The notes beneath the pieces are model-generated. The model was not told the DNA's origin. It did no database searches and worked only from the letters and a program-made list of their open reading frames with translations. This document shows positions 1 to 64,000 of a stretch of DNA of 64,000 nt, one piece after another. This stretch comes from Ruminococcus sp. (GTDB taxonomy: Bacteria > Bacillota > Clostridia > Oscillospirales > Ruminococcaceae). A program made the position numbers and the translations under genes. Where the stretch lies: contig JAEELF010000037.1 in the NCBI GenBank assembly GCA_016288815.1, positions 1 through 64,000 on the forward strand, in the 5' to 3' direction. How positions within the stretch are numbered: the first letter of the stretch is position 1; the number at the start of each line of letters is the position of its first letter.

Positions 1-1074
1 ACCGGTGACGCGCATCGCCTGATAAACGTAGGAACGTCCCGAGAGCGGGTCGCGGATAGCGCCGCCGAGGCAGGTCGCAGCACCGCCGAAGGGCTCGATC
101 TCGGTGGGGGGGTTGTGGGTCTCGTTCTTGAACATGAGGATCCAGTCCTCGAGCTCACCGTCGATATCGACCTTTATCTTTACGGAGCACGCATTTATCT
201 CCTCGCTCTCGTCGAGGTCGGGGAGAAGTCCGTCAGCCTTGAGCTTCTTGGCAGCAAGGGTACCGATGTCCATGAGGGTCACCGGCTTCTCGGTGCGTCC
301 GAGCTCCTCGCGCACATTGAGGTACATATCGTAGGTGTCCTTGATGTAGGGCGTGTCGATATTGACATTCTTCACGTTTGTGAGGAAGGTGGTGTGGCGG
401 CAGTGGTCGGACCAGTATGTATCTATCATGCGTATCTCGGTGATAGTGGGGTCACGCTTCTCGGTGTCGCGGAAATAATCCTGACAGAACTTGATGTCGT
501 CGTAGTCCATAGCGAGACCGAACTTGTCCACAAAGGCGTGCAGACCTGCGGAATTGAGCTGGATGAAGCCCTCGAGGGTCTCGACTGTGGTGGGTATCTC
601 ATAGTTGGTATCGAGGGTCTTGGGCTTTTCGAGGGAAGCCTCGCGGCTCTCGACGGGGTTGATTATGTAAGCCTTGAGCTTCGCGAACTCGTCATCGGTG
701 ATATTTCCGGAAACGATGTACACACGCGCATTTCTCACGCGGCAGCGCTCGCCCTGACGGAGTATCTGGATACACTGCTCACAGCTGTCGGCTCTCTGGT
801 CGAACTGACCGGGCAGGTACTCCACGGCGAATATCCTCTCGCCTGCTGCGGGAGCGGGGAGCTCGTCGTAAACGACGTCAACGGCAGGCTCGGAGAAGAC
901 CGTGCTTATCGCAGCCTTGAAGTCCTCCTCGCTGAGCTTGTCCGCGTCGTAGCGGTTGAGTATCCTGATATTGCTGACGCTCAGGCGCAGAGCGGTCTTG
1001 ACATCGCTCAGCACAGACTGCGCCTCAACGGCGAATTCAGGCTTTTTCTCGGCATATATCCTGTAAACTGACAT
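1..1074 (-). CDS. purL: Phosphoribosylformylglycinamidine synthase (FGAM synthase), N-terminal part, cut by window edge
   Basis: Fourth step of purine synthesis: FGAR plus glutamine and ATP gives FGAM. The 358 codons visible on the minus strand are open to the window edge, so the rest of the gene lies to the left. The start is the ATG at 1074, preceded by a GAAAGGAG ribosome site. Visible family motifs are PGQFDQRADSCEQC, the conserved YWSDHCRHTTF and FKNETHNPPTEIEPFGGAAT, which belong to the linker and first ATP-binding domain. The PurS-like N-terminus fused to these shows the large single-chain form used by clostridia. It starts 15 bases after the end of mtaB and is probably cotranscribed with it. 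Family assignment is certain; full length is not visible. Confidence 0.95.
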   Translation of the reverse strand, partial: MSVYRIYAEKKPEFAVEAQSVLSDVKTALRLSVSNIRILNRYDADKLSEEDFKAAISTVFSEPAVDVVYDELPAPAAGERIFAVEYLPGQFDQRADSCEQCIQILRQGERCRVRNARVYIVSGNITDDEFAKLKAYIINPVESREASLEKPKTLDTNYEIPTTVETLEGFIQLNSAGLHAFVDKFGLAMDYDDIKFCQDYFRDTEKRDPTITEIRMIDTYWSDHCRHTTFLTNVKNVNIDTPYIKDTYDMYLNVREELGRTEKPVTLMDIGTLAAKKLKADGLLPDLDESEEINACSVKIKVDIDGELEDWILMFKNETHNPPTEIEPFGGAATCLGGAIRDPLSGRSYVYQAMRVTG

Positions 1075-1088
1075 AGAAAAAACTCCTT

Positions 1089-2399
1089 TCAGATATTGTT
1101 CAAAATCGTCCCGAGGCAGTAGCCGGAACGGCTCTCTTCTATTGTAACACAAAAAATGCGATTACGCAAACTTTTTTCGGGAATTTTTCGTAAAGTTTTT
1201 ATTAAGGTGTAGTCCGGCGCGTGACCCTGGTGGAATTCCGCGGAGCTCTCCCTCTCGAACAGCACCGGGACGGTCCTCCCGACGAGCGAACGCAGGTACT
1301 TTTCCTCGGACTCCGCCGCCGCGCGGGACATCAGCTCCGCGCGCTCCGTCTTGACGCTCTCCGGGACCTGTCCGGACATACGGTCGGCAGCAGTCCCCTT
1401 TCTCCGTGAGTACCGGAAGACGTGTACCCTGCTGAAGCCAGCGCTTTTCACGAACTCCAGCGACTTAGCGAAGTCCTCGTCAGTCTCCTGCGGGAAGCCG
1501 ACCATGATATCGGTCGTGAAGGCGCATTCGGGGAAATACCGGCGTATCCGCGACATCAGCTCCGCGTACTCCTCAGCGGTGTAATGACGGTTCATCGCGC
1601 GGAGCGTCCGCGTGCAGCCGCTTTGCAGCGACAAATGGAACTGCGGACACATCTCCGGCAGCGCCGCAAGCCGTCCGAGCAGCTCGCCGGACATCATCTC
1701 CGGCTCGAGCGAACCAAGCCGCACACGCTCAATGCCGTCCGTCCGGGCGCAGACCTCCGCCGCGTCCGCGAGGGACAGACCCAGCTCCCGCCCGTAAAAC
1801 GCGAGGTTGATACCCGCGAGGACGATCTCCTGCCTGCCGCTTTGGGCTATTTTTCGGGCTTCGTCCTCGATGACGGCTATCGGCTTCGAGCGGGAGCGTC
1901 CCCGCGCGAAGGGTATCATGCAGTAGGAGCAGAACTGGTCGCAGCCGTCCTGTATCTTGAGAAAGGCACGGGTGTTATCCTCGAACGTCCCGAGCATCAG
2001 GCACTCGAAACCGTCCCCGCGCACATACTCCGGCACCGCGACCGTCCTGCTGCGGCTTTTCAGGCACTCCTCCACCAGCGCGGGAAGCTTCGCCCTGTCC
2101 TTGGTGCCGGTGATGATGTCCGCCTCGGAGAGCGACGCAGCCTCATCGGGATTCGCCTGCGGGTAGCACCCGGTGAGCGCAATGACTGCCTCCGGCAGTG
2201 CGGCGCGGGTCTTGCGGAGAGCCGCCAGAACACGGCTGTCACCGGAGGACGTGACCGTGCAGGAGTTTATCACGACGGCGTCCGCGCCGCCGCGCTCACC
2301 GGCAATGCCGAAGCCAGCCTCGCGGAAAGCGGACTTCATGCACTCGGTCTCGTATAGATTCACCTTGCAGCCGAAGCTGATAAAAAAGACGTTATACAT
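1089..2399 (-). CDS. mtaB: tRNA t6A37 methylthiotransferase MtaB (radical SAM)
   Basis: Adds a methylthio group to N6-threonylcarbamoyladenosine at position 37 of ANN-decoding tRNAs. The 436-residue protein has the three domains of the MiaB/MtaB family: an N-terminal domain with the cluster cysteines in FGCKVN, NSCTVT and TGCYPQ; a radical SAM core with the CX3CX2C motif (GCDQFCSYCMIPFARG, about residue 155); and a C-terminal TRAM-like segment around GHAPDYT. The FGCKVN signature and TGCYPQ favour MtaB over MiaB or RimO. The neighbour purL follows at 15 bases, so the pair may form one transcript. Confidence 0.9.
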   Translation of the reverse strand: MYNVFFISFGCKVNLYETECMKSAFREAGFGIAGERGGADAVVINSCTVTSSGDSRVLAALRKTRAALPEAVIALTGCYPQANPDEAASLSEADIITGTKDRAKLPALVEECLKSRSRTVAVPEYVRGDGFECLMLGTFEDNTRAFLKIQDGCDQFCSYCMIPFARGRSRSKPIAVIEDEARKIAQSGRQEIVLAGINLAFYGRELGLSLADAAEVCARTDGIERVRLGSLEPEMMSGELLGRLAALPEMCPQFHLSLQSGCTRTLRAMNRHYTAEEYAELMSRIRRYFPECAFTTDIMVGFPQETDEDFAKSLEFVKSAGFSRVHVFRYSRRKGTAADRMSGQVPESVKTERAELMSRAAAESEEKYLRSLVGRTVPVLFERESSAEFHQGHAPDYTLIKTLRKIPEKSLRNRIFCVTIEESRSGYCLGTILNNI

Positions 2400-2562
2400 A
2401 ATTCACCTTTTTATCACAGTATCCCCAACGTTTCGTCATGTTGAATCTGCACAAAAATCACAATAGATTTTTATGCATGATAAATAGTTATTCGTTGTGA
2501 ATAAAAAGAATAATGATGTGACGATTACAATTAAGTAAATCGACGAAAATACAGCAAAGCGC

Positions 2563-2591
2563 TTGACATCGGGGATTGGACGTGATATTAT
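2563..2591 (+). promoter_or_regulatory. Consensus sigma-A promoter for the HPr-like gene
   Basis: TTGACA at 2563-2568, a 17-base spacer and TATTAT at 2586-2591. It lies about 85 bases upstream of the HPr-like start codon. Confidence 0.8.
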
Positions 2592-2674
2592 ATACTTGCG
2601 GTCAGGAAGATGGACTGCAAAAAGAAATAAACAACAACACACGCCACAAAGACATCTGAACAGGAGGTAATCGT

Positions 2675-2905
2675 ATGACAAAGACAAAGGTATTTCTTCA
2701 GGCTATCAATGACGTAAAGGAATTCGTCACTATCGTTATGCATTACGATTTCGATATTGACCTCGTTTCCGGAAGATACGCTGTAGACGCAAAGTCAATC
2801 ATGGGTATTTTCAGCCTCGACCTCTCCAAGCCTATCGAGCTCGATGCTCACACAGATGACGCAGAGGATTTCTTAAAGAAGATCGACAAGTTCATCGTTA
2901 AGTAA
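2675..2905 (+). CDS. HPr-like protein without the phosphorylatable histidine
   Basis: A 76-residue protein with an AGGAGG site 6 bases before ATG. The central AKSIMGIFSLDLSKPIEL stretch matches the Ser46 region and following strand of HPr phosphocarriers (AKSIMG is the classical signature), and length and ending fit the fold. The N-terminal active-site loop that in HPr reads GLHARPA is replaced by sequence without histidine (NDVKEFVTIV), so it cannot accept phosphate from enzyme I at His15. The equivalent of Ser46 is kept, which suggests a Crh-like regulatory role; this is an inference. It is monocistronic, with its own consensus promoter and a strong terminator. Confidence 0.8.
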   Translation: MTKTKVFLQAINDVKEFVTIVMHYDFDIDLVSGRYAVDAKSIMGIFSLDLSKPIELDAHTDDAEDFLKKIDKFIVK

Positions 2906-2948
2906 GACATAACCAAGACGCACCCACAAAGAAGGAAAAGGAATTTAG

Positions 2949-2980
2949 GCTGCCGAAACAGTTCGGCAGCCGATTTTTTT
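2949..2980 (+). terminator. Rho-independent terminator of the HPr-like gene
   Basis: Ten-base-pair stem GGCTGCCGAA / TTCGGCAGCC with an ACAG loop, followed by a run of seven T. The stem end lies only about 10 bases from the stop codon of the convergent NERD gene. Confidence 0.85.
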
Positions 2981-2981
2981 A

Positions 2982-3602
2982 TCAGTCCCAGTCCTTTTTG
3001 CTGAACTTGTGCATGAACTTCCTGAACGGGTTCTTCACGAGGAGCCCGGAGAAGTAGTTGTAGAGGGCGTCCTGATTGCAGCCGGCGTCGGGGAGGCGCT
3101 CGTACATTCTCTCGAGCTCATCGAGCTTTATGCCGTAATCGCCGTCGAGGACGATGTCCTTGTCGGTGAAGACCACAGCCCCCGTGACGGGAACTCTGTC
3201 GAAGCCGCCCTTTTTGAGGTGGTGAGTGACGTTGTCGAGGTGGGTCTTGTTCTGGAGCTGGGGATTGTAGAGCTTATGCACCTTCAGACCGATGGTGTGG
3301 GTGAGCTTCTTGCCGCTGCCGGAGACCTTTCCGGAGATGCCCTTGGTCTCGACCACAAGCACGCCGAAACGTCCGAACACGAGGTGGTCTATCTCGCAGG
3401 TCTTGTTATAGAGCGGCAGGAAGGCGTTGTTGATGATACGCACCTTGTCTTTTTTGCCGAGCTTGGCGAGAGCCTTCGCGACCTTCTTCTCGGCAGCTCT
3501 GCCCTTGCGGTTGCCGGAGCTGAAATGCGAGCACAGCAGGGCGATGATGATGAGCAGCACTACAGCGGCTGCGGCGATGAGGATTATTTTTTTAGTTTCC
3601 AT
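2982..3602 (-). CDS. Membrane-anchored NERD-domain protein
   Basis: A 206-residue protein: one N-terminal membrane segment (about residues 5-25, hydrophobic IILIAAAAVVLLIIIALL), a basic linker, then a NERD (nuclease-related) domain. The domain shows the usual order: GRAAEKKVAKALAKL, then a NAFLP strand, EIDHLVFGRFGVLVVETK with the Asp and the Glu-x-Lys of the nuclease-like core, and a later conserved strand VTGAVVFTDKD. NERD proteins are related to Holliday-resolvase-type nucleases, but their cellular role is not established. The gene converges with the HPr-like gene. Confidence 0.8.
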   Translation of the reverse strand: METKKIILIAAAAVVLLIIIALLCSHFSSGNRKGRAAEKKVAKALAKLGKKDKVRIINNAFLPLYNKTCEIDHLVFGRFGVLVVETKGISGKVSGSGKKLTHTIGLKVHKLYNPQLQNKTHLDNVTHHLKKGGFDRVPVTGAVVFTDKDIVLDGDYGIKLDELERMYERLPDAGCNQDALYNYFSGLLVKNPFRKFMHKFSKKDWD

Positions 3603-3705
3603 AATTTACTCCCAAAAAAATGAATAAGATTGAGTCCGGAGCGCAATAATAGCTTCAGACGCTCAAAGCGTTACGAATAATCCCGAATAAAGAGGTGTTC
3701 TCAAT

Positions 3706-3921
3706 ATGTGGGACAAGATCGCACTTATCCTTCTGATAATCGGAGGGATAAACTGGGGACTGGTGGGTATATTCGAGTTTGACATGGTCGCGTGGCTTTT
3801 TGGCGGCGCGGCGAGCCTGCTTGCCAGAACGGTCTACATTCTTGTAGCGATCTCGGCGGTATGGTGCACGACACTGCTGTTCAGGCAGAGTGACGAACTC
3901 GCGATCAGTACCGAACACTGA
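3706..3921 (+). CDS. DUF378 small membrane protein
   Basis: A 71-residue protein with two predicted membrane helices (about residues 4-27 and 38-60) and the family motif GGINWGLVGIFEFDMVA. DUF378 proteins are short inner-membrane proteins of unknown function. An AAAGAGGTG ribosome site sits just before ATG. A 9-bp hairpin (3928-3958, AACGCTCCT/AGGAGCGTT) follows the stop codon and may help end the transcript. Confidence 0.85.
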   Translation: MWDKIALILLIIGGINWGLVGIFEFDMVAWLFGGAASLLARTVYILVAISAVWCTTLLFRQSDELAISTEH

Positions 3922-3980
3922 CCCCTCAACGCTCCTGTGAAGATGCCGTAGGAGCGTTACATAGCAGGGCAGCGCCCTGC

Positions 3981-4085
3981 ACGTCCGCACGTTGTCACTC
4001 GCAAGCTCGTTCACTCTCATTAAGGACGTCACTCGTACATCGCATACGGCGCAGGTGTCAGGTTTTAGGTGTAGGGGCGCCCCTG
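3981..4085. repeat. Dispersed intergenic repeat, copy 1
   Basis: A stretch of about 100 bases between the DUF378 gene and rpsR. It contains CACTCTCATTAAGGACG, CTCGTACATCGCATACGG, then AGGTGTCAGG and TAGGGGCGCCCCT. The same blocks, in the same or opposite orientation, recur at 8728-8950 (two tandem copies) and 17970-18070. Nothing in it looks coding. Confidence 0.7.
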
Positions 4086-4115
4086 CAAACGTCCCGCCGC
4101 ATAAGACCACATCAA

Positions 4116-4144
4116 AACAAAAAGGGAGACCTGCGTCTCCCTTT
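4116..4144 (-). terminator. Terminator of the rpsF-ssb-rpsR operon
   Basis: Stem AAAGGGAGAC / GTCTCCCTTT with a GCAG loop, read on the minus strand and followed by TTTTTGTTTT. It lies about 10 bases after the rpsR stop codon. Confidence 0.85.
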
Positions 4145-4152
4145 ATCATTTA

Positions 4153-4395
4153 TTAGTCGCTTACGTAAGGGAGAAGCGCAATGTGTCTTGCTCTCTTGAT
4201 AGCAACTGTGAGCTCGCGCTGATGGAAAGCGCAAGTACCTGTCACACGTCTGGGAAGGATCTTTGCTCTCTCAGTCATGCACTTTCTGAGCTTTGCAAGG
4301 TCCTTGTAGTCGATCCTCTCGATCCTGTCAGCGCAGAACATACAAACCTTCTTGCGCGGCTTCTTCGAGGGACGGGAATTTCTTTCCTTTTCCAT
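4153..4395 (-). CDS. rpsR: 30S ribosomal protein S18
   Basis: 80-residue ribosomal protein of the small-subunit platform. Family motifs are [22 protein letters not shown] and [18 protein letters not shown]. The N-terminal half has CMFC, as in many Firmicutes S18 proteins with paired cysteines. Last gene of the conserved rpsF-ssb-rpsR operon, 32 bases after ssb. Confidence 0.97.
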
Positions 4396-4427
4396 GACAT
4401 TTCCTCCTTCTCGATATAAAGTAGTAG

Positions 4428-4934
4428 TTAGAACGGAACGTCTCCGTCGCTGAGAATTTCTTCAAAATCGCTCATATTGCCGTAAGACATACTATCATTG
4501 TTGGCTGCGGGCTGCTGAGGAGCTGCCTGCTGCGCCGGAGCGGACTGATAGTTATTGTTCTGGTAGCCGTTATTCTGATAACCGCCGCCGTTGTTTCCGC
4601 CGCTTTCGCCCTTGGAGCCAACGAACTCGACATTGTCCACCTGAACGTCAGTAGTATAATGAGTAACGTCGGGGTGATTTCTGTCCTGGTAGTTGTTGTT
4701 CCTGAGAGAGCCCTCAACGAGGATCATCTTGCCCTTGCTGAAATAGCGCGAAACAAATTCAGCAGACTGTCTCCATGCGATACAGCTGATGAAATCAGCC
4801 TGTCTCTCGCCGGTGTTCTTGTCGGTGAAGCGCCTGTCCACAGCAACGGTGAACCTGCACGACGAAACTCCGCTCTGAGTCTGTCTGAGCTCAGGGTCTG
4901 CGGTAAGTCTGCCAACTAAAATAACCTTGTTCAT
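4428..4934 (-). CDS. ssb: Single-stranded DNA-binding protein
   Basis: 168 residues. The OB fold occupies about residues 1-108 (starts [17 protein letters not shown], with [14 protein letters not shown]). A Gly/Asn/Gln-rich disordered linker follows, and the acidic tip ends DGDVPF, the site that recruits replication and repair proteins. Its place between rpsF and rpsR marks it as the main cellular SSB and not a phage copy. Confidence 0.97.
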
Positions 4935-4964
4935 CTGACCGTCTCCTTAGTTAATGAAGTAGAA

Positions 4965-5261
4965 TTATTCAACAACAGTTACGAGCGAACGAAGAATGCC
5001 GTCAGTAATGTTGAGACGTCTGGAAAGCTCAGCCGGATACTCGGGAGCAGATGTGAAAGTATAGATCACATAGTAACCCTCTGTCTCGTCCTCGATCGGA
5101 TAAGCGAGCTTGCGCTTGCCCCACTCCTCGTTGACTTCAACAGCTTCGGCGTGTCTTTCGATCCTCTCCTTGAACTTCTCAATGAGAGCCTTCATGGGTT
5201 CCTCGCCGTTCTTGAGGCTGAAAACTACCATTACTTCATACTTAGCGGATACCTTTGCCAT
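4965..5261 (-). CDS. rpsF: 30S ribosomal protein S6
   Basis: 98 residues with the S6 motifs KYEVMVVFSLKNGEE, EEWGKRKLAYPIEDETEGYYV and the C-terminal LNITDGILRSLV. S6 pairs with S18 on the 30S platform, which explains the shared operon. The start codon has a strong AAGGAGGTG site. First gene of the operon behind a consensus promoter. Confidence 0.97.
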   Translation of the reverse strand: MAKVSAKYEVMVVFSLKNGEEPMKALIEKFKERIERHAEAVEVNEEWGKRKLAYPIEDETEGYYVIYTFTSAPEYPAELSRRLNITDGILRSLVTVVE

Positions 5262-5342
5262 TAATGTACACCTCCTTCTGGATCATGCCCGGCAACCTTC
5301 TGCGGGCAAGGATAAATGCACCGTTTCACACGATACTCGAAC

Positions 5343-5371
5343 ATTATAACATATTATTCCGGGCTTGTCAA
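5343..5371 (-). promoter_or_regulatory. Consensus promoter of rpsF-ssb-rpsR
   Basis: On the minus strand TTGACA (5371-5366), 17-base spacer, TATAAT (5348-5343). It matches the sigma-A consensus at all 12 positions, as expected for a ribosomal operon. The leader to rpsF is about 80 bases. Confidence 0.85.
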
Positions 5372-5387
5372 GAACTTTTTTAGAAAA

Positions 5388-5418
5388 TGAAAAAGCCGTC
5401 CTGACAGGGACGGCTTTA
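5388..5418 (-). terminator. Terminator of the dfx-rbr operon
   Basis: AAAGCCGTCC / GGACGGCTTT stem read on the minus strand, followed by TTTTCATTTT. It lies 6 bases after the rubrerythrin stop codon and just upstream of the rpsF promoter. Confidence 0.85.
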
Positions 5419-5423
5419 CTTCA

Positions 5424-5963
5424 TCAATAATTCTCGTTTCTGATCTCGAAGTAGCTCTGCGGATGAGCACATACCGGGCACATCTGCGGCGGGTTCGTAC
5501 CCACTACGATATGACCGCAGTTGCGGCACTCCCATACCTGCACGCTGCTCTTCTCGAACACCTGCTTGGTCTCGATGTTCTTGAGCAGTGCGCGGTAACG
5601 CTCCTCGTGAGCCTTCTCGATAGCGCCTACCATACGGAACTTAGCCGCGAGAGCCTTGAAGCCCTCCTCCTCGGCGGTCTTGGCGAAGGACTCGTACATA
5701 TCTGTCCACTCAAAGTTCTCGCCGTCGGCAGCAGCTGCGAGATTGTCGGTGGTAGCACCGATGCCCTCGAGCTCCTTGAACCACATCTTAGCGTGCTCCT
5801 TCTCGTTGTCGGCAGTCTTGAGGAAGATCTCGGCGATCTGCTCGTAGCCCTCCTTCTTCGCTACAGAAGCGAAATATGTATACTTGTTGCGAGCCTGGGA
5901 TTCGCCCGCGAATGCGTCCTTGAGGTTCTGCTCGGTCTTTGTTCCTGCGTATTTGTTAGCCAT
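5424..5963 (-). CDS. rbr: Rubrerythrin (NADH peroxidase type)
   Basis: 179 residues. An N-terminal ferritin-like di-iron domain carries the ExxR/ExxH ligand sets ([39 protein letters not shown]). A C-terminal rubredoxin-like domain has two CxxC pairs, ECRNCG and MCPVCAH. It reduces hydrogen peroxide in the cytoplasm of anaerobes. It is the second gene after the superoxide reductase, 19 bases apart: superoxide is converted to peroxide by the first enzyme and peroxide to water by this one. Confidence 0.95.
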
Positions 5964-5982
5964 TGTGATTTTCCTCCTTGAT

Positions 5983-6339
5983 TCATGCTTTCCAGAGCTT
6001 GTGAAGATTGCAGTATGCGAAGACTTCTTCGACAGTCTCGCTGCCGATATCGAAGGTCGCCGACGGCTTGTCGCCAGCCTTCAGGTACTTGAAATACAGC
6101 CCCGCGTCGGTCTTCACGGCGATCCACTCGATAAAGTGCTCGGGGAGCATGGGGTGTTCAACAGAACCGACAGTAACGACAGCCTTGCCGTCCCCTGTCT
6201 GACAGACCGGGACGTGCTTTTCAGCAGCGGCGTCAGTAGTGCCTGCGACGAGTTCCTTTGCCGCCGCGGGAGCAGCCGCTCCGTTGATATTGGCAAGGAT
6301 AATGCCTGTGTCATCGTTGATGTAGAATTTCTGACTCAT
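5983..6339 (-). CDS. dfx: Superoxide reductase, desulfoferrodoxin type lacking the N-terminal iron centre
   Basis: 118 residues starting at the ATG at 6339, chosen because an AGAGGAGG site precedes it; an in-frame ATG further upstream has none. The iron-binding part is complete: EKHVPV (Glu, Lys, first His), [13 protein letters not shown] (two His) and the YCNLHKLWK ending with the axial Cys and last His. The N-terminal segment aligns with the small desulforedoxin domain (SQKFYI... then [10 protein letters not shown]), but all four iron cysteines are absent. This is the class III arrangement known in Treponema pallidum. Superoxide is reduced to peroxide, which the neighbouring rubrerythrin removes. 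Confidence 0.88.
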
Positions 6340-6381
6340 GTTTATACCTCCTCTACAGAATCCGGTGTATCGCGTAAGATA

Positions 6382-6410
6382 ATTATATACAATTTCCACT
6401 AACTTGTCAA
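6382..6410 (-). promoter_or_regulatory. Consensus promoter of the dfx-rbr operon
   Basis: Minus-strand TTGACA (6410-6405), 17-base spacer, TATAAT (6387-6382), about 43 bases upstream of the dfx start. Confidence 0.85.
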
Positions 6411-6478
6411 TAGCAAATACGTTTGTTCATAAAAACTTTTTAATTCTCTGCCAACTCACGCAAATTCAGAAAAAAATA

Positions 6479-6507
6479 GTGACAAATCCCTCCGGACGTG
6501 CTATAAT
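6479..6507 (+). promoter_or_regulatory. Promoter of the flippase gene
   Basis: GTGACA (6479-6484), 17-base spacer, TATAAT (6502-6507). The -35 box differs by one base from consensus. It lies 35 bases before the flippase ATG. Confidence 0.7.
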
Positions 6508-6541
6508 GAAGTATATACACACTATTTTAATGGAGATAACG

Positions 6542-7972
6542 ATGAACAAATACAAAAAACTCGCGTTCAATACGATGATATTTGCGATAGGCAGCTTCGG
6601 GTCGAAGATACTCGTCATACTGCTTACCCGCCTTTACTCGCGCCACCTCGATCCCGCAAGTTCCGGCATAAAGGAGCTCCTCGAGCCGATGGCGCTGTTC
6701 CTCCAGCCGATATTCACCTTCGCGCTTCAGGAATACCTCATACGCTTCGGTCTTGACAAGAAGTATGACAAGCGCGAGGTCTTCACTACGTCCGGGCTGA
6801 TAACGCTCGCGGGCATGGCGCTCATGGCGTTCGTCGTCCCGCTGATAAGCAATATCCCCGCGCTCGACTTCATCAAGGGCTACACCGTCCTGCTCATCAT
6901 CTACGTCCTGACCTCCTCGCTGCGAATGCAGTGCCAGCAGTTCGTGCGCTCACGCGACATGGTCAAGCTCTTCTCCCTCGACGGGATTCTCGCCACCCTG
7001 ACCCTGTTCATCTTCAACATCCTCTTCATCGCGGGCTTCCACTGGGGAGTGCGCGGCTTCATGCTCGCAGTTATCCTCTCGGACTTCCTCTCCGCGGTAT
7101 TCCTGTTCCTCGTTGCAGACCTGAAGAACTTCGTATCCGCACGCTATTTCAGCAAGCCGCTCGCGCGCGAGATGATGAGGTTCGCTGCGCCGCTCATACC
7201 CACTATCGTCATGTGGACGATAACAAGCCTGTCCGACAGAATGTTCATCAGGGAAATGCACAGCGACCGCGTGCAGCTCGGTGAATCAGCCGTCGGTATC
7301 TACGGCTACGCGAACCGTATCCCCAACCTCATCTCAATGGTCTCGACTATCTTCTTCCAGGCGTGGAATATGTCCGCGATAACCGAGAACGACTCCAAGG
7401 ACCGCAGCATCTTCTACGAGCGCGTCTACAGCGCATACGAGGCAATGCTGTTCATCGCCTCCGCGGGGCTTCTCCTGCTGATAAAGCCTGTTACCGGCTT
7501 CTTTGTAGTCTCCACGACCTACTCCGAGTACGGCGAGGTCTACCTCTACGCTCCCGTGCTGATAGTCGCGGTGCTGTTCATGTGCCTCAACCAGTTCCTC
7601 GGCAGTATCTATTCCGCCACCAAGCACACGAAAAACAGCTTCTGGACGGCTCTCACAGCCTGCTCGGTGAACATCGTCATGAACATCTGCCTGATACCTG
7701 AGTGGGGCATCCAGGGCGCCGCGATAGCGACCTTCCTGAGCTACTACATCTGCTTCTGGGCGCGTATCATCGACGCCAGATACTACGTCCCCTTCCGCTT
7801 CAACGGCATCAAGTCGCTGCTGAACACGACAGCGCTGCTGCTGATGTGCTGCTTCGCGGTATTCCAGCCGAAGCTCCACTACCTCTGGCTGACCGTGCTT
7901 TTCGCGGCGATCGTCATCAGCAACTACAAAGCCCTGCTCATCACAGTAAAAAAGCTGCTCAGACGCGGCTGA
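6542..7972 (+). CDS. Polysaccharide/lipid-linked oligosaccharide flippase (Wzx/MATE-like)
   Basis: 476 residues from ATG 6542 with a GGAGA site; upstream in-frame starts would overlap the promoter. It is an integral membrane protein with some 12-14 predicted helices and the family opening FNTMIFAIGSFGSKILVILLTRLYSR, followed by a short charged loop and ELLEPMALFLQPIFTFALQEYLIRFG. Proteins of the MOP superfamily flip undecaprenyl-linked sugars or lipid II across the membrane. No glycosyltransferase genes adjoin it, so the substrate cannot be named. deoD follows at 18 bases and may be cotranscribed. Confidence 0.85.
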   Translation: MNKYKKLAFNTMIFAIGSFGSKILVILLTRLYSRHLDPASSGIKELLEPMALFLQPIFTFALQEYLIRFGLDKKYDKREVFTTSGLITLAGMALMAFVVPLISNIPALDFIKGYTVLLIIYVLTSSLRMQCQQFVRSRDMVKLFSLDGILATLTLFIFNILFIAGFHWGVRGFMLAVILSDFLSAVFLFLVADLKNFVSARYFSKPLAREMMRFAAPLIPTIVMWTITSLSDRMFIREMHSDRVQLGESAVGIYGYANRIPNLISMVSTIFFQAWNMSAITENDSKDRSIFYERVYSAYEAMLFIASAGLLLLIKPVTGFFVVSTTYSEYGEVYLYAPVLIVAVLFMCLNQFLGSIYSATKHTKNSFWTALTACSVNIVMNICLIPEWGIQGAAIATFLSYYICFWARIIDARYYVPFRFNGIKSLLNTTALLLMCCFAVFQPKLHYLWLTVLFAAIVISNYKALLITVKKLLRRG

Positions 7973-7990
7973 TATAAAGGAGGAATACCT

Positions 7991-8707
7991 ATGCCCACAC
8001 CTCATAACAACGCTAAAAAAGGCGACATCGCCCCGACGGTCCTCATGCCCGGCGACCCGCTCCGCGCTAAATTCATCGCAGAAAACTACCTCGACTCCCC
8101 CGTCCTCTACAACGAGGTGCGCGGAATGCTCGGCTATACCGGCACCTACAAGGGCGTACCGGTGTCCGTGCAGGGCAGCGGCATGGGTATGCCCTCGATA
8201 GGGATATATTCGTGGGAGCTCTTCAACGAGTATGACGTGCAGAACATCATCAGAGTCGGCACGGCGGGAGCGGTCGCGGACAATGTCGAGCTCCGCGACG
8301 TCCTCATCGGCATGAGCGCGAGCACCAACTCCGCCTATGCCTCCCAGTACCGTCTCCCCGGCACCTACGCCCCCACGGCTTCGTGGGAGCTGCTCTCCGC
8401 GGCGGTCGAGGCTGCAAAGCAGTCCAGTGCGGCGTACCACGTCGGGAATATCCTCTCCAGCGACACCTTCTACGACGATGCTGACAGTCTCGCGGACTGG
8501 CAGAAAATGGGCGTCCTCGGCATTGAGATGGAGGCCGCTGCCCTATACATGAACGCAGCCCGCGCCGGTAAAAATGCACTGTGCATTCTCACAGTTTCCG
8601 ACTGCCCGCTCAGAGGACTTTCCACCACCGCGGAGGAGCGTCAGACCACCTTCCGCACCATGATGGAGATAGCCCTCGAGACTGCAAAGGCTGTCGCGGG
8701 GAAGTGA
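7991..8707 (+). CDS. deoD: Purine nucleoside phosphorylase, DeoD type
   Basis: 238 residues, close to the usual 235-240 of hexameric bacterial PNP. Phosphorolysis of purine (deoxy)nucleosides to base and sugar-1-phosphate. Motifs: MPGDPLRAKFIAENYL (phosphate loop), VRGMLGYTG, the GSGMGMPSIGIYSWEL active-site segment, RVGTAGAV, GIEMEAAALY (ribose-binding Glu-Met-Glu) and SDCPL with the catalytic Asp. AAAGGAGG lies before ATG. Confidence 0.96.
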   Translation: MPTPHNNAKKGDIAPTVLMPGDPLRAKFIAENYLDSPVLYNEVRGMLGYTGTYKGVPVSVQGSGMGMPSIGIYSWELFNEYDVQNIIRVGTAGAVADNVELRDVLIGMSASTNSAYASQYRLPGTYAPTASWELLSAAVEAAKQSSAAYHVGNILSSDTFYDDADSLADWQKMGVLGIEMEAAALYMNAARAGKNALCILTVSDCPLRGLSTTAEERQTTFRTMMEIALETAKAVAGK

Positions 8708-8727
8708 CACCGACCGCATAAGATGAA

Positions 8728-8950
8728 CGCGAACGCCCGAAGGGCGCCCCTACACCTGACACCTGAGACCTGACGCCTGACACCTGTTCTGTATGCGATG
8801 TACGAGTAACGGCGTTGATGAGAGTGAGCGAGTTTACGAGCGGCAACGTGTCCGCCTGCGCGGGCTCCGCGCTGCGATGTACGAGTAACGGCGTTGATGA
8901 GAGTGAGCGAGTTTGCTAGCGGCTGCGTGTCCGCCTGCGCTGGCTCCGCG
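8728..8950. repeat. Dispersed intergenic repeat, copies 2a and 2b in tandem
   Basis: The region after deoD has GGGCGCCCCTACACC, a run of near-repeats of ACCTGACGCCTG (about 8745-8786), then two tandem copies of a unit of about 78 bases (8795-8872 and 8873-8950). Each unit reads TGCGATGTACGAGTAACGG, GTTGATGAGAGTGAGCGAG, then CGTGTCCGCCTGCG and GGCTCCGCGC. This is the reverse complement of copy 1 at 3981 and copy 3 at 17970. No gene is seen between deoD and the response regulator (8708-9112). Confidence 0.75.
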
Positions 8951-8951
8951 C

Positions 8952-8983
8952 AAATAAAAAAGCCATGCCCGAAAGCATAGCCT
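8952..8983 (-). terminator. Probable terminator of the two-component operon
   Basis: Minus strand GGCTATGC, TTTCGG loop, GCATGGC with one G-T pair, then TTTTTT. It is 130 bases after the response-regulator stop codon, so its assignment is likely but not certain. Confidence 0.55.
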
Positions 8984-9112
8984 TGAAATAAAATGAATTA
9001 AATATAGAAGGGGAATTGGGGGATTACTTAATCCAATTATGAGTATATCCCCCTTTGCTTAAAATAATCTTAAAGTTTCCTTAAAACCCAAAATATCCTC
9101 CGCGCACTGTCC

Positions 9113-9742
9113 CTACGCCTTCCGCACCTCGGTATAATAGTACACCGCGAGCTGAGTGCGGTCGCGGAGAGCGAGCTTTTCGAGGAGCGTGCTCAGGTAG
9201 TTCCTCACAGTCCCCTCTCCGAGGAAGAGCTCCCCCGCTATCTCCTTGTTGCTGAGCCCGCGCGCGACGAGCTCCATGATCTCGCGCTCCTTGGCGTTTA
9301 TCCCGTGCGCTTCGAAATCGTATTCCTCCCGCTGCCTCATGAGCTCCGGGAGCTTCGTGACTATCTTCTCCCCGAAGACACTCTGCCCGCGCATCACAGC
9401 CTCGAGCGCAGGCGCGATACTCTCGAAATCCTGCTTCAGTATGTAACCCTTGGCACCCATGCCGAGGGCTTTTATTATGTACTCATCGTCCGCGAAAGTC
9501 GTGAGGTAGAGTATCCTCGCGTCGGGAAACTCGCGGAGGAGCTGCTGACCGGCTTCGATACCGTCCATGCCACCCATGCGTATGTCCATGAGCAGGACGT
9601 CGGGCGAATGCTTCCTGTAGAGCGGCAGAGCCTCCTCGCCGCCGGAGCCGATAGCCGCAACTGTTATCTGCTGGGTGCTCTCGAGTATCGTTTTCAGCGA
9701 GAGCGCGACGAGCTTGTCGTCGTCAATGACTACTATATTCAT
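9113..9742 (-). CDS. NarL/LuxR-family response regulator
   Basis: 209 residues: a receiver domain (about 1-120) with the acidic pair DDD at 7-9, phosphoacceptor Asp53 in LLMDIRMGG and the switch Lys in YILKQDF; then a GerE/LuxR helix-turn-helix (about 145-205) with NAKEREIMELVARGLSNKEIAGEL and GEGTVRNYLSTLLEKL. It overlaps the end of the upstream histidine kinase gene by 4 bases (ATGA), so the two are translationally coupled. Targets are unknown. Confidence 0.93.
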   Translation of the reverse strand: MNIVVIDDDKLVALSLKTILESTQQITVAAIGSGGEEALPLYRKHSPDVLLMDIRMGGMDGIEAGQQLLREFPDARILYLTTFADDEYIIKALGMGAKGYILKQDFESIAPALEAVMRGQSVFGEKIVTKLPELMRQREEYDFEAHGINAKEREIMELVARGLSNKEIAGELFLGEGTVRNYLSTLLEKLALRDRTQLAVYYYTEVRKA

Positions 9743-10821
9743 AAGTCCTCCTGAGCCTTTGGGATTGACATGAAAACGCGGAACCCATTGTCAGAGGGCG
9801 TGAAGCTGATAGTTCCGCCGACCGACCTTGCGCGGTCGGTCATATTCGAGAGACCTATCCCCGTCTCCCCTATCTCCAAGCACTTCCCGTTGTCCTCGAC
9901 GAGGAGCTGGTAGAAAGCCGGGTGCTCGAGCATAGTTATATGGATACGGTCGCCCGCCGAGTGCTTCACCGCATTCGACAGCGCCTCCCGGACCACTCCC
10001 GCGATACAGAAGCGCAGTCTGCCCGGCATCTCTGTCGAAACATCGTACCTCACCTCGACGGTGAACTTATCGGAGACCGACGCCGCGCTCTCCTCGATTA
10101 TCCTCCGCAGATCGACGGAATCGTCGTGGAGGTCGTGGACGCTCGCGCGGATACTGGTCATAGCGCTGTCGAGGGTATCGTGCAGGCTTTTCAGCGGCTC
10201 AGCGAGGTTTTCGTCCTTGTTTATGACCATGAGCGCACCCGACTGCAAGAGCGACCGCGTGAGCATATGCCCGACGTTATCGTGTATCTCGCGGGCGATA
10301 CGGTTGCGCTCGGAGAGCGTCGCGAGGCGCACCTCGTTGTCCTGTGCCTCGGAGAGGAGCTCATTCTGCCGCGAGAGGCTGATATTCCGCTCTGCGGCTT
10401 CGTCGCGGAGGGAGGTCATGCGGCTCACGGCCTTCTCGAGCGCGGAGACCCTCAGGTAGAGCAGCAGCGACACCGCGCACCCCGCCGCGATGACCAGCAG
10501 TCCGCTCACGGGAATGCTCAGCGCTGACTTCACCGCAAAGACTGCCGGCAGCAGCAGCCACGGACGCCTCTCGTTGAGCGAATCGAACAGCAGCAGCGGC
10601 AGCGCACACAGCATTATCGGGAACGGCACGCACGCGGCTGCCGCAGCGGCTATCATCACCGACGCCGCCGGCTTCCCGGTGAATATCTGCACCAGCCCGG
10701 ACAGTATCATGGACACGAGCAGCCCCACGACGGGCGCGCTGAAAGAATCGGCCATGCCGAAGGCTATGGCACATATAAAAAGTACAGTGGCTTTGTCGAT
10801 AAGCCTGCTCAATGCATTCAC
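9739..10821 (-). CDS. Membrane sensor histidine kinase, HisKA_3 (DesK/NarX-like)
   Basis: 360 residues: about six hydrophobic segments in the first 130 residues with hardly any extracellular loop, a coiled-coil linker (about 130-170), the HisKA_3 box LSERNRIAREIHDNVGHML with the phospho-His near residue 182, and an HATPase domain (VVREALSNAVKHSAG, DNGKC, GIGLSNM). The absence of a large extracytoplasmic domain fits intramembrane sensing, as in LiaS or DesK. It is cotranscribed with the response regulator. Confidence 0.92.
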   Translation of the reverse strand: MNALSRLIDKATVLFICAIAFGMADSFSAPVVGLLVSMILSGLVQIFTGKPAASVMIAAAAAACVPFPIMLCALPLLLFDSLNERRPWLLLPAVFAVKSALSIPVSGLLVIAAGCAVSLLLYLRVSALEKAVSRMTSLRDEAAERNISLSRQNELLSEAQDNEVRLATLSERNRIAREIHDNVGHMLTRSLLQSGALMVINKDENLAEPLKSLHDTLDSAMTSIRASVHDLHDDSVDLRRIIEESAASVSDKFTVEVRYDVSTEMPGRLRFCIAGVVREALSNAVKHSAGDRIHITMLEHPAFYQLLVEDNGKCLEIGETGIGLSNMTDRARSVGGTISFTPSDNGFRVFMSIPKAQEDL

Positions 10822-10851
10822 CTCCGGAGCTCTGATTTGTTACACAATAAC

Positions 10852-10880
10852 AGTATACCACATTCTTCGCAGGATTGCAA
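10852..10880 (-). promoter_or_regulatory. Promoter of the histidine kinase-regulator operon
   Basis: Minus-strand TTGCAA (10880-10875), 17-base spacer, TATACT (10857-10852), 30 bases before the kinase start. Confidence 0.65.
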
Positions 10881-11061
10881 ACTCTCCCAACTGCAAAGTC
10901 TTTATTCACTCTGCACAAACTCCGCCCATGTCTTTTGTGCAGTCATACAAAGCTCAGAAAAGCTTTTTCAGTATTCAACGGGAAAGCATTGAATGCGCCC
11001 CGATTTCAGACCCCTTGTGAACGGCACTCACCCAGAAGCCGTTCGGAAGGGAGTTTTTTTT

Positions 11062-11550
11062 ATGTCATCAAACGACGCAAGAGCCAAGCGCAGCGCATTC
11101 TGCTCGTACTACGCTTTGCTCGGAGATGTCACAGAGGCTGCTGTGCGGGCGGGTTTCCCGAAGGAGACCGCTCTCGCCGACGGAGCAGCGTGCCTTGCGA
11201 GCAGGCCGTGCAGGGAGAAGATAGAGTCGATGAGGGAAGCCCTCGCCGACCCCGACATCGTCTCTGCCGGACTTCGCAGGCTCGCCTTCGGGAGCTGCAC
11301 GGACGCGGTATATCTCGTGTTCTGCGACGAGCTCCCGCCGCCCTCGGTCATTGAGGGACTCGACCTCTACAACGTCTCGGAGATAAAGCGCGTGAAGGGC
11401 GGAGGCGTTGAGGTGAAGCTGTTCGACAGGCTCAAGGCGCTCGAGAAGCTCTTTGAGCTCGGCACCGCGTTCTCCGAAAGGAACAAGGCGGAGAGCCTCC
11501 TTGAGGCTCTGACCGCTCCCGGTGAGGAGTGTGAGCCGATTGACAGTTAA
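11062..11550 (+). CDS. Phage terminase small subunit
   Basis: 162 residues from ATG 11062, behind GGAAGGGAG; the in-frame ATG further upstream lies before an inverted repeat (11019-11044). The opening RSAFCSYYALLGDVTEAAVRAGFPKETALADGA is the Terminase_2-type helix-turn-helix that recognises pac/cos DNA, and the C-terminus is charged. It overlaps the large subunit gene by about 20 bases, the usual arrangement. First gene of a nine-gene head cassette with GC-rich codon use like the host. Confidence 0.82.
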   Translation: MSSNDARAKRSAFCSYYALLGDVTEAAVRAGFPKETALADGAACLASRPCREKIESMREALADPDIVSAGLRRLAFGSCTDAVYLVFCDELPPPSVIEGLDLYNVSEIKRVKGGGVEVKLFDRLKALEKLFELGTAFSERNKAESLLEALTAPGEECEPIDS

Positions 11551-12787
11551 GAAGCTCTCAGCCAAGCAAAGGCTCACTGTGAACTGGTGGAAAATGCCGG
11601 AATACCGCAGCTGCGACGCGATCATCTGCGACGGCGCGGTCAGGAGCGGCAAGACCACATCAATGTCGCTGGGCTTCGTGATATGGGCGTGCAGCTCATT
11701 CGACGGCGGCACCTTCGCGATGTGCGGAAAGACCGTCACCTCGCTGCGCCGCAACGTCGTCGTGCCGCTGCTGAGAATGCTCAGCGAGTGCGGCTTCCGG
11801 TGCACGGACAGGCTCAGCCAGAGCTGCTTCGATGTCACGTTCCTCGGGCGCACGAGCAGGTTCTACCTCTTCGGAGGCAGGGACGAGGGCTCAGCGGCGC
11901 TCATACAGGGCATCACGCTCGCGGGTGTCTTCCTCGATGAGGTGGCACTCATGCCGCGCTCGTTCGTGGAGCAGGCACTCGCGAGGTGCTCAGTCGCGGG
12001 CTCGAAGATGTGGTTCAACTGCAACCCCGACAACCCCGCCCACTGGTTCTACTGCGAGTGGATAAAGAAGCGCCGCGAAAAGCGCGCCCTCTATATCCGC
12101 TTCACGATGGACGACAACCCATCGCTCTCGGAGGCAATGAAGAGACGCTACGAAAGGCTCTATTCAGGCGCCTTCTACGATCGCTTCGTGCTCGGCAAGT
12201 GGACCGCTTCTGAGGGAACGGTCTACCCGATGTTCGAGCGGGAAAAGCACGTCTATGCCGGAGACGTCGAATGCGAGCGCTTCGTCATCTCCTGCGATTA
12301 CGGCACAGTCAATCCAGCCTCATTTGGTCTGTGGGGACTCCGCGGCAGCGTCTGGTACCGCTTGAAGGAGTACTATTATTCCTCGAAAAGAGAGGGAGTT
12401 TCCCGCACGGACGAGGAGCACTACGCGGCTCTGGAGGAGCTTGCGGAGGGACACAGGATAGACAAGGTCATCGTCGATCCCTCCGCTGCGAGCTTCATTG
12501 AGTGTATCCGCAGGCACTCGCGCTTCAGGGTCGTCAAGGCAGACAACGACGTAGTCACAGGGATACGGCACGTCAGCTCGGCGCTCCGGCAGAAGAAGCT
12601 CATGTTCAATGAGCAGTGCAGGGATATCCTGCGCGAATTCAGCCTTTACCGCTGGAACGAGAGCTCAGGCACGGACGTTCCCATAAAGGAGAACGATCAC
12701 GCGATGGACGATATGCGTTACTTCGTGATGGAGATGCTCGCAGAGCGCCGCGAGGAAGCCTTCGCGGTCTCAGTGAGCCGGAGCTGA
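11522..12787 (+). CDS. terL: Phage terminase large subunit (PBSX-type)
   Basis: 421 residues. The ATPase domain has CDGAVRSGKTTS (Walker A, near residue 40) and GVFLDEVALM (Walker B, near 137). The nuclease domain has SCDYGTVNPASFGLW (near 257) and VIVDPSAASF (near 318) and ends with NDHAMDDMRY. It packages DNA into proheads. The true start may be GTG 11531 instead of GTG 11522; both overlap the small subunit. It is clearly related to the second large subunit of this window at 61165, sharing among others DEVALMP, SFVEQALARCSV and FNCNPD. Confidence 0.93.
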   Translation: MRSVSRLTVKKLSAKQRLTVNWWKMPEYRSCDAIICDGAVRSGKTTSMSLGFVIWACSSFDGGTFAMCGKTVTSLRRNVVVPLLRMLSECGFRCTDRLSQSCFDVTFLGRTSRFYLFGGRDEGSAALIQGITLAGVFLDEVALMPRSFVEQALARCSVAGSKMWFNCNPDNPAHWFYCEWIKKRREKRALYIRFTMDDNPSLSEAMKRRYERLYSGAFYDRFVLGKWTASEGTVYPMFEREKHVYAGDVECERFVISCDYGTVNPASFGLWGLRGSVWYRLKEYYYSSKREGVSRTDEEHYAALEELAEGHRIDKVIVDPSAASFIECIRRHSRFRVVKADNDVVTGIRHVSSALRQKKLMFNEQCRDILREFSLYRWNESSGTDVPIKENDHAMDDMRYFVMEMLAERREEAFAVSVSRS

Positions 12788-12808
12788 ACTCACCCGAAAG
12801 GAGAGAAT

Positions 12809-13951
12809 ATGAAGCTATTCAAAAAGAAGAAGCCCGCCCGCACCGCTTCCCCGGAGCTCGTTCCGGCGCTGCGGCAGGGACCGGGCAGTATCACGCTGCC
12901 GGCGGCGGTGGAGCCGTTCGAGCGCGATCTCTACGACAGGCTGCGCTTCGCAGTGCCGCTGATCGACGCGGCACTGATGAAGGTGATCCGTCTCACAGGC
13001 GGATTCAGGATAGTCTGCACCGACGAGACCGTGCAGGACAGCCTCGACCGCTTCCTCGCGGACGTGCCGGTGGGACTGACCGGAAAGGGCATCGGCTGCT
13101 TTGCCGATGAGTTCCTCGACAGCCTCCTCACCTACGGCAGCGCCGTCGGGGAGATAGTCGCAGACCCGGAGCACGGGCGTATCGCAGGACTATGGAACGG
13201 CGACACCTCGGCAGTCGTGATAAACGCGGGCAGAGACCCGTTCGCGCGCAGCTATTCCGTCAGGGACAGCGAGGGCACCCTCCACAGCGTCCCTCACCCG
13301 GAGCGGATAGTATACGCAGCGCTCACCGGAGGCAGACCGCTCCTGCGCGGACTTCCGGCACTGAGCAGCATACTCCTGCGCATCTACGAATGCATAGGAC
13401 AGAACTTCGACCGCGCGGGCAACGTCCGCTACGCGGTCACCTACAAGCCGTCCAAGGACTCCTCGGACTTCACCTACTCACGCGAGAGAGCGGTGCAGAT
13501 AGCGAAGGAGTGGTCAGACGGCATGAACTCGGCGAAGTACGGGCAGGTCAAGGACTTCGTGGCAGTCGGCGACGTGGACATCAAGGTCATCGGAGCTGAG
13601 AACCAGCTTTTCGACACCAACGTCCCCGTGCGCCAGCTCCTCGAGCAGCTCATCGCGAAGCTCTCGATACCGCCGTTCCTGCTGGGTCTGAACTGGAGCT
13701 CCACGGAGCGGATGTCCCAGCAGCAGGCGGACATACTCACGTCCGAGCTCGAATACTACCGCAGACTGCTCACGCCTGTGATCTGTGAAGTCGGCAGGGC
13801 ATATCTCACCTCTGTCGGCTCGGAGGCAGCGTGCAGCGTCGAGTGGGACAACATCAATCTTCAGGACGAATCCGCTCTCGCAGAGGCAAGGCTGAAAAAC
13901 GCCCAGGCACGCGAGATCGAGATGAGACTAGAAAACAACGAAAACGAATAA
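12809..13951 (+). CDS. Phage portal protein
   Basis: 380 residues. An N-terminal Lys-rich segment is followed by PLIDAALMKVIRLTGGF and a portal core with SVPHPERIVYAALTGGRPLLRGLPALSSILLRIYECIG, then SIPPFLLGLNWSSTERMSQQQADI, typical of the Phage_portal family of PBSX-like phages. A dodecamer at the capsid vertex is the known role. It lies directly after terL with an AAAGGAGAG site. No frameshift is visible. Confidence 0.85.
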   Translation: MKLFKKKKPARTASPELVPALRQGPGSITLPAAVEPFERDLYDRLRFAVPLIDAALMKVIRLTGGFRIVCTDETVQDSLDRFLADVPVGLTGKGIGCFADEFLDSLLTYGSAVGEIVADPEHGRIAGLWNGDTSAVVINAGRDPFARSYSVRDSEGTLHSVPHPERIVYAALTGGRPLLRGLPALSSILLRIYECIGQNFDRAGNVRYAVTYKPSKDSSDFTYSRERAVQIAKEWSDGMNSAKYGQVKDFVAVGDVDIKVIGAENQLFDTNVPVRQLLEQLIAKLSIPPFLLGLNWSSTERMSQQQADILTSELEYYRRLLTPVICEVGRAYLTSVGSEAACSVEWDNINLQDESALAEARLKNAQAREIEMRLENNENE

Positions 13952-13963
13952 TGGAGGTACATC

Positions 13964-14929
13964 ATGTATAACGATATCAAGCTCGAAAAGGGTCTTTACA
14001 ATCTGAGCGGCAAGTCCTTCACAGCCGCCCTCGAGGAGCTCGACCCCTCCTCCGGCTATGCAGGAACCCCTCTCGAAAAGCTCGACGCCTTCGAGAGACA
14101 GCTCAAGCGCTTCAATATCCGCGTGAGCGGCAGCGAGTGTGACAGAGTGGAGAAGTTCTTCTCCTCCACGGAGAGCGCAGTGCTCTTCCCGGAGTTCGTC
14201 ACAAGATGCATCAGAAAGGGCTTCGACGAGACTATCCTCTCCTCGGTCTGCGCAGCGAAGACTATCAGCGGCAGCGGACAGTATCTCGGCTGCACCCTCG
14301 ACGACTCCGCCCAGTACACCACTTCCGATGAGGCAGCGACGCTCCCCACAGCTACCGTAAGAGAGAGCTCCACAGCGACGGTCCTCGCGAAGTACGGACG
14401 TCTCATCAGCGCCTCCTATGAAGCTATCCGCCAGCAGCGCCTTGACGTGTTCGGCGTAATGCTGCGCTCTATCGGCGTAAAGCTGGCAGGCTCCGTGGTA
14501 TCCGAGGCGATGACGGTCCTCGTCACCGGCGTAACTCCTGTCACGACCTCCTCCCTCACCTACGCAGACCTCGCCGCGCTCTACGGTGAGTTCGACTGCT
14601 TCGACATGACCACGGTCATCGCGTCCCCGGAGCTCGCCTCGCAGATAGTAGCGATGGATCAGCTCAAGGACTGCAATGCAGACAACGGCGGAAAGATCAG
14701 ACTTCCCTTCGGCTCGGAGCTCATCAAGACCTCCGCGGCGCCGGAGAACAAGATCATCGGTATCGACAGGAACTTTGCGCTCGAGTTCATCACGAGCTCC
14801 GACCTCGTAATGGAGACCGACAAGCTCATCGACCGCCAGCTCGACCAGATCACAGTGTCGATCACCTGCGGCTTCAGGAAGATCACTCCCGAGGCGGTAA
14901 AGGTGCTGTCGATCACTTCCGGCACATAA
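13964..14929 (+). CDS. Phage major capsid protein (probable HK97 fold)
   Basis: 321 residues with no close recognisable motif beyond the general pattern of phage capsid proteins. There is an N-terminal arm and delta-like helix (residues 25-50), then an LFPEFVTRCIRKGFDETI stretch, an E-loop-like region, a long spine helix around ISASYEAIRQQRLDVFGVMLRSIGVKLAG, and FDMTTVIASPELASQIVAMDQLKD, a common P/A-domain motif. It is assigned from its position after the portal and its size. A GGAGG site precedes it. Confidence 0.75.
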   Translation: MYNDIKLEKGLYNLSGKSFTAALEELDPSSGYAGTPLEKLDAFERQLKRFNIRVSGSECDRVEKFFSSTESAVLFPEFVTRCIRKGFDETILSSVCAAKTISGSGQYLGCTLDDSAQYTTSDEAATLPTATVRESSTATVLAKYGRLISASYEAIRQQRLDVFGVMLRSIGVKLAGSVVSEAMTVLVTGVTPVTTSSLTYADLAALYGEFDCFDMTTVIASPELASQIVAMDQLKDCNADNGGKIRLPFGSELIKTSAAPENKIIGIDRNFALEFITSSDLVMETDKLIDRQLDQITVSITCGFRKITPEAVKVLSITSGT

Positions 14930-14999
14930 GACGAAACTGTCAGGGGCGGTGACTTCATCGCCCCTCCCTTGTACCGTTTCATTGACGAAAGGAGCAAAA

Positions 15000-15833
15000 A
15001 TGGAACAGAAGACCCTTGATATGATAAATCGCTTCACGCGCAGAGCCATGAAGGAGGACGAGCTCTACGTCTTCCCGCTCGTTCTCTGCGACAACGACAT
15101 CGACCGCGACGGCGAATGTTTCTCCGACGAGGCACTCGGGCAGCTCCGCGAAGCATTCGTGGGCAAGACCGGCATTTTCGACCACGACCCCTCCACCTCC
15201 AACCAGACCGCCCGTATCTTTGATACCGAGGTAGTCACCGTCCCGGAGCGCACAACGAAGTACGGAGCTCCCTACAGGCAGCTCCGCGCGAGCGCGTACA
15301 TGGTGCGCACTGAAGCCAATTCCACCCTCATCGCGGAGATAGACGCCGGGATAAAGAAGGAGGTCAGCATCTCCTGCGCAGCAGCAAAAAAGACCTGCTC
15401 CGTCTGCGGCTGCGCCAGAGCAGTCTCCTCCTGCGCCCACAAAAACGGCAGGACCTACGCCGGCAAGCTCTGCTACACGATACTGAGCGACATCACCGAC
15501 GCCTACGAATGGAGCTTCGTGGCAGTTCCCGCACAGGTCAGTGCAGGCGTGACAAAGCGCTGCACCTCAGACACCGCCCACATCACAGACCCCTCCGTCT
15601 CCCTCGCCGCAGCCGACGATGAGCTCCGCCGCGACATACGCAGGCTCGCTTTCTTCGCAGGCGGCAGAGAGACCGCGGACGCAGTCTCGTTCTTCGCGAA
15701 GCACATGGACACCGCCCAGCTCATAGCGCTGAAGAAGTCCTATGAATCGCGCAGCACAGGCGGTATCACATTACAGCTCGTGCCCGGCGCCTCCCCCGCA
15801 GAAGACCCCACAGCGGGCTTCTCGCTGAGATAA
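15000..15833 (+). CDS. Probable prohead protease with a cysteine-rich insertion
   Basis: 277 residues, start ATG 15000 after GAAAGGAGC. The pattern NDIDRDGECFSDEALGQLREAFVGKTGIFDHDPS resembles the opening of HK97-type prohead serine proteases (His in FDHD), and KKEVSISCAA holds a likely catalytic Ser. A Cys-rich loop (CSVCGCARAVSSCAH, then GKLCY) may bind zinc. AYEWSFVAVPAQ is the usual family end of the fold. Unusually, it is encoded after the capsid gene, not between portal and capsid. Confidence 0.65.
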   Translation: MEQKTLDMINRFTRRAMKEDELYVFPLVLCDNDIDRDGECFSDEALGQLREAFVGKTGIFDHDPSTSNQTARIFDTEVVTVPERTTKYGAPYRQLRASAYMVRTEANSTLIAEIDAGIKKEVSISCAAAKKTCSVCGCARAVSSCAHKNGRTYAGKLCYTILSDITDAYEWSFVAVPAQVSAGVTKRCTSDTAHITDPSVSLAAADDELRRDIRRLAFFAGGRETADAVSFFAKHMDTAQLIALKKSYESRSTGGITLQLVPGASPAEDPTAGFSLR

Positions 15834-15843
15834 GGAGGCACGC

Positions 15844-16203
15844 ATGAACATAGAATCGGTAAAGTCGCTCTTCACGCTGTTTTCCGGCGAGGAAGACCAC
15901 GGCAGATACGCCCCCGTGATATCGCTCGCGATGGCAGAGGTGGAGAGGATGCTCCTCCCGGACGCCGACAGAACGGATATCCGTCTCGAATTCCTCTGTG
16001 CAGCGGCAGCGAACCACAGGCTCCAGCAGCTCAACGCCGCCCGCGACCGCACAGAGGTCACCTACGCGGGAGATATGCTCCAGCCGCCGTCACAGACCCG
16101 CCCGAGCGGCTCACTCGCCTATTCGGAGAGGCTGCTGCGCGACTATATGCAGCTCTGCGAGGACCTCATACAGCCGCGGAATTTCGTATTCATCAGCTTT
16201 TAG
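15844..16203 (+). CDS. Putative head-tail connector protein
   Basis: 119 residues, mostly helical, with an acidic N-terminus, a central DIRLEFLCAAAANHRLQQL helix and a basic helix near the end. Its place directly after the capsid and protease genes, and its size, match the gp6/gp15-like connector of siphophages. No diagnostic motif was seen, so the name rests on synteny. GGAGG lies before ATG. Confidence 0.5.
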   Translation: MNIESVKSLFTLFSGEEDHGRYAPVISLAMAEVERMLLPDADRTDIRLEFLCAAAANHRLQQLNAARDRTEVTYAGDMLQPPSQTRPSGSLAYSERLLRDYMQLCEDLIQPRNFVFISF

Positions 16204-16213
16204 GAGGTGCACT

Positions 16214-16624
16214 ATGCTCAGACAGATATTGGAACAGGCGGTCTCCGCGCTCACAGACGCAGGAGTGCCGGAGGTCTACAGCTCATTCGACAGCATATCC
16301 CTTGAACGCAAGAGCCGCGGGATATTCACAGTAGTCGGCGTTGGGCGCTTCGAGAGCACCGCCCCGGTGTACTCGGAGTATGCGATGTATCTGCCGTTCA
16401 AGGCGGAGCTCGACATCAGGGTGACCGCACCCGAAAACTGGAGCATGGAGAAGCTCTATGACTACTACAGCGAGAAGATCTCCCCCGCACTTGTATCGCT
16501 CTCGGGGCTCACGACATCCGTGGCAGGGATCACCATGAAGCACGACTCCAACATCTCCCGTCTTGTGCTCAGCATAAAGCTGAGCGTGAGCGGTATCTCG
16601 CGGATAGAAAGGAGCGCTGAATGA
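16214..16624 (+). CDS. Putative tail-completion or neck protein
   Basis: 136 residues starting at ATG 16214 behind TAGGAGGTG; upstream in-frame codons overlap the connector gene. It is an alpha/beta protein opening with LRQILEQAVSALTDAGV and later a strand-rich FKAELDIRVTAPEN. The size, place and beginning resemble neck/tail-terminator proteins, but I do not recognise the family with certainty. Its end overlaps the next ATG by 4 bases. Confidence 0.45.
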   Translation: MLRQILEQAVSALTDAGVPEVYSSFDSISLERKSRGIFTVVGVGRFESTAPVYSEYAMYLPFKAELDIRVTAPENWSMEKLYDYYSEKISPALVSLSGLTTSVAGITMKHDSNISRLVLSIKLSVSGISRIERSAE

Positions 16625-17019
16625 GCACACAGACCACCCTTACCCTCCGCGAGCCCGAGACCGTGACCATAGGTCCGGTCTCGCTCGTTGTGGAGAGAAT
16701 GAAGATGACCTCGGTGAAGGACATCTCCGAGGCGACGACGGTCTCCGGTACGGAGGTCGTCACAAACGCCGGCAGACGTGTCCTCCGTCTCACGCTCACG
16801 GGACGCATACACGACGACTCCGGCCCCATGAGCTTCCTGCTCTACATCAACAACCTTATCCCCACGAACAGCGGCTTCACCGTGACCTACCGCGGACTGA
16901 CGTTCACCGGCTGCCACATACAGTCGTTCACAGCTGAGGATAACGGCGAGGAGTGGATCCCCGTTACGGTCACGCTCGCCACGCCGCAAAGCATCGTACT
17001 TGCAGAGGTGAGCGAATGA
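16621..17019 (+). CDS. Phage structural protein, possibly tail or baseplate
   Basis: 132 residues, predicted mainly beta-strand and rich in Thr/Val. It overlaps its neighbours on both sides by 4 bases, so translation is coupled through the block. The fold pattern would fit a tail-tube-like or baseplate-adaptor beta-sandwich. I do not recognise the family; only the context supports a phage role. Confidence 0.45.
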   Translation: MSTQTTLTLREPETVTIGPVSLVVERMKMTSVKDISEATTVSGTEVVTNAGRRVLRLTLTGRIHDDSGPMSFLLYINNLIPTNSGFTVTYRGLTFTGCHIQSFTAEDNGEEWIPVTVTLATPQSIVLAEVSE

Positions 17020-17939
17020 ACGCATACATCATCGTAAAGAAGTCCGACGGCACGCAGCTCCGCGAGAACAGCATACTCTCGTTCCGCTTCATCAAGGACG
17101 CATACCTCCCCTACACACACCTGAGCGTGCGGGTGCGGAGCACATCAGCCTCCTTTGCGGACGCCGCCGAGCTGCTGCTGTACGTCGGCGGGCACAACGT
17201 CCACCACGGGCTGATAGACTCGCTGACAGTGACTAACGCCGGCGGGTACAGCATAACGTCCGTGGTGTCGCGGGGATTCACGTCGCTCCTCTGCCAGAAC
17301 CAGACCGAGCCCGGCATGAAGACGGGCGTCTCGATAAACTCCCTCATGGACAGCTATTACACCTTCCCCTACGTCACGCACGAGAACAATTCCGACGCGA
17401 GCAACTACATCTTCGTGAAGAACAACTCGTCGATGTGGGACGGCATAGTGAACCTGAGCTACAAGCTGTGCGGGACATACCCGTATATCCGGGGGACCAA
17501 CTGCGTGCGGATAACACCGGAGAGCAGCCCGCAGCAGTTCACATACCAGAGCTCCGGACTCATCACATCGGGCACGGAGCTGACGTACCGGCGCATGATA
17601 AGCGGCTTCCATATGTCCGACATCAACGGCGATTACGGAAATTATGATCTCATCGACCCCGATGTCACCGCGAAAAAGATAGTCCGCCACAAGTTCTTCG
17701 AGCTGGACAGACAGTTCCTGAGCGACCCGCAGCAGGCGCTGGTGTTCCGCGACAAGTACACGGCCCGTGCTGCCGAGCGGACATTCTGTTCGTACTGCGG
17801 CTACAACGGCGAGGACCTGTCGGACACCGCGACCTTCGGGGACGTCACCGGCAGACGTATCACGGCGCTGGAGATAAACGGCTCTCACAAGGGCATATTC
17901 ACGGAGGTCAGCACATACCGGGACAAATTTTATACCTGA
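17016..17939 (+). CDS. Phage baseplate hub-like protein (gpD/gp44-like), last gene of the head cassette
   Basis: 307 residues, ATGA overlap with the gene before. The opening with a short strand region, AELLLYVGGHNVHHGLIDSL, then VVSRGFTSLLCQNQTEPG and SMWDGIVNLSYKLCGTYPYI, resembles the first domains of phage late-control gpD/baseplate hub proteins, which sit at the tip of the tail. After it comes a perfect terminator, with no tape measure, sheath or fibre gene. The assignment is from pattern, not from a unique motif. Confidence 0.5.
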   Translation: MNAYIIVKKSDGTQLRENSILSFRFIKDAYLPYTHLSVRVRSTSASFADAAELLLYVGGHNVHHGLIDSLTVTNAGGYSITSVVSRGFTSLLCQNQTEPGMKTGVSINSLMDSYYTFPYVTHENNSDASNYIFVKNNSSMWDGIVNLSYKLCGTYPYIRGTNCVRITPESSPQQFTYQSSGLITSGTELTYRRMISGFHMSDINGDYGNYDLIDPDVTAKKIVRHKFFELDRQFLSDPQQALVFRDKYTARAAERTFCSYCGYNGEDLSDTATFGDVTGRRITALEINGSHKGIFTEVSTYRDKFYT

Positions 17940-17940
17940 A

Positions 17941-17970
17941 AAAAGGACGCACAAGTGTGCGTCCTTTTTA
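17941..17970 (+). terminator. Terminator of the phage head cassette
   Basis: Perfect 12-bp stem AAAAGGACGCAC / GTGCGTCCTTTT with an AAGT loop and TTTTTA tail, directly after the last stop codon. It closes the cassette as one transcription unit. Confidence 0.9.
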
Positions 17971-18070
17971 GGTGTCAGGTATCAGGCGCGGAGCCCGCGC
18001 AGGCGGACACGTTGCCGCTTGCTTCGCTCGCTCACTCTCATCGAGGACGTTACCCGTACATCGCATACGG
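17970..18070. repeat. Dispersed intergenic repeat, copy 3
   Basis: AGGTGTCAGGTATCAGG followed by GCGCGGAGCCCGCGCAGGCGG, ACACGTTGCCGCTTGC, CTCACTCTCATCGAGGACG and CGTACATCGCATACGG. The same blocks occur at 3981-4085 and, inverted, at 8728-8950. Confidence 0.75.
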
Positions 18071-18090
18071 AAGTATTCAGCATTGGGATC

Positions 18091-18263
18091 CCAAAGGGAT
18101 TATAATCCCTTTGGCAGAGACCAGAGGCAGCGCCTCTGGTCGCTTCGCTTTGTTTTTAAGGCGAAGCGAAACTATCTGAGAGGCACTCCGCAAGAGGTGA
18201 ATTTTCAAACAGTCCGGTGGACTGTTTGAAAAGTGGAGACGCCCTGTAAGAGAGGGCGTCTCC
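18091..18263. repeat. Array of five consecutive perfect hairpins
   Basis: Five inverted repeats in 173 bases, each perfect: 18091-18114 (10 bp, TATA loop), 18119-18141 (10 bp), 18140-18169 (9 bp, loop with T-run), 18202-18232 (14 bp, GGT loop) and 18235-18263 (11 bp). No convincing ORF explains it. It lies between copy 3 of the dispersed repeat and the aldose epimerase terminator. It could be a folded RNA or a non-autonomous mobile element. Confidence 0.7.
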
Positions 18264-18330
18264 TTCCCCCGGCGCGAGACTTTTTCCCTGCGACCGGCAA
18301 CGGCCGCACGAAAAACATCGCAACATCACA

Positions 18331-18362
18331 AAAAATGACGCACCCCTCGGTGCGCCATTTTT
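18331..18362 (-). terminator. Terminator of the aldose epimerase gene
   Basis: Minus strand AAATGGCGCACC, GAGG loop, GGTGCGTCATTT (one mismatch), then a T-run. It begins about 5 bases after the stop codon. Confidence 0.8.
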
Positions 18363-18366
18363 ATTA

Positions 18367-19380
18367 TCACAGCTTTGTAAAGAACCTCTGGTGTGCGGTG
18401 AAGGTCTCACCGGGCTTGACCTCACGGTAGCCCGTAACATCAGCGGGAAGGCTGAGGTTAGGCGCGTCGATCATAGCGGTCATCGGCTCGGGACAGAAAT
18501 AGTGGTTGAAGCCGCGGTCGTTCCAGATTATCCAGAACTTATACTCCTCGGAGACCTCATAGCAGAGCTTCTTGCCGCTCGCGATGTCCTCAGCGATAAC
18601 GCCGTGGAACTTCTCGTGGTCGAGGTCAGCGTACTCACCGAAGTACATATCGTTGTCGCAGACCTGGAGCACAGGGCACTTGCTGCCGGACTTGTACTCA
18701 AGATCCCACATGGTCAGGGACTTGAGTTTCTCAGTCGGCAGACAGCGCTCGTTGAGCTCGCACTTCTTGCCGATCGGCACAGTCAGACGTATATCCGCCT
18801 CCTTGCCGCCGTCAACGAACGGAGCGTTTATGGCGGTATGCGAAGCGAGCGACATCGGGAGCACCTTGTCCCCTGAAGCGTTGGTGAACTTTATATCCTG
18901 CTCGAGACCGTTCTCGCTGAGCGTGAATGTATACTCCGCAACGAATCTCACGGGCAGGTACTGGAAGAACTCGTCGTTCTCGTCGTAAACATAGCGTGTC
19001 TTTACCCACGCGCAGTTGCTGTCGGCATTGTGCTCGACTACCTCATGCACCCTCTTGTGGAGGAAACCGTGGATATGGTTATTGTAGGGCGCCTTCTCAT
19101 TTACCGGGAGCTGATATACTGCGTCTGATGTTTTAAGTACGCCGTCAGCGAAGCGGTTGGGCAGGTAGAGAGTCGGGAGACCCCATACCTCGGCGGACTG
19201 ACGTATAACGTCAGCGTCGTTCTTGTCGCTGTAGCGGAAGAACTCAACTCCGTTGGTGTTGTCGTGCAGACGGATAACATTCGAGCCGATCTCATAAGCG
19301 ACGAGAGCCTCGTAGCCGCCCGCCTGAAGCCTTACGACGGACATTCCGCCCCAGTTGATAAGTTGTGTGGTGTTTGCCAT
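18367..19380 (-). CDS. Aldose 1-epimerase-like protein (galactose mutarotase fold)
   Basis: 337 residues from ATG 19380, which follows AAAGGAATG; an upstream in-frame ATG lacks a site. The beta-sandwich mutarotase family is indicated by NRFADG after the GLPTLYLP strand, NNHIHGFLH with the paired His, SLASHTAINAPF with the catalytic-type His, and a C-terminal conserved FCPEPMTAMIDAPNL. It probably interconverts anomers of a hexose or a phosphorylated sugar. The substrate is not predictable. It is monocistronic. Confidence 0.85.
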   Translation of the reverse strand: MANTTQLINWGGMSVVRLQAGGYEALVAYEIGSNVIRLHDNTNGVEFFRYSDKNDADVIRQSAEVWGLPTLYLPNRFADGVLKTSDAVYQLPVNEKAPYNNHIHGFLHKRVHEVVEHNADSNCAWVKTRYVYDENDEFFQYLPVRFVAEYTFTLSENGLEQDIKFTNASGDKVLPMSLASHTAINAPFVDGGKEADIRLTVPIGKKCELNERCLPTEKLKSLTMWDLEYKSGSKCPVLQVCDNDMYFGEYADLDHEKFHGVIAEDIASGKKLCYEVSEEYKFWIIWNDRGFNHYFCPEPMTAMIDAPNLSLPADVTGYREVKPGETFTAHQRFFTKL

Positions 19381-19541
19381 ATGTATCATTCCTTTCAATG
19401 GAAAAATATAAACATAGTTATCAGTGCCGGAGACTCAGTATCAGGTCAAAGACCTCCCCGAAAGCCGTCCCGCAGGACCTCGCCCCGGGATTCACCTGAT
19501 CCCCGTGATCAGCACAAAACATTCGTCACCGCTCCGTTATG

Positions 19542-19988
19542 TCAGTTTTTCTTTTTTTCGATGAAATATTTCACTACGAATGCAGCGCCGCGAAAAACCA
19601 ATGCCCACAGCGCGCCGAAGAGCATTATAAGCCATACTGCCACCAGACCAAGCCCCAGCCAATCTTCCTCTTCGGTCTCAGCCTCTGTGAAGAACCTGCT
19701 GAGGTTGGTGCAGAAGATCCAGATATACGCCCCAAACAGCGACAGCCCGTAGCCGGTGCAGTACATCAGAAAGAATATCCCTCGATGCATACCGCGCTTC
19801 AAAGCAGCCCGCTTTTCCATGACGAGCTCGAATACCGGCAGAGCCGCGAGCACGAATATCTCACTCCAGAAAACGAGATCGACCCTCTCGAGCGTTTTTA
19901 TGTCTGCAAATGCCGTCAGTGCGAATACAGCCGCCGTCAGCACGAAGAAAGTCGCCGCAGTCCGCAGAGCTTCCGTCTTTCGTTTCAT
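19542..19988 (-). CDS. Small integral membrane protein of unknown function
   Basis: 148 residues with four predicted membrane helices (about 10-28, 40-56, 72-92 and 112-140) and an acidic loop TEAETEEEDW. It begins 4 bases after the citrate synthase stop codon, so it is its downstream operon partner. I do not recognise a family. Confidence 0.65.
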   Translation of the reverse strand: MKRKTEALRTAATFFVLTAAVFALTAFADIKTLERVDLVFWSEIFVLAALPVFELVMEKRAALKRGMHRGIFFLMYCTGYGLSLFGAYIWIFCTNLSRFFTEAETEEEDWLGLGLVAVWLIMLFGALWALVFRGAAFVVKYFIEKKKN

Positions 19989-19992
19989 AACA

Positions 19993-21360
19993 TCAGTCCA
20001 TTCGGTTCTCCATGTCGGTGTAGCCGTGCATGGGCGAGATAGCCTTGTAGGCGGGACGGATTATCTTATTTGAATTTATGAGCTCCTCGATGCGGTGCGC
20101 CGACCAGCCCACGATACGCGAGGTCGCGAACAGCGGCGTGAAGAGCTCGTCTGGTATGCCGAGCATACGGTAAACGAACCCGCTGTAGAAGTCCACGTTC
20201 GCGCAGACGCCCTTGTAGATACGTCTCTCCTCGGCGATGACCTCGGGCGCGAGCTTCTCCACGAGCGAATACAGCGCGAACTCGTCGTGCCTGCCCTTTT
20301 CGGAGCTGAGCTTCTCCACGAAGCTCTTGAAGACCTTAGCCCTCGGATCGGACTGCGAGTACACAGCGTGTCCCATGCCGTAGATGAGACCCGCACGGTC
20401 GAAGGCTTCCTTGTGGAGCAGCTTCCTGAGGTACCCGCGCACCTCATCTTCGTTGGTCCAGTCGCTGACATTCTCCTTCATGTCGTCGAACATCATCGCG
20501 ACCTTGATATTCGCGCCGCCGTGCTTGGGGCCCTTGAGTGAGCCGAGCGCCGCCGCGATAGCGGAGTAGGTATCGGTGCCGGACGAAGAAACGACGTGTA
20601 CCGTAAATGTGGAGTTATTTCCGCCGCCGTGCTCGGCGTGAAGGACGAGCGCGAGGTCGAGGATACGCGCCTCGAGGTCAGTGTAGCCGTGATCCTCGCG
20701 GAGCATATAGAGGAGGTTCTCCGCGATGGAGAGCTCCGGGTCGGGGTCGTGGATAAAGAGGCTCCCCCCGAACTTTGAATATCTGTACGCATGATATCCG
20801 TACACCGCCAGCACCGGGAACAGCGTTATCAGCTCGATACACTGCCGCAGAACGTTCGGTATGGATATATCGTTAGCGTTGTCGTCATAGGAATAGAGCG
20901 CGAGCACGCTCTTCGCGAGGGTATTCATCATATTGTCGCTGGGTGCCTTCATTATGACATCGCGTGTGAAGGTCGTGGGCAGCGAGCGGAAGTCCGCGAG
21001 TATCCTGCGGAACTCCACGAGCTCATGCTCGGAGGGCATTTCGCCGAAGAGGAGGAGATAAGCGGTCTCCTCGAAGCCGAAGCGTTTTTCCTTGATAAAT
21101 CCGGCGACGATATCCTCTACGTCGATACCGCGGTAATAGAGCTTGCCGTCGCCGTGGTTGGGCATACCGTCGCCGATATCGAGCACCTTGATAGTGCTTA
21201 TGTTGGTGAGGCCCGCGACCACGCCGTTGCCGTTGATATCGCGCAGACCGCGTTTGACGTCGTACTGAGTGTAGAGGGCTGGATCGATCTTATAGCCTTC
21301 GATGGATCTTTCAGCCAGAGCGGCTATTTCCGGAGTTACTTCTGAGAATCTGTAGTGCAT
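19993..21360 (-). CDS. gltA: Citrate synthase
   Basis: 455 residues; start ATG 21360 with AAAGGGATG upstream. It condenses acetyl-CoA and oxaloacetate to citrate and would feed glutamate synthesis in this anaerobe. Catalytic motifs: LKGPKHGGAN (His), LIYGMGHAVYSQSDPRA (His) and the Asp/Glu segment HDEFALYSLVEKLAPEV. An N-terminal extension of about 50 residues before the GLTNISTIKVLD region is typical of the clostridial form. It is followed by a 148-residue membrane protein gene. Confidence 0.95.
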   Translation of the reverse strand: MHYRFSEVTPEIAALAERSIEGYKIDPALYTQYDVKRGLRDINGNGVVAGLTNISTIKVLDIGDGMPNHGDGKLYYRGIDVEDIVAGFIKEKRFGFEETAYLLLFGEMPSEHELVEFRRILADFRSLPTTFTRDVIMKAPSDNMMNTLAKSVLALYSYDDNANDISIPNVLRQCIELITLFPVLAVYGYHAYRYSKFGGSLFIHDPDPELSIAENLLYMLREDHGYTDLEARILDLALVLHAEHGGGNNSTFTVHVVSSSGTDTYSAIAAALGSLKGPKHGGANIKVAMMFDDMKENVSDWTNEDEVRGYLRKLLHKEAFDRAGLIYGMGHAVYSQSDPRAKVFKSFVEKLSSEKGRHDEFALYSLVEKLAPEVIAEERRIYKGVCANVDFYSGFVYRMLGIPDELFTPLFATSRIVGWSAHRIEELINSNKIIRPAYKAISPMHGYTDMENRMD

Positions 21361-21393
21361 ATCGTCATCCCTTTCTTGTATAATACACCTATT

Positions 21394-21422
21394 ATTATAA
21401 ATTATTTCCGGATTTTTGTCAA
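21394..21422 (-). promoter_or_regulatory. Consensus promoter of citrate synthase
   Basis: Minus-strand TTGACA (21422-21417), 17-base spacer, TATAAT (21399-21394), 34 bases before the start codon. Confidence 0.85.
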
Positions 21423-21475
21423 GCATACACAAATAAAAACCCTCCCCGCGGCGGTTATTGTTCAAAAAACAGCAA

Positions 21476-21527
21476 AAAAGGTATCCCCCGCGCGATGACA
21501 CAAATCTCATCACCGCAGGCGATACCT
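21476..21527 (-). terminator. Terminator of the ABC transporter operon
   Basis: Long imperfect stem read on the minus strand (AGGTATCGCCTGCGGTGATGA against TCATCGCGCGGGGGATACCT) with a short loop and a T-run. It starts about 15 bases after the permease stop codon. Confidence 0.75.
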
Positions 21528-21542
21528 CAGTTATACATTACC

Positions 21543-22718
21543 TCACGCAGCTGCCGGCTCAGCCTTTTTCTGTCTGGGAGCGTTTTTCCCGCTGGACTGC
21601 CGTCTGACGAGCACCGTCAGCACCACGAGCATCACCGCGAAAGCCGCCTCAACAGCGAGGCAGAGCGCAGCCTTGTCCGCGTCGAACCTCGTGTCGCCCA
21701 TGAGCATATCGTTCAGCACCGTGTACCAGTACATCGGCAGGAACCTCGCAGCCGTGAGCACGCCGCTGCCGAGCATCGACTGCGGTACGAAAACGCCGCA
21801 GAGGAAGCTCATTCCGAGACCCGCGATCTGCGTGATGAGCGCCTGAATGTTCGGACCGATCTCGAAGCCGGAAACGAACACCGTCAGAGCGGTCACGACG
21901 AGCGAGAAGATTATGCTGTTCGCTATAGCAAGGAGCATATCCCCGTTGATCCCGCCGTTCATCACGATACCCACCACCGTGAACAGCGCCAGCACCGCGA
22001 ATACGAACATCGCACTGCCGAGGAACAGCTGCATGGTGTACGACGACGAGCGTATGCTCGAGCAGTTCGTGCGGAAGCGCAGGTCGCGGCTGTTCATCGT
22101 AACGATGACCGGACACAGCGTTCCGAGGATCACCGCAACGAGTATATACGGCAGATAGCGGTAGTAGAACCCGACAACGTCCGTAAGACCGCCGCCGCTG
22201 CTGAAGGACTTCATCGTCACCTCAGTATCGGTGCTGAGAGCGTCCGCAGTCTTGCTGAGCGCGTCGCTGAAGGAATTCCCGGAGGTCATGAAAGCCTTGA
22301 CGGTCGATGTATACTCGCTGAGGAGATTCGTGACATAGACCACCGAGTAGCTGTCGTGCATATGGTAGCTGCGGAAGAGATCATTCGTCTCGCCCGCCGC
22401 GAGCTTCTCAGCGTAGCCCTTGTCGATGATGAGCGCGTAGTCGATCCACTCATAGTAGAGAGCGTCCGTCATGACATCGCGGTCGTTCTCGAGGGTGACT
22501 ATCTTGTTGTTCTTTGCAAGGAGCGATATGAGCTCGCGGCTGGCGTCGGTGCCGTCCTCGTCGAAAACGCAGATGTCGAGGCTGGTGAGCTTCATCGCTT
22601 CGGTGGAAGTGGAGCTGCTCGCCATGGGGATAGCTATCCCGAGGAACACCGCAATATATATCATCGCACTGAGCGACCTCTTTTTCAGCACCTTGAGAAA
22701 TGCATTAAAGACTTGCAT
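21543..22718 (-). CDS. ABC-2 type transporter permease, second subunit
   Basis: 391 residues: one N-terminal membrane helix (about 17-37), a long extracytoplasmic domain (about 40-175), then five helices in the C-terminal half and a Lys-rich tail. This is the ABC2_membrane_3 layout used for export. It overlaps the upstream permease gene by 14 bases. With the ATPase at 23834 it forms a three-gene export operon. The cargo is unknown; lantibiotic- or antibiotic-type substrates are common in this family. Confidence 0.85.
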   Translation of the reverse strand: MQVFNAFLKVLKKRSLSAMIYIAVFLGIAIPMASSSTSTEAMKLTSLDICVFDEDGTDASRELISLLAKNNKIVTLENDRDVMTDALYYEWIDYALIIDKGYAEKLAAGETNDLFRSYHMHDSYSVVYVTNLLSEYTSTVKAFMTSGNSFSDALSKTADALSTDTEVTMKSFSSGGGLTDVVGFYYRYLPYILVAVILGTLCPVIVTMNSRDLRFRTNCSSIRSSSYTMQLFLGSAMFVFAVLALFTVVGIVMNGGINGDMLLAIANSIIFSLVVTALTVFVSGFEIGPNIQALITQIAGLGMSFLCGVFVPQSMLGSGVLTAARFLPMYWYTVLNDMLMGDTRFDADKAALCLAVEAAFAVMLVVLTVLVRRQSSGKNAPRQKKAEPAAA

Positions 22719-23832
22719 ATTTCTTCCTCCTTGTAAGAATGAGACCGAGAACGACGAACACCAGCGTGATTATCACCATAGATATCATCTTCACGATGAA
22801 CCTGCGGTAGTCGCTGTAGATGTTCAGGCAGTAAATGCTGTCGGAAACTACCGCAGCGGGATTTATCATATTGAGCCACGGCACCTTCGCCGCAATGACC
22901 GCCTTCATGTTGCCGACCATAAGTCCGCTGAAGAAGCACATGAGCATGGAGAACGACATCACCACGCCGGTCTTGGCACTCTCAGGCATATTGAGCGCCC
23001 CCACGAAGAAGCCTATCGAGACTCCCATGCAGCCTCCGAGCAGCGCCGCCGCATATACGAGCGGGAGCTTGCTGCCGAAGTCCACCCCGAGCGCAAAAGC
23101 CACGAAGCTGACGCACAGCACCATGCACAGTCCCTGAATGATACAGCTGCCGAGGAAGCTCGCTGCAATGCTTACGGACTTTCTTGCCGGCGAACAGGAC
23201 CTTCTTGCGCCCAGCGGCGACATATTCGCCTGATTCCCGACGCTGACGTGCAGTCCCGTAACCGCACCGTACATCGCTACCATCGCGATGAGGTTGTAGA
23301 AATACTGTACCATGTTGTCGGTGTTGCCCTCAGTGAGGGGTATCTCGCGGCAGGAGGAAACATCCTCGGATATCGCCGCAATGACCGCGGGAGCGCTCGC
23401 GGGGTCGTTCATCAGTGCGTCCTTGATTATCGCCGCACTGACACTGTATCTGTCCGCGAAGCTCTTGAGGATAGTCTGCCCCAGACCGGAGCCCGCAACA
23501 GTCAGCCTCACCTCGTCCCCGGCATAGAAGATACCATCAACGTCGCCCTTCTCGAGCATTTCCAGTGCCGTTTCCTCGTTGGTATATGTGACCTTCAGGA
23601 GCGCCTCATCGCCCTCGCTGACGGAGTCACACACGCTCCTGAACGACGGGTCGTTCTCCGCACCGACCACAGCAGCCGGTATCGCCGAGAACTTGGTATT
23701 CTGAGCGTAGATATTGCCGAACGCTATCTTGAAGAACGTCCCGAGCGCTATCGGGAATATCATCAGCCAGATGATGAGGTCCTTGACGCGCAAAGACGAA
23801 AGCAGCTCATATTTAAAAATATGCAGGAACAT
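22705..23832 (-). CDS. ABC-2 type transporter permease, first subunit
   Basis: 375 residues with the same layout as the following gene: helix at about 20-40, extracytoplasmic domain, and five C-terminal helices (for example GLCMVLCVSFVAFALG). The GxxxSPLGARRSC loop between the helices is usual for the family. It starts 1 base after the ATPase stop codon, so it is translationally coupled. Confidence 0.85.
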   Translation of the reverse strand: MFLHIFKYELLSSLRVKDLIIWLMIFPIALGTFFKIAFGNIYAQNTKFSAIPAAVVGAENDPSFRSVCDSVSEGDEALLKVTYTNEETALEMLEKGDVDGIFYAGDEVRLTVAGSGLGQTILKSFADRYSVSAAIIKDALMNDPASAPAVIAAISEDVSSCREIPLTEGNTDNMVQYFYNLIAMVAMYGAVTGLHVSVGNQANMSPLGARRSCSPARKSVSIAASFLGSCIIQGLCMVLCVSFVAFALGVDFGSKLPLVYAAALLGGCMGVSIGFFVGALNMPESAKTGVVMSFSMLMCFFSGLMVGNMKAVIAAKVPWLNMINPAAVVSDSIYCLNIYSDYRRFIVKMISMVIITLVFVVLGLILTRRKKYASL

Positions 23833-23833
23833 A

Positions 23834-24784
23834 TTAATCCTCCTTGTCTCTCAGTGCCTTGCCGGTTATCTCGAGGAAGACATCGTTGAGCGTAGGCAGT
23901 TCGGTGTAGACTCTTCCGAAGCTGAGGTCGCGGCTCTGTAAAACGTCAAGAATGCGGATGAGATTGTGCTTGCCGCCGGAGCAGCAGATGACGAGCTTTT
24001 CGCCGTCGTGCTCGGCGCTGTAGACGTGCGGGAGGGACGCTATCTGAGCGCGTGCCTCCTCGGGGAGCTCGATTATCTCGATCGTTACGGTCTCGGTGTT
24101 GCGTATCATGCGCTTGAGCTCTTCTTTAGTGCCCTCAGCGATCTTTCTGCCCTTGTCCATGATAGCGATGCGGGTGCAGAGCTGCTCGACCTCCTCCATG
24201 TAGTGGGAGGTATAGATGACCGTCGCACCGGCGCGGTTGAGCTCCTCGATACCCTCGAGGATACGGTTGCGGCTCTGCGGGTCAACGGCTACCGTAGGCT
24301 CGTCGAGGATTATGAGCTTGGGCTTGTGCGCGATACCGCAGGCGATGTTGAGACGTCTGAGCAGACCGCCCGAGAGCTTCTTGGGATAGAACTTCACGAA
24401 GTCCCCGAGCCCCGCGAACGCGATAGCCTCCTCGACGTACTTTTTGCGCAGCGCCTTATCGGAGATATACAGCCCGCAGAAGTAGTCGATATTCTCATAG
24501 ACCGTGAGCTCGTTGAGCACCGCGACATTCTGCATGATGACGCCGATATCCTTTTTGATATCGTAGCTGACAGGGGTCATCTTTTTGCCAAAGAGCTCGA
24601 TATTTCCCTTATCGTAGGACAGGAGGGAGAGGAGGCAGTTGATAGTAGTGGTCTTGCCAGAGCCGTTGGGACCGAGCAGACCGAATATCTCGCCCTCTTT
24701 TATCTCGAGGCTGAAGTGGTCGAGCGCGATGAGCTCGCCATAGCGTTTAACGAGGTTTTCTATTTTTACAACAGTGTTTTCCAT
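23834..24784 (-). CDS. ABC transporter ATP-binding protein
   Basis: 316 residues: Walker A GLLGPNGSGKTTT (near 35), Q-loop VIMQNV, signature LSGGLLRRLNIA, Walker B LIILDEPTVAVD and the H-loop TSHYMEEVEQL. A C-terminal extension of about 90 residues is typical of ABC-2 exporters of the DrrA/CcmA group. It drives the two permeases encoded downstream. Confidence 0.93.
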   Translation of the reverse strand: MENTVVKIENLVKRYGELIALDHFSLEIKEGEIFGLLGPNGSGKTTTINCLLSLLSYDKGNIELFGKKMTPVSYDIKKDIGVIMQNVAVLNELTVYENIDYFCGLYISDKALRKKYVEEAIAFAGLGDFVKFYPKKLSGGLLRRLNIACGIAHKPKLIILDEPTVAVDPQSRNRILEGIEELNRAGATVIYTSHYMEEVEQLCTRIAIMDKGRKIAEGTKEELKRMIRNTETVTIEIIELPEEARAQIASLPHVYSAEHDGEKLVICCSGGKHNLIRILDVLQSRDLSFGRVYTELPTLNDVFLEITGKALRDKED

Positions 24785-24812
24785 AGCGTATCTCCTTTCG
24801 GTTTATGATACC

Positions 24813-24841
24813 AGTATACACCCTGCGGGAGCGGATTGGAA
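24813..24841 (-). promoter_or_regulatory. Probable promoter of the ABC exporter operon
   Basis: Minus-strand TTCCAA (24841-24836), 17-base spacer, TATACT (24818-24813). The -35 box is weak. It lies about 30 bases before the start codon. Confidence 0.5.
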
Positions 24842-25139
24842 GTGCCGCGGGTCATTTTGTGAGGTGACAAATGTCACAAGCGGGGAAGCATCCGCGGGCG
24901 GTCTAATGCAAAGGGAAAACCTCATTGGGCGACACCTCGTCCGAACAGCTCCGTAAACTACGCAGTCGTCCGAGCCGTCCCCGCGCGGTTGTCCCTTTGG
25001 TACGCGAAACCCATGGGCAGGCGTAGGCGCCCCCCTACACAAACCACCCTTCCCCGCAATTCCACATTCCGCATCCCGCATTACAATGCGCCCTTACACG
25101 ACCTCTTCCCGCCAAAAAACCTCCGCCCTGCAAAATGAC
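24842..25139. other. Gene-less stretch between the ABC operon and azlC
   Basis: About 300 bases with no credible ORF on either strand. It contains a piece resembling the flank of the dispersed repeat (CAGGCGTAGGCGCCCCCCTACAC at 25019-25041), but not its core. Nothing else was recognised. Confidence 0.5.
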
Positions 25140-25168
25140 TTGCACTTCCGCGCAAAATGTGATATTAT
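25140..25168 (+). promoter_or_regulatory. Promoter of azlCD
   Basis: TTGCAC (25140-25145), 17-base spacer, TATTAT (25163-25168), 35 bases before the azlC start. Confidence 0.7.
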
Positions 25169-25202
25169 ATGTAGGTATGAAAAAACAAACAGGAGAACCG
25201 CA

Positions 25203-25901
25203 ATGAAAAAAGACTTCTTCCGCGGCGCCTCGCACGGTATCCCGATATTTCTGGGCTACCTGTCGGTGTCGTTCGGATTCGGCATACTCGCCGTAGAATC
25301 GGGGATATCCCCGCTCATCGCTTCGATAATATCCGCCTCGAACCTCACCTCCGCCGGACAGGTCGCGGGGGTGGACATTATCCGTGCCGGCGGCACGATA
25401 ATCGAGATGATACTGGTACAGCTGGTAATAAATATCCGCTACTCGCTCATGGCGCTGTCGCTCTCACAGAAGCTCGACCCCCGCTTCACCACGCCCCACC
25501 GCTTCCTCGCGTCCTATGGCATAACCGACGAGATATTCGCTGTCTGCTCGGCACAGAAGGAACGCATAACCCCCGCGTATATGTACGGCATGATACTCAT
25601 TTCCGCGCTCGGCTGGGTCACGGGGACAGCCCTCGGCGCAGCAGCGGGACAGCTCCTCCCGGACGCCGTCAGCAGCGCACTTGGCATAGTCCTCTACGGA
25701 ATGTTCCTCGCGATAATCATACCTCCTGCACGCAGACAAAAGAGCGTCCTCGCAGTAGTAGCAGCCGCCGCGGGAGTGAGCGTGCTGTTCAGGTACGTCC
25801 TGACCGCCGTGTCGCCGGGATTCGCAGTGATAATCAGCGCAGTGGCAGCGTCAGCCCTCGGAGCGGCGCTCTTCCCGGTAAAGGAGGAGGCTGAGCAATG
25901 A
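25203..25901 (+). CDS. azlC: AzlC-family branched-chain amino acid exporter, large subunit
   Basis: 232 residues from ATG 25203 with an AGGAG-like site. The family opening is GIPIFLGYLSVSFGFGILAVESG, followed by SASNLTSAGQVAGVDII and NIRYSLMALSLSQKL. About eight membrane helices. AzlC with AzlD exports branched-chain amino acids (or analogues). azlD overlaps by 4 bases. Confidence 0.92.
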   Translation: MKKDFFRGASHGIPIFLGYLSVSFGFGILAVESGISPLIASIISASNLTSAGQVAGVDIIRAGGTIIEMILVQLVINIRYSLMALSLSQKLDPRFTTPHRFLASYGITDEIFAVCSAQKERITPAYMYGMILISALGWVTGTALGAAAGQLLPDAVSSALGIVLYGMFLAIIIPPARRQKSVLAVVAAAAGVSVLFRYVLTAVSPGFAVIISAVAASALGAALFPVKEEAEQ

Positions 25902-26197
25902 ACATCGCAGTGTACATAATAGTAATGGCAGGCGTGACCTACCTGATACGCGCCGTGCCGTTCGTATTTTTCCGCAGGAAGATAAAGTCGCGCTTCGTGC
26001 GCAGCTTCCTGTACTATATCCCCTACGCGGTGCTGTCCGCGATGACCATCCCCGCGATATTCTACAGCACCGGCAGCAAGCTCACTGCTGCCGTGGGAAC
26101 GCTTGCAGCGCTCCTGCTGTCCTACTTCGGACTGCCGCTGATAGCGGTAGCACTTGCTGCCGCCGCAGCTGCGTTCATAGCGGGATTTCTGATATAA
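25898..26197 (+). CDS. azlD: AzlD-family exporter, small subunit
   Basis: 99 residues with three to four membrane helices and the family motifs VTYLIRAVPFVFFR and FLYYIPYAVLSAMTIPAIFY. ATGA overlap with azlC. Forms a two-component exporter with it. Confidence 0.92.
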   Translation: MNIAVYIIVMAGVTYLIRAVPFVFFRRKIKSRFVRSFLYYIPYAVLSAMTIPAIFYSTGSKLTAAVGTLAALLLSYFGLPLIAVALAAAAAAFIAGFLI

Positions 26198-26202
26198 CAA
26201 AG

Positions 26203-26240
26203 CAGCCATAAGGGAACATCAACTTCCTTATGGCTGTTTT
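26203..26240 (+). terminator. Terminator of azlCD
   Basis: Eleven-bp stem CAGCCATAAGG / CCTTATGGCTG (26203-26213 with 26226-26236) followed by TTTT. The first ATG of the next ORF (26230) lies inside this stem. Confidence 0.75.
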
Positions 26241-26655
26241 AATAGAGATACGCCGCGAGGAGGATTACGAGCCGCTCGGCTTCAACTTCGTCAAGCTCGG
26301 TCTTAGCGACGATATGTCTGGAAACGAGCGTTCTGTAAGTGCTTCAAAAAAGTTTTACAGCGGCGGCGGTCCTTCCGGAAAATCCGCGAAAAGCGTTGAC
26401 AAATCCGGGAAAAGTGGTACAATAGAGAAAAGACCAAAATCATTGAAAATTGGCAAAAAAGAGCGCGAAAGACTTAGTCATCAGATTGCGACTGACTTTC
26501 CAAATCTTAAACCCGGTCAGGAAATGAACTACGAAAACAGAAATCATTTTTACAGGTTTACTGTCAATGGTTTAGGTAATTATAGTTATCACTTGAAAAT
26601 AAAAATTGTTGGAAACGAAGATTATATCAACAGTATCAGGAAGAAGGGCAAATAA
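26230..26655 (+). CDS. Orphan toxin-like C-terminal module (polymorphic-toxin type), start uncertain
   Basis: 141 codons. The first 40 codons are GC-rich like the host; a Gly/Ser/Lys linker (SGGGPSGKSAKSV) follows; the last 75 codons are AT-rich and read as a compact basic domain containing NFENRN-like NYENRNHFYRF. I do not recognise its fold. The only long start, ATG 26230, lies within a terminator hairpin, and a promoter-like TTGACA-N16-TACAAT (26396-26423) lies inside the frame, so a shorter product is possible. The stop overlaps the next ATG (TAATG). Small toxin domain, linker and coupled partner suggest a displaced toxin/immunity cassette; this is an inference. Confidence 0.45.
   Translation: MAVLIEIRREEDYEPLGFNFVKLGLSDDMSGNERSVSASKKFYSGGGPSGKSAKSVDKSGKSGTIEKRPKSLKIGKKERERLSHQIATDFPNLKPGQEMNYENRNHFYRFTVNGLGNYSYHLKIKIVGNEDYINSIRKKGK
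26396..26423 (+). promoter_or_regulatory. Promoter-like sequence inside the toxin-like ORF
   Basis: TTGACA (26396-26401), 16-base spacer, TACAAT (26418-26423). It could drive a shorter product or just the following gene. It falls at the border between the GC-rich and AT-rich parts. Confidence 0.5.
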
Positions 26656-26936
26656 TGGCTGAATTAACTAAAAACGAAAAGATACTTTGTGATTTGCTTT
26701 GGTCATTAAAGTATGATGAGAAAAAAGTCTCTGTTCCCAATGACCGTGAAAATGCTATTATTATTGCTTGTCTTGTTGCTCGTCAGTATAACTGCACCGG
26801 TGAAATGCTTGAAATTGTTCTAAAAAATAAAGATAAATCTTTAGATGAGGTTATAAATATCATAACACACCAGAAATTTTTCCCCGAACCGCCTGAAATC
26901 GTTGATGACGACGAACTTGACGATGACGAAAAATAA
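26655..26936 (+). CDS. Putative immunity partner of the toxin-like protein
   Basis: 93 residues, acidic, mostly helical, ending in a run of Asp/Glu (DDDELDDDEK). Its ATG overlaps the preceding stop codon by one base (TAATG), so translation is coupled. AT-rich codon use sets it apart from the neighbours azlD and the M50 locus. The acidic nature beside a basic partner fits an immunity protein. The family is not recognised. A hairpin terminator (AAAACCGC/GCGGTTTT, 26941-26968) follows. Confidence 0.5.
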   Translation: MAELTKNEKILCDLLWSLKYDEKKVSVPNDRENAIIIACLVARQYNCTGEMLEIVLKNKDKSLDEVINIITHQKFFPEPPEIVDDDELDDDEK

Positions 26937-27000
26937 TACTAAAACCGCCCTCAATGAGAGCGGTTTTCTTATGCCTAAAAGCATTTGCAACCTGCCAGAC

Positions 27001-27027
27001 ATCTCCCCGCATTCCCCGGCATATAAT
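27001..27027 (+). promoter_or_regulatory. Sigma-E-like promoter of the M50 protease locus
   Basis: CATATAAT at 27020-27027 with ATCT 15 bases upstream, followed closely by GAGGTGATAACATG. It resembles the box at cwlD (CATACAAT at 45361, then CGAGGTGAGAAACATG). The sporulation sigma-E consensus -10 is CATACA-T. The -35 is weak. Confidence 0.45.
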
Positions 27028-27043
27028 GTCCCGAGGTGATAAC

Positions 27044-27280
27044 ATGAACGACGACCCCACCACCGACGAGCTCGAGCGGGAATACAGCCGAACCGTCCGC
27101 GAGCGCCCCGACGACGTCCCCGCGACGCAGGCTGTGCTGTGCATACTCATAGCCGCAGGACTATTCTGCACAGCCCTCCTCGATCCCGCCCTCGGCGCAC
27201 AGCTTTTCGCGAGGCTGACCGCACTTATCTCTGCTCCGCACGAGCTCCTGCCCAACCCGCTGCCGCTCATACTGCATTGA
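27044..27280 (+). CDS. Small single-helix membrane protein upstream of the M50 protease
   Basis: 78 residues: an acidic and basic N-terminal third (DDPTTDELEREYSRTVRERPDD) and one hydrophobic helix (about 29-52). A GAGGTGATAAC site precedes ATG 27044. Its end overlaps the start of the M50 gene, so the two are coupled. It may be a partner, as SpoIVFA is to SpoIVFB, though no sequence similarity is evident to me. Confidence 0.55.
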   Translation: MNDDPTTDELEREYSRTVRERPDDVPATQAVLCILIAAGLFCTALLDPALGAQLFARLTALISAPHELLPNPLPLILH

Positions 27281-27831
27281 CCTCCGGCATTCTCCGCGTG
27301 CGGTTCAGCTTTCTGGTGCTGACCGCGCTGCTGTTCCTCCTGCGCGACGAAGCCCTCATACTCTCCCTCGCCGCGGTCTGCATTATCCACGAAGCCGGAC
27401 ACCTCGCCGCCATGAACCTGACCGGAGCCCGTGTCCGCAGCGTCACGCTCTCAGCCGCGGGAATAAGGATAGAGACTGTCCGCGCCCCGCTGAGGAGCAC
27501 TCCTCGTGACATACTCGTCCTCCTCGCGGGACCTTTATCGAACGTCCTGATGTACATTCTGCTGACCGCCGCACACTGCCCCGGCAGCTTCCCCATGCTC
27601 AACCTCGCGGCAGCGGCATACAACCTCCTCCCCTACCGTACCCTCGACGGCGGCGCGGTGATAGGAGCGCTCATCTGCGGTTCTCCGCGGGAGCGTGACT
27701 GTCTGCGTATACTGCGGGTATTTCAGGCGGGAGTGTCGCTGGCACTGCTTGTCCCGGCAGTGCGCTTCGGCGGAGAGTACGCCCTCCCTTTCTGGATATC
27801 GCTCGCCCTTTTTGCCGGCGACCTCCGCTGA
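27277..27831 (+). CDS. Site-2-type M50 metalloprotease (SpoIVFB-like)
   Basis: About 184 residues if started at TTG 27277 (TTGA overlap); GTG 27298 is an alternative. The zinc motif HEAGH (within CIIHEAGHLAAM) lies in a membrane helix, and a second conserved element, YRTLDGGAVIGAL with the Asp ligand, lies in a later helix, both hallmarks of the S2P family. About five membrane segments. SpoIVFB activates pro-sigma-K in the mother cell; SpoIVFB-like M50 proteases without PDZ or CBS domain, as here, fit that group. The sigma-E-like promoter supports a sporulation role. Confidence 0.75.
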   Translation: MTSGILRVRFSFLVLTALLFLLRDEALILSLAAVCIIHEAGHLAAMNLTGARVRSVTLSAAGIRIETVRAPLRSTPRDILVLLAGPLSNVLMYILLTAAHCPGSFPMLNLAAAAYNLLPYRTLDGGAVIGALICGSPRERDCLRILRVFQAGVSLALLVPAVRFGGEYALPFWISLALFAGDLR

Positions 27832-27847
27832 ACACCACCCACAAAAA

Positions 27848-27872
27848 GAAAGGCTCCACTAATGGAGCCTTT
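27848..27872 (-). terminator. Terminator of the C-type-lectin dockerin gene
   Basis: GAAAGGCTCCA / TGGAGCCTTTC stem with a 3-4 base loop; on the minus strand it is followed by TTTTTGTGG. It may also serve the M50 gene from the other side. Confidence 0.8.
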
Positions 27873-27882
27873 CCGCGTTTAT

Positions 27883-30576
27883 TCAGCTGTCGAGTGAGCT
27901 CAGCCAGTCCGGCAGGCTGAGCGTGCCGTTATCCACACTGTACGCATTGTAAGTGAGTATGAGCGAAGCGTCCACGCCGTCGATGAGGGTGTCACCGTTG
28001 ACGTCCGCGACCGCCTGCTGAGCCGCCGTGAGGTTATCGTCGATACCGTTGGCATTTGCGTAGAGTATGAGCGAAGCGTCCGCGCCGTCGATGAGACCGT
28101 CGAAGTTCACATCGCCGAGCAGCGCACTGCTGCCGATCCTGCGCCAGTAGTAAACAACGCTTCCCTCGGTCGCAATGAGATTTGTTCCGTCATAGGTGAT
28201 AACGGCGAACGGCTCCACAGAGTCTACGTTATCATACAGTCCGATCTTGCCGTCTGTTATCCTCCAGAAAGAATGCTCATCATTATTGATATAGTAAACG
28301 CCGTCACTGCCGTAGGTATATACCAAGCCCTCTAACTCAGCAGCATACTCGGGCAGTTCCTCGCCGTTCTCCTCGCTGACAGACCTGTAGATCTCCCAGT
28401 TGCCGAGGAGCTCTTCCTCAGTGATAACAGGCTGAGTTTCCGTCTTTCTGCGCCAGTAAGTGATCTGGCCCTCGTCCTCCCATGTGAGGAAATCCCCGTC
28501 ATACAGGATATTATGCACGGTGCTGCTCTCGCTGAGAGAATCGCCGTTGTAGAGCTTGACCACGCCATCTTCTATACACCACTTAAGTGACGCTGAAGGA
28601 CCATTGCCTGTATCGAAATAATAATTTCCGTCGTCGCCGTAGGTGTAGACCCAACCGTCGAAGCTGTCGATCGAGACCTCTTCGCCGGTGCTTATGTCAA
28701 CGCGTCTGCATATCTCCCAGTCGCCGAGGAGTTCTTCCCCAGTTATCGGTACATTTACCTCCGCGGCTTCGTCCCACTCGCAGATGAAGCCGAAGTTCTC
28801 AGGACCGTAGAAGCCCGCATTGGGATTCTCCTCCTTGACAACGCCGCTCCTGTTTATGTCGCTCCAGCCGAACTTGAAAAACGCGCTCTCCGGGTTCGCG
28901 GGAATGCACAGACAGTCGTCGTTGTCGTAGTTATCGGGCTGATAGGTGTTCCAGTTCTCGTATGTAACTTCCTCGCCGGTTATCCATGTGAGCTGCTTGT
29001 TCTCGAGGTTCCCGCCGAACCAGTAATTGTTCTTGACCTTATCGTCAGCGAGCATGGACTCGATGAACTTCTGCTCGCCCTCGCTGGTCACAGTCACCAG
29101 GTGTCCGCCGAGGGATTCGCAGTACTCCTTCGCCTGATCCCAAGTCATACCGGTGTCGAAGCGCTGATAGGTGTGACCGCTGTAGACCTGCTTTTCGCCG
29201 GTCTCCTCCTCGGTCGGAACAGGCGCCGCACTGTACCTCCTGAAATATCTGGTACGGTCCATGCGGTCCTCGATGTAAAACTCATCGCCTGAGAAATGTA
29301 CAACGGAATACAGTGTAGTGCTGTCCTCGGGATACAAATGCAGCTCGCCGTCCTCTATCTTCCATGACGCCGAAGAATTATACGCTCCGTCAACAATGAA
29401 GTCCAGCGTATTATCAGTATTGAACCTGTAAACTGTTCTTGATTTAGATGATTCCTCGGTGACGTCCTTGCCTGAGCTTGTCACTGTCATCTTATAGAAC
29501 TCCCAGTCACCAAGAATGCCATTCACAGTAACTTCCGGAACATAATTCTCGTCCTTATAGAGGTAAATATCATTCGTACCGTCGTTGAACGAGATGTAAG
29601 TGCCGTCATAGCTGTACGTTCCGTAGTCCGAGGCATTATCAGCGTATGTGCGCAGCCCGCCGTCCACTATCGTCCAGTTGTATGCGGAGCTGTTGCCGTC
29701 GGCGTCGATGATCTGGTAAGTGCCGTCCGCGCTGAACCTGTAGATATAGAGAGCAGATGTCTGCGACTCAGTAACATCGCTGCCGCTGCTGTCGAGCACC
29801 TTTTTCACTCTCCATGCGCCGACGATATCCTCCGCGCTTATCCCCGGTGCCGAAGCGTCCGCCCTGCGCAGCAGGAACACAGTGCCGTCGATCTCCGTCA
29901 TAAGGATATCGAACTCAAAATAGTCATAAATGAGCTCATAGAGATCTCCGTCAGCTCCGGACACATATACCTTTTCGTCCCGGGTCTCCCACGAGAGCCC
30001 CTGCGTATCCGTTCCGCCGGAAAAGCTGAACGAGCCGTCGTCAGCGAACTGCCAGATAAGGCTGCTCTGCTCGTCAGTCAGGACTTTCTCATCGCCGGTC
30101 CCGGACTCGAGCGCCTTGTATATCTTCCATTCGCCGGGCACCTTGCTCTTCAGCTCTGAGCCGCCCTCTCTGCGCCAGTAATACTTCGCGCCCTCAAACT
30201 CTGTGACCAGCTCCCCGCCGTCCATGACGTAGAGTGACTCATTTGAACCGTCAGACGTATAAACGCGCAGCTTGCCGTCAGATATCTCCCACAGCGTATC
30301 GAGCACGGGGACGCCGTCCTTGATCTCCATAGCCGTGTGGTCATCTCTGATGTAATAGACGTACCCCTCGTAGGTCTCAACGGTACCGTCAGAGAACACG
30401 GTCCTGTACGGCTCCCATGTACCGATGACGTCCGCATCGGTCATCTCCGCCGAAGCGCCGGCTGTACGGGAATAGACGCCAGTCCCGACCGATGTCTGCG
30501 CATAGCCGGTCATCGGGACAGCGCCCGCTATCACAGCTGCGGACATAGCCGCAGCCATTATCTTCTTAAAACTCAT
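27883..30576 (-). CDS. Secreted protein: lipocalin-like repeats, C-type lectin domain, dockerin
   Basis: 897 residues. A signal peptide (about 1-26) precedes at least six repeats of about 85-100 residues, each starting D..GxWE and ending in YYWRR or similar strands (near 45, 137, 248, 350, 612, 715), resembling lipocalin-like 'DUF' sandwich modules. A C-type lectin-like domain sits near 470-605 (HTYQRFDTGMTWDQAKEYCESLGGHLVTVTS, GFICEWDE). A type I dockerin ends the protein (two Ca-binding loops DVNFDGLIDGADASLILYA and DVNGDTLIDGVDASLILTY). The dockerin would plug it into a cohesin scaffold on the cell surface; no catalytic module is visible. Confidence 0.85.
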   Translation of the reverse strand: MSFKKIMAAAMSAAVIAGAVPMTGYAQTSVGTGVYSRTAGASAEMTDADVIGTWEPYRTVFSDGTVETYEGYVYYIRDDHTAMEIKDGVPVLDTLWEISDGKLRVYTSDGSNESLYVMDGGELVTEFEGAKYYWRREGGSELKSKVPGEWKIYKALESGTGDEKVLTDEQSSLIWQFADDGSFSFSGGTDTQGLSWETRDEKVYVSGADGDLYELIYDYFEFDILMTEIDGTVFLLRRADASAPGISAEDIVGAWRVKKVLDSSGSDVTESQTSALYIYRFSADGTYQIIDADGNSSAYNWTIVDGGLRTYADNASDYGTYSYDGTYISFNDGTNDIYLYKDENYVPEVTVNGILGDWEFYKMTVTSSGKDVTEESSKSRTVYRFNTDNTLDFIVDGAYNSSASWKIEDGELHLYPEDSTTLYSVVHFSGDEFYIEDRMDRTRYFRRYSAAPVPTEEETGEKQVYSGHTYQRFDTGMTWDQAKEYCESLGGHLVTVTSEGEQKFIESMLADDKVKNNYWFGGNLENKQLTWITGEEVTYENWNTYQPDNYDNDDCLCIPANPESAFFKFGWSDINRSGVVKEENPNAGFYGPENFGFICEWDEAAEVNVPITGEELLGDWEICRRVDISTGEEVSIDSFDGWVYTYGDDGNYYFDTGNGPSASLKWCIEDGVVKLYNGDSLSESSTVHNILYDGDFLTWEDEGQITYWRRKTETQPVITEEELLGNWEIYRSVSEENGEELPEYAAELEGLVYTYGSDGVYYINNDEHSFWRITDGKIGLYDNVDSVEPFAVITYDGTNLIATEGSVVYYWRRIGSSALLGDVNFDGLIDGADASLILYANANGIDDNLTAAQQAVADVNGDTLIDGVDASLILTYNAYSVDNGTLSLPDWLSSLDS

Positions 30577-30681
30577 AGAACGACCTCCTCATAAATGGAT
30601 TGTGCCTTAATTATAACATTTTCGCAAGATATATTCAACGTTTTCCCGGAAAATTTACACATTATTCACAGACTCCCGGCA

Positions 30682-30707
30682 AAAAAGCTCCCCCGCAGGG
30701 GAGCCTC
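30682..30707 (-). terminator. Terminator of the small dockerin gene
   Basis: GCTCCCC / GGGGAGC stem with a 4-base loop and TTTTTT tail on the minus strand, 5 bases after the stop codon. Confidence 0.8.
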
Positions 30708-30711
30708 TTTT

Positions 30712-31410
30712 TCATGTCTCAATATCAGAAAAGTCCCATTGGGACAGAATATCTTTCCAGTAATAGAATCCGTTAACGCCATGCTCAGCGCAGAACGAGT
30801 TGTAGGACAGGATAAGCGAAGCATCCACGCCGTCGATAAGCCCGTCGCCGTTGACGTCGGCAGCCTTTTTCTGGACATCAGTGAGATTCTCGTCAATGCC
30901 GTTCGCATTCGCGTAGAGAATGAGCGAAGCGTCAGCGCCGTCGATGATATTGTTGCCGTCGAGGTCGCCGTACATATTTCCCGTCTTTTTCCATACCGGG
31001 TGCACATCTTCGCCGTACCACTCATTGTCTTCGACGAGATTAATGCCGTCATAGGCAATAGTTGTCTGGACCTCGCCTTCCTCTACATATGTTCTCTTTA
31101 TCCCGTTGCCGTCAAATACGTATTCTGCCTCTTGGCAGAGAGCCTTGCCGTAAATGCAGTCCGCGGTAAATGAAGTTCCGCCCTCCTCCGGATAGAAGAC
31201 CATTTCGGCATACCAGCAAGGGTATTGACCGTCATATGCCGGGACGAGCTCACCGGTACCGGATTCAAGATAAAACAGCTCCCATGTTCCGGCAAGGATA
31301 TCCGCCGTAAGCTGCGGAGCCTCACTCCCCTCCGCGAATGTATTTGCCGGAGCAGCCCAGCCGATGACCGGGACCGCGAGCGCAGCCGCCAATGCTTTTT
31401 TAAACTTCAT
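30712..31410 (-). CDS. Small secreted dockerin protein with one lipocalin-like domain
   Basis: 232 residues: signal peptide (about 1-26), one domain of the kind repeated in the neighbour at 27883 (ADILAGTWELFYLESG, ending VHPVWKKTG), and a C-terminal dockerin (DLDGNNIIDGADASLILYA and DVNGDGLIDGVDASLILSY). It appears to be a reduced paralogue of the neighbouring 897-residue protein. A clear GGAGG site precedes ATG. Confidence 0.85.
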   Translation of the reverse strand: MKFKKALAAALAVPVIGWAAPANTFAEGSEAPQLTADILAGTWELFYLESGTGELVPAYDGQYPCWYAEMVFYPEEGGTSFTADCIYGKALCQEAEYVFDGNGIKRTYVEEGEVQTTIAYDGINLVEDNEWYGEDVHPVWKKTGNMYGDLDGNNIIDGADASLILYANANGIDENLTDVQKKAADVNGDGLIDGVDASLILSYNSFCAEHGVNGFYYWKDILSQWDFSDIET

Positions 31411-31478
31411 AAGATGACCTCCTTCAGAATGCTCATGCGTTCATTATACAGCTTTTCCAATATTGTCAGTACCGCACC

Positions 31479-33542
31479 TCACGCCGCATTGCGAGCGTCA
31501 GCGCAGACCTCATCATACATCTCGTCCCAGTACACATACCCGAACTCCTGCTTTATCCATTCCCCGAGGAATGCGAGCTTCTCCTGGATATGCGGATACC
31601 TGAGCGCAGCATCATAACCGCCCATGATATCATTTGGGCGCTTGGTGCCCTGAGTGTGGAAGAACAGGCTCTCCACGATCGTCGCCCTGTCCTCCTGCTC
31701 ATTCACGAGCCCGTAATCCGACATAAAATAAACGTCCTCATCATTTCCCCGATCGGCAATGTAATCCGTATACCCATACGGCAGATCGGAAACAGCATAT
31801 TTATCGAAGTCCCAGATATAATCGAATCCCGCAGGATTCAGCGCAGTCCATGCCTCATAGTCGAAGCCGTACCTGTTCATGACGAGCGACTCAACGTTAT
31901 GCCATATCTCATGGTGAAGGTCGCTCAGTTCGGTTGAGAAGCAGTAATACGGCAGCGCGATATTGTACCACGCCCCGTAGGTATAGGAGATACCGCCCGG
32001 CACGAACGAGCCGTACATATCCGTGCTCAGGCTGTCCACCATGACAAATCTCAGACCGCCCTCGCCTTCGCTGTCCTGGAAGTGTTCAAAGAACCCGTCG
32101 GGATACATATCCAGAACATTCCCCAGCTCTGTCAGGGAATTCCTGAGATACCAGTCATCGCTCTCGGCGTCGCCGCGCCCGGTCAGGAAGCTGTCCTCCA
32201 TAGAGTTGAAGATGTAGCCCGTGTCGTCCTGTGCGTCATACACCTCATCGCCGATGAGTATGCGCACCCCGTACTTATCCTCGATACCGTTGGCTATCTT
32301 GCGGTATGTACTGAATTTTGCTCCGCACTGCGTTACCTGTTCCTGCTCCGGCTGACTTACCTCCGCCTGCATATCGAAGCTGAGCAGCTCAGGCTCTGCC
32401 ATGAGCAGCCTTACCGTAAAATCGTTGGCTTCCCAGTCGCTCTCACTTACGGCGACGAACCAGCGCTTCGCCGCCCTCATGTAGCACGGAGAGGTCCAGT
32501 CCGTATCCTTCAGATCAAGCCCGAGCTTTGCTATCTTTCCGCTGATCGGGTCAAGGAAGGCGATGTCGCATTTATCGCCGAACATATATCTGCAAATTAT
32601 GTATTCAGAATCAGGGCTTCCCCAGCACTGTATGATATCTATCCCGTCAACGGTGCATACAGTCCCGCCGTCCTCCTCAGGGACAGCAGTCCGGAACACG
32701 GAGATCCCTGTGTCCCAGTCATGATCCCACATGACCAGCCCGTCGCTTGTCTGTAACGGCAAGCTGTCATTCCCTTCCACGCTCATCAGCACCTCGCCCG
32801 TCTCGATCGAGCACAGCGCATTCGTGTAGGGGTTAAGATCGCTGGCATTAGGCTTTCTTATGACAACATTCGCCGTCCAGGGTATGACCCTGTCGAGCTT
32901 GGTCGGTTCACTACAGGCGTACACAGCCTCCGCCTCTCCGGACTCCGTCACCTTGATGACGGTATTGTCTATACTTGTGCAGTAAATGCAGTCCCCGTCA
33001 AGACAGAAGCTGCCGTCCATATGCGTGTCCGCAATATCAACGCTGTGCAGCAGCGCGCCGTCCGCGCTGTAAATGCATATCGAGCTGGCGGTGTAATCAG
33101 TCACAGCGTATGAACCGCTGCTGAAAAAGCCTATCAGGCTATCGTTAACGTTGTTCAGCTGTACGGTCCTGGTTATCTCATCATTGACAGGATCAATGAA
33201 TAAGACCGTATCCGCAGCCCACACTGCTTCACTCACGCAGTCCATCATCAGCATATTGTCATAGGTCTCACATATCCAGTTTATCGACATCTGTTCCGCA
33301 CACGAATCAAGGTACTCCACGGGAGACGTCATCGGCGGCATGAGAGGCGGAGCCGTAGTAGTGGCAGTGACCGTCGTTTCGGTCTGCACTGGAGCAGTTG
33401 TCACAGCGGAAGTGGTCTGCACCTCAGTCTCTGCCGCGGGAAGCGAAGGCTCCTCCGGCTTCTCATCGGACTTTTTTCCCCCGCACGATACCGTGCTCAT
33501 TATCATCGCGCCGCACATCAGCAGCGACAGTATTTTTTTCAT
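31479..33542 (-). CDS. Secreted lipoprotein with HEXXH metallopeptidase-like domain
   Basis: 687 residues: lipoprotein signal (lipobox STVSC, Cys about 20), a Thr/Pro-rich linker (about 25-75), a beta-rich region of about 300 residues with repeated strand patterns (beta-propeller-like), and a C-terminal part with HEIWH (near 545) in DLHHEIWHNVESLV. The His-Glu-x-x-His is the zinc motif of many metallopeptidases; the third ligand is not evident to me. It would be anchored on the outer face of the membrane. It sits among dockerin genes. Substrate unknown. Confidence 0.65.
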   Translation of the reverse strand: MKKILSLLMCGAMIMSTVSCGGKKSDEKPEEPSLPAAETEVQTTSAVTTAPVQTETTVTATTTAPPLMPPMTSPVEYLDSCAEQMSINWICETYDNMLMMDCVSEAVWAADTVLFIDPVNDEITRTVQLNNVNDSLIGFFSSGSYAVTDYTASSICIYSADGALLHSVDIADTHMDGSFCLDGDCIYCTSIDNTVIKVTESGEAEAVYACSEPTKLDRVIPWTANVVIRKPNASDLNPYTNALCSIETGEVLMSVEGNDSLPLQTSDGLVMWDHDWDTGISVFRTAVPEEDGGTVCTVDGIDIIQCWGSPDSEYIICRYMFGDKCDIAFLDPISGKIAKLGLDLKDTDWTSPCYMRAAKRWFVAVSESDWEANDFTVRLLMAEPELLSFDMQAEVSQPEQEQVTQCGAKFSTYRKIANGIEDKYGVRILIGDEVYDAQDDTGYIFNSMEDSFLTGRGDAESDDWYLRNSLTELGNVLDMYPDGFFEHFQDSEGEGGLRFVMVDSLSTDMYGSFVPGGISYTYGAWYNIALPYYCFSTELSDLHHEIWHNVESLVMNRYGFDYEAWTALNPAGFDYIWDFDKYAVSDLPYGYTDYIADRGNDEDVYFMSDYGLVNEQEDRATIVESLFFHTQGTKRPNDIMGGYDAALRYPHIQEKLAFLGEWIKQEFGYVYWDEMYDEVCADARNAA

Positions 33543-33666
33543 ATTTTCCCCTCCCGTTTTCCGATCACATTCTGTTTATGCATACACCCACCGGTGCAAA
33601 GTGATATCATAATGATTATAACACTATTGCTGTAAAAAATCAACACATTTCATCTGCGCTCCCCTA

Positions 33667-33694
33667 AAGAAAGAAGCTCCCCGGATGGAGAGCT
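33667..33694 (-). terminator. Terminator below the decayed dockerin locus
   Basis: GCTCTCC / GGGGAGC stem (one G-T or mismatch) with an ATCC loop and TTCTTTCTT tail on the minus strand. It resembles the terminators at 30682 and 36901. Confidence 0.55.
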
Positions 33695-33707
33695 TTTTCA
33701 GTACTAT

Positions 33708-33960
33708 TCTCGAAGTGACGCGAACCAGTCTTTGAGACTGAGCGTATCATCGTCAGCAAGATATTCCTGTAAACCATTCTCTGTTTGCTCGTCTACAGCA
33801 GGATCCAGACGCCGAGATAACCGTTTTCGTTCCGGTCGGCGCGATAGGTCCACTCCTCATCGCCGTCGCAGAAGACCGCCTCATAATGATCTTTGCCCGG
33901 TGTGGCAAAACAAAGAGGCGTTCACGCAGGAGAAACAGGCGTATGATCGCTGTTCTGAGC
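33708..33960 (-). pseudogene. Remnants of a surface protein and a dockerin tail
   Basis: Between the terminator and the beta-helix ORF, minus-strand frames read GKDHYEAVFCDGDEEWTYRA up to a GVWILL stop, and then, in another frame, LSLKDWFASLRE before a stop. The latter is the usual C-terminal tail after a dockerin (compare LSLPDWLSSLDS at 27883 and LSLAEWLETLKE at 36931). The dockerin loops themselves are gone. Fragments of at least two genes are joined here. Confidence 0.55.
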
Positions 33961-34899
33961 AAGGTGGATGTTTCCTCCGGTCACCACAAAGCGGGAGCGT
34001 TCGTTGCCGATCAACAGCACCTCAACTGCAAGCAGACTTGCGTCGATCTCACCGCTTTCCACTTTTGCTGTGCAGGAGCCGTTCAAGCTGCCAAAGCCCA
34101 CCACGCGGCAGCCTTCGCCGTAGAGCTTGACCTTAGAATCGCGGAAGGTGGGATCAGCCTTTCCGTCAAATGAGCCGAATACCGTGCCGCGGTCACAATG
34201 TGTATCGGTGGTGACCGTGCATCCAGAAATGACAGCCTCTGCCGAACCGTTCATCGTTCCCAGTCCGGTGAGCTGCTCACAGGCTGAGGTCAGCCAGATA
34301 CGGCTTGCTTCTGCGCTGATCATGGAATCGCCGAAATGGCTGCCGATGAGCATGACTTCATTTCCGTCGCCGTGGACATTGATGTCTGCATTCCGGACGG
34401 AAATGTTTGCAGCGCCTGCATAAGAGCCGAAGCATACCACGCTGACGCCGTTGCCGACCAGATCAAGCGAGGTACCGTCTACGCGGATGCCTGCGCCGAC
34501 ACTCCAGCCGCCGCCCAGACAGGTGATCTTTTCTCCCGAGGCAGAGATCGAGACCTTTCCTCCGGATTCCAGAGAGATAGTTCCGTAGGGCGCATTATAT
34601 GCTGAGCCGATACCAACGGCATAATTACGGGTATTATTGATTTGGAGATCACCGTCGCCGCGCACCGTAAGGCTTGCGGTCGCCGGTACGAGGATGCCCT
34701 CCTTATGGAGCGTATTCTCCCCTTCCAGTATCAGCTCAAGTTCGCTCGCATCGCCAAGCTGTATTGTCGGCTCCGCGATGCCCTTGATACTGATATCGCT
34801 GACCGTCAGCTGTACCTTGGCACCGTTTGCAATGTAGATTGTGAAATCGACCGTATGAGAAGCTTCACCGACGAACTGATAGCTTCCCTGCGGAAGCAT
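33922..34899 (-). pseudogene. Carbohydrate-binding beta-helix-like part of a broken LacI-EAL protein
   Basis: 325 codons rich in short strands and Gly/Asp turns (LTVSDISIKGIAEPTIQLGD, EGENTLHKEGI, GSYAGAANISVRNADINVHG), like a parallel beta-helix or the Cthe_2159-type polysaccharide-binding fold. It is in frame with the EAL-domain ORF upstream: after the TAG at 35010-35008 the frame continues without a stop through 36 codons (ANLQLVRYDKESKIYFPQDG...) to the ATG used here. So the beta-helix is the C-terminal domain of the EAL protein, cut off by one nonsense codon. Its own end is abrupt and lies in a jumbled region. Confidence 0.55.
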
Positions 34900-35007
34900 A
34901 ACAGCAGTATACCGCTGCAGCGCGAGATGCAGCAGGCTGATCTTCTCACCGTCCTGCGGGAAATAGATCTTGGATTCTTTGTCATAGCGGACCAGCTGCA
35001 GATTTGC

Positions 35008-35958
35008 CTAGATCATCCGGTTGCGCACTTCGTCGGAAATATCAGCAAGCGGCTGCTCCGACGGACGCCCGGTATAATATCCCTGGATAAGATCAATGCC
35101 GCATTCGATCACGGTATTGAGCTCCTCAAGCGTCTCCACGCCCTCCGCAAGCGCCTTGATGCCATTCTGGTGTGCGAAGTCGATCGTATTCTGCACGAAC
35201 AGGCGGCGGTTGTGGTCGGATTCAATGCCGATGATAAGACCGCGGTCGATCTTGATGATCTGCGGGGCATAGCGCAGCAGATTGATAATGTTGGAATGTC
35301 CCGTGCCGTAATCGTCAATGGCGATCTGCGCCTGTCCGTCCGATTTGCAGAGCTGCTTGAGGCGGGCAAGCTCCTCGTCAGAGGTCGGGCTGTCCTCCAG
35401 CAGTTCAAAGACGAAGCAGTCGAGATGATCCTGAAAGCGTTCGATCAGCGCGGACAGGTCTGCATCGTCGAGCAGATAGCCGGGAATGGTATTGATGAAC
35501 ACCTTTCGTCCTCGGAAGGCGTCATTCTCGCTGACATAGCGATCCATGATACCGAAGATGACAGTTTTATTCAGTTCATAAAGCTGACCTGCCTCGCGGG
35601 CGATCGTGAGTATCTCCATCGGGTTGAGCTTGATCGGCGGCGCCGTGCGCATCAGTGCTTCATATGCACAGATAGAATTGGTGCGCACATCAACAATGGG
35701 CTGATAATAATACTGGAACAGCTTTTGCTCCATGAGCTGCTCGTAGGCACTGTAAAGACCGGAGATATTCTGCTCCTTCCTGATGAGCCCCTCAGAATTT
35801 GCACGCAGTCGGTTCAGGTACATCTCGCCGAGCGCCAGATGGATAAGATTTTCCAGCAGGATGCCACTCCAGCCGGACGCGAGCCTGGTATATCCGTAAT
35901 TCACTTCGAGCTGCCATGCCGTCATTAGCGCAGAATACAGCTCTCGGCACCGGATCAT
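35008..35958 (-). pseudogene. EAL-domain (cyclic-di-GMP phosphodiesterase) part of a broken gene
   Basis: 316 codons. The EAL core runs from about residue 75: FQYYYQPIVDVRTNSICAYEALMRT (the EAL motif is EAL in YEALMR), FINTIPGYLL, ELLEDSPTSDEE, AIDDYGTGHSN (Asp-Asp), IIKIDR, and LAEGVET. The usual catalytic residues seem present. It hydrolyses cyclic-di-GMP in intact proteins. The N-terminus is out of frame with the LacI-like ORF, which overlaps it (35792-35958), and it ends at a TAG codon that splits it from the beta-helix part. Confidence 0.65.
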
Positions 35959-36532
35959 TCACTAAGATACAGGTCTCTGTGATACGCTGCGCATCTGCTT
36001 CCAGATAATTTCCGTATGCTATCCGGTCTTCCTGGCACGGCAGACCGACTTCCTCCATTACTTCCTGCCAGTAACGCAGACGGCGCTGCGAGTTGACTTC
36101 TTCCTCTATACCAGCAAGGAAGAAGGTGTCCTTTGCGCCATGGTCATGTATGACGTGGCGGATAAGCGACTTATAGGCGTCTTCATAATCGCAGAGGATG
36201 CTGATGCAGTTCGGGTTTGAATCGCCCTGCAGGATCACGGGAATATGGCGCAGATTCGCCCTGTGGAGGATCTCTTCCTGGAGCTGTGTATCATGCATGT
36301 CGCCCGCAAGTATCACCAGTGCGGCGAGCATATCATAGGAGATCAGGTCATAAACGCATTCGGTGATGTTCCTGCCGTTCTGTGCCCAGTAATAGTCCAT
36401 TAAGCTATTGAACACAACAACACTGTATCCCTCTTCCCGTGCTGCCTGATCCAGCTCCGCGAGAAGATCTGTTTTCAGAAATGTATGTGCCTGCGACAGA
36501 CATACGCCGATGATCTTTCGTTTATCCATCAT
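35792..36532 (-). pseudogene. LacI-type sugar-sensor part of a broken signalling gene
   Basis: 246 codons of the periplasmic-binding-protein-like sensor fold of LacI regulators, without DNA-binding helix: IGVCLSQAHTFLKTDLLAELDQAAREEGYSVVVFN, IPVILQGDSNPNCISILCDYEDAYKSLIRHVI, and the family motif AVFCANDGMA. Just after that motif the reading changes to the EAL frame (near 35900), losing the rest of the sensor and probably a GGDEF domain. In related bacteria LacI-type sensors are fused to GGDEF/EAL domains. Confidence 0.6.
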
Positions 36533-36900
36533 AATACACCTTTCTCCGAATTTATGTAAACTGAGCTGCCTGAACTAAACGGATATAGTTGACAACCGTA
36601 ATTGTACCAGCACAAGACCGTTGGCCGAACCGCTCGCAATGTGAAGTCCTCAGGCGGAGTGCCTTGAACAGTCTGCGTGAGTGCGGGCGGTGAACGTCAG
36701 CGCTTCGGTTGTCGAGCCATATTTCCAGCGGCATTCCTATCCTTTCTCTTGATATCAGCTATAGTATAGCACAAAAAACACAAAAAGCAAGTTGCGTTTT
36801 GTAGATTATCTGATGCGTCAGGCTCATCGCCTCCAAGATAAGTCCCTTCAGCACTATCAGAGATCTTTTCCGAGCTGCCCGTCAGCTTGAACACAGTCTA
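36533..36900. other. Gene-less stretch upstream of the LacI-EAL remnant
   Basis: A minus-strand promoter-like TTGCTT-N16-TATACT lies near 36757-36785 and faces the broken LacI-EAL gene. A 60-codon frame (36552-36734, opening MPLEIWLDNRSADV) follows it behind AAAGGATAGGA. I cannot tell whether it is a gene, a fragment or a repeat. Nothing else was recognised. Confidence 0.4.
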
Positions 36901-36926
36901 AAAAAAGCTCCCCGAGGGGAGCTTTT
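36901..36926 (-). terminator. Terminator of the DUF285 dockerin gene
   Basis: AAAAGCTCCCC / GGGGAGCTTTT with a 2-4 base loop, T-run on the minus strand. It overlaps the A-run used by the other strand. Confidence 0.85.
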
Positions 36927-36930
36927 CACG

Positions 36931-39798
36931 TTATTCTTTGAGAGTCTCCAGCCATTCCGCCAGACTGAGTTTGCCGTTGTCCGCACTGTACACATTGTAA
37001 GTGAGAATGAGCGAAGCATCAACGCCGTCGATGAGGCCGTCCCCGTTGATGTCAGCCGCCTTTTTCTGCTCCTCGGTGAGATTCTCGTCAATGCCGTTGG
37101 CGTTAGCGTAGAGGATAAGCGAAGCGTCCGCCCCGTCGATAAGTCCGTCGCCGTTCACGTCGCCGAGCTGACCTTCATCCGGAGTTGTTACTACAGGAGT
37201 TGTCTCTGTGGTAGTTGTTGTAGAAGTCTCGCTTTGTGAAGATGTCTGTGTCTCGGTCGATGTGCCTGTTCCGCTTGTAGTAGAAACGGGCTTTGTCTCG
37301 GAAACTGTCGAAGATGCAGTTGAACTTGCGGGAGTGGTCTCGCTTACTGCGCTTGTAGTAGTTGTTGTGGCAGTGGTAGTTGTTGTTGTGGTAGTTGTTG
37401 TTGTGGTAGTTGTTGTCGAGCTTGTAGTCGTGCTTGTCGATGTAGTCGTACTCGTTGTGGACGCCGACGTCGTCGTAGTTGCAGAAGCAGTCGAAGATGT
37501 TGTGGAAGATGAAGAAGTTACAGCCGGGGCAGTTCCGGCAGTGAAGTAACCGGGAGCATCAGCAGTATCTATGCGGGCGTATTCTGCGTCGGTATGATCC
37601 GCATCATATACCGTACCGTTTCCGCCGACGAGCTCAAAGGTGGCATCAAACATCTGATCAGAATAAGACACCATACCCATGTTCCACTTTTCAGAAACAA
37701 TGATCGTTTTCAGACCAAAGTCAGAGCTGAACATATAGCTCACGTCAAAGACATTGCCCGTGCCGAAGCTGCTGAGGTCAAGCGATGTAAGCGCTGCACA
37801 AGCGGAGAACATTGCACCCATATCAATAACATCACTTGTATTGAAACTGCTCAGATCAAGACCGGTAAGGCTATTGCATCCCTCGAACATACACCCCATA
37901 TCTTCCACATTGCTCGTATCAAAGCTGCTCAGATCAAGTGATGTAAGATTCTGGCATCCCGAGAACATAGCCTCCATGCCGGTAACACTGCCCGTATCGA
38001 AATTGCTCACGTCAAGTGCAGTCAGAGCATTACAGTTCTCGAACATTCCGTCCATACGGGTGACATTGCCCGTGTCAAATCCGCTGACGTCGATCAGGGA
38101 TACAGAATTGCAGCCTTTGAACATGGCTCTCATATCGGTAACATTTCCCGTATCAAACTTGCTGACGTCAAGTTCAGTCAGAGTATTGCAGCTCTCAAAC
38201 ATATGATACATATCATCGACCATGCCCGTATCAAAACCGCTGACATCAAGTGCAGTCAATTCATAGCAGTCCGAAAACATACGGCTCATGGAAGTGACAT
38301 TGCTCGTGTCAAACTTGCTGACATCAAGCGTTGTAAGCGCATAGCACCCGCTGAACATACTTCTCATATCGGTAACGTTGCCCGTGTCAAATCTGCTTAC
38401 GTCAAGTGACGTTATATGGCTGCATCCCCCGAACATTCCGTTCATATCAATAACTCTGCTCGTATCAAAATTGCTTACATCGAGCTCAGTGAGGGAACTG
38501 CAGTTCCAGAACATATTTCCCATATAGTAAACACCGCTTGTATCAAAGCCGGTTACGTCAAGTTCTGTGAGATTGAAGCAGGAAGCAAACATATCCTCCA
38601 TATTTCCCACATTGCTCGTATCAAAGCTGCTTATATCAAGCGAAGTGAGTTCCGGACAATAGTGGAACATTCCGCTCATATTGGTGACCTTGTCCGTATC
38701 AAAATTGCTGAGGTCCAGCGATGTGATACACCAGCACCTCTCGAACATCCCGCTCATATCAGTGACCTTGCTTGTGTCGAACTTGCTGAGGTCAAGCTCA
38801 GTGACAGCTTCACAATCGTTAAACATCCCGCTCATGTCAGTGACATTTCTTGTATCAAAACCGCTCAGATCCAGCGATCCGAGCGTTGTACAGCCGTAAA
38901 ACATATCCTCCATACTGCATACACCGCTCGTATCAAAACCGCTCAGGTCAATTTGCCTGAGGACATTGCAATTGTAAAACATACCATCCATGAGAACGGC
39001 ACTGCTTGTGTCGAAGCCACTGAGATCAATAGAACTCAGAGCACCGCAGCTATCAAACATATGCCCCATATTCGTGACATTGCTCGTATCAAAACTGCTG
39101 AGGTCAAGCGAACTCAGCTTATAGTAGCAGCTTGAAAACATATTACTCATATCAGTTACTTTGCTCGTATCAAAGCTGCTCAGATCAAGCTCTGAAATAG
39201 ACCAGCATCCAGAGAACATACTGCTCATATCGGTAACATTGCTCGTATCAAAGCTTTTCAGATCGAACGAAGGGACAGAGCAGCAGCCGTCAAACATTGA
39301 TTTCATAGATGTGACATTACTCGTATCGAAACTGCTCAGATCAAGCGAACCGAGCGATTGACACTCACCAAACATACCGCTCATATCAGTGACCTTGCTT
39401 GTGTCAAAGCTGCTTATGTCAAGAGAACTCAGAGACGAACAGCCGTAGAACATAAAGCTCATATCGGTGACTTGGCTCGTATCCGCGTTGCTCAGATCTA
39501 TTTCACTCGCGGTGGAATACCAGAACATTGCACTGCAGTCCTCTGGTAATACAGTGCCTTCAGCACAGACTATCTTCGTAATGCCCTCTCTATAGTTATC
39601 CTGAACATCTCTGCTGCCAACGTTTCCGCTGAGAGTGAGCGTGCCAGTCTCTTCATCGAATGAGACTGTTGAAGTCTCCGCACTTGCAGCAAAGGTCGAT
39701 GCAAGCCAAGATACCCCGCCTGTAGTCTGCGGCACCCCGCCGATAACGGTGAGAGCCAGCGCAAACGCCGCTGCCCGCTTGAAAAGTTTTCTTTCCAT
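36931..39798 (-). CDS. Secreted dockerin protein with DUF285 leucine-rich-like repeats and Thr/Ser linker
   Basis: 955 residues: signal peptide (about 1-40), about 26 tandem repeats of 24-25 residues (about 95-745) with the consensus SFDTSNVTDMSxMFxGCxxLxxLDL (BspA/DUF285, PF03382), a linker with long runs of Thr and Ser (about 755-880), and a C-terminal dockerin (DVNGDGLIDGADASLILYA, DINGDGLIDGVDASLILTY). DUF285 repeats form an elongated LRR-like surface typical of adhesins. The Thr/Ser tract is likely O-glycosylated. The gene contains many near-identical 75-base repeats that could recombine. Confidence 0.9.
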   Translation of the reverse strand: MERKLFKRAAAFALALTVIGGVPQTTGGVSWLASTFAASAETSTVSFDEETGTLTLSGNVGSRDVQDNYREGITKIVCAEGTVLPEDCSAMFWYSTASEIDLSNADTSQVTDMSFMFYGCSSLSSLDISSFDTSKVTDMSGMFGECQSLGSLDLSSFDTSNVTSMKSMFDGCCSVPSFDLKSFDTSNVTDMSSMFSGCWSISELDLSSFDTSKVTDMSNMFSSCYYKLSSLDLSSFDTSNVTNMGHMFDSCGALSSIDLSGFDTSSAVLMDGMFYNCNVLRQIDLSGFDTSGVCSMEDMFYGCTTLGSLDLSGFDTRNVTDMSGMFNDCEAVTELDLSKFDTSKVTDMSGMFERCWCITSLDLSNFDTDKVTNMSGMFHYCPELTSLDISSFDTSNVGNMEDMFASCFNLTELDVTGFDTSGVYYMGNMFWNCSSLTELDVSNFDTSRVIDMNGMFGGCSHITSLDVSRFDTGNVTDMRSMFSGCYALTTLDVSKFDTSNVTSMSRMFSDCYELTALDVSGFDTGMVDDMYHMFESCNTLTELDVSKFDTGNVTDMRAMFKGCNSVSLIDVSGFDTGNVTRMDGMFENCNALTALDVSNFDTGSVTGMEAMFSGCQNLTSLDLSSFDTSNVEDMGCMFEGCNSLTGLDLSSFNTSDVIDMGAMFSACAALTSLDLSSFGTGNVFDVSYMFSSDFGLKTIIVSEKWNMGMVSYSDQMFDATFELVGGNGTVYDADHTDAEYARIDTADAPGYFTAGTAPAVTSSSSTTSSTASATTTTSASTTSTTTSTSTTTSSTTTTTTTTTTTTTTTATTTTTSAVSETTPASSTASSTVSETKPVSTTSGTGTSTETQTSSQSETSTTTTTETTPVVTTPDEGQLGDVNGDGLIDGADASLILYANANGIDENLTEEQKKAADINGDGLIDGVDASLILTYNVYSADNGKLSLAEWLETLKE

Positions 39799-39878
39799 AT
39801 TTGGTAACGCCTCCTAAACGTTTGATAACTTATGTAAACAATAAGCTGTCCTAATTATACCATTCTTGCCAGGCTATG

Positions 39879-40268
39879 TCAATGTTTGAGCGGCAAGTAC
39901 ACCGACCTGTATTCATTTTCCCCGCCTCCGCGGAATACAATACCGCAGGGTGAGAAACATGGCCAGAATAAAAAACGAATGATCAGCGGCGCGATAGTAT
40001 TCGGCTGTGTCGCGCCCGCGGCAGACACGCTCTCAGCAGCGGCGGGCTCGTACATTTCAAACAGATCCCGTCCGGAAGCCGGAGCCTCATTACCGTTGCC
40101 CGAAACTTCTGTGGGACCGGGTATCGAAGCTTTGAGCGCGGTGAGGACATCATTTGCACGTTTGCCGGCATTCCGGCTTTCATTATTGTTATACAGAGAA
40201 AGGAACAGTGCTGAAAATATGAGCACTGTTCCGGCAGATATAAGTATCGTTCTGAGTTTATTTCTCAT
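39879..40268 (-). pseudogene. Truncated sortase gene, N-terminus only, fused to an antisense cwlD fragment
   Basis: The first 80 or so codons encode a membrane anchor (RNKLRTILISAGTVLIFSALFLSLYNNN) and the Ser/Gly-rich stalk that precede the catalytic barrel of class B/D sortases; no TLxTC motif follows. From about 40004 downward the sequence is the antisense of a duplicated cwlD 5' end (39911-40004), so the reading frame ending NEYRSVYLPLKH is meaningless. Its start overlaps the end of the LPXTG gene by 11 bases. Third gene of the sortase operon, now broken. Confidence 0.6.
39911..40004 (+). repeat. Imperfect duplicate of the cwlD promoter and first codons
   Basis: About 90 bases align without gaps, apart from one deleted base, with 45338-45432. 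They include the promoter box, GTGAGAAACATG (start at 39959), CCAGAATAAAAA and ATCAGCGGCGCGATAGTATTCGG. The single-base loss after the A-run puts the copy out of frame. Same orientation as the intact cwlD, 5427 bases away. Confidence 0.75.
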
Positions 40269-41220
40269 CGTTTTTCCTCTTTGTTCCGATGAACAGTCCC
40301 GCTGTAATGAGGAGTATCCCTCCTGCCGACAGTGCGAACACAGGCCACCAGAGCTGACCGGTCTGCGGAAGATCAGGAGACGGGACCGTGCTCGTCACTA
40401 TACCGGTCGTTGCAGGTACGGTCGTTACCTTCGGCTGCTCCGGATCATCATAAGTGTTCTTTATCACGAACTGAGTGGTATCATAATCGACAAAGACCTT
40501 GTAGTCCTTCGGGATATCACGTTCCGCAACGCGCCACTCTGAAGAATTGTCTTCCTCAGTCCATGTATATTCCCAGTTGTTATCTTCGTTCAGCAGGACG
40601 GTCTTTTCGAGCCTGCCGTTCCTGAACAGATCAGCCGTTATCTCCGCAGGGCGTTTTTTATTGTTATCATTCCCGTCGTCCCACACCTTCTTCAGCTTGT
40701 ACGTCGTCTGCTCAGAAGTTATAGTCAGATCGAACACCTTAGGAAACAGGCTTGTCGTATCATGGCTGCCGCGTGTCACTTCAAATATGAACGGAGCTGC
40801 CGCAAAACCGTAGCTTTCATCAGAGCCGGAGGACATTGCAAGGTACAGTCCCGCTTCCTCAAGAGTAAAGCTGACATTTCCGCTGGTGTCAGATATGCCC
40901 TCGGCAAGCGGCAAGATGCTGTTGCCCAGCACGAAGCTCTCGAGTGTTTTGGCGGAGCTGTTTATTTCATCAGAGCCGTCTCCATGTATATCTATCGACG
41001 CTCCGCTAAAATCACCGGTGAGAACGATGTTTCCGCTTCTGATCTCACCGATCCGGAACACCTTCCATTCCATGCCGGAAACAGGCAGATCGTCGCATTT
41101 GCATATCAGCGTTATCTCGTATGCATCAGCCGAAGCAAGTGAAGGCGTAAGCACGGCAAGCATCATGAGCGTCACAAGCAGGCTAATCAATGCCGATATC
41201 ATTTTATTCTTTACCATCAT
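40258..41220 (-). CDS. LPXTG-anchored surface protein (pilin-like, Cna-B domain)
   Basis: 320 residues from ATG 41220, behind AAGGTGATGAGA; the start lies inside the end of the sortase gene. Signal peptide (about 1-35), an N-terminal strand-rich domain, a Cna-B-type domain (KLKKVWDDGNDNNKKRPAEITADLFRNGRLEKTVLLNEDNNWEYTW, typical isopeptide-forming fold), a Thr/Pro linker, LPQTG sorting signal, membrane helix and KRKNDEK tail. It is likely a pilus or fibre subunit joined by the upstream class C sortase. Confidence 0.85.
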   Translation of the reverse strand: MMVKNKMISALISLLVTLMMLAVLTPSLASADAYEITLICKCDDLPVSGMEWKVFRIGEIRSGNIVLTGDFSGASIDIHGDGSDEINSSAKTLESFVLGNSILPLAEGISDTSGNVSFTLEEAGLYLAMSSGSDESYGFAAAPFIFEVTRGSHDTTSLFPKVFDLTITSEQTTYKLKKVWDDGNDNNKKRPAEITADLFRNGRLEKTVLLNEDNNWEYTWTEEDNSSEWRVAERDIPKDYKVFVDYDTTQFVIKNTYDDPEQPKVTTVPATTGIVTSTVPSPDLPQTGQLWWPVFALSAGGILLITAGLFIGTKRKNDEK

Positions 41221-42118
41221 TCTCATCACCTTGCTTTCCGTTTGCCGGATCATGCTCATTATCATTATTCTCCGGAGCTTTTTCCTCTCCGGCGGTATGC
41301 TCGGACTCTGTTCCGGCGTAATTATCTTCATCCGGCACTGCATTGCTCTCTTTGCGCATATCATTGCTGCCGTCCGCCCGGTCACTGATAAACAGGAGTA
41401 CGAGGGCAATGATAAGTATCGGTATTGCGATCACAGGTGCAACTATTAACGGATCTATTATGAATGCTTCGTTTTTCACGAATACGGCAGGTCTTTCCTC
41501 ATGATCCTCCGTCCTCACACCGCGGACGAGCAGCCTGTGAGTGTTTATCCCGTAAGGAGTGCAGGTCATGAGCGTACAATAGTCCATTCCCTTTACCACC
41601 TGAAGGTCGTCCGTTTCATCCGGGAGCACAGTAGAGATCAGATCGACCTTATATGTCAGACTCCGGTCGAGTACCGTTATCGTAAACTCATCGCCGATTT
41701 CAAGCTCGTCAAGGTCTGTGAACAGCTTTGCGCTCGGCAGACCGCGGTGTCCGGAGAGGACACAATGAGTCGAGCCGCCTCCGACGGGCAGTGAAGAGCC
41801 CGGAAGATGTCCCACGCCCACCTGGAGTATCTCCTTGCTGACGCCGTGGTATATCGGAAGCTCTACCCCTATCTTGTCGATGTCGATATATCCCATGATG
41901 CCTGTTCCGGTGATATCGAGGCTTTCCTCATAACCGTCGACAAGTGAAGGGTCGAAGAATGCCATCGGCACCGAATTGAGACGGCTGTTGTATTCAGCGG
42001 CATCGCTGATGATAGCCTCAAGCTTTTCGCCGTCATAGCCTGTGAGTGCTTCGTTATAGGTCGCGATAGCCCCGAGGATAGATGCGATTGCGAATACTGT
42101 GATCTTTCTTGTTTTCAT
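41204..42118 (-). CDS. Class C sortase
   Basis: 304 residues: N-terminal anchor, the lid region with FDPSLVDGYEESLD (the DP(W/F/Y) lid motif of pilin sortases), the catalytic barrel with His in SGHRGLPSAKLF and Cys in TLMTCTPYGINTHRLLVRG plus the Arg, then a second membrane helix and a long acidic tail. Class C sortases polymerise pilins. The operon order is sortase, LPXTG pilin, second sortase (broken). Confidence 0.93.
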   Translation of the reverse strand: MKTRKITVFAIASILGAIATYNEALTGYDGEKLEAIISDAAEYNSRLNSVPMAFFDPSLVDGYEESLDITGTGIMGYIDIDKIGVELPIYHGVSKEILQVGVGHLPGSSLPVGGGSTHCVLSGHRGLPSAKLFTDLDELEIGDEFTITVLDRSLTYKVDLISTVLPDETDDLQVVKGMDYCTLMTCTPYGINTHRLLVRGVRTEDHEERPAVFVKNEAFIIDPLIVAPVIAIPILIIALVLLFISDRADGSNDMRKESNAVPDEDNYAGTESEHTAGEEKAPENNDNEHDPANGKQGDENDGKE

Positions 42119-42378
42119 GATTATATTTCTCCTTTTTCATTACAATATCTTTTCGTTGTCGGCGGGGCGTTTCCCCTTCCGTGATCATATGATATCATGT
42201 TCCCCGAGGAGATTCAATATGCAGGTTTTGCCCGAAACATAGCCTAAACAACAAAGTTTTTACGCAGCGTAGTTTTGACTACATTGCGTTGTGAAATTGT
42301 AGTATAAAATATACTCCGGCTCAATAAGGTCAGTATAACCGGTAAGCAGTGATATAAAAGGCAGTTCCTTTTGCCTGA

Positions 42379-42407
42379 TTGACTTTTTCGGGACGGTTTG
42401 ATATAAT
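42379..42407 (+). promoter_or_regulatory. Promoter of the 479-residue unknown gene
   Basis: TTGACT (42379-42384), 17-base spacer, TATAAT (42402-42407), 64 bases before the chosen start. Confidence 0.75.
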
Positions 42408-42470
42408 TAAGAGTAATTGAGGAGGGCAATATTGCTTCCTCGCTTAAAATGTGTTTTATGGAGAAAAAAT

Positions 42471-43910
42471 ATGTTTACCGTCAATCATAAGAATCTCAGA
42501 CTGTCGTTCAACGATTTTCACAATCTATCGGATAATGAAATGCCGCAGTACGGGGAATACTGTCTGCTTGAACTGAAAACAGGCGACTATACCGCAGGCG
42601 AATGGCTCCCGTCGGGGGAAGGGCATACCACGGCAGGGAAGTTTATCCGCGGGACCGCCGATACAGTTGGATCCGAAGATGTGGCAAGGTGGCACTCACT
42701 TGATCGCTATGACCTTACGGAGAGTCTGGAAACAGAAGGAGTAAACTGGATAAACATCGGTCGCGAAGAGGAAGAAGGTGAACGCAATGTTCAGTTCGAG
42801 GGCTTCAGGTCATTTGCCGACAGAAAACGTCCAAAGGAGGAGCAGTTCTGCCTCCTGATAATGAAGAACGGAAGACTGGCTGCGGGCAGATGGAACAAGT
42901 GGCGGCATGAAGCCGGAGGAGCGTTTATTTACTCTTCGGCGCTGGCAAGCCACAGCTCGGACAAGGTATGGGCGTGGACGGCACTCAGCACCGATGAGTT
43001 GTTTGCAGGAGAACTGGAACGTGAGAATGAGAAAAAGCGCGAAAAGAGACTGAACAGAAAACCGATCGCAGATCCGGAGCTCTTCAAATACGGAACAGAT
43101 ATCAATACATATTACGAAAAGGCGCTGGAAAAGCTGCGAGGAGAGTTTAACTGGGCAACCGCGGCGATGATGAAGAAGAAAACCCCGGTGTGGCAGATCG
43201 CGCCTTTGCACGGCAAATATGTGTTCGGTCAGATAAGCAGAAATTATTATGACGATTCGGACATAGTGACCCCCTGGACGGAAGGTTCGACTGCCGACGA
43301 GTTCATCGATTTCCTGTGCGGATACACTCGCGGCGCAGTTGAGCACTCAAACCCCGAGGAAAGATTCAAGTACGGCACGGACATAAACGTATACCTGGAA
43401 AAGGCTTTTGAGAACGTAAAAAAGGATTACCGCTGGCTCGATAAAAAGATGCTCAGAAAGACATGGCAGTATGATATAAAAATGGTCGACGGTGATCTGG
43501 AATTTGTCAGAAGGTACTGGGACGAAGAGGAGTATTCAGTGTACGACGCCGAAAGCGCGGAACAGTTTATAGAATGGGTAGAGCACGACTATCAGAGCGT
43601 GGCGCTGCGGGAGAACAAAACCGTGGCAAGTTATGAGCCTCATTTTGGGCATATTGAGCTTCATGGCTGGAATCTTGAGAGATATGTTTTCTGCAGGATG
43701 AGATCCGGCGACTATATGGTGAGCGTGACAGCCGGAGATCGCGTGGCTGGCGGCAGCAGAGATTTTTTCATCACGCCCTATTGCTTCGAGGCAAAGACCT
43801 ACGAAGAATTCCTGGACCGCTATCTCGAGATCGTTCCTGACTACTCGTTCGGTCTCGGAAAAAAGGAGCTTCTTCCGGACAAAGCCCTAAAAGAATTCCT
43901 CGGGTATTGA
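42471..43910 (+). CDS. Unknown 479-residue protein with internal duplications
   Basis: Start ATG 42471, after ATGGAGAAAA; an earlier in-frame start near 42417 has no better site. No signal peptide or membrane helix. Two kinds of internal repeat are visible: a small beta unit (YCLLELKTGDYTAGEWLPSG, FCLLIMKNGRLAAGRWNKW and FCRMRSGDYMVSVTAGD) and a larger unit of about 110 residues starting FKYGTDINTYYEKALEKLR and FKYGTDINVYLEKAFENVK, each followed by a W-rich and FIDFL/FIEWV helix. I do not recognise a family. It is monocistronic with its own promoter and terminator. Confidence 0.6.
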   Translation: MFTVNHKNLRLSFNDFHNLSDNEMPQYGEYCLLELKTGDYTAGEWLPSGEGHTTAGKFIRGTADTVGSEDVARWHSLDRYDLTESLETEGVNWINIGREEEEGERNVQFEGFRSFADRKRPKEEQFCLLIMKNGRLAAGRWNKWRHEAGGAFIYSSALASHSSDKVWAWTALSTDELFAGELERENEKKREKRLNRKPIADPELFKYGTDINTYYEKALEKLRGEFNWATAAMMKKKTPVWQIAPLHGKYVFGQISRNYYDDSDIVTPWTEGSTADEFIDFLCGYTRGAVEHSNPEERFKYGTDINVYLEKAFENVKKDYRWLDKKMLRKTWQYDIKMVDGDLEFVRRYWDEEEYSVYDAESAEQFIEWVEHDYQSVALRENKTVASYEPHFGHIELHGWNLERYVFCRMRSGDYMVSVTAGDRVAGGSRDFFITPYCFEAKTYEEFLDRYLEIVPDYSFGLGKKELLPDKALKEFLGY

Positions 43911-44016
43911 TAAAACAGAAACGAGATCGACAGGGATATTAAAAAGAAAATGATACCCGCAAGATCCCGTTTGCCGCTGTAAAAATCTGATATATCTTAG
44001 TAACTGAATAAAATCA

Positions 44017-44057
44017 AACACGGATAGCCGTCCTCAACAGACGGCTATCCGTTTCTT
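44017..44057 (+). terminator. Terminator after the 479-residue unknown gene
   Basis: Thirteen-bp perfect stem ACGGATAGCCGTC / GACGGCTATCCGT with a 7-base loop and TTTCTT. The rest of 43911-44244 shows no gene. Confidence 0.8.
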
Positions 44058-44244
44058 AATCCGCATACTTCGCAGTGATGAGACGTTCAGCGGTCAGAAA
44101 AACTGCCGAGCAGCGTATGTGCGAACACGCATACGCAAACTAACATCAAATTTATGCTTTTTCCGGAGATCATGTAACCGGACAGCGTTTCCTGGGGTAT
44201 TATCAATGAAAAGGTTTACATTCCCGATCTAAGGAGGATTACAA

Positions 44245-45380
44245 ATGCCAAGGAAAACAGCTCAGGAGGTCGCTTCCCAGAATCTTGACCTCAGTATGGA
44301 CGCCTTCTCCAATAGCTTTTCAGAGTACGCAAACTCTTCCGCAGCGCCGGAGGGTACCATGGAGATGGCCTCGGCGATCGCCGGACTCGGCACAATGGAG
44401 GAGCAAACGATCGAAGAATCTCTTAAAACGCTGGAAAAAGGCCTGGAGGTCTGGCTCATAGCCGGCGTTCCAGGTTCCAATAACTATATCAACCTCTGCC
44501 GAAAGCTCGGAAGTGAGCCGGTCAACAACGCACTGCAGAAGCTCGGCGATATGCTCGGTCAAACATTCGAGCCGGCAGCCCTTACCTACGGTGAGAGAAA
44601 GAATGAGGTTCACCCTGATCCCGAGACGACTGTCTCCGAACCGGAGGAAAAGAAGCAGGCCGCCCCGACAGAGCTCGGTGACACAGCTCCCGAGATTGAG
44701 AAGGCCAACGAAGCTGCGCTCAAGGACGCCAAGGGCAGAAGCCTCGGGTACCTCCCTGAGGCCGAACACATAGGGCATCACGCATTCATGGACAAGATCA
44801 GGAGTTACAGCAGGAGATACAGGAGCCGGAGGAGAGCTTTGACTTCATGCCGGATCCTGACGATGTTTATGACAAACAGGGCTGGATCGACAAGCTCAAT
44901 TCCCTCCCGGAGGAAATGCCTGAGGATCCCGAGATCGCAGAACAAGCCATACACGAGATGTTCAAGTGTTCCTGCCATACCATTGCACGTATACTTGCGA
45001 ACGAGATGTACACCGGCACGCTGGTGCAGGGCAAGTCCCACCACATCAGCTACAAGAACAAGAAGCGCAAAAAGGTCGAGGGAGCTGACTGGGTGCGTAT
45101 CGCTAACGCTCACGAAGCGATAATCGACATGAAAACATGGTCACGCACGCTGGAACGCCTGAACAGCCACGCGCGGGTCGGAAAGCGCTCTCAGGAGCTC
45201 TCTCCCCTGTCCGGCAAGGTCAGATGTGCCGCCTGCGGACGTCCCATGATACGCAACGTTTATTACAACAAAGCCAAGGCCATACGGCACTACAACCTCC
45301 AGTGCGCCGCACACAAGACCGGCGCGATGGATTATCCCGTCATATCCCCCGTCTCCCGCGCATACAATATCGCGAGGTGA
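44245..45380 (+). pseudogene. Frameshifted chimera ending in a large serine recombinase fragment
   Basis: An AAGGAGG site and ATG 44245 open a frame of about 190 codons of unknown type (acidic, Glu/Pro-rich). Near 44795 the frame shifts (ATCAGG... continues as QELQQEIQEPEESFDF in the other frame) and reads on to 45380. From about 44980 the second part is the C-terminal region of a large serine recombinase: ARILANEMYTGTLVQGKSHH, DWVRIANAHEAIID, and the zinc-ribbon CAACGRPMIRN...LQCAAH. The catalytic Ser domain is missing. The recombinase sequence stops near 45330, where the cwlD promoter region begins. Confidence 0.65.
45338..45368 (+). promoter_or_regulatory. Sigma-E-like promoter of cwlD
   Basis: CATACAAT at 45361-45368 (sigma-E -10 consensus CATACA-T) with CATAT at 45341-45345, 15 bases upstream. 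It lies 18 bases before the cwlD ATG and is kept in the duplicate at 39911-39941 in weaker form (AATACAAT). Confidence 0.6.
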
Positions 45381-45385
45381 GAAAC

Positions 45386-46120
45386 ATGACCAGAATAAAA
45401 AGACGAATAATCAGCGGCGCGATAGTATTCGGGAGCGTGATGGCTGCTATCGGCGCAGGCGCTAAGCTCAGCCGGCACACCGACCCCGCCGCAGTCCCCG
45501 CAGCACTCTCGGGAGACTTCTCCGAGCCGCCCCTCATCATACTCGATGCCGGACACGGCGGCATCGACGGCGGCTGCACATCAGCGGAGGGCGTCCCGGA
45601 GAAAGGGATAAACCTTAGCATACTGCTCCGCCTGCGCGACCTGCTTGAAATATCGGGCTACGAGGTAGTCGTCACGCGCGACAGCGACATCTCTATACAC
45701 GACAAGGGTGTGGAGGGGATAGCGAACCAGAAGAGCTCCGACATGGACAACCGGCTCGCGATATTCAATTCAGACGACAACGCAGTGTGCCTGTCGGTAC
45801 ATCAGAACCAGTTCACCGACCCGAAGTACAGCGGTGCGCAGATGTTTTACTCGTCGTCGAACGACAGCAGCGAAGCCCTCGCACGCTCACTGCAAACGAG
45901 CTTTGCGGAGCTGCTCCAGCCTGACAACACCCGCGAGATAAAGGAATGCGGCAAGGAGCTGTTCCTTTGCTATTACAGCAAGAACCCGACTGTAATGGTG
46001 GAGTGCGGGTTCCTGTCGAACCCGGAGGAAGCGGCGCTGCTGAACACGGAGGAATACCAGACCAAGGTCGCACTGACCATATTCAGCGGGCTGACAGACT
46101 ACCTCAGCCGCAGAACATAA
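45386..46120 (+). CDS. cwlD: N-acetylmuramoyl-L-alanine amidase CwlD-like
   Basis: 244 residues from ATG 45386 (CGAGGTGAGAAAC site). N-terminal membrane/signal segment, then an Amidase_3 domain with the zinc ligands in ILDAGHGGIDGG (His), VPEKGINLS (Glu) and LSVHQNQF (His), and the catalytic Glu in VMVECGFLSN. CwlD removes the peptide from muramic acid so that muramic-delta-lactam can form in the spore cortex. The KSSDMDNRLAIFN and GAQMFYSS segments fit CwlD better than LytC. The sigma-E-like promoter supports this. Confidence 0.85.
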   Translation: MTRIKRRIISGAIVFGSVMAAIGAGAKLSRHTDPAAVPAALSGDFSEPPLIILDAGHGGIDGGCTSAEGVPEKGINLSILLRLRDLLEISGYEVVVTRDSDISIHDKGVEGIANQKSSDMDNRLAIFNSDDNAVCLSVHQNQFTDPKYSGAQMFYSSSNDSSEALARSLQTSFAELLQPDNTREIKECGKELFLCYYSKNPTVMVECGFLSNPEEAALLNTEEYQTKVALTIFSGLTDYLSRRT

Positions 46121-46302
46121 AGAATCCCCTGCATACCACATGAACCCACACACCGGGCGCCGTTCCGGCGTCCCTGCAGAGCTCGAATTAACACCCCGTT
46201 CACAATCGCATAACACTTTTTACATTGATTTCGGGGACCTTTTGTGATATACTGCTGTAAGGCACGATAATAAAACAGCGAAATATTACAGGAGGTAATA
46301 TA

Positions 46303-47181
46303 ATGGCATATTGCGCATACTGCGGAAAGCAGATACCGGAGGGCACCCTCTGCGACTGCGCGGACGCACAGACGATAGCGCTCGCAGTCCAGCAGGCGAT
46401 GAAGGCACAGCAGCCTCACGCACCCGCCCCGAAGAAGAAAGCGCACCTTTTCATACCGCTGACGGCCCTGCTCCTGATGGCCATAATAGGCGCAGGCGTA
46501 GGCGGATACCTCATCTACCCCGCCCTCAACGGCACCTCGGACAGCTCCCCACGCGCGTCCAGGGGCAAGACTTCTTACACCGCCGAAGCCGACGACACAG
46601 ACACCGACCCCTCCCCTGCTCCGGAGAAGAACGTCCCCGCCGTCCAGACCAATAACACCGACACTCAGACCGCAGCCGCAGCAGTCTCCTCCCAGCCCGG
46701 CAGGACCTACTCCCTGTCCGACTTTGTCCCGGCGGACGAGTACGAGGAGCAGTTCGCAGACTACTATGCCAGCTCCTACGCCGCAGACGGCGCTGAGACC
46801 TACTACTCATACATCTACCCTGCCGAGCTGATAGACGAGCTCCGCACCGACGGCAGCCTCAGCGAGCTCGTGACCGAACGCAACGAAAGCACGTCCAAGT
46901 TCATCGATTCCGGCTCGACCGCAAAGATACTAAGCGTCCTGTCCAGCGAGGAACTCACCTCCGACGAGCTCGAAGCAGTCGAAGACCACTTCAAGGATCT
47001 TTGCTCCGGATACGGACTGAAGTCATGCAGCTTCAGCGTGACCGACGGCGTGCAGCTCGAAGCCGAATACTACTACAACTACGGCAACGGCTCAACCGCG
47101 ACCCGGACAGCGTCCGCGTGCGTGGTATACATCGAGGGCGACGGCTGGAAGGTCATACCGATACCGGTCAGCGCGATGTAA
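46303..47181 (+). CDS. Zinc-ribbon, single-span membrane protein with extracytoplasmic domain
   Basis: 292 residues: an N-terminal zinc ribbon (AYCAYCGKQIPEGTLCDC), a Pro/Lys stretch, one membrane helix (about 48-70), a long Ser/Thr/Asp-rich linker (about 75-130) and a C-terminal domain of about 150 residues of the NTF2/DUF4878-like kind (helical start, then strands with GDGWKVIPI). GGAGG precedes ATG. Proteins of this build are common in clostridia; function unknown. Confidence 0.7.
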   Translation: MAYCAYCGKQIPEGTLCDCADAQTIALAVQQAMKAQQPHAPAPKKKAHLFIPLTALLLMAIIGAGVGGYLIYPALNGTSDSSPRASRGKTSYTAEADDTDTDPSPAPEKNVPAVQTNNTDTQTAAAAVSSQPGRTYSLSDFVPADEYEEQFADYYASSYAADGAETYYSYIYPAELIDELRTDGSLSELVTERNESTSKFIDSGSTAKILSVLSSEELTSDELEAVEDHFKDLCSGYGLKSCSFSVTDGVQLEAEYYYNYGNGSTATRTASACVVYIEGDGWKVIPIPVSAM

Positions 47182-47237
47182 AACTGCCGCCCGCAAAAAC
47201 AGTCCCCGAAGCAAAAAACAGCGCTCATAGAAGCAAT

Positions 47238-47285
47238 AAAGCCATAGTATCCCTGATGAACAGTCAGAAGTGCTATGGCTTTTTC
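47238..47285 (+). terminator. Probable terminator of the zinc-ribbon gene
   Basis: AAAGCCATAG / CTATGGCTTT stem with a 25-base loop, then TTTTC. Just before the promoter of the interrupted HD gene. Confidence 0.6.
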
Positions 47286-47287
47286 TA

Positions 47288-47316
47288 TTGACAGAACATC
47301 AATGCTCTGCTATAAT
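47288..47316 (+). promoter_or_regulatory. Consensus promoter of the interrupted HD-domain gene
   Basis: TTGACA (47288-47293), 17-base spacer, TATAAT (47311-47316). Perfect consensus, 36 bases before the ATG of the truncated gene. Confidence 0.85.
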
Positions 47317-47352
47317 GGTTACTAACACAAATCGGGATTTATAGAGGTGAAA

Positions 47353-47457
47353 ATGTCAATGAATGTTCGCGAATATCTTGATATAATACATATTGCAGAA
47401 AGGCTAAAGGACACTCCGCGCCATTGTGAATTGACAGGCAAAATACAAAACGTTTAA
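47353..47457 (+). pseudogene. 5' end of an HD-domain hydrolase gene, interrupted by the prophage
   Basis: ATG 47353 behind AGAGGTG opens NVREYLDIIHIAERLKDTPRHC, the N-terminus of YfbR-like HD-domain phosphohydrolases, which normally goes on to the AEHSW motif. After the codon for Cys25 the sequence changes to AT-rich prophage DNA and the frame stops at 47455-47457. The rest of the gene is expected beyond the right end of the prophage, outside this window. Confidence 0.7.
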
Positions 47458-47730
47458 AATCCGTGAAAAGCCGAAAAAAGATTTTATTCGTCTGAAAAAT
47501 CACGTAAAATAGGCGATAATCAGGTGTGAAAATGTGCAAAAGCTGATTATGAACAAAATATGAACTGTCAAAAGAAAATGCGTAGAATTTACGGAAATTT
47601 CCGTAAGCTCTACGCATTATTTTTTTTGTTTAAAACCGTTTAAGTGGCATTTAAATATTATTCAAACGAATCTTAAACAGCGTAAAATAGCAATTATTTT
47701 CTGTTTAAAATCTTAAATGCTATTTGAAGT
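47425..47730. mobile_element. Left end of the Mu-like prophage with repeated AT-rich motifs
   Basis: The prophage begins at the TG at 47425-47428. In the first 300 bases short motifs recur: CGTTTAAAAT, GTTTAAAACCGTTTAAG, GGCATTTAAA, CTGTTTAAAATCTTAAATGC and two copies of CGTAAAATAG. Such repeats at the end of a transposable phage are expected to be transposase (MuA-type) binding sites. The element extends to the right edge of the window; its right end and the host duplication are not visible. Confidence 0.6.
47577..47627 (+). terminator. Strong terminator inside the prophage left end
   Basis: AATGCGTAGA... with an inner perfect palindrome TTACGGAAATTTCCGTAA (47589-47606) and closing TCTACGCATT, then eight T. 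It would stop transcription entering from the host HD-gene promoter. Confidence 0.8.
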
Positions 47731-47839
47731 AAAGACAAAAAGGAATGCTTTTTGATGCATGATTTTTTCTGCGGAACTGCGGAACAAAAAATCAAGGGGT
47801 GCGGAACCAGCTTTGCACAATTTATTATACCATTTGTAA

Positions 47840-48304
47840 TTATTTTGAAAACTTATTATTCATCAAGGTTTTCATTTTCTTGGAATAATAAATTGCATCG
47901 TCTGAATCCTTTTTCGTGTATTTTAAAGCCTGTCCTGCGTAAAATGCGGCTTTATCGTATTCCTTTTGATTCTCATATATTATTACAAGTTTTTTGAAAG
48001 CAGGAATATGTATACCGCCTTTTATATCAGCTTTCATATCAGGAGAATTTAAACATGATAAGCAAATATTACAATACTTAATGCATTCATCCAGATATTT
48101 ACTGTCAAGATTTCTGAATTTATAGTAGAAATCTATCATAGGGGATGCAGAGAAATACTCAAAAGAATTTTGCCTTCCCTTATATTTTAAATATGCAGAG
48201 AGCAATTCTTTTTCTTTTTTGGTATCAAAGGCTTGTGGATTTTTCCCCTTTGTCATTTCGGTTGCGGTCGAATGACTCTTAAACAACCTTTCAAAAAAGC
48301 TCAT
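47840..48304 (-). CDS. Unknown helical protein next to the prophage repressor
   Basis: 154 residues, helix-rich, with a TPR-like hairpin (IPAFKKLVIIYENQKEYDKAAFYAGQALKYTKKD). AT-rich. It follows the repressor gene by 16 bases on the same strand, so it is expressed in the lysogen. It could be a superinfection-exclusion or other lysogenic-conversion protein; no family was recognised. Confidence 0.55.
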   Translation of the reverse strand: MSFFERLFKSHSTATEMTKGKNPQAFDTKKEKELLSAYLKYKGRQNSFEYFSASPMIDFYYKFRNLDSKYLDECIKYCNICLSCLNSPDMKADIKGGIHIPAFKKLVIIYENQKEYDKAAFYAGQALKYTKKDSDDAIYYSKKMKTLMNNKFSK

Positions 48305-48320
48305 ATCTTCCTCCTCCAGA

Positions 48321-49028
48321 TTAAATAAGATCAGCTATGCCTATCACGCACCCCTTGCACTCAATATTCCCATCATCGGGGAAAATATCATCGTACTCAG
48401 GATTACGAGATATAATGCAACCATCGCCAGCTTCCTTTATATAACCCTTACCATTCTGGACAAACAGTCCCACTTGACCTACTGGTACTTCCGAAGCAAG
48501 CGAAATATATACGATATCACCGTCATGATAGTCTGGCTCCATACTTTTACCTTCAACCTCTACGGCAAAATCAGCTTGCCGGGCTTCTGGAGTATCTACG
48601 ACTTCTATTGACCTCCATTGATCAGGATCGTTAAGGTCGAAACCTTCGCCGGCTGATACTTTGTTTTCGCTTAATCGTCGGAATGTAAATGAAAGTCGGT
48701 TCTGAACTGCTTCACAGCGTTTAACTTCGATATCAAGGATAGTATCAACAACATCCTTACCGTGTTCATCAAGAATACGGTATTTTTTTATATGTTGTTC
48801 TTCATCGAAACTGCCAAAAGAGCTGTCAGCTTCTTTTCCATATACTAAATAGTCAAGTGATACATTGAAAAAATCTGCTATTTCAATTAGATATTTTCGA
48901 TATGATTTGCTCTTACCAGATTTCCATTCAGAAAAAGCTGCGCTTTTTAATCCAAGATACTTAGTAAGCTCTTGTTGCTCTCGAGTGCCTAATAATAGAG
49001 TAATTCTGTCTAAAATATCCAATTTCAA
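48321..49028 (-). CDS. Prophage repressor: XRE helix-turn-helix plus S24 (LexA/CI-like) domain
   Basis: 235 residues: N-terminal HTH (about 8-65; REQQELTKYLGLKSAAFSEWKSGKSKSYRKYLIEI) and C-terminal S24 domain with the catalytic Ser in VEGKSMEPDYHDGDIVYI (near 161) and Lys in NGKGYIKEA (near 200). An Ala-Gly-type cleavage site is not obvious; ARQADF could serve. It keeps the prophage silent and would self-cleave on RecA activation. It is divergent from the early genes. Confidence 0.88.
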   Translation of the reverse strand: MKLDILDRITLLLGTREQQELTKYLGLKSAAFSEWKSGKSKSYRKYLIEIADFFNVSLDYLVYGKEADSSFGSFDEEQHIKKYRILDEHGKDVVDTILDIEVKRCEAVQNRLSFTFRRLSENKVSAGEGFDLNDPDQWRSIEVVDTPEARQADFAVEVEGKSMEPDYHDGDIVYISLASEVPVGQVGLFVQNGKGYIKEAGDGCIISRNPEYDDIFPDDGNIECKGCVIGIADLI

Positions 49029-49054
49029 TACATCTCCTTTGTTTATTACAACTA

Positions 49055-49119
49055 AATTAGAAAAAATCTAATTTGCGATCAGAAATCTTCTTGACATTTA
49101 GAAATTTTCCAGTTATAAT
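49055..49119. promoter_or_regulatory. Repressor/early switch: operator palindrome and consensus early promoter
   Basis: A palindrome AAATTAGA-A5-TCTAATTT (about 49054-49074) lies between the repressor start and TTGACA (49091-49096), 17-base spacer, TATAAT (49114-49119), which faces right to the early genes. A half-site-like TTTAGAAATTTT overlaps the spacer (49097-49108). A weaker leftward promoter for the repressor overlaps the palindrome. Confidence 0.7.
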
Positions 49120-49208
49120 ATTAATGATGAATATTTTAAGGCGCAGTAAGCCTTATGATAATTCTATCACAAGTAACTTGAAATGTAAATAGGAAAGGAA
49201 TGATTTTT

Positions 49209-49427
49209 ATGAAAGTAAAGGTCAAAAGAAGAAAGCCTGCTTCAGTTGCAGCGGAATTTACACCGTACAATGAATATTACGATCAGCATATAAGTACTAA
49301 AACTCGATGCTTAGAGTGTAATTACTATAAAGAATCTGCTAATGGTTACAGTATGTTTGTATTACTGCCCCTGCCTATCAGCATAATTGCTCTGCTTCTC
49401 AGTGCTTTAAGGTTCATTTTACAATAA
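49209..49427 (+). CDS. Small early prophage protein with a C-terminal membrane helix
   Basis: 72 residues if started at ATG 49209 (about 10 bases after AGGAAAGG); ATG 49200 adds three residues but sits too near that site. Basic N-terminus (KVKVKRRK), a CxxC pair (TRCLECNYYK) and a membrane helix (about 51-70). First gene from the early promoter. Function unknown. Confidence 0.5.
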   Translation: MKVKVKRRKPASVAAEFTPYNEYYDQHISTKTRCLECNYYKESANGYSMFVLLPLPISIIALLLSALRFILQ

Positions 49428-49764
49428 TACTGATAATAGAAACCGCTAAAGCTGCCAGAGACATTATGTTTGAGATGATCAAAGGTACTATATAACGCAT
49501 ATTGTTTTGATGTCTCTCTTCTAAATATGCAATTCCTTTAGGAGTAATTCTGTATACGTTTGTTTTGATTGGCATACTTCTTCCGCCTAAAGAATGTATG
49601 CATCCATTTGTTTTATTAAAAAGATAGCCTTCTTTATCAAGGTATCGCAGATTGTCCAAAGCGATTTCTCCATATCTCATTTTTAGTGTTTCAAAATTTG
49701 AATTGGGGTTCTTCTTTATATAACTCAGTAATTTAACTGATTTTTTATCTAACATACAATACAC
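49414..49764 (-). CDS. Winged-helix-like protein with C-terminal membrane segment
   Basis: 116 residues on the strand opposite to the early genes: LDKKSVKLLSYIKKNPNSNFETLKMRYG and NLRYLDKEGYLFNK look like a winged helix with NVYRITPKGIAYLEER as wing; a hydrophobic helix ends it (about 92-114). It overlaps the end of the preceding gene by 14 bases, tail to tail. Function unknown. Confidence 0.5.
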   Translation of the reverse strand: MYCMLDKKSVKLLSYIKKNPNSNFETLKMRYGEIALDNLRYLDKEGYLFNKTNGCIHSLGGRSMPIKTNVYRITPKGIAYLEERHQNNMRYIVPLIISNIMSLAALAVSIISIIVK

Positions 49765-49789
49765 CTCTTTTATAGAAAGGACTGATAAT

Positions 49790-50002
49790 ATGACCTTAGG
49801 AAATAAGATAAGAAACCGCCGTGAGGAGCTGGGGCTTACTCAGCCGGAGCTGGCGGAAAAGACAAAGCTCACTCAGGGGTACATCTCCAGAGTAGAAAAT
49901 GACAAGTTCATACCGAAAGCCAGCACCCTGCTCCTGCTTGCTTCCTCACTAAAACTCCCGGCGAAGGAGCTGCTGAGTGTTACTGAGAGGAGGGCGAGCT
50001 GA
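49790..50002 (+). CDS. Cro-like XRE-family DNA-binding protein
   Basis: 70 residues, one helix-turn-helix: IRNRREELGLTQPELAEKTKLTQGYISRVENDKFIPKASTL. AGAAAGGACTG site. It is placed early and rightward like Cro/Ner in temperate and Mu-like phages, and probably shuts off the repressor or tunes early transcription. GC is higher than in its immediate neighbours. The next gene starts at its last base. Confidence 0.85.
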   Translation: MTLGNKIRNRREELGLTQPELAEKTKLTQGYISRVENDKFIPKASTLLLLASSLKLPAKELLSVTERRAS

Positions 50003-50250
50003 TGGATGATAATTCAAAATACATTATCCCGGAAGTCGGCAGAGTCTATGAGAATAAGAACGGCTTCAAATATCGCTGTACGGGTCTCCGAATCAACGCC
50101 TGCGGCAACGCAGCGATAATGGAGAATCTGACAAGCGGCTGGACGTGCAGAGCCTATGGAATTAAGGAATATCCTGACGGGAAGATCGAATGGGCTTTTT
50201 CCGGCGGTGGCTTTTTTGCAGAAAGGAACGAACAATGCAGAATAGGATAG
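50002..50250 (+). CDS. Small prophage protein of unknown function
   Basis: 82 residues; ATG overlaps the previous stop (TGATG). Strand-rich, with a pattern of a small beta domain (GRVYENKNGFKYRCTGL, GNAAIMENLTSGWTCRAYGI) seen in many phage early proteins. No motif for a function. It overlaps the next gene's start. Confidence 0.6.
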   Translation: MDDNSKYIIPEVGRVYENKNGFKYRCTGLRINACGNAAIMENLTSGWTCRAYGIKEYPDGKIEWAFSGGGFFAERNEQCRIG

Positions 50251-50423
50251 TAGAAGCCTTCAACGAGACATACAACTGCAAATACAAGAGCTTTGCACAG
50301 ATCAGGAAAGAGTATCCTGTAACTGAGATACTCGATGTGTGGCTAAGATATGAAGGCATAGTCGGATACACAAGAGACATCATCGACCTGCTCGGTGAAT
50401 GTGAAGTATACATAGAAGAATAG
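50235..50423 (+). CDS. Small prophage protein of unknown function
   Basis: 62 residues from ATG 50235 (GAAAGGAACG site). Short helical protein with ITEILDVWLRYEGIVGYTRDIIDLL-like helix pattern; no family recognised. Its TAG stop overlaps the first base of the first hammerhead-like element. Confidence 0.55.
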   Translation: MQNRIVEAFNETYNCKYKSFAQIRKEYPVTEILDVWLRYEGIVGYTRDIIDLLGECEVYIEE

Positions 50424-50488
50424 CCGAAACAGCGGACGTGCTCCGCTGTCTGCCGGGGACGGTCTCCCGGCACTGACGATGGCAGACC
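50423..50488 (+). ncRNA. Hammerhead-like ribozyme element, copy A
   Basis: 66 bases in type II order. GCC (50423-50425), GAA plus A (50426-50429), stem III ACAGCGGA/TCCGCTGT (50429-50436 with 50442-50449), then C at 50450, giving the GTC cleavage triplet; predicted cut 50450/50451. Stem I TGCCGGG/CCCGGCA (50451-50457 with 50466-50472), core CTGACGA (50473-50479), T, then GGC pairing with the opening GCC as stem II. Loop I GGTCT (50461-50465) pairs with AGACC (50484-50488). Odd: stem II is short and a T is inserted before it. Confidence 0.7.
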
Positions 50489-50521
50489 AAGAAACTTGAA
50501 AACAGAAAAGAGGTGAGAAAT

Positions 50522-50866
50522 GTGAAAGCAACATATTTTGCGTTCTATCTCAACACGATCACAAAAGCAGTAAACGCATTGTGCGGTGCAGCAACCGGCG
50601 CGGATCTGTCTACAGGCACTATGCTCAAGGTAATATCCGAAATGAAAGGAATCGAACAGTCGACTGCTGATTTCATAACCGAGCTGGAGCTTGCCAAATC
50701 TGCAAAAGAAGCTGTAAGATCGTGCAAGCGCAGGTTTATCTATGCCAACAATTATGTGATCGTGCACTTACAAAAAATCCAGTCACAGGGCTATGACTTT
50801 AGCGAGTACATTGAAGCCCTGAAACTGGAATCAAAGACATTAAAAGAGGAGTTAAACTCTCTTTAA
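50522..50866 (+). CDS. Unknown early prophage protein
   Basis: 114 residues from GTG 50522 (AGAGGTGAG site); GTG 50513 is possible. All-helical; no motif recognised. It lies 34 bases after the first hammerhead-like element and before the transposase gene. Confidence 0.5.
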   Translation: MKATYFAFYLNTITKAVNALCGAATGADLSTGTMLKVISEMKGIEQSTADFITELELAKSAKEAVRSCKRRFIYANNYVIVHLQKIQSQGYDFSEYIEALKLESKTLKEELNSL

Positions 50867-50952
50867 TGCTCAGTTAAAGTGTATCACAGAAATCAGTATT
50901 TGTCAAGAAAATTTTTGCCGGGGCTTGCTGCTCCGGCGGAAAGGAGGTACAA

Positions 50953-52929
50953 GTGGACTACTTGACTGTGAAAGAAGTCGCTGAACTAAAAGGCTGTTCT
51001 GAGCGCTTTATTCGCAAACTTATAAGTAACGGGGATTTGAAATCCGAAGAGGTGGTTAATAGAGCAAACGGACACAAGAGTCATTCTATTCCCATATCGA
51101 CGCTCTCCGATGAATTACAGCAGCGATACTACAAGCGTCAGCGCTCAGATGCAGGACTGCTGCCGGAGGTAAAGGAAAAGAAGAAAAACGCTGCCAAAAA
51201 GCAGCGCTCATTCGAGGACCTTACTGCTGATGAGCGAACAGAGGTCAATGTCTGGACTGAAATTCTCAAGGAATGGCAGGGACTCAGAAACGGCTACAAC
51301 GGCAGCAAGGTCGAATTCGACAAGCTGTATGTTGGTAAATGCCAGATCGAGCACCCGGACATCAAGGTATCTAAGGATATCCTCTACCGGAAATGGAGCG
51401 CATACCGTGAAAACGATATGGAAGGTCTTATCGACAAACGTGGGGCTTGGAACAAGGGCACCAGCAAGATACCAGCTCCGGTGTGGGACTGCTTCCTGTG
51501 GTACTGGCTCGATGAAAATCAGCCAACAGCAAGCCTTTGCTATCGAAATACTATTGACTGGACTGCTGAATTCTATCCGGAGCTTGTCAGTCAGATACCG
51601 ACAGAACGGAGCTTTCGGCGTCAAATCGACCGTGATGTCGCATATGCCATTCAAGTATATATGCGCCAAGGCGACAAGGCATTCAACGACCGCTGCGCTC
51701 CGTATGCAATGAGAATGTATGAGAGCTTGGAGGCTAACGACTGCTGGATCGCTGATAACCATACATTTGATGTTATCTCTCTCGACGGCGAGACTAAGCA
51801 CAGGCTTTATCTGACAGCTTTCCTCGATGCCAAATCAGGTGTTATGACCGGCTGGAATATTACCGATGCGCCCTCTGCACAATCTACGATATTGGCGCTT
51901 CGACACGGTATTATTAGGTTTGGTATTCCAAAGTGCATTTACGTTGATAACGGACGCGAATTTCTTAATATCAGCTTCGGCGGCAGAGGTCACAGGTCAA
52001 GGAAGTCTATGGAAGATCAGCCTGAGCCGCCTGCAATACTTAAACGTCTCGGAATCGAAATGCGTAACGCTATCGTCCGGAACGCAAGAGCTAAGCCTAT
52101 CGAAAGAACCTTCCGCACCGTCAAGGAGCAATTCTCAAAGCTGTTCAGCGGCTTCTGCGGCGGAACGATACTCGAACGTCCGGAAAGTCTGAAATACCGG
52201 ATAAAGAACGGTGAAATACCACGCGACTATGAGATAAGAGACGTATTTGATTCGTGGATAGACGGTGAATTCAACTGCCAGAGCTACGGCGGCTCTGAAC
52301 GCTGCTATAAGGGAATGTCCCGAATAGATGTATGGAATCAGACCATAAGCGAGGCAAGGCAGGCTAATCCGGCTGATCTCAACCTTATGCTGATGTCTAC
52401 TACCAGAGCGCAGAAGATAAAGCGCGACGGCGTGTATATCACTATCGCAGGGGAAAAGCTCTGGTATATGGATACCGAGGAGACTGTTATGAACCTCCAG
52501 CGCGAGGTATTTGTAAGGTACGATCCTGCTGATCTGAGCAGCGTAAGGATATATGATGCTGCTACCGACAAGTTTATGTTTGAATGGAAGCTGGCAGACG
52601 AGCTTATGCTTGAATACCTCGAAGATGATGTTCAGAATGTTGCTGATGCTCAGGAGAAGATCAGAATGACAAAGAAATTTGTCAAGGAACAGGCTGCCGG
52701 TATAACTGCGAGTCTGACCAACGAACAGCGCATAACGCTTATTGAAATGACCGTAAACAAGGCTCAGAAAAATAAGGAAGAAAAATTCAAGATCCAGATG
52801 CCAAACAAGATAATCCCGGTTATGGCTAAGGAAGAGCCAATAGAAGAAAAAGTCGCAGTGGGTACGGATAGCTCAACGGTCTATGACTTGAAAAGAATAA
52901 TCCGCAATGCTGCTAAACGAAAGGAATGA
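50953..52929 (+). CDS. Mu-type DDE transposase (MuA-like)
   Basis: 658 residues, start GTG 50953 with an AAAGGAGG site. N-terminal MerR/HTH-like domain (DYLTVKEVAELKGCSERFIRKLISNGDL), a second DNA-binding region, then an RNase-H-fold catalytic core: Asp in NHTFDVI (near 270), Asp in IYVDNGREF (near 333) and Glu in KPIERTFRTVKEQF (near 383), followed by a Mu-transposase C-terminal beta-barrel and a Lys/Glu-rich tail. It would catalyse integration and replicative transposition of the prophage. The MuB-like gene follows at 4 bases. Confidence 0.93.
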   Translation: MDYLTVKEVAELKGCSERFIRKLISNGDLKSEEVVNRANGHKSHSIPISTLSDELQQRYYKRQRSDAGLLPEVKEKKKNAAKKQRSFEDLTADERTEVNVWTEILKEWQGLRNGYNGSKVEFDKLYVGKCQIEHPDIKVSKDILYRKWSAYRENDMEGLIDKRGAWNKGTSKIPAPVWDCFLWYWLDENQPTASLCYRNTIDWTAEFYPELVSQIPTERSFRRQIDRDVAYAIQVYMRQGDKAFNDRCAPYAMRMYESLEANDCWIADNHTFDVISLDGETKHRLYLTAFLDAKSGVMTGWNITDAPSAQSTILALRHGIIRFGIPKCIYVDNGREFLNISFGGRGHRSRKSMEDQPEPPAILKRLGIEMRNAIVRNARAKPIERTFRTVKEQFSKLFSGFCGGTILERPESLKYRIKNGEIPRDYEIRDVFDSWIDGEFNCQSYGGSERCYKGMSRIDVWNQTISEARQANPADLNLMLMSTTRAQKIKRDGVYITIAGEKLWYMDTEETVMNLQREVFVRYDPADLSSVRIYDAATDKFMFEWKLADELMLEYLEDDVQNVADAQEKIRMTKKFVKEQAAGITASLTNEQRITLIEMTVNKAQKNKEEKFKIQMPNKIIPVMAKEEPIEEKVAVGTDSSTVYDLKRIIRNAAKRKE

Positions 52930-52933
52930 TCAT

Positions 52934-53857
52934 ATGTATTCACAGGAACAGAATGAGCTGCTGGCTAAGGTGGAGCAGCTCCAGAGGGAGCGTAGCATAA
53001 GCCAGAACGAAGTCGGAAAGCTCATCGGCATTTCCGGCACAGCACTCTCTCAGATAAAAAACGGTAAGTATGCCGCTGATCCGCAGAAGGTCTTTGATAA
53101 GATAGCTGAATATTTTGGCGTTAAGGAAAAGGCACAGCTTACATATACAGAGCTGAAATATGTTTCTACAAGCATATCGGCTCAGATCTATGACATAATA
53201 GGCGCTTGTCAAGTCAAGGGCGGACTTGCAGTCGCAGCCGGAGATGCAGGTATAGGAAAGACAAAAGCGGCTCAGAAATACGTTGAGGATCACCCTGCAA
53301 ACAGCATTTTAATAACAGTTAATCCCTGTTTGACAAATATAAAAAGCCTGCTGAAGGTCATTGCAGACCGGATAAACGCTCCTCAGGAGAAATCCCGTGA
53401 TGAGCTCTGGTTATCGGTCGCACGGAAGCTTTCAGACGGACAGGTGCTCATTTTTGACGAAGCTCAACACCTTACGCTGAAGTGTATAGAGGTTCTGAGG
53501 AGTTTCTCAGACTACTTCAATGACAAAGGTCAGACACTCGGTATATGCTTCATCGGCAATCTTGATACAGTTGCCCGTATCGGCAGCAAGAAAGCTGAGT
53601 TCGCTCAGATAGCGAACCGCACAAAGCAGAAGCAGGTATATACTAAGGAGCAGATACGGCGTGAGGATATCATCAAGCTGTTCCCTTTGCTGGAAGTCGG
53701 TGATATGGACAAGGAAATTGATTTCCTGCATCGCATTGCCAGAACTCCGCAGGCTATCAGGGGAGTTATAAACTTGTTTTCCAACGCATACGACAACGAG
53801 GACTATTCCTTCAAGGGACTCGTGGCAGCAGCCAAGGGAATGAATATAGAGGTGTGA
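52934..53857 (+). CDS. Mu-type transposition ATPase (MuB-like)
   Basis: 307 residues from ATG 52934. N-terminal Cro/CI-type HTH (about 18-60: RSISQNEVGKLIGISGTALSQIKNGKY), then an AAA ATPase with Walker A AGDAGIGKTKA (near 105), Walker B LIFDEAQHL (near 175) and a sensor-like segment. MuB selects target DNA and activates the transposase. It is directly downstream of the transposase, as in Mu. Confidence 0.92.
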   Translation: MYSQEQNELLAKVEQLQRERSISQNEVGKLIGISGTALSQIKNGKYAADPQKVFDKIAEYFGVKEKAQLTYTELKYVSTSISAQIYDIIGACQVKGGLAVAAGDAGIGKTKAAQKYVEDHPANSILITVNPCLTNIKSLLKVIADRINAPQEKSRDELWLSVARKLSDGQVLIFDEAQHLTLKCIEVLRSFSDYFNDKGQTLGICFIGNLDTVARIGSKKAEFAQIANRTKQKQVYTKEQIRREDIIKLFPLLEVGDMDKEIDFLHRIARTPQAIRGVINLFSNAYDNEDYSFKGLVAAAKGMNIEV

Positions 53858-53858
53858 A

Positions 53859-54035
53859 ATGAAGCACGGAAAAGCCCCTAACAAATCCCAGAAGATATTC
53901 CTCCGCAGCATTAATCTTGATCCTGAGGAATGGCTCATAGTTAAGAATACAGATAAAGAAATGCTGCTGTTAAGCAGGCATACAGGACATACAAAGGTCA
54001 TACCGAAATGGAGGGATACAAATGACAGCGACTGA
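53859..54035 (+). CDS. DUF6906-like small prophage protein
   Basis: 58 residues starting at the ATG 53859. It opens KHGKAPNKSQKIFL and continues LDPEEWLIVKNTDKEMLLLSRHTGHTKVIP, the pattern of a short protein widespread in Firmicutes phages next to replication or recombination genes. Too short to be picked up by length-based calling. Function unknown. Its end overlaps the following gene by 14 bases. Confidence 0.7.
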   Translation: MKHGKAPNKSQKIFLRSINLDPEEWLIVKNTDKEMLLLSRHTGHTKVIPKWRDTNDSD

Positions 54036-54426
54036 TTGGGAAAAGGTCGAAAACAAGCTCAGTTATCCGTTTGGAGGAGTGAAACTTCGCATAGACGGTT
54101 ATGATGTTAATGTAATGGTAGAAAAGGAAAAACCGGGCTCGCTGAAATACGTTCTTGTAGTATATGTGGACGGATATATCAAGGGAGAATGGATCACAAA
54201 TGACTGCGAGATTAGCAGGAAGTTCTATTGCAAAAAAACTAAATCTCTGCTCACCAATTATGTCAGGAAATCATCAGCTTTTAAGCATATGAAAAAGAAA
54301 GAGCAGGAAGAGTGGATCAAGAAATATACATATGAGTATTATAGCCCGTATTTCACTTCATTCAAAAGGCTTAAGACTCACTTTACAAAAAACAATGATT
54401 CGATAGAACTTATAGATAACATTTAA
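54022..54426 (+). CDS. Unknown prophage protein
   Basis: 134 residues, mixed alpha/beta, Lys-rich C-terminal half with KKTKSLLTNYVRKSSAF. Start ATG 54022 within the end of the DUF6906 gene; a GGAGGG site is near. No family recognised. It resembles small proteins of other Firmicutes Mu-like phages in place only. Confidence 0.5.
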   Translation: MTATDWEKVENKLSYPFGGVKLRIDGYDVNVMVEKEKPGSLKYVLVVYVDGYIKGEWITNDCEISRKFYCKKTKSLLTNYVRKSSAFKHMKKKEQEEWIKKYTYEYYSPYFTSFKRLKTHFTKNNDSIELIDNI

Positions 54427-54441
54427 CTGGAGGAGAACAAA

Positions 54442-54750
54442 ATGAAAGAGTACATAAAAACGGTATGCTGCGGAGCAATAGTCGGTGCGTGCCTTATGCA
54501 GCTTACGAACATGGCAGTAGAAAGCCTAATAGATAAGCATTTTGCAGTCGGCGGCGAGATACTTCTTCCCCTGCTTCTGATCCTCGTTGGATATATAGGC
54601 TGGAAATTTGCAGAGTCGTATTTCAAAGAGATACGATACAAGGAGATCTACAATAAGGGTTACAAGGACGGAGCAAAGGTATATAGCTACAAGATAGTGC
54701 TTCCTATTGAGGAAGAACTGCTTGAGGCTAAGGATAGTAAAGCAAATTGA
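54442..54750 (+). CDS. Small prophage membrane protein
   Basis: 102 residues with two hydrophobic segments (about 5-24 and 36-56) and a charged cytoplasmic tail. TGGAGGAG site. Function unknown. Its stop codon lies 7 bases before the second hammerhead-like element. Confidence 0.55.
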   Translation: MKEYIKTVCCGAIVGACLMQLTNMAVESLIDKHFAVGGEILLPLLLILVGYIGWKFAESYFKEIRYKEIYNKGYKDGAKVYSYKIVLPIEEELLEAKDSKAN

Positions 54751-54757
54751 AATAACA

Positions 54758-54823
54758 GCCGAAACGGTGGACAGGCTCCACCGTCCGCCGGGATCGGTCT
54801 ACCGGCGCTGATGATGGCAGACC
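54758..54823 (+). ncRNA. Hammerhead-like ribozyme element, copy B
   Basis: Same 66-base layout. Stem III here is ACGGTGGA/TCCACCGT: compared with copy A two base pairs have changed on both strands (A-T to G-C, C-G to T-A). The outer pair of stem I changes from T-A to C-G. The core is CTGATGA (54808-54814). Cleavage triplet GTC, predicted cut 54785/54786. Loop I GGTCT (54796-54800) and AGACC (54819-54823) are unchanged. One G-A opposition occurs at the end of stem I. The covariation supports a real RNA fold. Confidence 0.75.
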
Positions 54824-54851
54824 AAAAATAATATTCAGGAGGAAACCAACA

Positions 54852-55133
54852 ATGACAAAGAACGAAGAAAGATTGGAAAAATGCAGGGATATCCTTAGAC
54901 ATTATGGCTTCGAGGCACAGCAGGATAAACTTGTGGAGGAGTGCGAGGAGCTCATCGAAGCAGCTCAGGGCGAGGATTACGACAGCTTCATCGATGAGCT
55001 CGCAGATGTCACTATAATGATAACTCAGATGTGCATTTCACTTGAACCGGAGCAGTACGGACAGCTTGAGGAAATGGTGGATTTCAAACTCGACAGGACT
55101 CTTGAGCGAATCAATGACGAAGTTGATACATAA
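54852..55133 (+). CDS. MazG-like nucleotide pyrophosphohydrolase
   Basis: 93 residues with the MazG metal-binding motifs: KLVEECEELIEAAQ (ExxEE) and FIDELADVTIMITQM (ExxD). Single-domain all-alpha NTP pyrophosphatases of this size are common in phages and may remove non-canonical nucleotides or (p)ppGpp. GGAGG site. It lies between copies B and C of the ribozyme-like element. Confidence 0.85.
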   Translation: MTKNEERLEKCRDILRHYGFEAQQDKLVEECEELIEAAQGEDYDSFIDELADVTIMITQMCISLEPEQYGQLEEMVDFKLDRTLERINDEVDT

Positions 55134-55134
55134 C

Positions 55135-55200
55135 GCCGAAACAGCGGACACGCTCCGCTGTCTGCCGGGGACGGTCTCCCGGTACTGATGATGGCAGACC
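55135..55200 (+). ncRNA. Hammerhead-like ribozyme element, copy C
   Basis: Same 66-base layout, beginning one base after the TAA of the MazG-like gene. Stem III equals copy A except for the loop (CACGC). The second pair of stem I is G-T here instead of G-C. Core CTGATGA (55185-55191); cleavage triplet GTC, predicted cut 55162/55163; GGTCT and AGACC conserved. The AbrB-like gene begins 36 bases downstream. Confidence 0.72.
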
Positions 55201-55235
55201 AAAGAATATTGATAATCAAATAGGAGGTAATGTCT

Positions 55236-55472
55236 ATGACATCAAAAAAGCTTACAAGCTCCGCAGGGATTACGATCCCGAAGGATCTGCGCCTGCGTCT
55301 CGGCTGGAAGCCGGGAATGTCGGTGGATATCGAGCCGACATCTGACGGAGCGGTAATTATCAGAGCACACGCTCCGCAGTGCCGCTTCTGCGGAGACTAT
55401 ACGAATATCCACAAGTACAAGGATATCACAGTTTGCGCTAAGTGTGCAAATGAAATGAAGGAGGCTATCTGA
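55236..55472 (+). CDS. AbrB/SpoVT-type protein with zinc ribbon
   Basis: 78 residues from ATG 55236 (TAGGAGG site). N-terminal swapped-hairpin DNA-binding domain (KLTSSAGITIPKDLRLRLGWKPGMSVDIEPTSDGAVII) and a C-terminal CxxC...CxxC zinc ribbon (CRFCGDYTNIHKYKDITVCAKC). Probably a phage transcription regulator or an antitoxin-like protein; no toxin gene follows. It ends one base before the next ATG. Confidence 0.85.
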   Translation: MTSKKLTSSAGITIPKDLRLRLGWKPGMSVDIEPTSDGAVIIRAHAPQCRFCGDYTNIHKYKDITVCAKCANEMKEAI

Positions 55473-55473
55473 T

Positions 55474-56142
55474 ATGGAGAATATGAACGCTGTCATTGAC
55501 AGAATGGCAGAGATAAGCAGCGCTAAAAAGCTTCTTAATGAGGAATACGACAGGCTTCAGGCAATGCTGCTCTTGGAAGCTGAAAAGGAACTTACTGATA
55601 CAAAGCTTAAATCCGTAAGCTGGACAAGCAGCGATAACAACACTGCATCGGTAACGATATCGGATACTGTTTCAGTTGTCGCCGGAGAGCTTCTCCAAAG
55701 CATATTCGGAGCTGTTTATCCGAGCATGGTAGAGCAGAAGACAACATACACACTCAAAGCTCCTGCAAAGCGTATTCTTTCTGCTATCTGGCATGGAGAA
55801 TACTGTGAGGGCAGTGTAGCAGAAATTATCAGCAACCTCAGCTGCGACGATAAATCAAAGCGTGTACTGCTGAAAAAAATCAAGGGCATCAGCTTTGATA
55901 AAGACAAGAATAATCTCATGACACTCGCGGGTCTTTCTGAAACTGAGGCGTCAGATATGGCGTACCTGATAAATGAAGCCGCTGCATGGGAGAACATCTG
56001 TACATTCATCAAGGTAAACAATAACGGGCAGATAAATGATAATATCCTCAAGGATATTATCACAAAGGTAAACGCTGCTGTCAATGTTTCCAGAGGAATG
56101 AAGACTGAGATCACTGCTGCCGGGGGTGACGAAGATGAATGA
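55474..56142 (+). CDS. Unknown early prophage protein, possibly nuclease-inhibitor-like
   Basis: 222 residues. Start ATG 55474 with GGAGG in the preceding gene end. N-terminal coiled-coil (VIDRMAEISSAKKLLNEEYDRLQAML), central mixed region, C-terminal helices. The position between transposition genes and GemA is where Mu carries Gam, but the sequence does not show clear Gam motifs. Function unknown. Confidence 0.5.
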   Translation: MENMNAVIDRMAEISSAKKLLNEEYDRLQAMLLLEAEKELTDTKLKSVSWTSSDNNTASVTISDTVSVVAGELLQSIFGAVYPSMVEQKTTYTLKAPAKRILSAIWHGEYCEGSVAEIISNLSCDDKSKRVLLKKIKGISFDKDKNNLMTLAGLSETEASDMAYLINEAAAWENICTFIKVNNNGQINDNILKDIITKVNAAVNVSRGMKTEITAAGGDEDE

Positions 56143-56410
56143 CCAAATGATAATGCAGTTTGTTACCGCCATAACGGATTGCTTTAAAGACGAGGATAAT
56201 CGCGAGCTGTATAGTTTTTCCCAGATCAAGTCTGAAGACGGAAATGAAATTGTTCTGTCAATGTTTTATGCTCTTCAGTTCGTTGTAAATCAGCTTGGAA
56301 ATACGCACTATGATCCGCTTGAGCTCATCAGTGTACTGACACGTCTTCTATTTCTTCAAGAAGTTAATACCAATAAAAATGGAGGTGCTGACGATGAAAA
56401 CAGTAATTGA
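56135..56410 (+). CDS. Small acidic prophage protein of unknown function
   Basis: 91 residues from ATG 56135; GTG 56126 would add three. Helical. It overlaps the end of the previous gene by 8 bases and the next small gene by 17. No family recognised. Confidence 0.5.
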   Translation: MNDQMIMQFVTAITDCFKDEDNRELYSFSQIKSEDGNEIVLSMFYALQFVVNQLGNTHYDPLELISVLTRLLFLQEVNTNKNGGADDENSN

Positions 56411-56552
56411 TTACTTCTTAATTGTCGTTGCACCATGCGTGGGGTGCAAAGGTGATAACCCCAGCGGAGAACCGTGCGATGTCTGCACACATCAGACATT
56501 AGTAGCGATGACTGACATATCTGTTGATTTGATACTGCGAGGTGAATTCTAA
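56394..56552 (+). CDS. Small putative zinc-binding prophage protein
   Basis: 52 residues from ATG 56394 (GGAGGTG site). Four cysteines in a CVGCK...PCDVC arrangement suggest a treble-clef-like zinc site. Its stop TAA overlaps the next start (TAATG), a coupling seen repeatedly in this operon. Too short for length-based detection. Confidence 0.55.
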   Translation: MKTVIDYFLIVVAPCVGCKGDNPSGEPCDVCTHQTLVAMTDISVDLILRGEF

Positions 56553-56839
56553 TGTGGATCGATGGCGAATGGTACACTGAATCCGATGTAAAGGCACATA
56601 TCCACGAACTAAAAACGGCTCTCAGAGAGCGCACAGAATCAGCTGATAATGGCGCACGTCAGATAGCACACTATGAGAACGAGAACCGCGATTTAAAAAG
56701 AATCATTGATCTTGCAAAGGCGGAGATCCCTCGCCCGTACCCAGAATATAAATATCGTTTTGAGGCGGAAGCTGAGAAGGTGCTTGCAGCTGAGAGAACA
56801 GTCTTTCATAAAGAAACGGACGGTGAGCTCAATGCTTGA
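56552..56839 (+). CDS. Unknown coiled-coil prophage protein
   Basis: 95 residues: a short N-terminal strand (WIDGEWYTESDV) and a long coiled-coil (about 12-60), then a Pro-rich turn (EIPRPYPEYKY). TAATG overlap with the previous gene. Function unknown. Confidence 0.5.
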   Translation: MWIDGEWYTESDVKAHIHELKTALRERTESADNGARQIAHYENENRDLKRIIDLAKAEIPRPYPEYKYRFEAEAEKVLAAERTVFHKETDGELNA

Positions 56840-56963
56840 ACAGGAAAAAGTGATAATGCTGCTTCCGCCGGTGAGCGTTGGGATCGTATCTATCCTGTCC
56901 TATGTGAAGCCGACTATCAGGTACATATCTGATAGGCTGTCAAAGGAGAACAAAAAACGATGA
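56832..56963 (+). CDS. Tiny prophage protein
   Basis: 43 residues from ATG 56832, overlapping the gene before (8 bases) and after (4 bases, ATGA). A hydrophobic stretch (VIMLLPPVSVGIVSIL) followed by a basic end suggests membrane contact. The tight overlaps support translation; function unknown. Confidence 0.45.
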   Translation: MLEQEKVIMLLPPVSVGIVSILSYVKPTIRYISDRLSKENKKR

Positions 56964-57262
56964 ATAAGCCCACTAAAACCAATAACGAACTATTCAATAG
57001 ATTTTGGAAAGCGTATCCGCGAAAAGAGGGAAAGCCAAAGGCGTTAAAGACCTTTGAGAAATATGTGCAGTCAGAGGACACGCTGCTACTGCTTCTCAAG
57101 GAGCTTGAGCGTCAGTCAAAGCTAAAGGACTGGAAGCACATCAACATGAAGTACATTCCGCTTGCACAAACATGGCTTAACCGGCGCGATTGGGAGGAGG
57201 ATCAGAGTGGAGCACTTGAAATTCGAGATACCGAAGATCAATACGGAGCTGCCGTATACTGA
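56960..57262 (+). CDS. Phage replication-associated protein, DnaD/helix-type N-terminus
   Basis: 100 residues. The beginning NELFNRFWKAYPRKEGKPKALKTFEKYV is the motif found in many phage replication-initiation and helicase-loader accessory proteins. It overlaps the DnaC-like gene by 56 bases in another frame. Probably acts with it at replication start. Unusual for a Mu-like phage. Confidence 0.6.
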   Translation: MNKPTKTNNELFNRFWKAYPRKEGKPKALKTFEKYVQSEDTLLLLLKELERQSKLKDWKHINMKYIPLAQTWLNRRDWEEDQSGALEIRDTEDQYGAAVY

Positions 57263-57977
57263 ATTCCTTCGGCTGAAAGCTGAGAGTTATAACAATAGTC
57301 CCGGAGATCTTAAAGGCTATGACTGCCCGTTATGCAAAAACAAAGGATACATTGAAAAAATAGTAGATGGAAATGAGGTGCTTGCGGAATGCAAGTGCCT
57401 CAAATATCGTGACACACTCAGGAGGATAAAGGAAAGTGGACTTGAAGAGCTCCTAAGGAGCTGCACGTTCAGGAGTTATGAGTGTACAGAAGAGTGGCAA
57501 ACAGCATTGAAGGCAGCGGCGCACAGCTTTTCAGAGCGTGACAATGGCTGCTTCTACATAGGAGGTCAGAGCGGCTGCGGAAAAACGCATTTATGCACTG
57601 CTATTGTTGGTGCTATGATAAAAAAAGGCAGATCCGCACGGTATTTCATCTGGCGCGAGGATTCCACTACACTCAAAGCTCTTGTGAATGATCCTGAATA
57701 CAAAACGGTTATTGATGGCTTTAAGCGTACAGATGTACTGTACATTGACGATCTTTTCAAGCAGAACACTGTAAGTGACGCTGATATCAAACTGGCATTT
57801 GAGCTTATTGATTATCGCGGCAGAAATAGATTGATGACTATCATATCTTCTGAGCTTACTTTTGATCAGCTGATCGACATCGATGAAGGACTTGCCGGAC
57901 GGATAATACAGCTAACACGGGGAAATCAACACATTATCCCAAAGGATCGAAAGAAAAATTATAGATTAAGGAAGTGA
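57207..57977 (+). CDS. DnaC-like helicase loader (AAA ATPase)
   Basis: 256 residues from GTG 57207 (GGGAGGAGG site). A zinc-finger-like N-terminus (CPLCKNKGYI...ECKCLKY) is typical of DnaC/DnaI proteins. The AAA core has Walker A FYIGGQSGCGKTHL (near 120), Walker B VLYIDDLF and a sensor Arg near the end (EGLAGRIIQ). It would bring the host DnaB helicase to phage DNA after transposition. Mu itself relies on host PriA, so this is an addition. Confidence 0.88.
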   Translation: MEHLKFEIPKINTELPYTEFLRLKAESYNNSPGDLKGYDCPLCKNKGYIEKIVDGNEVLAECKCLKYRDTLRRIKESGLEELLRSCTFRSYECTEEWQTALKAAAHSFSERDNGCFYIGGQSGCGKTHLCTAIVGAMIKKGRSARYFIWREDSTTLKALVNDPEYKTVIDGFKRTDVLYIDDLFKQNTVSDADIKLAFELIDYRGRNRLMTIISSELTFDQLIDIDEGLAGRIIQLTRGNQHIIPKDRKKNYRLRK

Positions 57978-57981
57978 TATA

Positions 57982-58464
57982 ATGGCAACAATGACAGGTA
58001 GACTATACGCTCTGGCATCAGGACTTGGAATGGTCGAGCGAGGAAATAAGGAAGACGCATTTCATCAGCTCGTGTATGGCATTACCGGAAAGGAGCACGT
58101 CAGTGAGCTGACGACATCCGAAGCCAACGCAGTGCAGCATGAGCTTCAGGAACGCATGAAAATGAAGAATCATGATAGGCCATTGAAAAAGCGCAGTAAA
58201 AAAGAAGTTCAGGGAATGATGACCTATCCTCAGCAAAAACTTGCATGGAGGTACATCTACCGCCTTGCAGAACTCGAACCAACTGAAGCAGGCGTATGTG
58301 ACAGACTCATCGGTGCAATACAAAAGATACTCGGTATAACCGTATCTAGAACAGATCCATTTAAGTGGATCAACTTTGATGACGGCACAAGACTTATAGA
58401 GCAGCTCAAGAGATATGTCCGCAGCGCCGAACGCAAGGCTGCTGCAAAAGGAGGCGGAGGGTAA
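57982..58464 (+). CDS. Mu gp16/GemA-like regulatory protein
   Basis: 160 residues with the DUF1018 pattern: LYALASGLGM..., a helical middle with basic run (RPLKKRSKKEVQGMMTYPQQKLAWRYI) and a C-terminal winged-helix-like FKWINFDDGTRLIEQLKRYV. In Mu the GemA protein alters host transcription and DNA supercoiling. Directly before Mor, as in Mu. Confidence 0.75.
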   Translation: MATMTGRLYALASGLGMVERGNKEDAFHQLVYGITGKEHVSELTTSEANAVQHELQERMKMKNHDRPLKKRSKKEVQGMMTYPQQKLAWRYIYRLAELEPTEAGVCDRLIGAIQKILGITVSRTDPFKWINFDDGTRLIEQLKRYVRSAERKAAAKGGGG

Positions 58465-58781
58465 TGGATATTAATAAGCTCATCAGTTTAGATCAACTTC
58501 GTGACGATCAGCGTGAGCTTGCTGAGGTCATCGGCTTGGAAGCATACAAGAAGCTTATAAACTATTATGGCGGCAGCCTTCTTTACGTCCAGAAGGTGGA
58601 TTCGGTACTCAAAGATACACGAGATAAAGAGCTGAATGAAAAATTCGACGGTGCTAACTATAAGGAGCTTGCCCGTGAGTACGGAATTTCGGAAATGACG
58701 ATACGCGATATCGTTGCCCCTAAACGGAAAGAGCTTCGTACCGCTCCGCTGGAAGGACAGATGAGTTTTGATAATAGTTGA
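58464..58781 (+). CDS. Mor-family transcription activator
   Basis: 105 residues of the Mor/C family of Mu: IGLEAYKKLINYYGGSLLYVQKVDSVLKD (dimerisation part with the conserved YGGS-LY-P-like turn) and FDGANYKELAREYGISEMTIRDIV (helix-turn-helix). It activates middle/late promoters, presumably the genes that follow. Overlaps GemA by 1 base (GTAATGG). Confidence 0.92.
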   Translation: MDINKLISLDQLRDDQRELAEVIGLEAYKKLINYYGGSLLYVQKVDSVLKDTRDKELNEKFDGANYKELAREYGISEMTIRDIVAPKRKELRTAPLEGQMSFDNS

Positions 58782-58825
58782 GATAGTGAATTCCTTTATA
58801 ATCCTTATATTTATTGTTTATTATT

Positions 58826-58876
58826 AAAAGTAGTATAATTCAGTTAAAACAAACTGATTGTACTACTTTTCTTTTT
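58826..58876 (+). terminator. Hairpin terminator after mor, overlapping a promoter box
   Basis: AAAAGTAGTA / TACTACTTTT (58826-58835 with 58861-58870) enclosing TCAGTT...AACTGA, followed by TTTTC TTTTT. TATAAT (58834-58839) without a good -35 lies in the left arm, a typical picture for an activator-dependent (Mor) promoter. So the end of early transcription and the start of the middle operon coincide here. Confidence 0.65.
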
Positions 58877-58890
58877 ATGGCGGTGAGAGC

Positions 58891-59202
58891 ATGGCGAGTG
58901 AGTTGATCTATTTCATTATAACGTCGGGAATAACGATAGCTATTGGTATCATCAGCTATTTTCTCAAGCGAACAATGGAGAAGATCGACAAGCTCGAGCG
59001 TGAGGTGCGTGAAAGTCGTGAAGCTCAGTATCAGTTGTCTGAGAAATACGCGACCAAAGCCGAAGTTGCAGAGATAAAAGCAACTATGCAGAAGCTGACC
59101 GACAATATTGACTATATCAAGGAGCATACCACAAAAAACGAGGATTTTATCCGGGTAATGACCCGGCTTGAAAGTAAGATAGATAGCTATTACAGCAGAT
59201 AG
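58891..59202 (+). CDS. Membrane-anchored coiled-coil prophage protein (holin-region type)
   Basis: 103 residues from ATG 58891 (GCGGTGAGAG site). N-terminal membrane helix (LIYFIITSGITIAIGIISYFL) and a long coiled-coil. Similar short proteins are found at the head of the structural block of Mu-like phages (Mu gp24/25-like lysis accessory region). Function inferred only. Confidence 0.55.
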   Translation: MASELIYFIITSGITIAIGIISYFLKRTMEKIDKLEREVRESREAQYQLSEKYATKAEVAEIKATMQKLTDNIDYIKEHTTKNEDFIRVMTRLESKIDSYYSR

Positions 59203-59214
59203 GAGTGAAAGGCA

Positions 59215-59544
59215 TTGGAAACAAAAGAAATGCAGGCGCGTATCCGTCAGAAGAAGTTCTTCAGGAATAACGGAGTCGTGCTCAAAGGTATTAACCTGCT
59301 CCGCGAGAAATATGTGCAGCTCTCTGAGCTAAAATATGCTCTCGAACCCTCAATGAGTGAACAGGAGCTGAGGGACAGTATAAACTACCTTTCCGAGTCA
59401 GGATACATCAATATGAGAAATATTCGCAGTAAGCAGAGCACAACGCTTGCCGACTGCGATTTCAACGATATTGAGGCAAAGGTCTCGGCGGACGGTATTA
59501 AGATCATCGCCTGTGTAAAGGTAGATGAATGCATAGAGGTTTAG
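59215..59544 (+). CDS. Winged-helix-like phage protein (Mu gp26-like position)
   Basis: 109 residues from TTG 59215 (TAGGAGTG site). A winged-helix pattern (VVLKGINLLREKYVQLSELKYAL, SEQELRDSINYLSESGYINMR). In Mu-like phages a gene of this size stands just before gp27. Function unknown. Confidence 0.6.
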   Translation: METKEMQARIRQKKFFRNNGVVLKGINLLREKYVQLSELKYALEPSMSEQELRDSINYLSESGYINMRNIRSKQSTTLADCDFNDIEAKVSADGIKIIACVKVDECIEV

Positions 59545-59545
59545 T

Positions 59546-60085
59546 ATGGGGAACAGAAAGCACTCTAAAATAGATCAGCTCGATCCCACAGTAAAAGAGA
59601 CCGTTGACGAAATGATAAAGACAGGAGCTCTATACCGTGAGATCGTTGACTATATTAAGCAAAACGGTATGAGCGTTTCAATAGCAGCTGTCGGTCGCTA
59701 TGCCAAGAACCTGATGAGCACGCTGGACGCTCTGAGAATGAGCCAGCAGAATTTTCGTGCTATAATGGAGGAGACTGAAAAGTATCCGGATCTTGATATT
59801 ACCGAAGGTATACTTAGACTCCTCAGCGGACAGATGCTCGATGCTGTCAGCAGAATGAATGAGGACCAGCTGAAAGAACTGGACTTTGATACGCTCTCCA
59901 AACACGCCATAGCTTTAACAAGAGCAGCAGCATATAAGCGCAAGGTCGACATTAAGAACAAGGATATACTTGAAAATGGTGCGGAGCAGTTCCAATCGCT
60001 TATTTTTGAGGCAATGGCTGCGGAACGTCCTGATCTGTACAAGGAAGTAAAGAAATTCCTCAAGGAAAAAACAAAGGCTGGGTGA
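59546..60085 (+). CDS. DUF3486 protein, Mu gp27-like (terminase small subunit)
   Basis: 179 residues with the DUF3486 layout: SKIDQLDPTVKETVDEMIKTG, YREIVDYIKQNGMSVSIAAVGRYAKNL, and a C-terminal helical region. In Mu-like phages it precedes the terminase large subunit and is thought to be the small subunit. Starts one base after the previous stop codon. Confidence 0.85.
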   Translation: MGNRKHSKIDQLDPTVKETVDEMIKTGALYREIVDYIKQNGMSVSIAAVGRYAKNLMSTLDALRMSQQNFRAIMEETEKYPDLDITEGILRLLSGQMLDAVSRMNEDQLKELDFDTLSKHAIALTRAAAYKRKVDIKNKDILENGAEQFQSLIFEAMAAERPDLYKEVKKFLKEKTKAG

Positions 60086-60089
60086 TGAA

Positions 60090-60575
60090 ATGAATATGTA
60101 TGTATTGCAGATCAAACCCGGCTTTGAAGAATCAGCGGCAAAAATAATAAGAGGGCGCGGATATACAGTGCTGTGTCCGTCTGAGGAGCTCTATATCCGC
60201 AGAGGCGGAGAATGGCTTTTACAGAAGAAGCTGATTTTTACTCAATACCTTTTTGTTGAGTGTGATCTGACTGATGAATCTTACTATCGGATACGGAGCG
60301 CTGACGGCGTGATTCGTTTCCTTGGATTCGGAAAGCCGGAGAAACTTCCTTCCGCCGAAGCATTGTACATAAAAATCCTTGATAACGATGGAAATCCGAT
60401 AGAAGCGTCCAAAGTGTACACGACAGCAGCGGGTGCAAAAATGGTACTTTCCGGTGTGCTCAGGAATTACGTTGATAATATAGTATCTCTTGATCTCCGG
60501 CAGCGCCGCGCCAAAATAAAGGTGGAGCTGTTCGGAGTTGAACATAAAATAACACTGCCGGTCATCGGAATATAA
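60090..60575 (+). CDS. NusG paralogue (LoaP/RfaH-type antiterminator)
   Basis: 161 residues: NGN domain (MYVLQIKPGFEESAAKII, then LIFTQYLFVECDLTDESYYRIRSADGVIRFLG) and a C-terminal KOW domain (VVLSGVLRNYVDNIVSLDLRQRRAKIKVEL). Specialised NusG proteins are recruited to one operon and let RNA polymerase pass terminators. Here it lies just before a 250-base leader that holds a terminator ahead of the terminase and portal genes, so it likely controls late expression. Confidence 0.85.
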   Translation: MNMYVLQIKPGFEESAAKIIRGRGYTVLCPSEELYIRRGGEWLLQKKLIFTQYLFVECDLTDESYYRIRSADGVIRFLGFGKPEKLPSAEALYIKILDNDGNPIEASKVYTTAAGAKMVLSGVLRNYVDNIVSLDLRQRRAKIKVELFGVEHKITLPVIGI

Positions 60576-60818
60576 AAAACAGTGCGTAAACATCTTCACG
60601 GTTGATTCGTCCCGGCTGATGAGCGCATGAGTATGGGTTTAGAACAGATTTTTAAGTTACAAAAATCTGAATGGCGGAGCACGCCCAAAAATCATCATTT
60701 AAAATGCGTTTAATTTCGTTTCTGCGCGTTTAAATAACTTCGCTTGTAAAATTACACCTGAAAGAATACAACGTCAAAAAAGGGCAAATAAAGCCCTTAT
60801 TTTTATACCCGAAATGAG
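60576..60818 (+). promoter_or_regulatory. Late-gene leader between the NusG paralogue and the packaging genes
   Basis: About 240 bases without a gene. In order: TTCGTCCCGGCTGATGAGCGC (structured, near 60602-60630), hairpin AGATTTTTAAGTTACAAAAATCT (60646-60668), motifs TTTAAAATGCGTTTAATTTCG and GCGTTTAAATAAC (60697-60740) that look like those at the prophage left end, and a terminator AAGGGC/GCCCTT with ATTTTTA (60780-60805). It is a fitting target for the NusG paralogue. Confidence 0.6.
60780..60805 (+). terminator. Terminator in front of the packaging genes
   Basis: AAGGGC, AAATAAA loop, GCCCTT, then ATTTTTA. It lies directly before the RBS of the next gene, so it attenuates and does not end an operon. 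Confidence 0.65.
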
Positions 60819-60827
60819 GTGGCAGTA

Positions 60828-61175
60828 TTGAACTGCATCAAGAAAAAAAGTCTTGACGCTCTGATCAGCGGACTAAGCAAATATGAGGACAGTAAAAATG
60901 CTGTGAAGAATTCCGATTTTACTGACCTTAAAACATTTGTAAAAGACTATTTGAACACTCCTGAACCTAAGCAAAGGAAAAAGCTCGCCGAGGAATTCCG
61001 TAAGCGTCACATGGAGCTTTATGCTTTCATCAAAGATAACGCCGCTCTGATCTCGGCTGAAACAGAGATCAACAAGATAATAAATGCAGCGGAAGCAGGT
61101 GAAAGTGTTGAAGCTGACAGAAGTCAGATCACTAATCTTCTTGAGATGATCGGAGAAAGTTCAAATGATCTATAA
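60828..61175 (+). CDS. Unknown prophage protein before the terminase
   Basis: 115 residues if TTG 60828 is the start (GAGGTGG 6 bases before); GTG 60819 is an alternative. Helical. It overlaps the terminase start by 11 bases. May be a second terminase accessory protein. Family not recognised. Confidence 0.5.
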   Translation: MNCIKKKSLDALISGLSKYEDSKNAVKNSDFTDLKTFVKDYLNTPEPKQRKKLAEEFRKRHMELYAFIKDNAALISAETEINKIINAAEAGESVEADRSQITNLLEMIGESSNDL

Positions 61176-62418
61176 TAAATTCTCACCAAAGCAAGTCAGA
61201 TCAATGTTCTGGTGGAAGCTGCCAGAGACCAAGAACTGCGACGCTATAATTTGTGACGGATCAGTGCGTTCTGGCAAATCGCTCTCTATGACCATAGGCT
61301 TTATGCTGTGGAGCTGCACTCAGTTCAACGGTCAGACGTTTGCTGTATGTGGTAAAACAGCAGGCTCTATCCGCAGAAATGTTATAATGCCTATGCAGCA
61401 GTGGCTTGAAGGGATCGCAAAAATAGAGCTGAAGCTGAGTCATAGCTGTTTTGATGTTACGATAAACGGTCGCACAAACCGTTATTATTTCTTTGGCGGC
61501 AAGGACGAATCCTCATATATGCTCATTCAGGGTATGACGCTCGCAGGCGTTATGTTTGATGAGGTCGCCCTTATGCCGAAGTCTTTCGTGGAGCAGGCTC
61601 TTGCCAGATGTTCTGTTAAAGGTTCGCGCTTCTGGTTCAACTGCAATCCTGATTCTCCGGAGCACTGGTTCTACAAAGAATGGATACTAAAGCTTGACAA
61701 GAAAAACGCTGCATATCTCCATTTTACAATGGACGACAACTATTCCCTCGACCCGAAGGTAAAAGCTCGTTACGAAAGCCTTTACACCGGAGTATTCTAT
61801 GATAGGTATATCAGGGGAAAGTGGGCGGTCGCTGACGGCATTGTCTATACCCAGTGGAATGATAAATATATCATCGACGAGTTTATTTCTCCGGAGTGGT
61901 GTGAATGGTACATCAGTATGGACTATGGAACTCTCAACCCCTGCTCTATGGGACTTTGGTGTGTTACTGATGATAAGGCTATCCGTGTTGCAGAGTATTA
62001 TTACGAGGCACGAAAGGAAGGCATATCAAGGACTGATGAGGAGCATTATGCAGAGCTTGAAAAGCTCGCCGGAGATAATGACATACAGCAGGTCATTATC
62101 GATCCCTCTGCTGCCAGCTTTATTGAGTGCGTGCGCCGTCACGGTCGCTTCAACGTCCGCAAGGCGAACAACGACGTCCTCGGAGGCATACGCAGGACAT
62201 CAACGCTGATGAAGGCTGGGGAGATCCTCGTTCACAGGAGCTGCAAAGGCTTCCTTAAAGAGATACATCTTTACCGCTGGGACGAAAAGGCAAAAACGGA
62301 TACAGTCATCAAGGAACACGATCACGCTATGGACGATACAAGATACCTTGTGAATACAGTCCTCAGAAATTCACTGCTAAGAGATTTGGGAGGTGATGAA
62401 TTTGATATCAGGAGCTGA
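61165..62418 (+). CDS. terL: Phage terminase large subunit (PBSX-type), Mu-like prophage
   Basis: 417 residues. Walker A CDGSVRSGKSLS, Walker B GVMFDEVALM (near 129), nuclease Asp in SMDYGTLNPCSMGLW (near 252) and VIIDPSAASF. It ends with EHDHAMDDTRY. Clearly homologous along its whole length to the terminase at 11522 in the same window, but with AT-rich codon use. Packages prophage DNA by headful with flanking host DNA, if Mu-like. Confidence 0.93.
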   Translation: MIYNKFSPKQVRSMFWWKLPETKNCDAIICDGSVRSGKSLSMTIGFMLWSCTQFNGQTFAVCGKTAGSIRRNVIMPMQQWLEGIAKIELKLSHSCFDVTINGRTNRYYFFGGKDESSYMLIQGMTLAGVMFDEVALMPKSFVEQALARCSVKGSRFWFNCNPDSPEHWFYKEWILKLDKKNAAYLHFTMDDNYSLDPKVKARYESLYTGVFYDRYIRGKWAVADGIVYTQWNDKYIIDEFISPEWCEWYISMDYGTLNPCSMGLWCVTDDKAIRVAEYYYEARKEGISRTDEEHYAELEKLAGDNDIQQVIIDPSAASFIECVRRHGRFNVRKANNDVLGGIRRTSTLMKAGEILVHRSCKGFLKEIHLYRWDEKAKTDTVIKEHDHAMDDTRYLVNTVLRNSLLRDLGGDEFDIRS

Positions 62419-63766
62419 GATCGAAAAGGCTATGGGAATATCCATTCCTGTTTCAAGTAAAATGCAGGAGGCTATCCGGAGCTGGAGTGAGCTTTATACA
62501 AACGAATCATACTGGCTCATCGAAGACACTGTCAGTCTTGAGCTGGCATCTGGTATAGCCTCTAAAACAGCAAAGTTCATAACAAATAATGGCAAGTCAT
62601 GGATAACCGGCTCTGAGCGTGCTGATTATCTCCAGAAGCAGTATTCGGATTTTATGACAAATATCCGGACAAAGACTGAATTCGCCTGTGCTCTGGGCGG
62701 TGTAGTGTTCAAGCCCTATCTGTCAGGCAAAAAGATAAAGGTGGAAACTATAACTGCTGACCGTTTTTATCCAGTAGAGTTTGGCTCTGACGGGGAGATG
62801 ACTGCTGCGGTGTTTATGGAGCGTTATACTTCCGGTAGGACACACTATACTCGCCTTGAATATCACAGGCTCGATACTGAAAGCGGTGTTTATACTGTTC
62901 AGAACAGAGCTTTTTCAAGCAAAGACAGCAATACTCTCGGAAGTGAATGCAGGCTGGATGATGTTGATCAGTGGAGCGGATATACATCGAATATGGTAAT
63001 AAGGGACGTTGAGCGTCCGCTTTTCGCATATTTCAGAATGCCGGACGTCAATAACATCGACATTGGTTCTCCTCTTGGAATGTCCTGCTACAAGAAGGCT
63101 GCGGAGCACATACGTCAGGCTGATCAGCATTGGGAAAAGATAATGTGGGAATATCAGGGCTCTGAGCTCGCTATCATGGCAGAGAGCTCTATGTTCAAGG
63201 TAGAACAAGGCAAGCCTGCTATTCCACGAGGCAAAAAAAGGCTGTACCGTATTCTTAACGGTTCTGGCAACGGCGACCTATTTAAGGAGTTTTCTCCGAC
63301 TATTCGTGATAGTGCATTGTTTCACGGATTTAACAGGATATTGCAGCGTATAGAATTCGACTGCGATCTCGCCTACGGCACAATATCGGATCCGCAAACT
63401 GTTGAAAAGACAGCCGAGGAAGTACGTGCCAGCAAAGATACATCAAGATCCAGTATGCAGGAAAAGCAGAAGGCTTTGGAGGACGCACTGAAACAGGTAG
63501 TCTGGATAATGAATGAGTATGCTGACTATTACAAGCTTGCACCTTCCGGCAGCTATGAAACAATGTTCGAGTGGGGCGACGGAATAGCTATTGACCGTGA
63601 AGCTGAGTATGCACGGCGGTTACAGCTTGCAACTGCTGGCAAGTACAAATGGGAGAAACTCCTCGCTTGGTACTTCGGCTGCTCCGAAGAGAAGGCGGCG
63701 GAGATGATACCGGAGCCTGCTCCGCTGTTTGGCGGTGATGTAAATGCTAACGCCGGATTATTATGA
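62396..63766 (+). CDS. Phage portal protein (SPP1 gp6-like)
   Basis: 456 residues; start uncertain between GTG 62393, ATG 62396 and TTG 62402, all near GGGAGGTG. Portal core with KTAKFITNNGKSWITGSERADYLQK, VFKPYLSGKKIKVETITADRFYPVEF and the C-terminal DLAYGTISDPQTVEKTAEEVRASKDTSRSSMQEKQ, typical of the SPP1-type portal family. It overlaps terL by 23 bases. Confidence 0.88.
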   Translation: MNLISGAEIEKAMGISIPVSSKMQEAIRSWSELYTNESYWLIEDTVSLELASGIASKTAKFITNNGKSWITGSERADYLQKQYSDFMTNIRTKTEFACALGGVVFKPYLSGKKIKVETITADRFYPVEFGSDGEMTAAVFMERYTSGRTHYTRLEYHRLDTESGVYTVQNRAFSSKDSNTLGSECRLDDVDQWSGYTSNMVIRDVERPLFAYFRMPDVNNIDIGSPLGMSCYKKAAEHIRQADQHWEKIMWEYQGSELAIMAESSMFKVEQGKPAIPRGKKRLYRILNGSGNGDLFKEFSPTIRDSALFHGFNRILQRIEFDCDLAYGTISDPQTVEKTAEEVRASKDTSRSSMQEKQKALEDALKQVVWIMNEYADYYKLAPSGSYETMFEWGDGIAIDREAEYARRLQLATAGKYKWEKLLAWYFGCSEEKAAEMIPEPAPLFGGDVNANAGLL

Positions 63767-64000
63767 TAAATGCACGAAGCAGCTCGTAGAGCTGTATGCA
63801 GAGCTGGATAACGCAATAATAAGTGATATCACACGCCGGCTCCTGAAGAACGGTGAAATGACTGAAACTGCCATATGGCAGGCAAAGCAGCTTCAGGAAG
63901 CCGGTATGGTATATGAAGACGTCCTTGCTGAGGTATCAGCTCGTTCCGGCAAATCTCAGAACGAAATAAAGCGCATTTTTGAGGAGGCAGGCGTTACCGC
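63744..64000 (+). CDS. Phage minor capsid protein, N-terminal part, cut by window edge
   Basis: 85 codons visible from ATG 63744, which overlaps the portal gene by 23 bases. DYYDKCTKQLVELYAELDNAIISDITRRLLKNGEMTETAIWQ is the opening of Phage_min_cap2 (gp7-like) head proteins, which follow the portal in SPP1-like modules. The rest lies beyond the right edge. Confidence 0.8.
   Translation, partial: MLTPDYYDKCTKQLVELYAELDNAIISDITRRLLKNGEMTETAIWQAKQLQEAGMVYEDVLAEVSARSGKSQNEIKRIFEEAGVT

What the first reader, a model, noticed from the sequence alone, without database searches (positions are those of the whole stretch)
50423..55200. Three copies of a 66-nt hammerhead-like element with covariation and a pseudoknot in a Mu-like prophage early operon
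Seen: three elements of exactly 66 bases (50423, 54758, 55135). Each has, in order, GCC-GAAA, an 8-bp stem, GTC, a 6-7-bp stem with loop GGTCT, CTGANGA, T, GGC, AGACC. This is the order of a type II hammerhead ribozyme. Stem III differs between copies A/C and B by two compensatory base-pair changes; the outer pair of stem I by a third. GGTCT and AGACC are complementary and invariant. Known: type II hammerheads occur in bacterial and phage DNA. Unusual: three copies in one operon, the extra T before stem II, stem II of only 3 bp, and the loop I-3' strand pseudoknot.
Basis: partly seen in the sequence, partly recalled or inferred. Interest (0 to 1): 0.93.

Follow-up and report, generated by a model that had tools for sequence, protein, structure and literature searches.

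The report
Three hammerhead ribozymes in a prophage
Three short RNA elements between genes of a dormant virus in a gut bacterium are almost certainly self-cutting hammerhead ribozymes of a known kind, and comparison with related viruses suggests they cut one long message into separate pieces, a job that a different ribozyme seems to do at the same gene in some relatives.

Summary
Observation and identification are right, but the kind is known. All three 66-nt elements (50423-50488, 54758-54823, 55135-55200) match Rfam Hammerhead_II (RF02276) above its cut-off (60.9, 48.9, 59.7 bits; cut-off 37) and fold into the three-way junction. In 74 distinct relatives stems and loop I-tail pseudoknot covary. 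The features called unusual are not: 3-bp stem II in 74/74, extra base before stem II in 51/74, pseudoknot pairs 2-5 formed in 71/74, clusters of up to 11 copies. Perreault et al. 2011 already describe type II hammerheads, this pseudoknot, and clusters flanking prophage genes.

What comparison adds: the elements occupy recurring slots (after a 62-aa gene, before an AbrB-like gene). In some related Mu-like phages the AbrB slot holds a twister-P1-like ribozyme instead, once between AbrB proteins 86% identical. Both classes share the layout stop codon, hairpin, cleavage site, start. This supports selection for cleavage between cistrons. Activity was not tested.

Side finding: RAGATH-28 RNA at 60596 follows a LoaP-like NusG paralog gene; 26 of 27 RAGATH-28 matches examined do, most with a UNCG hairpin.

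The parts
50423..50488 (+). Hammerhead type II copy A (stem II, GAA, stem III, C17, stem I with loop GGTCT, CTGACGA, T, stem II, AGACC); predicted cleavage 50450/50451
   Evidence: RF02276 60.9 bits, E 3.8e-10; descriptor; fold; model R2
54758..54823 (+). Hammerhead type II copy B; predicted cleavage 54785/54786
   Evidence: RF02276 48.9 bits, E 5.2e-7; descriptor; fold
55135..55200 (+). Hammerhead type II copy C; predicted cleavage 55162/55163
   Evidence: RF02276 59.7 bits, E 7.9e-10; descriptor; fold
50235..50423 (+). Small gene (62 aa, called g50190) whose TAG stop (50421-50423) shares its G with stem II of copy A
   Evidence: an element 0-2 nt after the stop in 7 of 12 other distinct homologues
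50522..50866 (+). Gene of unknown function downstream of copy A
   Evidence: no family
50953..52929 (+). MuA-like transposase
   Evidence: phrog_310 E 2.3e-108, PF09299, PF09039
52937..53857 (+). MuB-like transposition ATPase
   Evidence: phrog_296 E 7.4e-50, PF13401
54022..54426 (+). Conserved phage gene phrog_5671
   Evidence: E 9.4e-32
54442..54750 (+). Small gene that ends 7 nt before copy B
54852..55133 (+). MazG-like gene, alone between copies B and C; predicted 377-nt fragment 54786-55162 after double cleavage
   Evidence: PF03819, phrog_2245; arithmetic on cleavage sites
55236..55472 (+). AbrB/MazE-like gene; its 5' gap is the slot that holds a hammerhead or a twister-like ribozyme in relatives
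   Evidence: PF04014, TIGR01439

Best explanation
The three elements are type II hammerhead ribozymes that act in cis on the early transcript of a Mu-like prophage. Each cuts after C17, between its stem III hairpin and its stem I hairpin, and so splits the polycistronic mRNA between cistrons: a roughly 4.3-kb piece with MuA/MuB (50451-54785), a 377-nt piece with only the MazG-like gene (54786-55162), and a downstream piece that starts before the AbrB-like gene. The upstream piece ends in a GC-rich hairpin with a 2',3'-cyclic phosphate; the downstream piece starts with a hairpin and a 5'-OH. The purpose is most likely to give neighbouring early cistrons separate lifetimes. Shown: sequence, structure, covariation, recurring positions, presence of a second ribozyme class at one of these positions in relatives. 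Inferred from the family: cleavage itself. Inferred only: stabilised ends and separate mRNA lifetimes.
For: Rfam match above cut-off in all three. Core kept while stems covary: covariation score 0.558 against at most 0.126 for slid structures, 36 sequences; 74 sequences. Pseudoknot pairs exchange U-A/C-G (39/35) and G-C/A-U/C-G (58/10/5). Recurring slots: 8 of 13 distinct g50190 homologues, the window's included, are followed by an HHR 0-2 nt after the stop; the HHR lies 26-32 nt before the AbrB-like gene in the window and ten other loci. Second class at the same slot: of 30 distinct AbrB homologues 10 have an HHR and 8 a twister-P1-like ribozyme within 60 nt; L036 (twister) and L091 (HHR) AbrB are 86% identical. 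Layout: 86 of 130 HHRs in 80 viral loci chosen only by ribozyme pattern start -1 to +10 nt from an upstream ORF stop, against 8 of 130 antisense and 117 of 2600 random positions; 24 of 34 twister 5' hairpins start -3 to +12 nt from a stop, against 47 of 680 random. 32 of 34 twisters have a 5' hairpin of 6 bp or more, against 9 of 34 control segments. Perreault et al. 2011 saw self-cleavage of tandem hammerheads in native polycistronic fragments in vitro, and of one set in E. coli (which types were in those sets was not checked).
Against: No activity or expression data for these copies. Phage genomes are compact, so closeness to a stop codon is partly expected for anything between genes. Four of 79 Rfam places have altered cores and L047 seems to carry an altered base at 16.1, so not every copy need be active. 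5 of 13 g50190 homologues have no HHR directly after them, and most loci searched there were fetched because they hold an HHR; of 9 viral loci picked by this gene only L123 (same contig as L032) and L124 have it directly after, the other 7 being weak or partial matches. Of the 22 loci picked by MuA (window, L032-L052) 9 show no ribozyme; 7 of these are cut short, but L043 and L045 have enough flank and no Rfam match either. Bacillus phage BalMu-1 shows none in its first 10 kb. So the device is not essential to Mu-like phages. The AbrB tree is poorly resolved (16 of 27 inner branches open); firmly supported branches force only 1 change for the hammerhead and 2 for the twister, and the twister label is no more clustered than shuffled labels (299 of 500 as low), so how often the classes were exchanged is open. 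Recalled, not looked up: the 5'-OH product of the glmS ribozyme is degraded by RNase J1 in Bacillus subtilis, which would argue for down-regulation of the downstream gene rather than stabilisation.
Confidence: 0.75

Rival explanations
1. The ribozymes cleave, but the purpose is to switch off the downstream gene: the 5'-OH fragment is degraded, so each copy lowers expression of what follows (MuA module, MazG, AbrB), perhaps relieved when a ribosome at the upstream stop codon covers the 5' strands of stems II and III.
For: In the window copy A's stem II overlaps the upstream stop codon, and 86 of 130 relatives start within -1 to +10 nt of a stop, so a terminating ribosome would cover the GAA core. 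The glmS/RNase J1 precedent is recalled, not looked up.
Against: It does not explain why twisters of this group carry a hairpin just 5' of the cleavage site, nor the closed stem I hairpin at the 5' end of the downstream fragment.
Confidence: 0.2
2. The elements are passengers: small ribozyme cassettes that copy themselves between gaps of phage genomes without benefit to the phage.
For: Copies in one phage are alike (median identity 83% over 44 pairs, against 73% over 891 other pairs), copy number per fetched stretch varies from 1 to 11, and flanking genes vary.
Against: Same-slot copies in different phages are nearly as alike (medians 77% over 55 and 83% over 45 pairs), cores are kept while stems change by paired mutation, and an unrelated ribozyme class stands in for the HHR at the AbrB slot.
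Confidence: 0.08
3. The three are degenerate or inactive relics.
For: Some relatives have core changes; Perreault et al. found 4 of 18 tested consensus hammerheads inactive in vitro.
Against: All three window copies have an intact core, an intact pseudoknot and paired stem changes.
Confidence: 0.04
4. The hairpins next to the cleavage sites only insulate the ribozyme from upstream coding sequence so that it folds reliably; end protection is not selected.
For: Twister has an optional stem P0 (PMC5408937, passages read), which may be this hairpin; insulation would give the same sequence pattern.
Against: None decisive; it predicts the same sequences.
Confidence: 0.25

Closest known systems
Rfam RF02276 Hammerhead_II; Perreault et al. 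2011 (PMC3088659)
   Same: Core, permutation, short stem II, loop I-tail pseudoknot, clustering between prophage genes
   Different: Nothing of substance. An extra base between A9 and stem II, which Rfam's consensus lacks but 51 of 74 relatives have
Type-P1 twister ribozyme (RF03160)
   Same: In relatives, twister-like elements sit in the same slot before the AbrB-like gene and share the layout stop - hairpin - cleavage - start
   Different: A different ribozyme class; these phage copies score 35.2-61.1 bits, below Rfam's cut-off of 67.2, though E-values run from 1e-4 to 4e-13; none found in the window
Bacillus phage BalMu-1 (KP063903)
   Same: MuA 35% identical over its length, MuA followed by MuB
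   Different: No hammerhead or twister found in its first 10 kb

Membership tests
Hammerhead ribozyme, type II (RF02276) | Conserved core: C11.1-G12-A13-A14, A15.1-U16.1, C17, CUGANGA | tested here: met
   All three copies
Hammerhead ribozyme, type II (RF02276) | Stems I and III closed by loops, stem II open (type II order) | tested here: met
Hammerhead ribozyme, type II (RF02276) | Covariance model score at or above the gathering score | tested here: met
   60.9, 48.9, 59.7 bits against 37
Hammerhead ribozyme, type II (RF02276) | Stems and pseudoknot supported by covariation in relatives | tested here: met
   the pseudoknot does not vary among the three window copies
Hammerhead ribozyme, type II (RF02276) | Self-cleavage after C17 | not testable with these tools
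   Needs in vitro transcription or RNA-end mapping
Twister-P1 (RF03160), for the elements at the AbrB slot in relatives | Score at or above the gathering score 67.2 | tested here: not met
   36.9-54.6 bits in six viral loci, at most 61.1 elsewhere; so they are called twister-like, not filed as members
Twister-P1 (RF03160), for the elements at the AbrB slot in relatives | Conserved core UAAYGC..GGU..CAAGYCC..GCAGAG and stems P1, P2, P4 | tested here: met
   Alignments to the model (with some non-standard pairs in the outer stem and one in P4 of L135); alignment A3
LoaP antiterminator (NF033641), for the NusG-like gene 60090-60575 | NCBIfam score at or above 125 | tested here: not met
   90.4 bits, E 1.4e-25; the best of the six NusG-type models matched
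RAGATH-28 (RF03052), 60596-60680 | Score at or above the gathering score 45.3 | tested here: met
   45.4 bits, barely

The most novel reading that the evidence does not exclude
Mu-like phages of Firmicutes keep fixed cut-here slots between early cistrons, and what is inherited is the cut rather than the ribozyme. Hammerhead II and twister-P1 replace one another at the same slot and converge on one layout: the upstream stop codon, at once a GC hairpin, the cleavage site, then the next ribosome-binding site. The cut acts as a 3'-end-forming punctuation mark without a terminator, and type II is favoured because it alone leaves a hairpin on both new ends.
Probability: 0.4. Interest if true: 0.65.

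Novelty: new member of a known kind. Interest (0 to 1): 0.4.

Why it matters
Why bacterial self-cleaving ribozymes sit near genes of Mu-like phages is stated to be still unknown (PMC10085705, passages read). A slot before one gene family that is filled by either of two unrelated ribozyme classes gives a clean genetic test: swap one class for the other, or kill the core, in one phage operon, and ask which mRNA property changes. The three copies themselves are ordinary members of a known family.

Tried and rejected
Rejected: that the extra T, 3-bp stem II, pseudoknot or copy number set these apart. Rejected: a twister in the window (best 6.8 bits in 48000-64000 with filters off; none in the whole window at E 0.01 with default filters). 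Rejected as uninformative: an open same-strand frame across the ribozymes (82 of 130), because the test asked for no start codon. Not carried further: that closeness to a stop codon is itself selected, since compact genomes give part of it. The weak fourth descriptor hit at 56295 was dropped as chance level.

Counts and what was left out. Of 79 Rfam places given to the parser, 4 failed (core variants in L087, L092, L063, L064) and 1 was a duplicate (L035 = L015), leaving 74. One of the 74, L047, is mis-registered because its GTC reads GCC. Of 36 AbrB homologues 30 entered the tree: dropped were L132 and L101 (same contigs as L032 and L035), L139 and L152 (1 and 13 nt upstream), L134 and L148 (identical proteins). 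Loci L086-L105 were fetched because they hold an HHR, so HHR counts that include them are biased; among the 21 viral loci chosen by AbrB alone with room upstream, counted by hand, 3 have an HHR and 6 a twister directly before the gene, 6 a twister 194-217 nt before it, and 6 neither within 250 nt. One search prints 14 of 16 MuA loci with a ribozyme; for loci chosen by MuA alone I count 8 of 10 by hand (window, L032, L033, L035, L036, L037, L039, L042 with; L043, L045 without). The hairpin test used 34 twisters: two truncated model hits (L137, L138 1-28) and L146 (no UAAY found) were left out, and L173 7786 is mis-registered by the search pattern. In one search the script counted 12 new twisters; 4 are mis-parses (L292 1477, L299 1477, L301 1476, L295 plus strand), leaving 8, all with a hairpin of 6 bp or more within 5 nt of UAA; several of these are near-copies of each other, and L286 gave no parse.
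Full report
What is there. The window holds three 66-nt elements on the + strand at 50423-50488, 54758-54823 and 55135-55200. Rfam's Hammerhead_II model matches all three above its gathering score: 60.9, 48.9 and 59.7 bits against 37. A descriptor of my own finds the same three plus one weak hit at the level of shuffled sequence. Their minimum-energy folds are the three-way junction with stem II (3 bp), stem III (8 bp) and stem I. A search of the whole own genome (69 contigs; 150 of 543 first-look candidates scored) gave these three only.

Relatives. RF02276 matches 22 of 125 genomes of the genus, 19 of 394 sampled from the order (16 over the cut-off) and 6 of 398 sampled from the phylum, the own genome counted each time, and none of 14 control genomes. 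I parsed 79 Rfam-supported places into 74 distinct elements; 4 with core changes failed and 1 was a duplicate. Two of the 4 read CCGATGA, the U4C change that Perreault et al. discuss as weak in vitro but tolerated in a viroid. Stem II is 3 bp in 74 of 74. An extra base precedes its 3' strand in 51 of 74: in 28 of 43 from window and genus, 23 of 25 from the order and 0 of 6 from the phylum sample.

Structure support. On 36 aligned sequences 95.1% of the cells form standard pairs, against 74.9% for shuffles and at most 45.8% when the partner is slid; the covariation score is 0.558 against at most 0.126 slid. Stem II's middle pair changes C-G to U-A in 10 of 74, and the pseudoknot pairs change U-A/C-G 39/35 and G-C/A-U/C-G 58/10/5; pairs 2-5 of the pseudoknot all form in 71 of 74, its first pair in only 34. 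The pseudoknot is invariant among the three window copies, so its support comes from the relatives.

Setting. The elements lie in the early region of a Mu-like prophage: MuA and MuB, GemA, Mor and Gp27 further on. Related MuA genes come mostly from Ruminococcus assemblies; the best match in a named phage, Bacillus phage BalMu-1, is 35% identical. Copy A shares the G of the TAG stop of a 62-aa gene; copies B and C start 7 nt and 1 nt after stops and flank only the MazG-like gene. Of 13 distinct homologues of the 62-aa gene, the window's included, 8 are followed by the element 0-2 nt after the stop and 5 are not; in L089 and L090 the pair stands behind MuB instead of before MuA. Of 9 viral loci picked by this gene, L123 (same contig as L032) and L124 have the element directly after it; the other 7 are weak or partial matches without it. 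The AbrB-like gene is preceded by the element at 26-32 nt in the window and ten other loci.

Two ribozyme classes, one slot. Upstream of more distant AbrB homologues I noticed a twister-like sequence. Rfam at gathering threshold found hammerheads but no twister in 20 of these loci; by E-value it gave twister-P1 at 9e-10 to 1e-4 in six viral loci, all below the curated score. A model of 23 such sequences (R1) then found copies that were not in its training set, among them twisters 27-194 nt behind MuB in L039, L040, L041 and L042, Ruminococcus loci without a hammerhead; Rfam's own model also finds twisters in 13 of 125 genomes of the genus, all below its cut-off. In 30 distinct AbrB homologues the element within 60 nt is a hammerhead in 10 and a twister in 8; 6 more have a twister 194-217 nt before the gene, 6 have neither within 250 nt. 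The closest swap is L036 (twister) against L091 (hammerhead), AbrB 86% identical. On the AbrB tree the hammerhead label needs 4 changes (shuffled mean 8.6), the twister label 7 (shuffled mean 7.2), and firmly supported branches force only 1 and 2, so the number of exchanges is open. L033, L036, L086, L100, L104 and L105 carry both classes, as do L303 and L304, which were chosen by MuA alone. PMC10085705 (passages read) already states that hammerheads and twisters are both enriched near certain genes, most strongly genes of Mu-like phages, and that the reason is unknown. I did not find exchange at one orthologous slot described in the listings; the original twister and RAGATH papers (2014, 2015; recalled) were not read.

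How general. Of 22 loci picked by MuA (window, L032-L052) 13 hold a ribozyme of either class and 9 do not; of the 10 with at least 600 nt before MuA and 1500 nt after MuB, 8 do (counted by hand). BalMu-1's first 10 kb has none.

Common layout. In 80 viral loci picked only by ribozyme pattern, 86 of 130 hammerheads begin -1 to +10 nt from the stop of an upstream frame, against 8 of 130 antisense and 117 of 2600 random places. In the 74 parsed elements a start codon with a ribosome-binding site was found after 70, median 29 nt beyond the pseudoknot strand. 32 of 34 distinct twisters have a perfect stem of 6 bp or more in the 38 nt 5' of UAA, against 9 of 34 control segments; mean energy is -13.0 against -7.0 shuffled and -4.7 control kcal/mol, and in 31 the 3' arm ends 2-7 nt before UAA. 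Eleven further twisters agree: 8 after 4 mis-parses are set aside, and 3. The hairpin starts -3 to +12 nt from a stop in 24 of 34, against 47 of 680 random places. This hairpin may be the optional twister stem P0, so its existence is not new; that it is near universal here and abuts a stop codon is what I add. The twister cuts at a U-A step, so both classes would leave the upstream mRNA with a GC hairpin at or near its end. That type II is the only hammerhead permutation with closed hairpins on both sides of the cut follows from its definition.

Mechanism. Most likely the early transcript is cut between cistrons as it is made, which gives pieces with separate lifetimes. Identity as a hammerhead is close to certain; cleavage is very likely by family (Perreault et al. 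report cleavage of three native tandem arrays in vitro and of one in E. coli); separate lifetimes and end protection are inference. The strongest rivals are degradation of the 5'-OH downstream piece and hairpins that merely insulate the fold. Passenger spread has some support, since copies in one phage resemble each other (median 83%), but it does not explain the second class at the same slot.

Side finding. The RAGATH-28 match (60596-60680, 45.4 bits against 45.3) starts 20 nt after the stop of a NusG-like gene (60090-60575) whose best NCBIfam model is LoaP (90.4 bits, cut-off 125). Of 27 RAGATH-28 matches from the genus and order searches (the window's own included; some below the cut-off), 26 have a NusG homologue upstream on the same strand and 1 (L283) has none; 22 show GGUUGA-NNCG-NN(N)CC after its stop, at 9-39 nt in 21 of them and 122 nt in one, and two more read GGUCGA. 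The motif can form a hairpin with a UNCG loop, and LoaP of Bacillus velezensis needs a UNCG hairpin in a target leader (PMC12691694, passages read). RAGATH-28-positive genomes also hold a type II hammerhead in 9 of 10 (order sample) and 13 of 16 (genus). No paper in the library contains the term RAGATH-28. A reasonable guess is that RAGATH-28 recruits the phage's own NusG paralog for antitermination of the late operon; no binding or transcription evidence exists here.

Noticed in passing
window 60596-60680 and 60090-60575: RAGATH-28 RNA starts 20 nt after a LoaP-like NusG paralog gene and precedes the terminase region; 26 of 27 RAGATH-28 matches from the genus and order have a NusG homologue upstream, most with a conserved UNCG hairpin like the LoaP target. 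It may be a phage antitermination signal.
   Followed up: partly
L039 5981, L040 6153, L041 6006, L042 13102: Twister-P1-like ribozymes 27-194 nt behind MuB in Ruminococcus Mu-like loci that lack hammerheads; twister matches of this group score below Rfam's cut-off for RF03160, which may be set too high for them.
   Followed up: yes
L157 and L194 (viral contigs): 11 and 10 type II hammerheads by descriptor within one fetched stretch of 8.5 and 14.6 kb.
   Followed up: no
L030 and L096, after the g50190 homologue: No hammerhead follows the small gene directly here; another possible hairpin stands there (AGGCT..AGCCT). Could be another element.
   Followed up: no
L063, L064, L087, L092, L047: Hammerheads with changed core bases (CCGATGA twice, GAA to AAA, altered CTGANGA, GTC to GCC) at otherwise normal elements.
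   Followed up: no
RF02276 model, stem II: Rfam's consensus structure seems to pair stem II one base out of register: it leaves unpaired the C before GAA, which can pair with G in all 74 elements parsed here (alignment).
   Followed up: no
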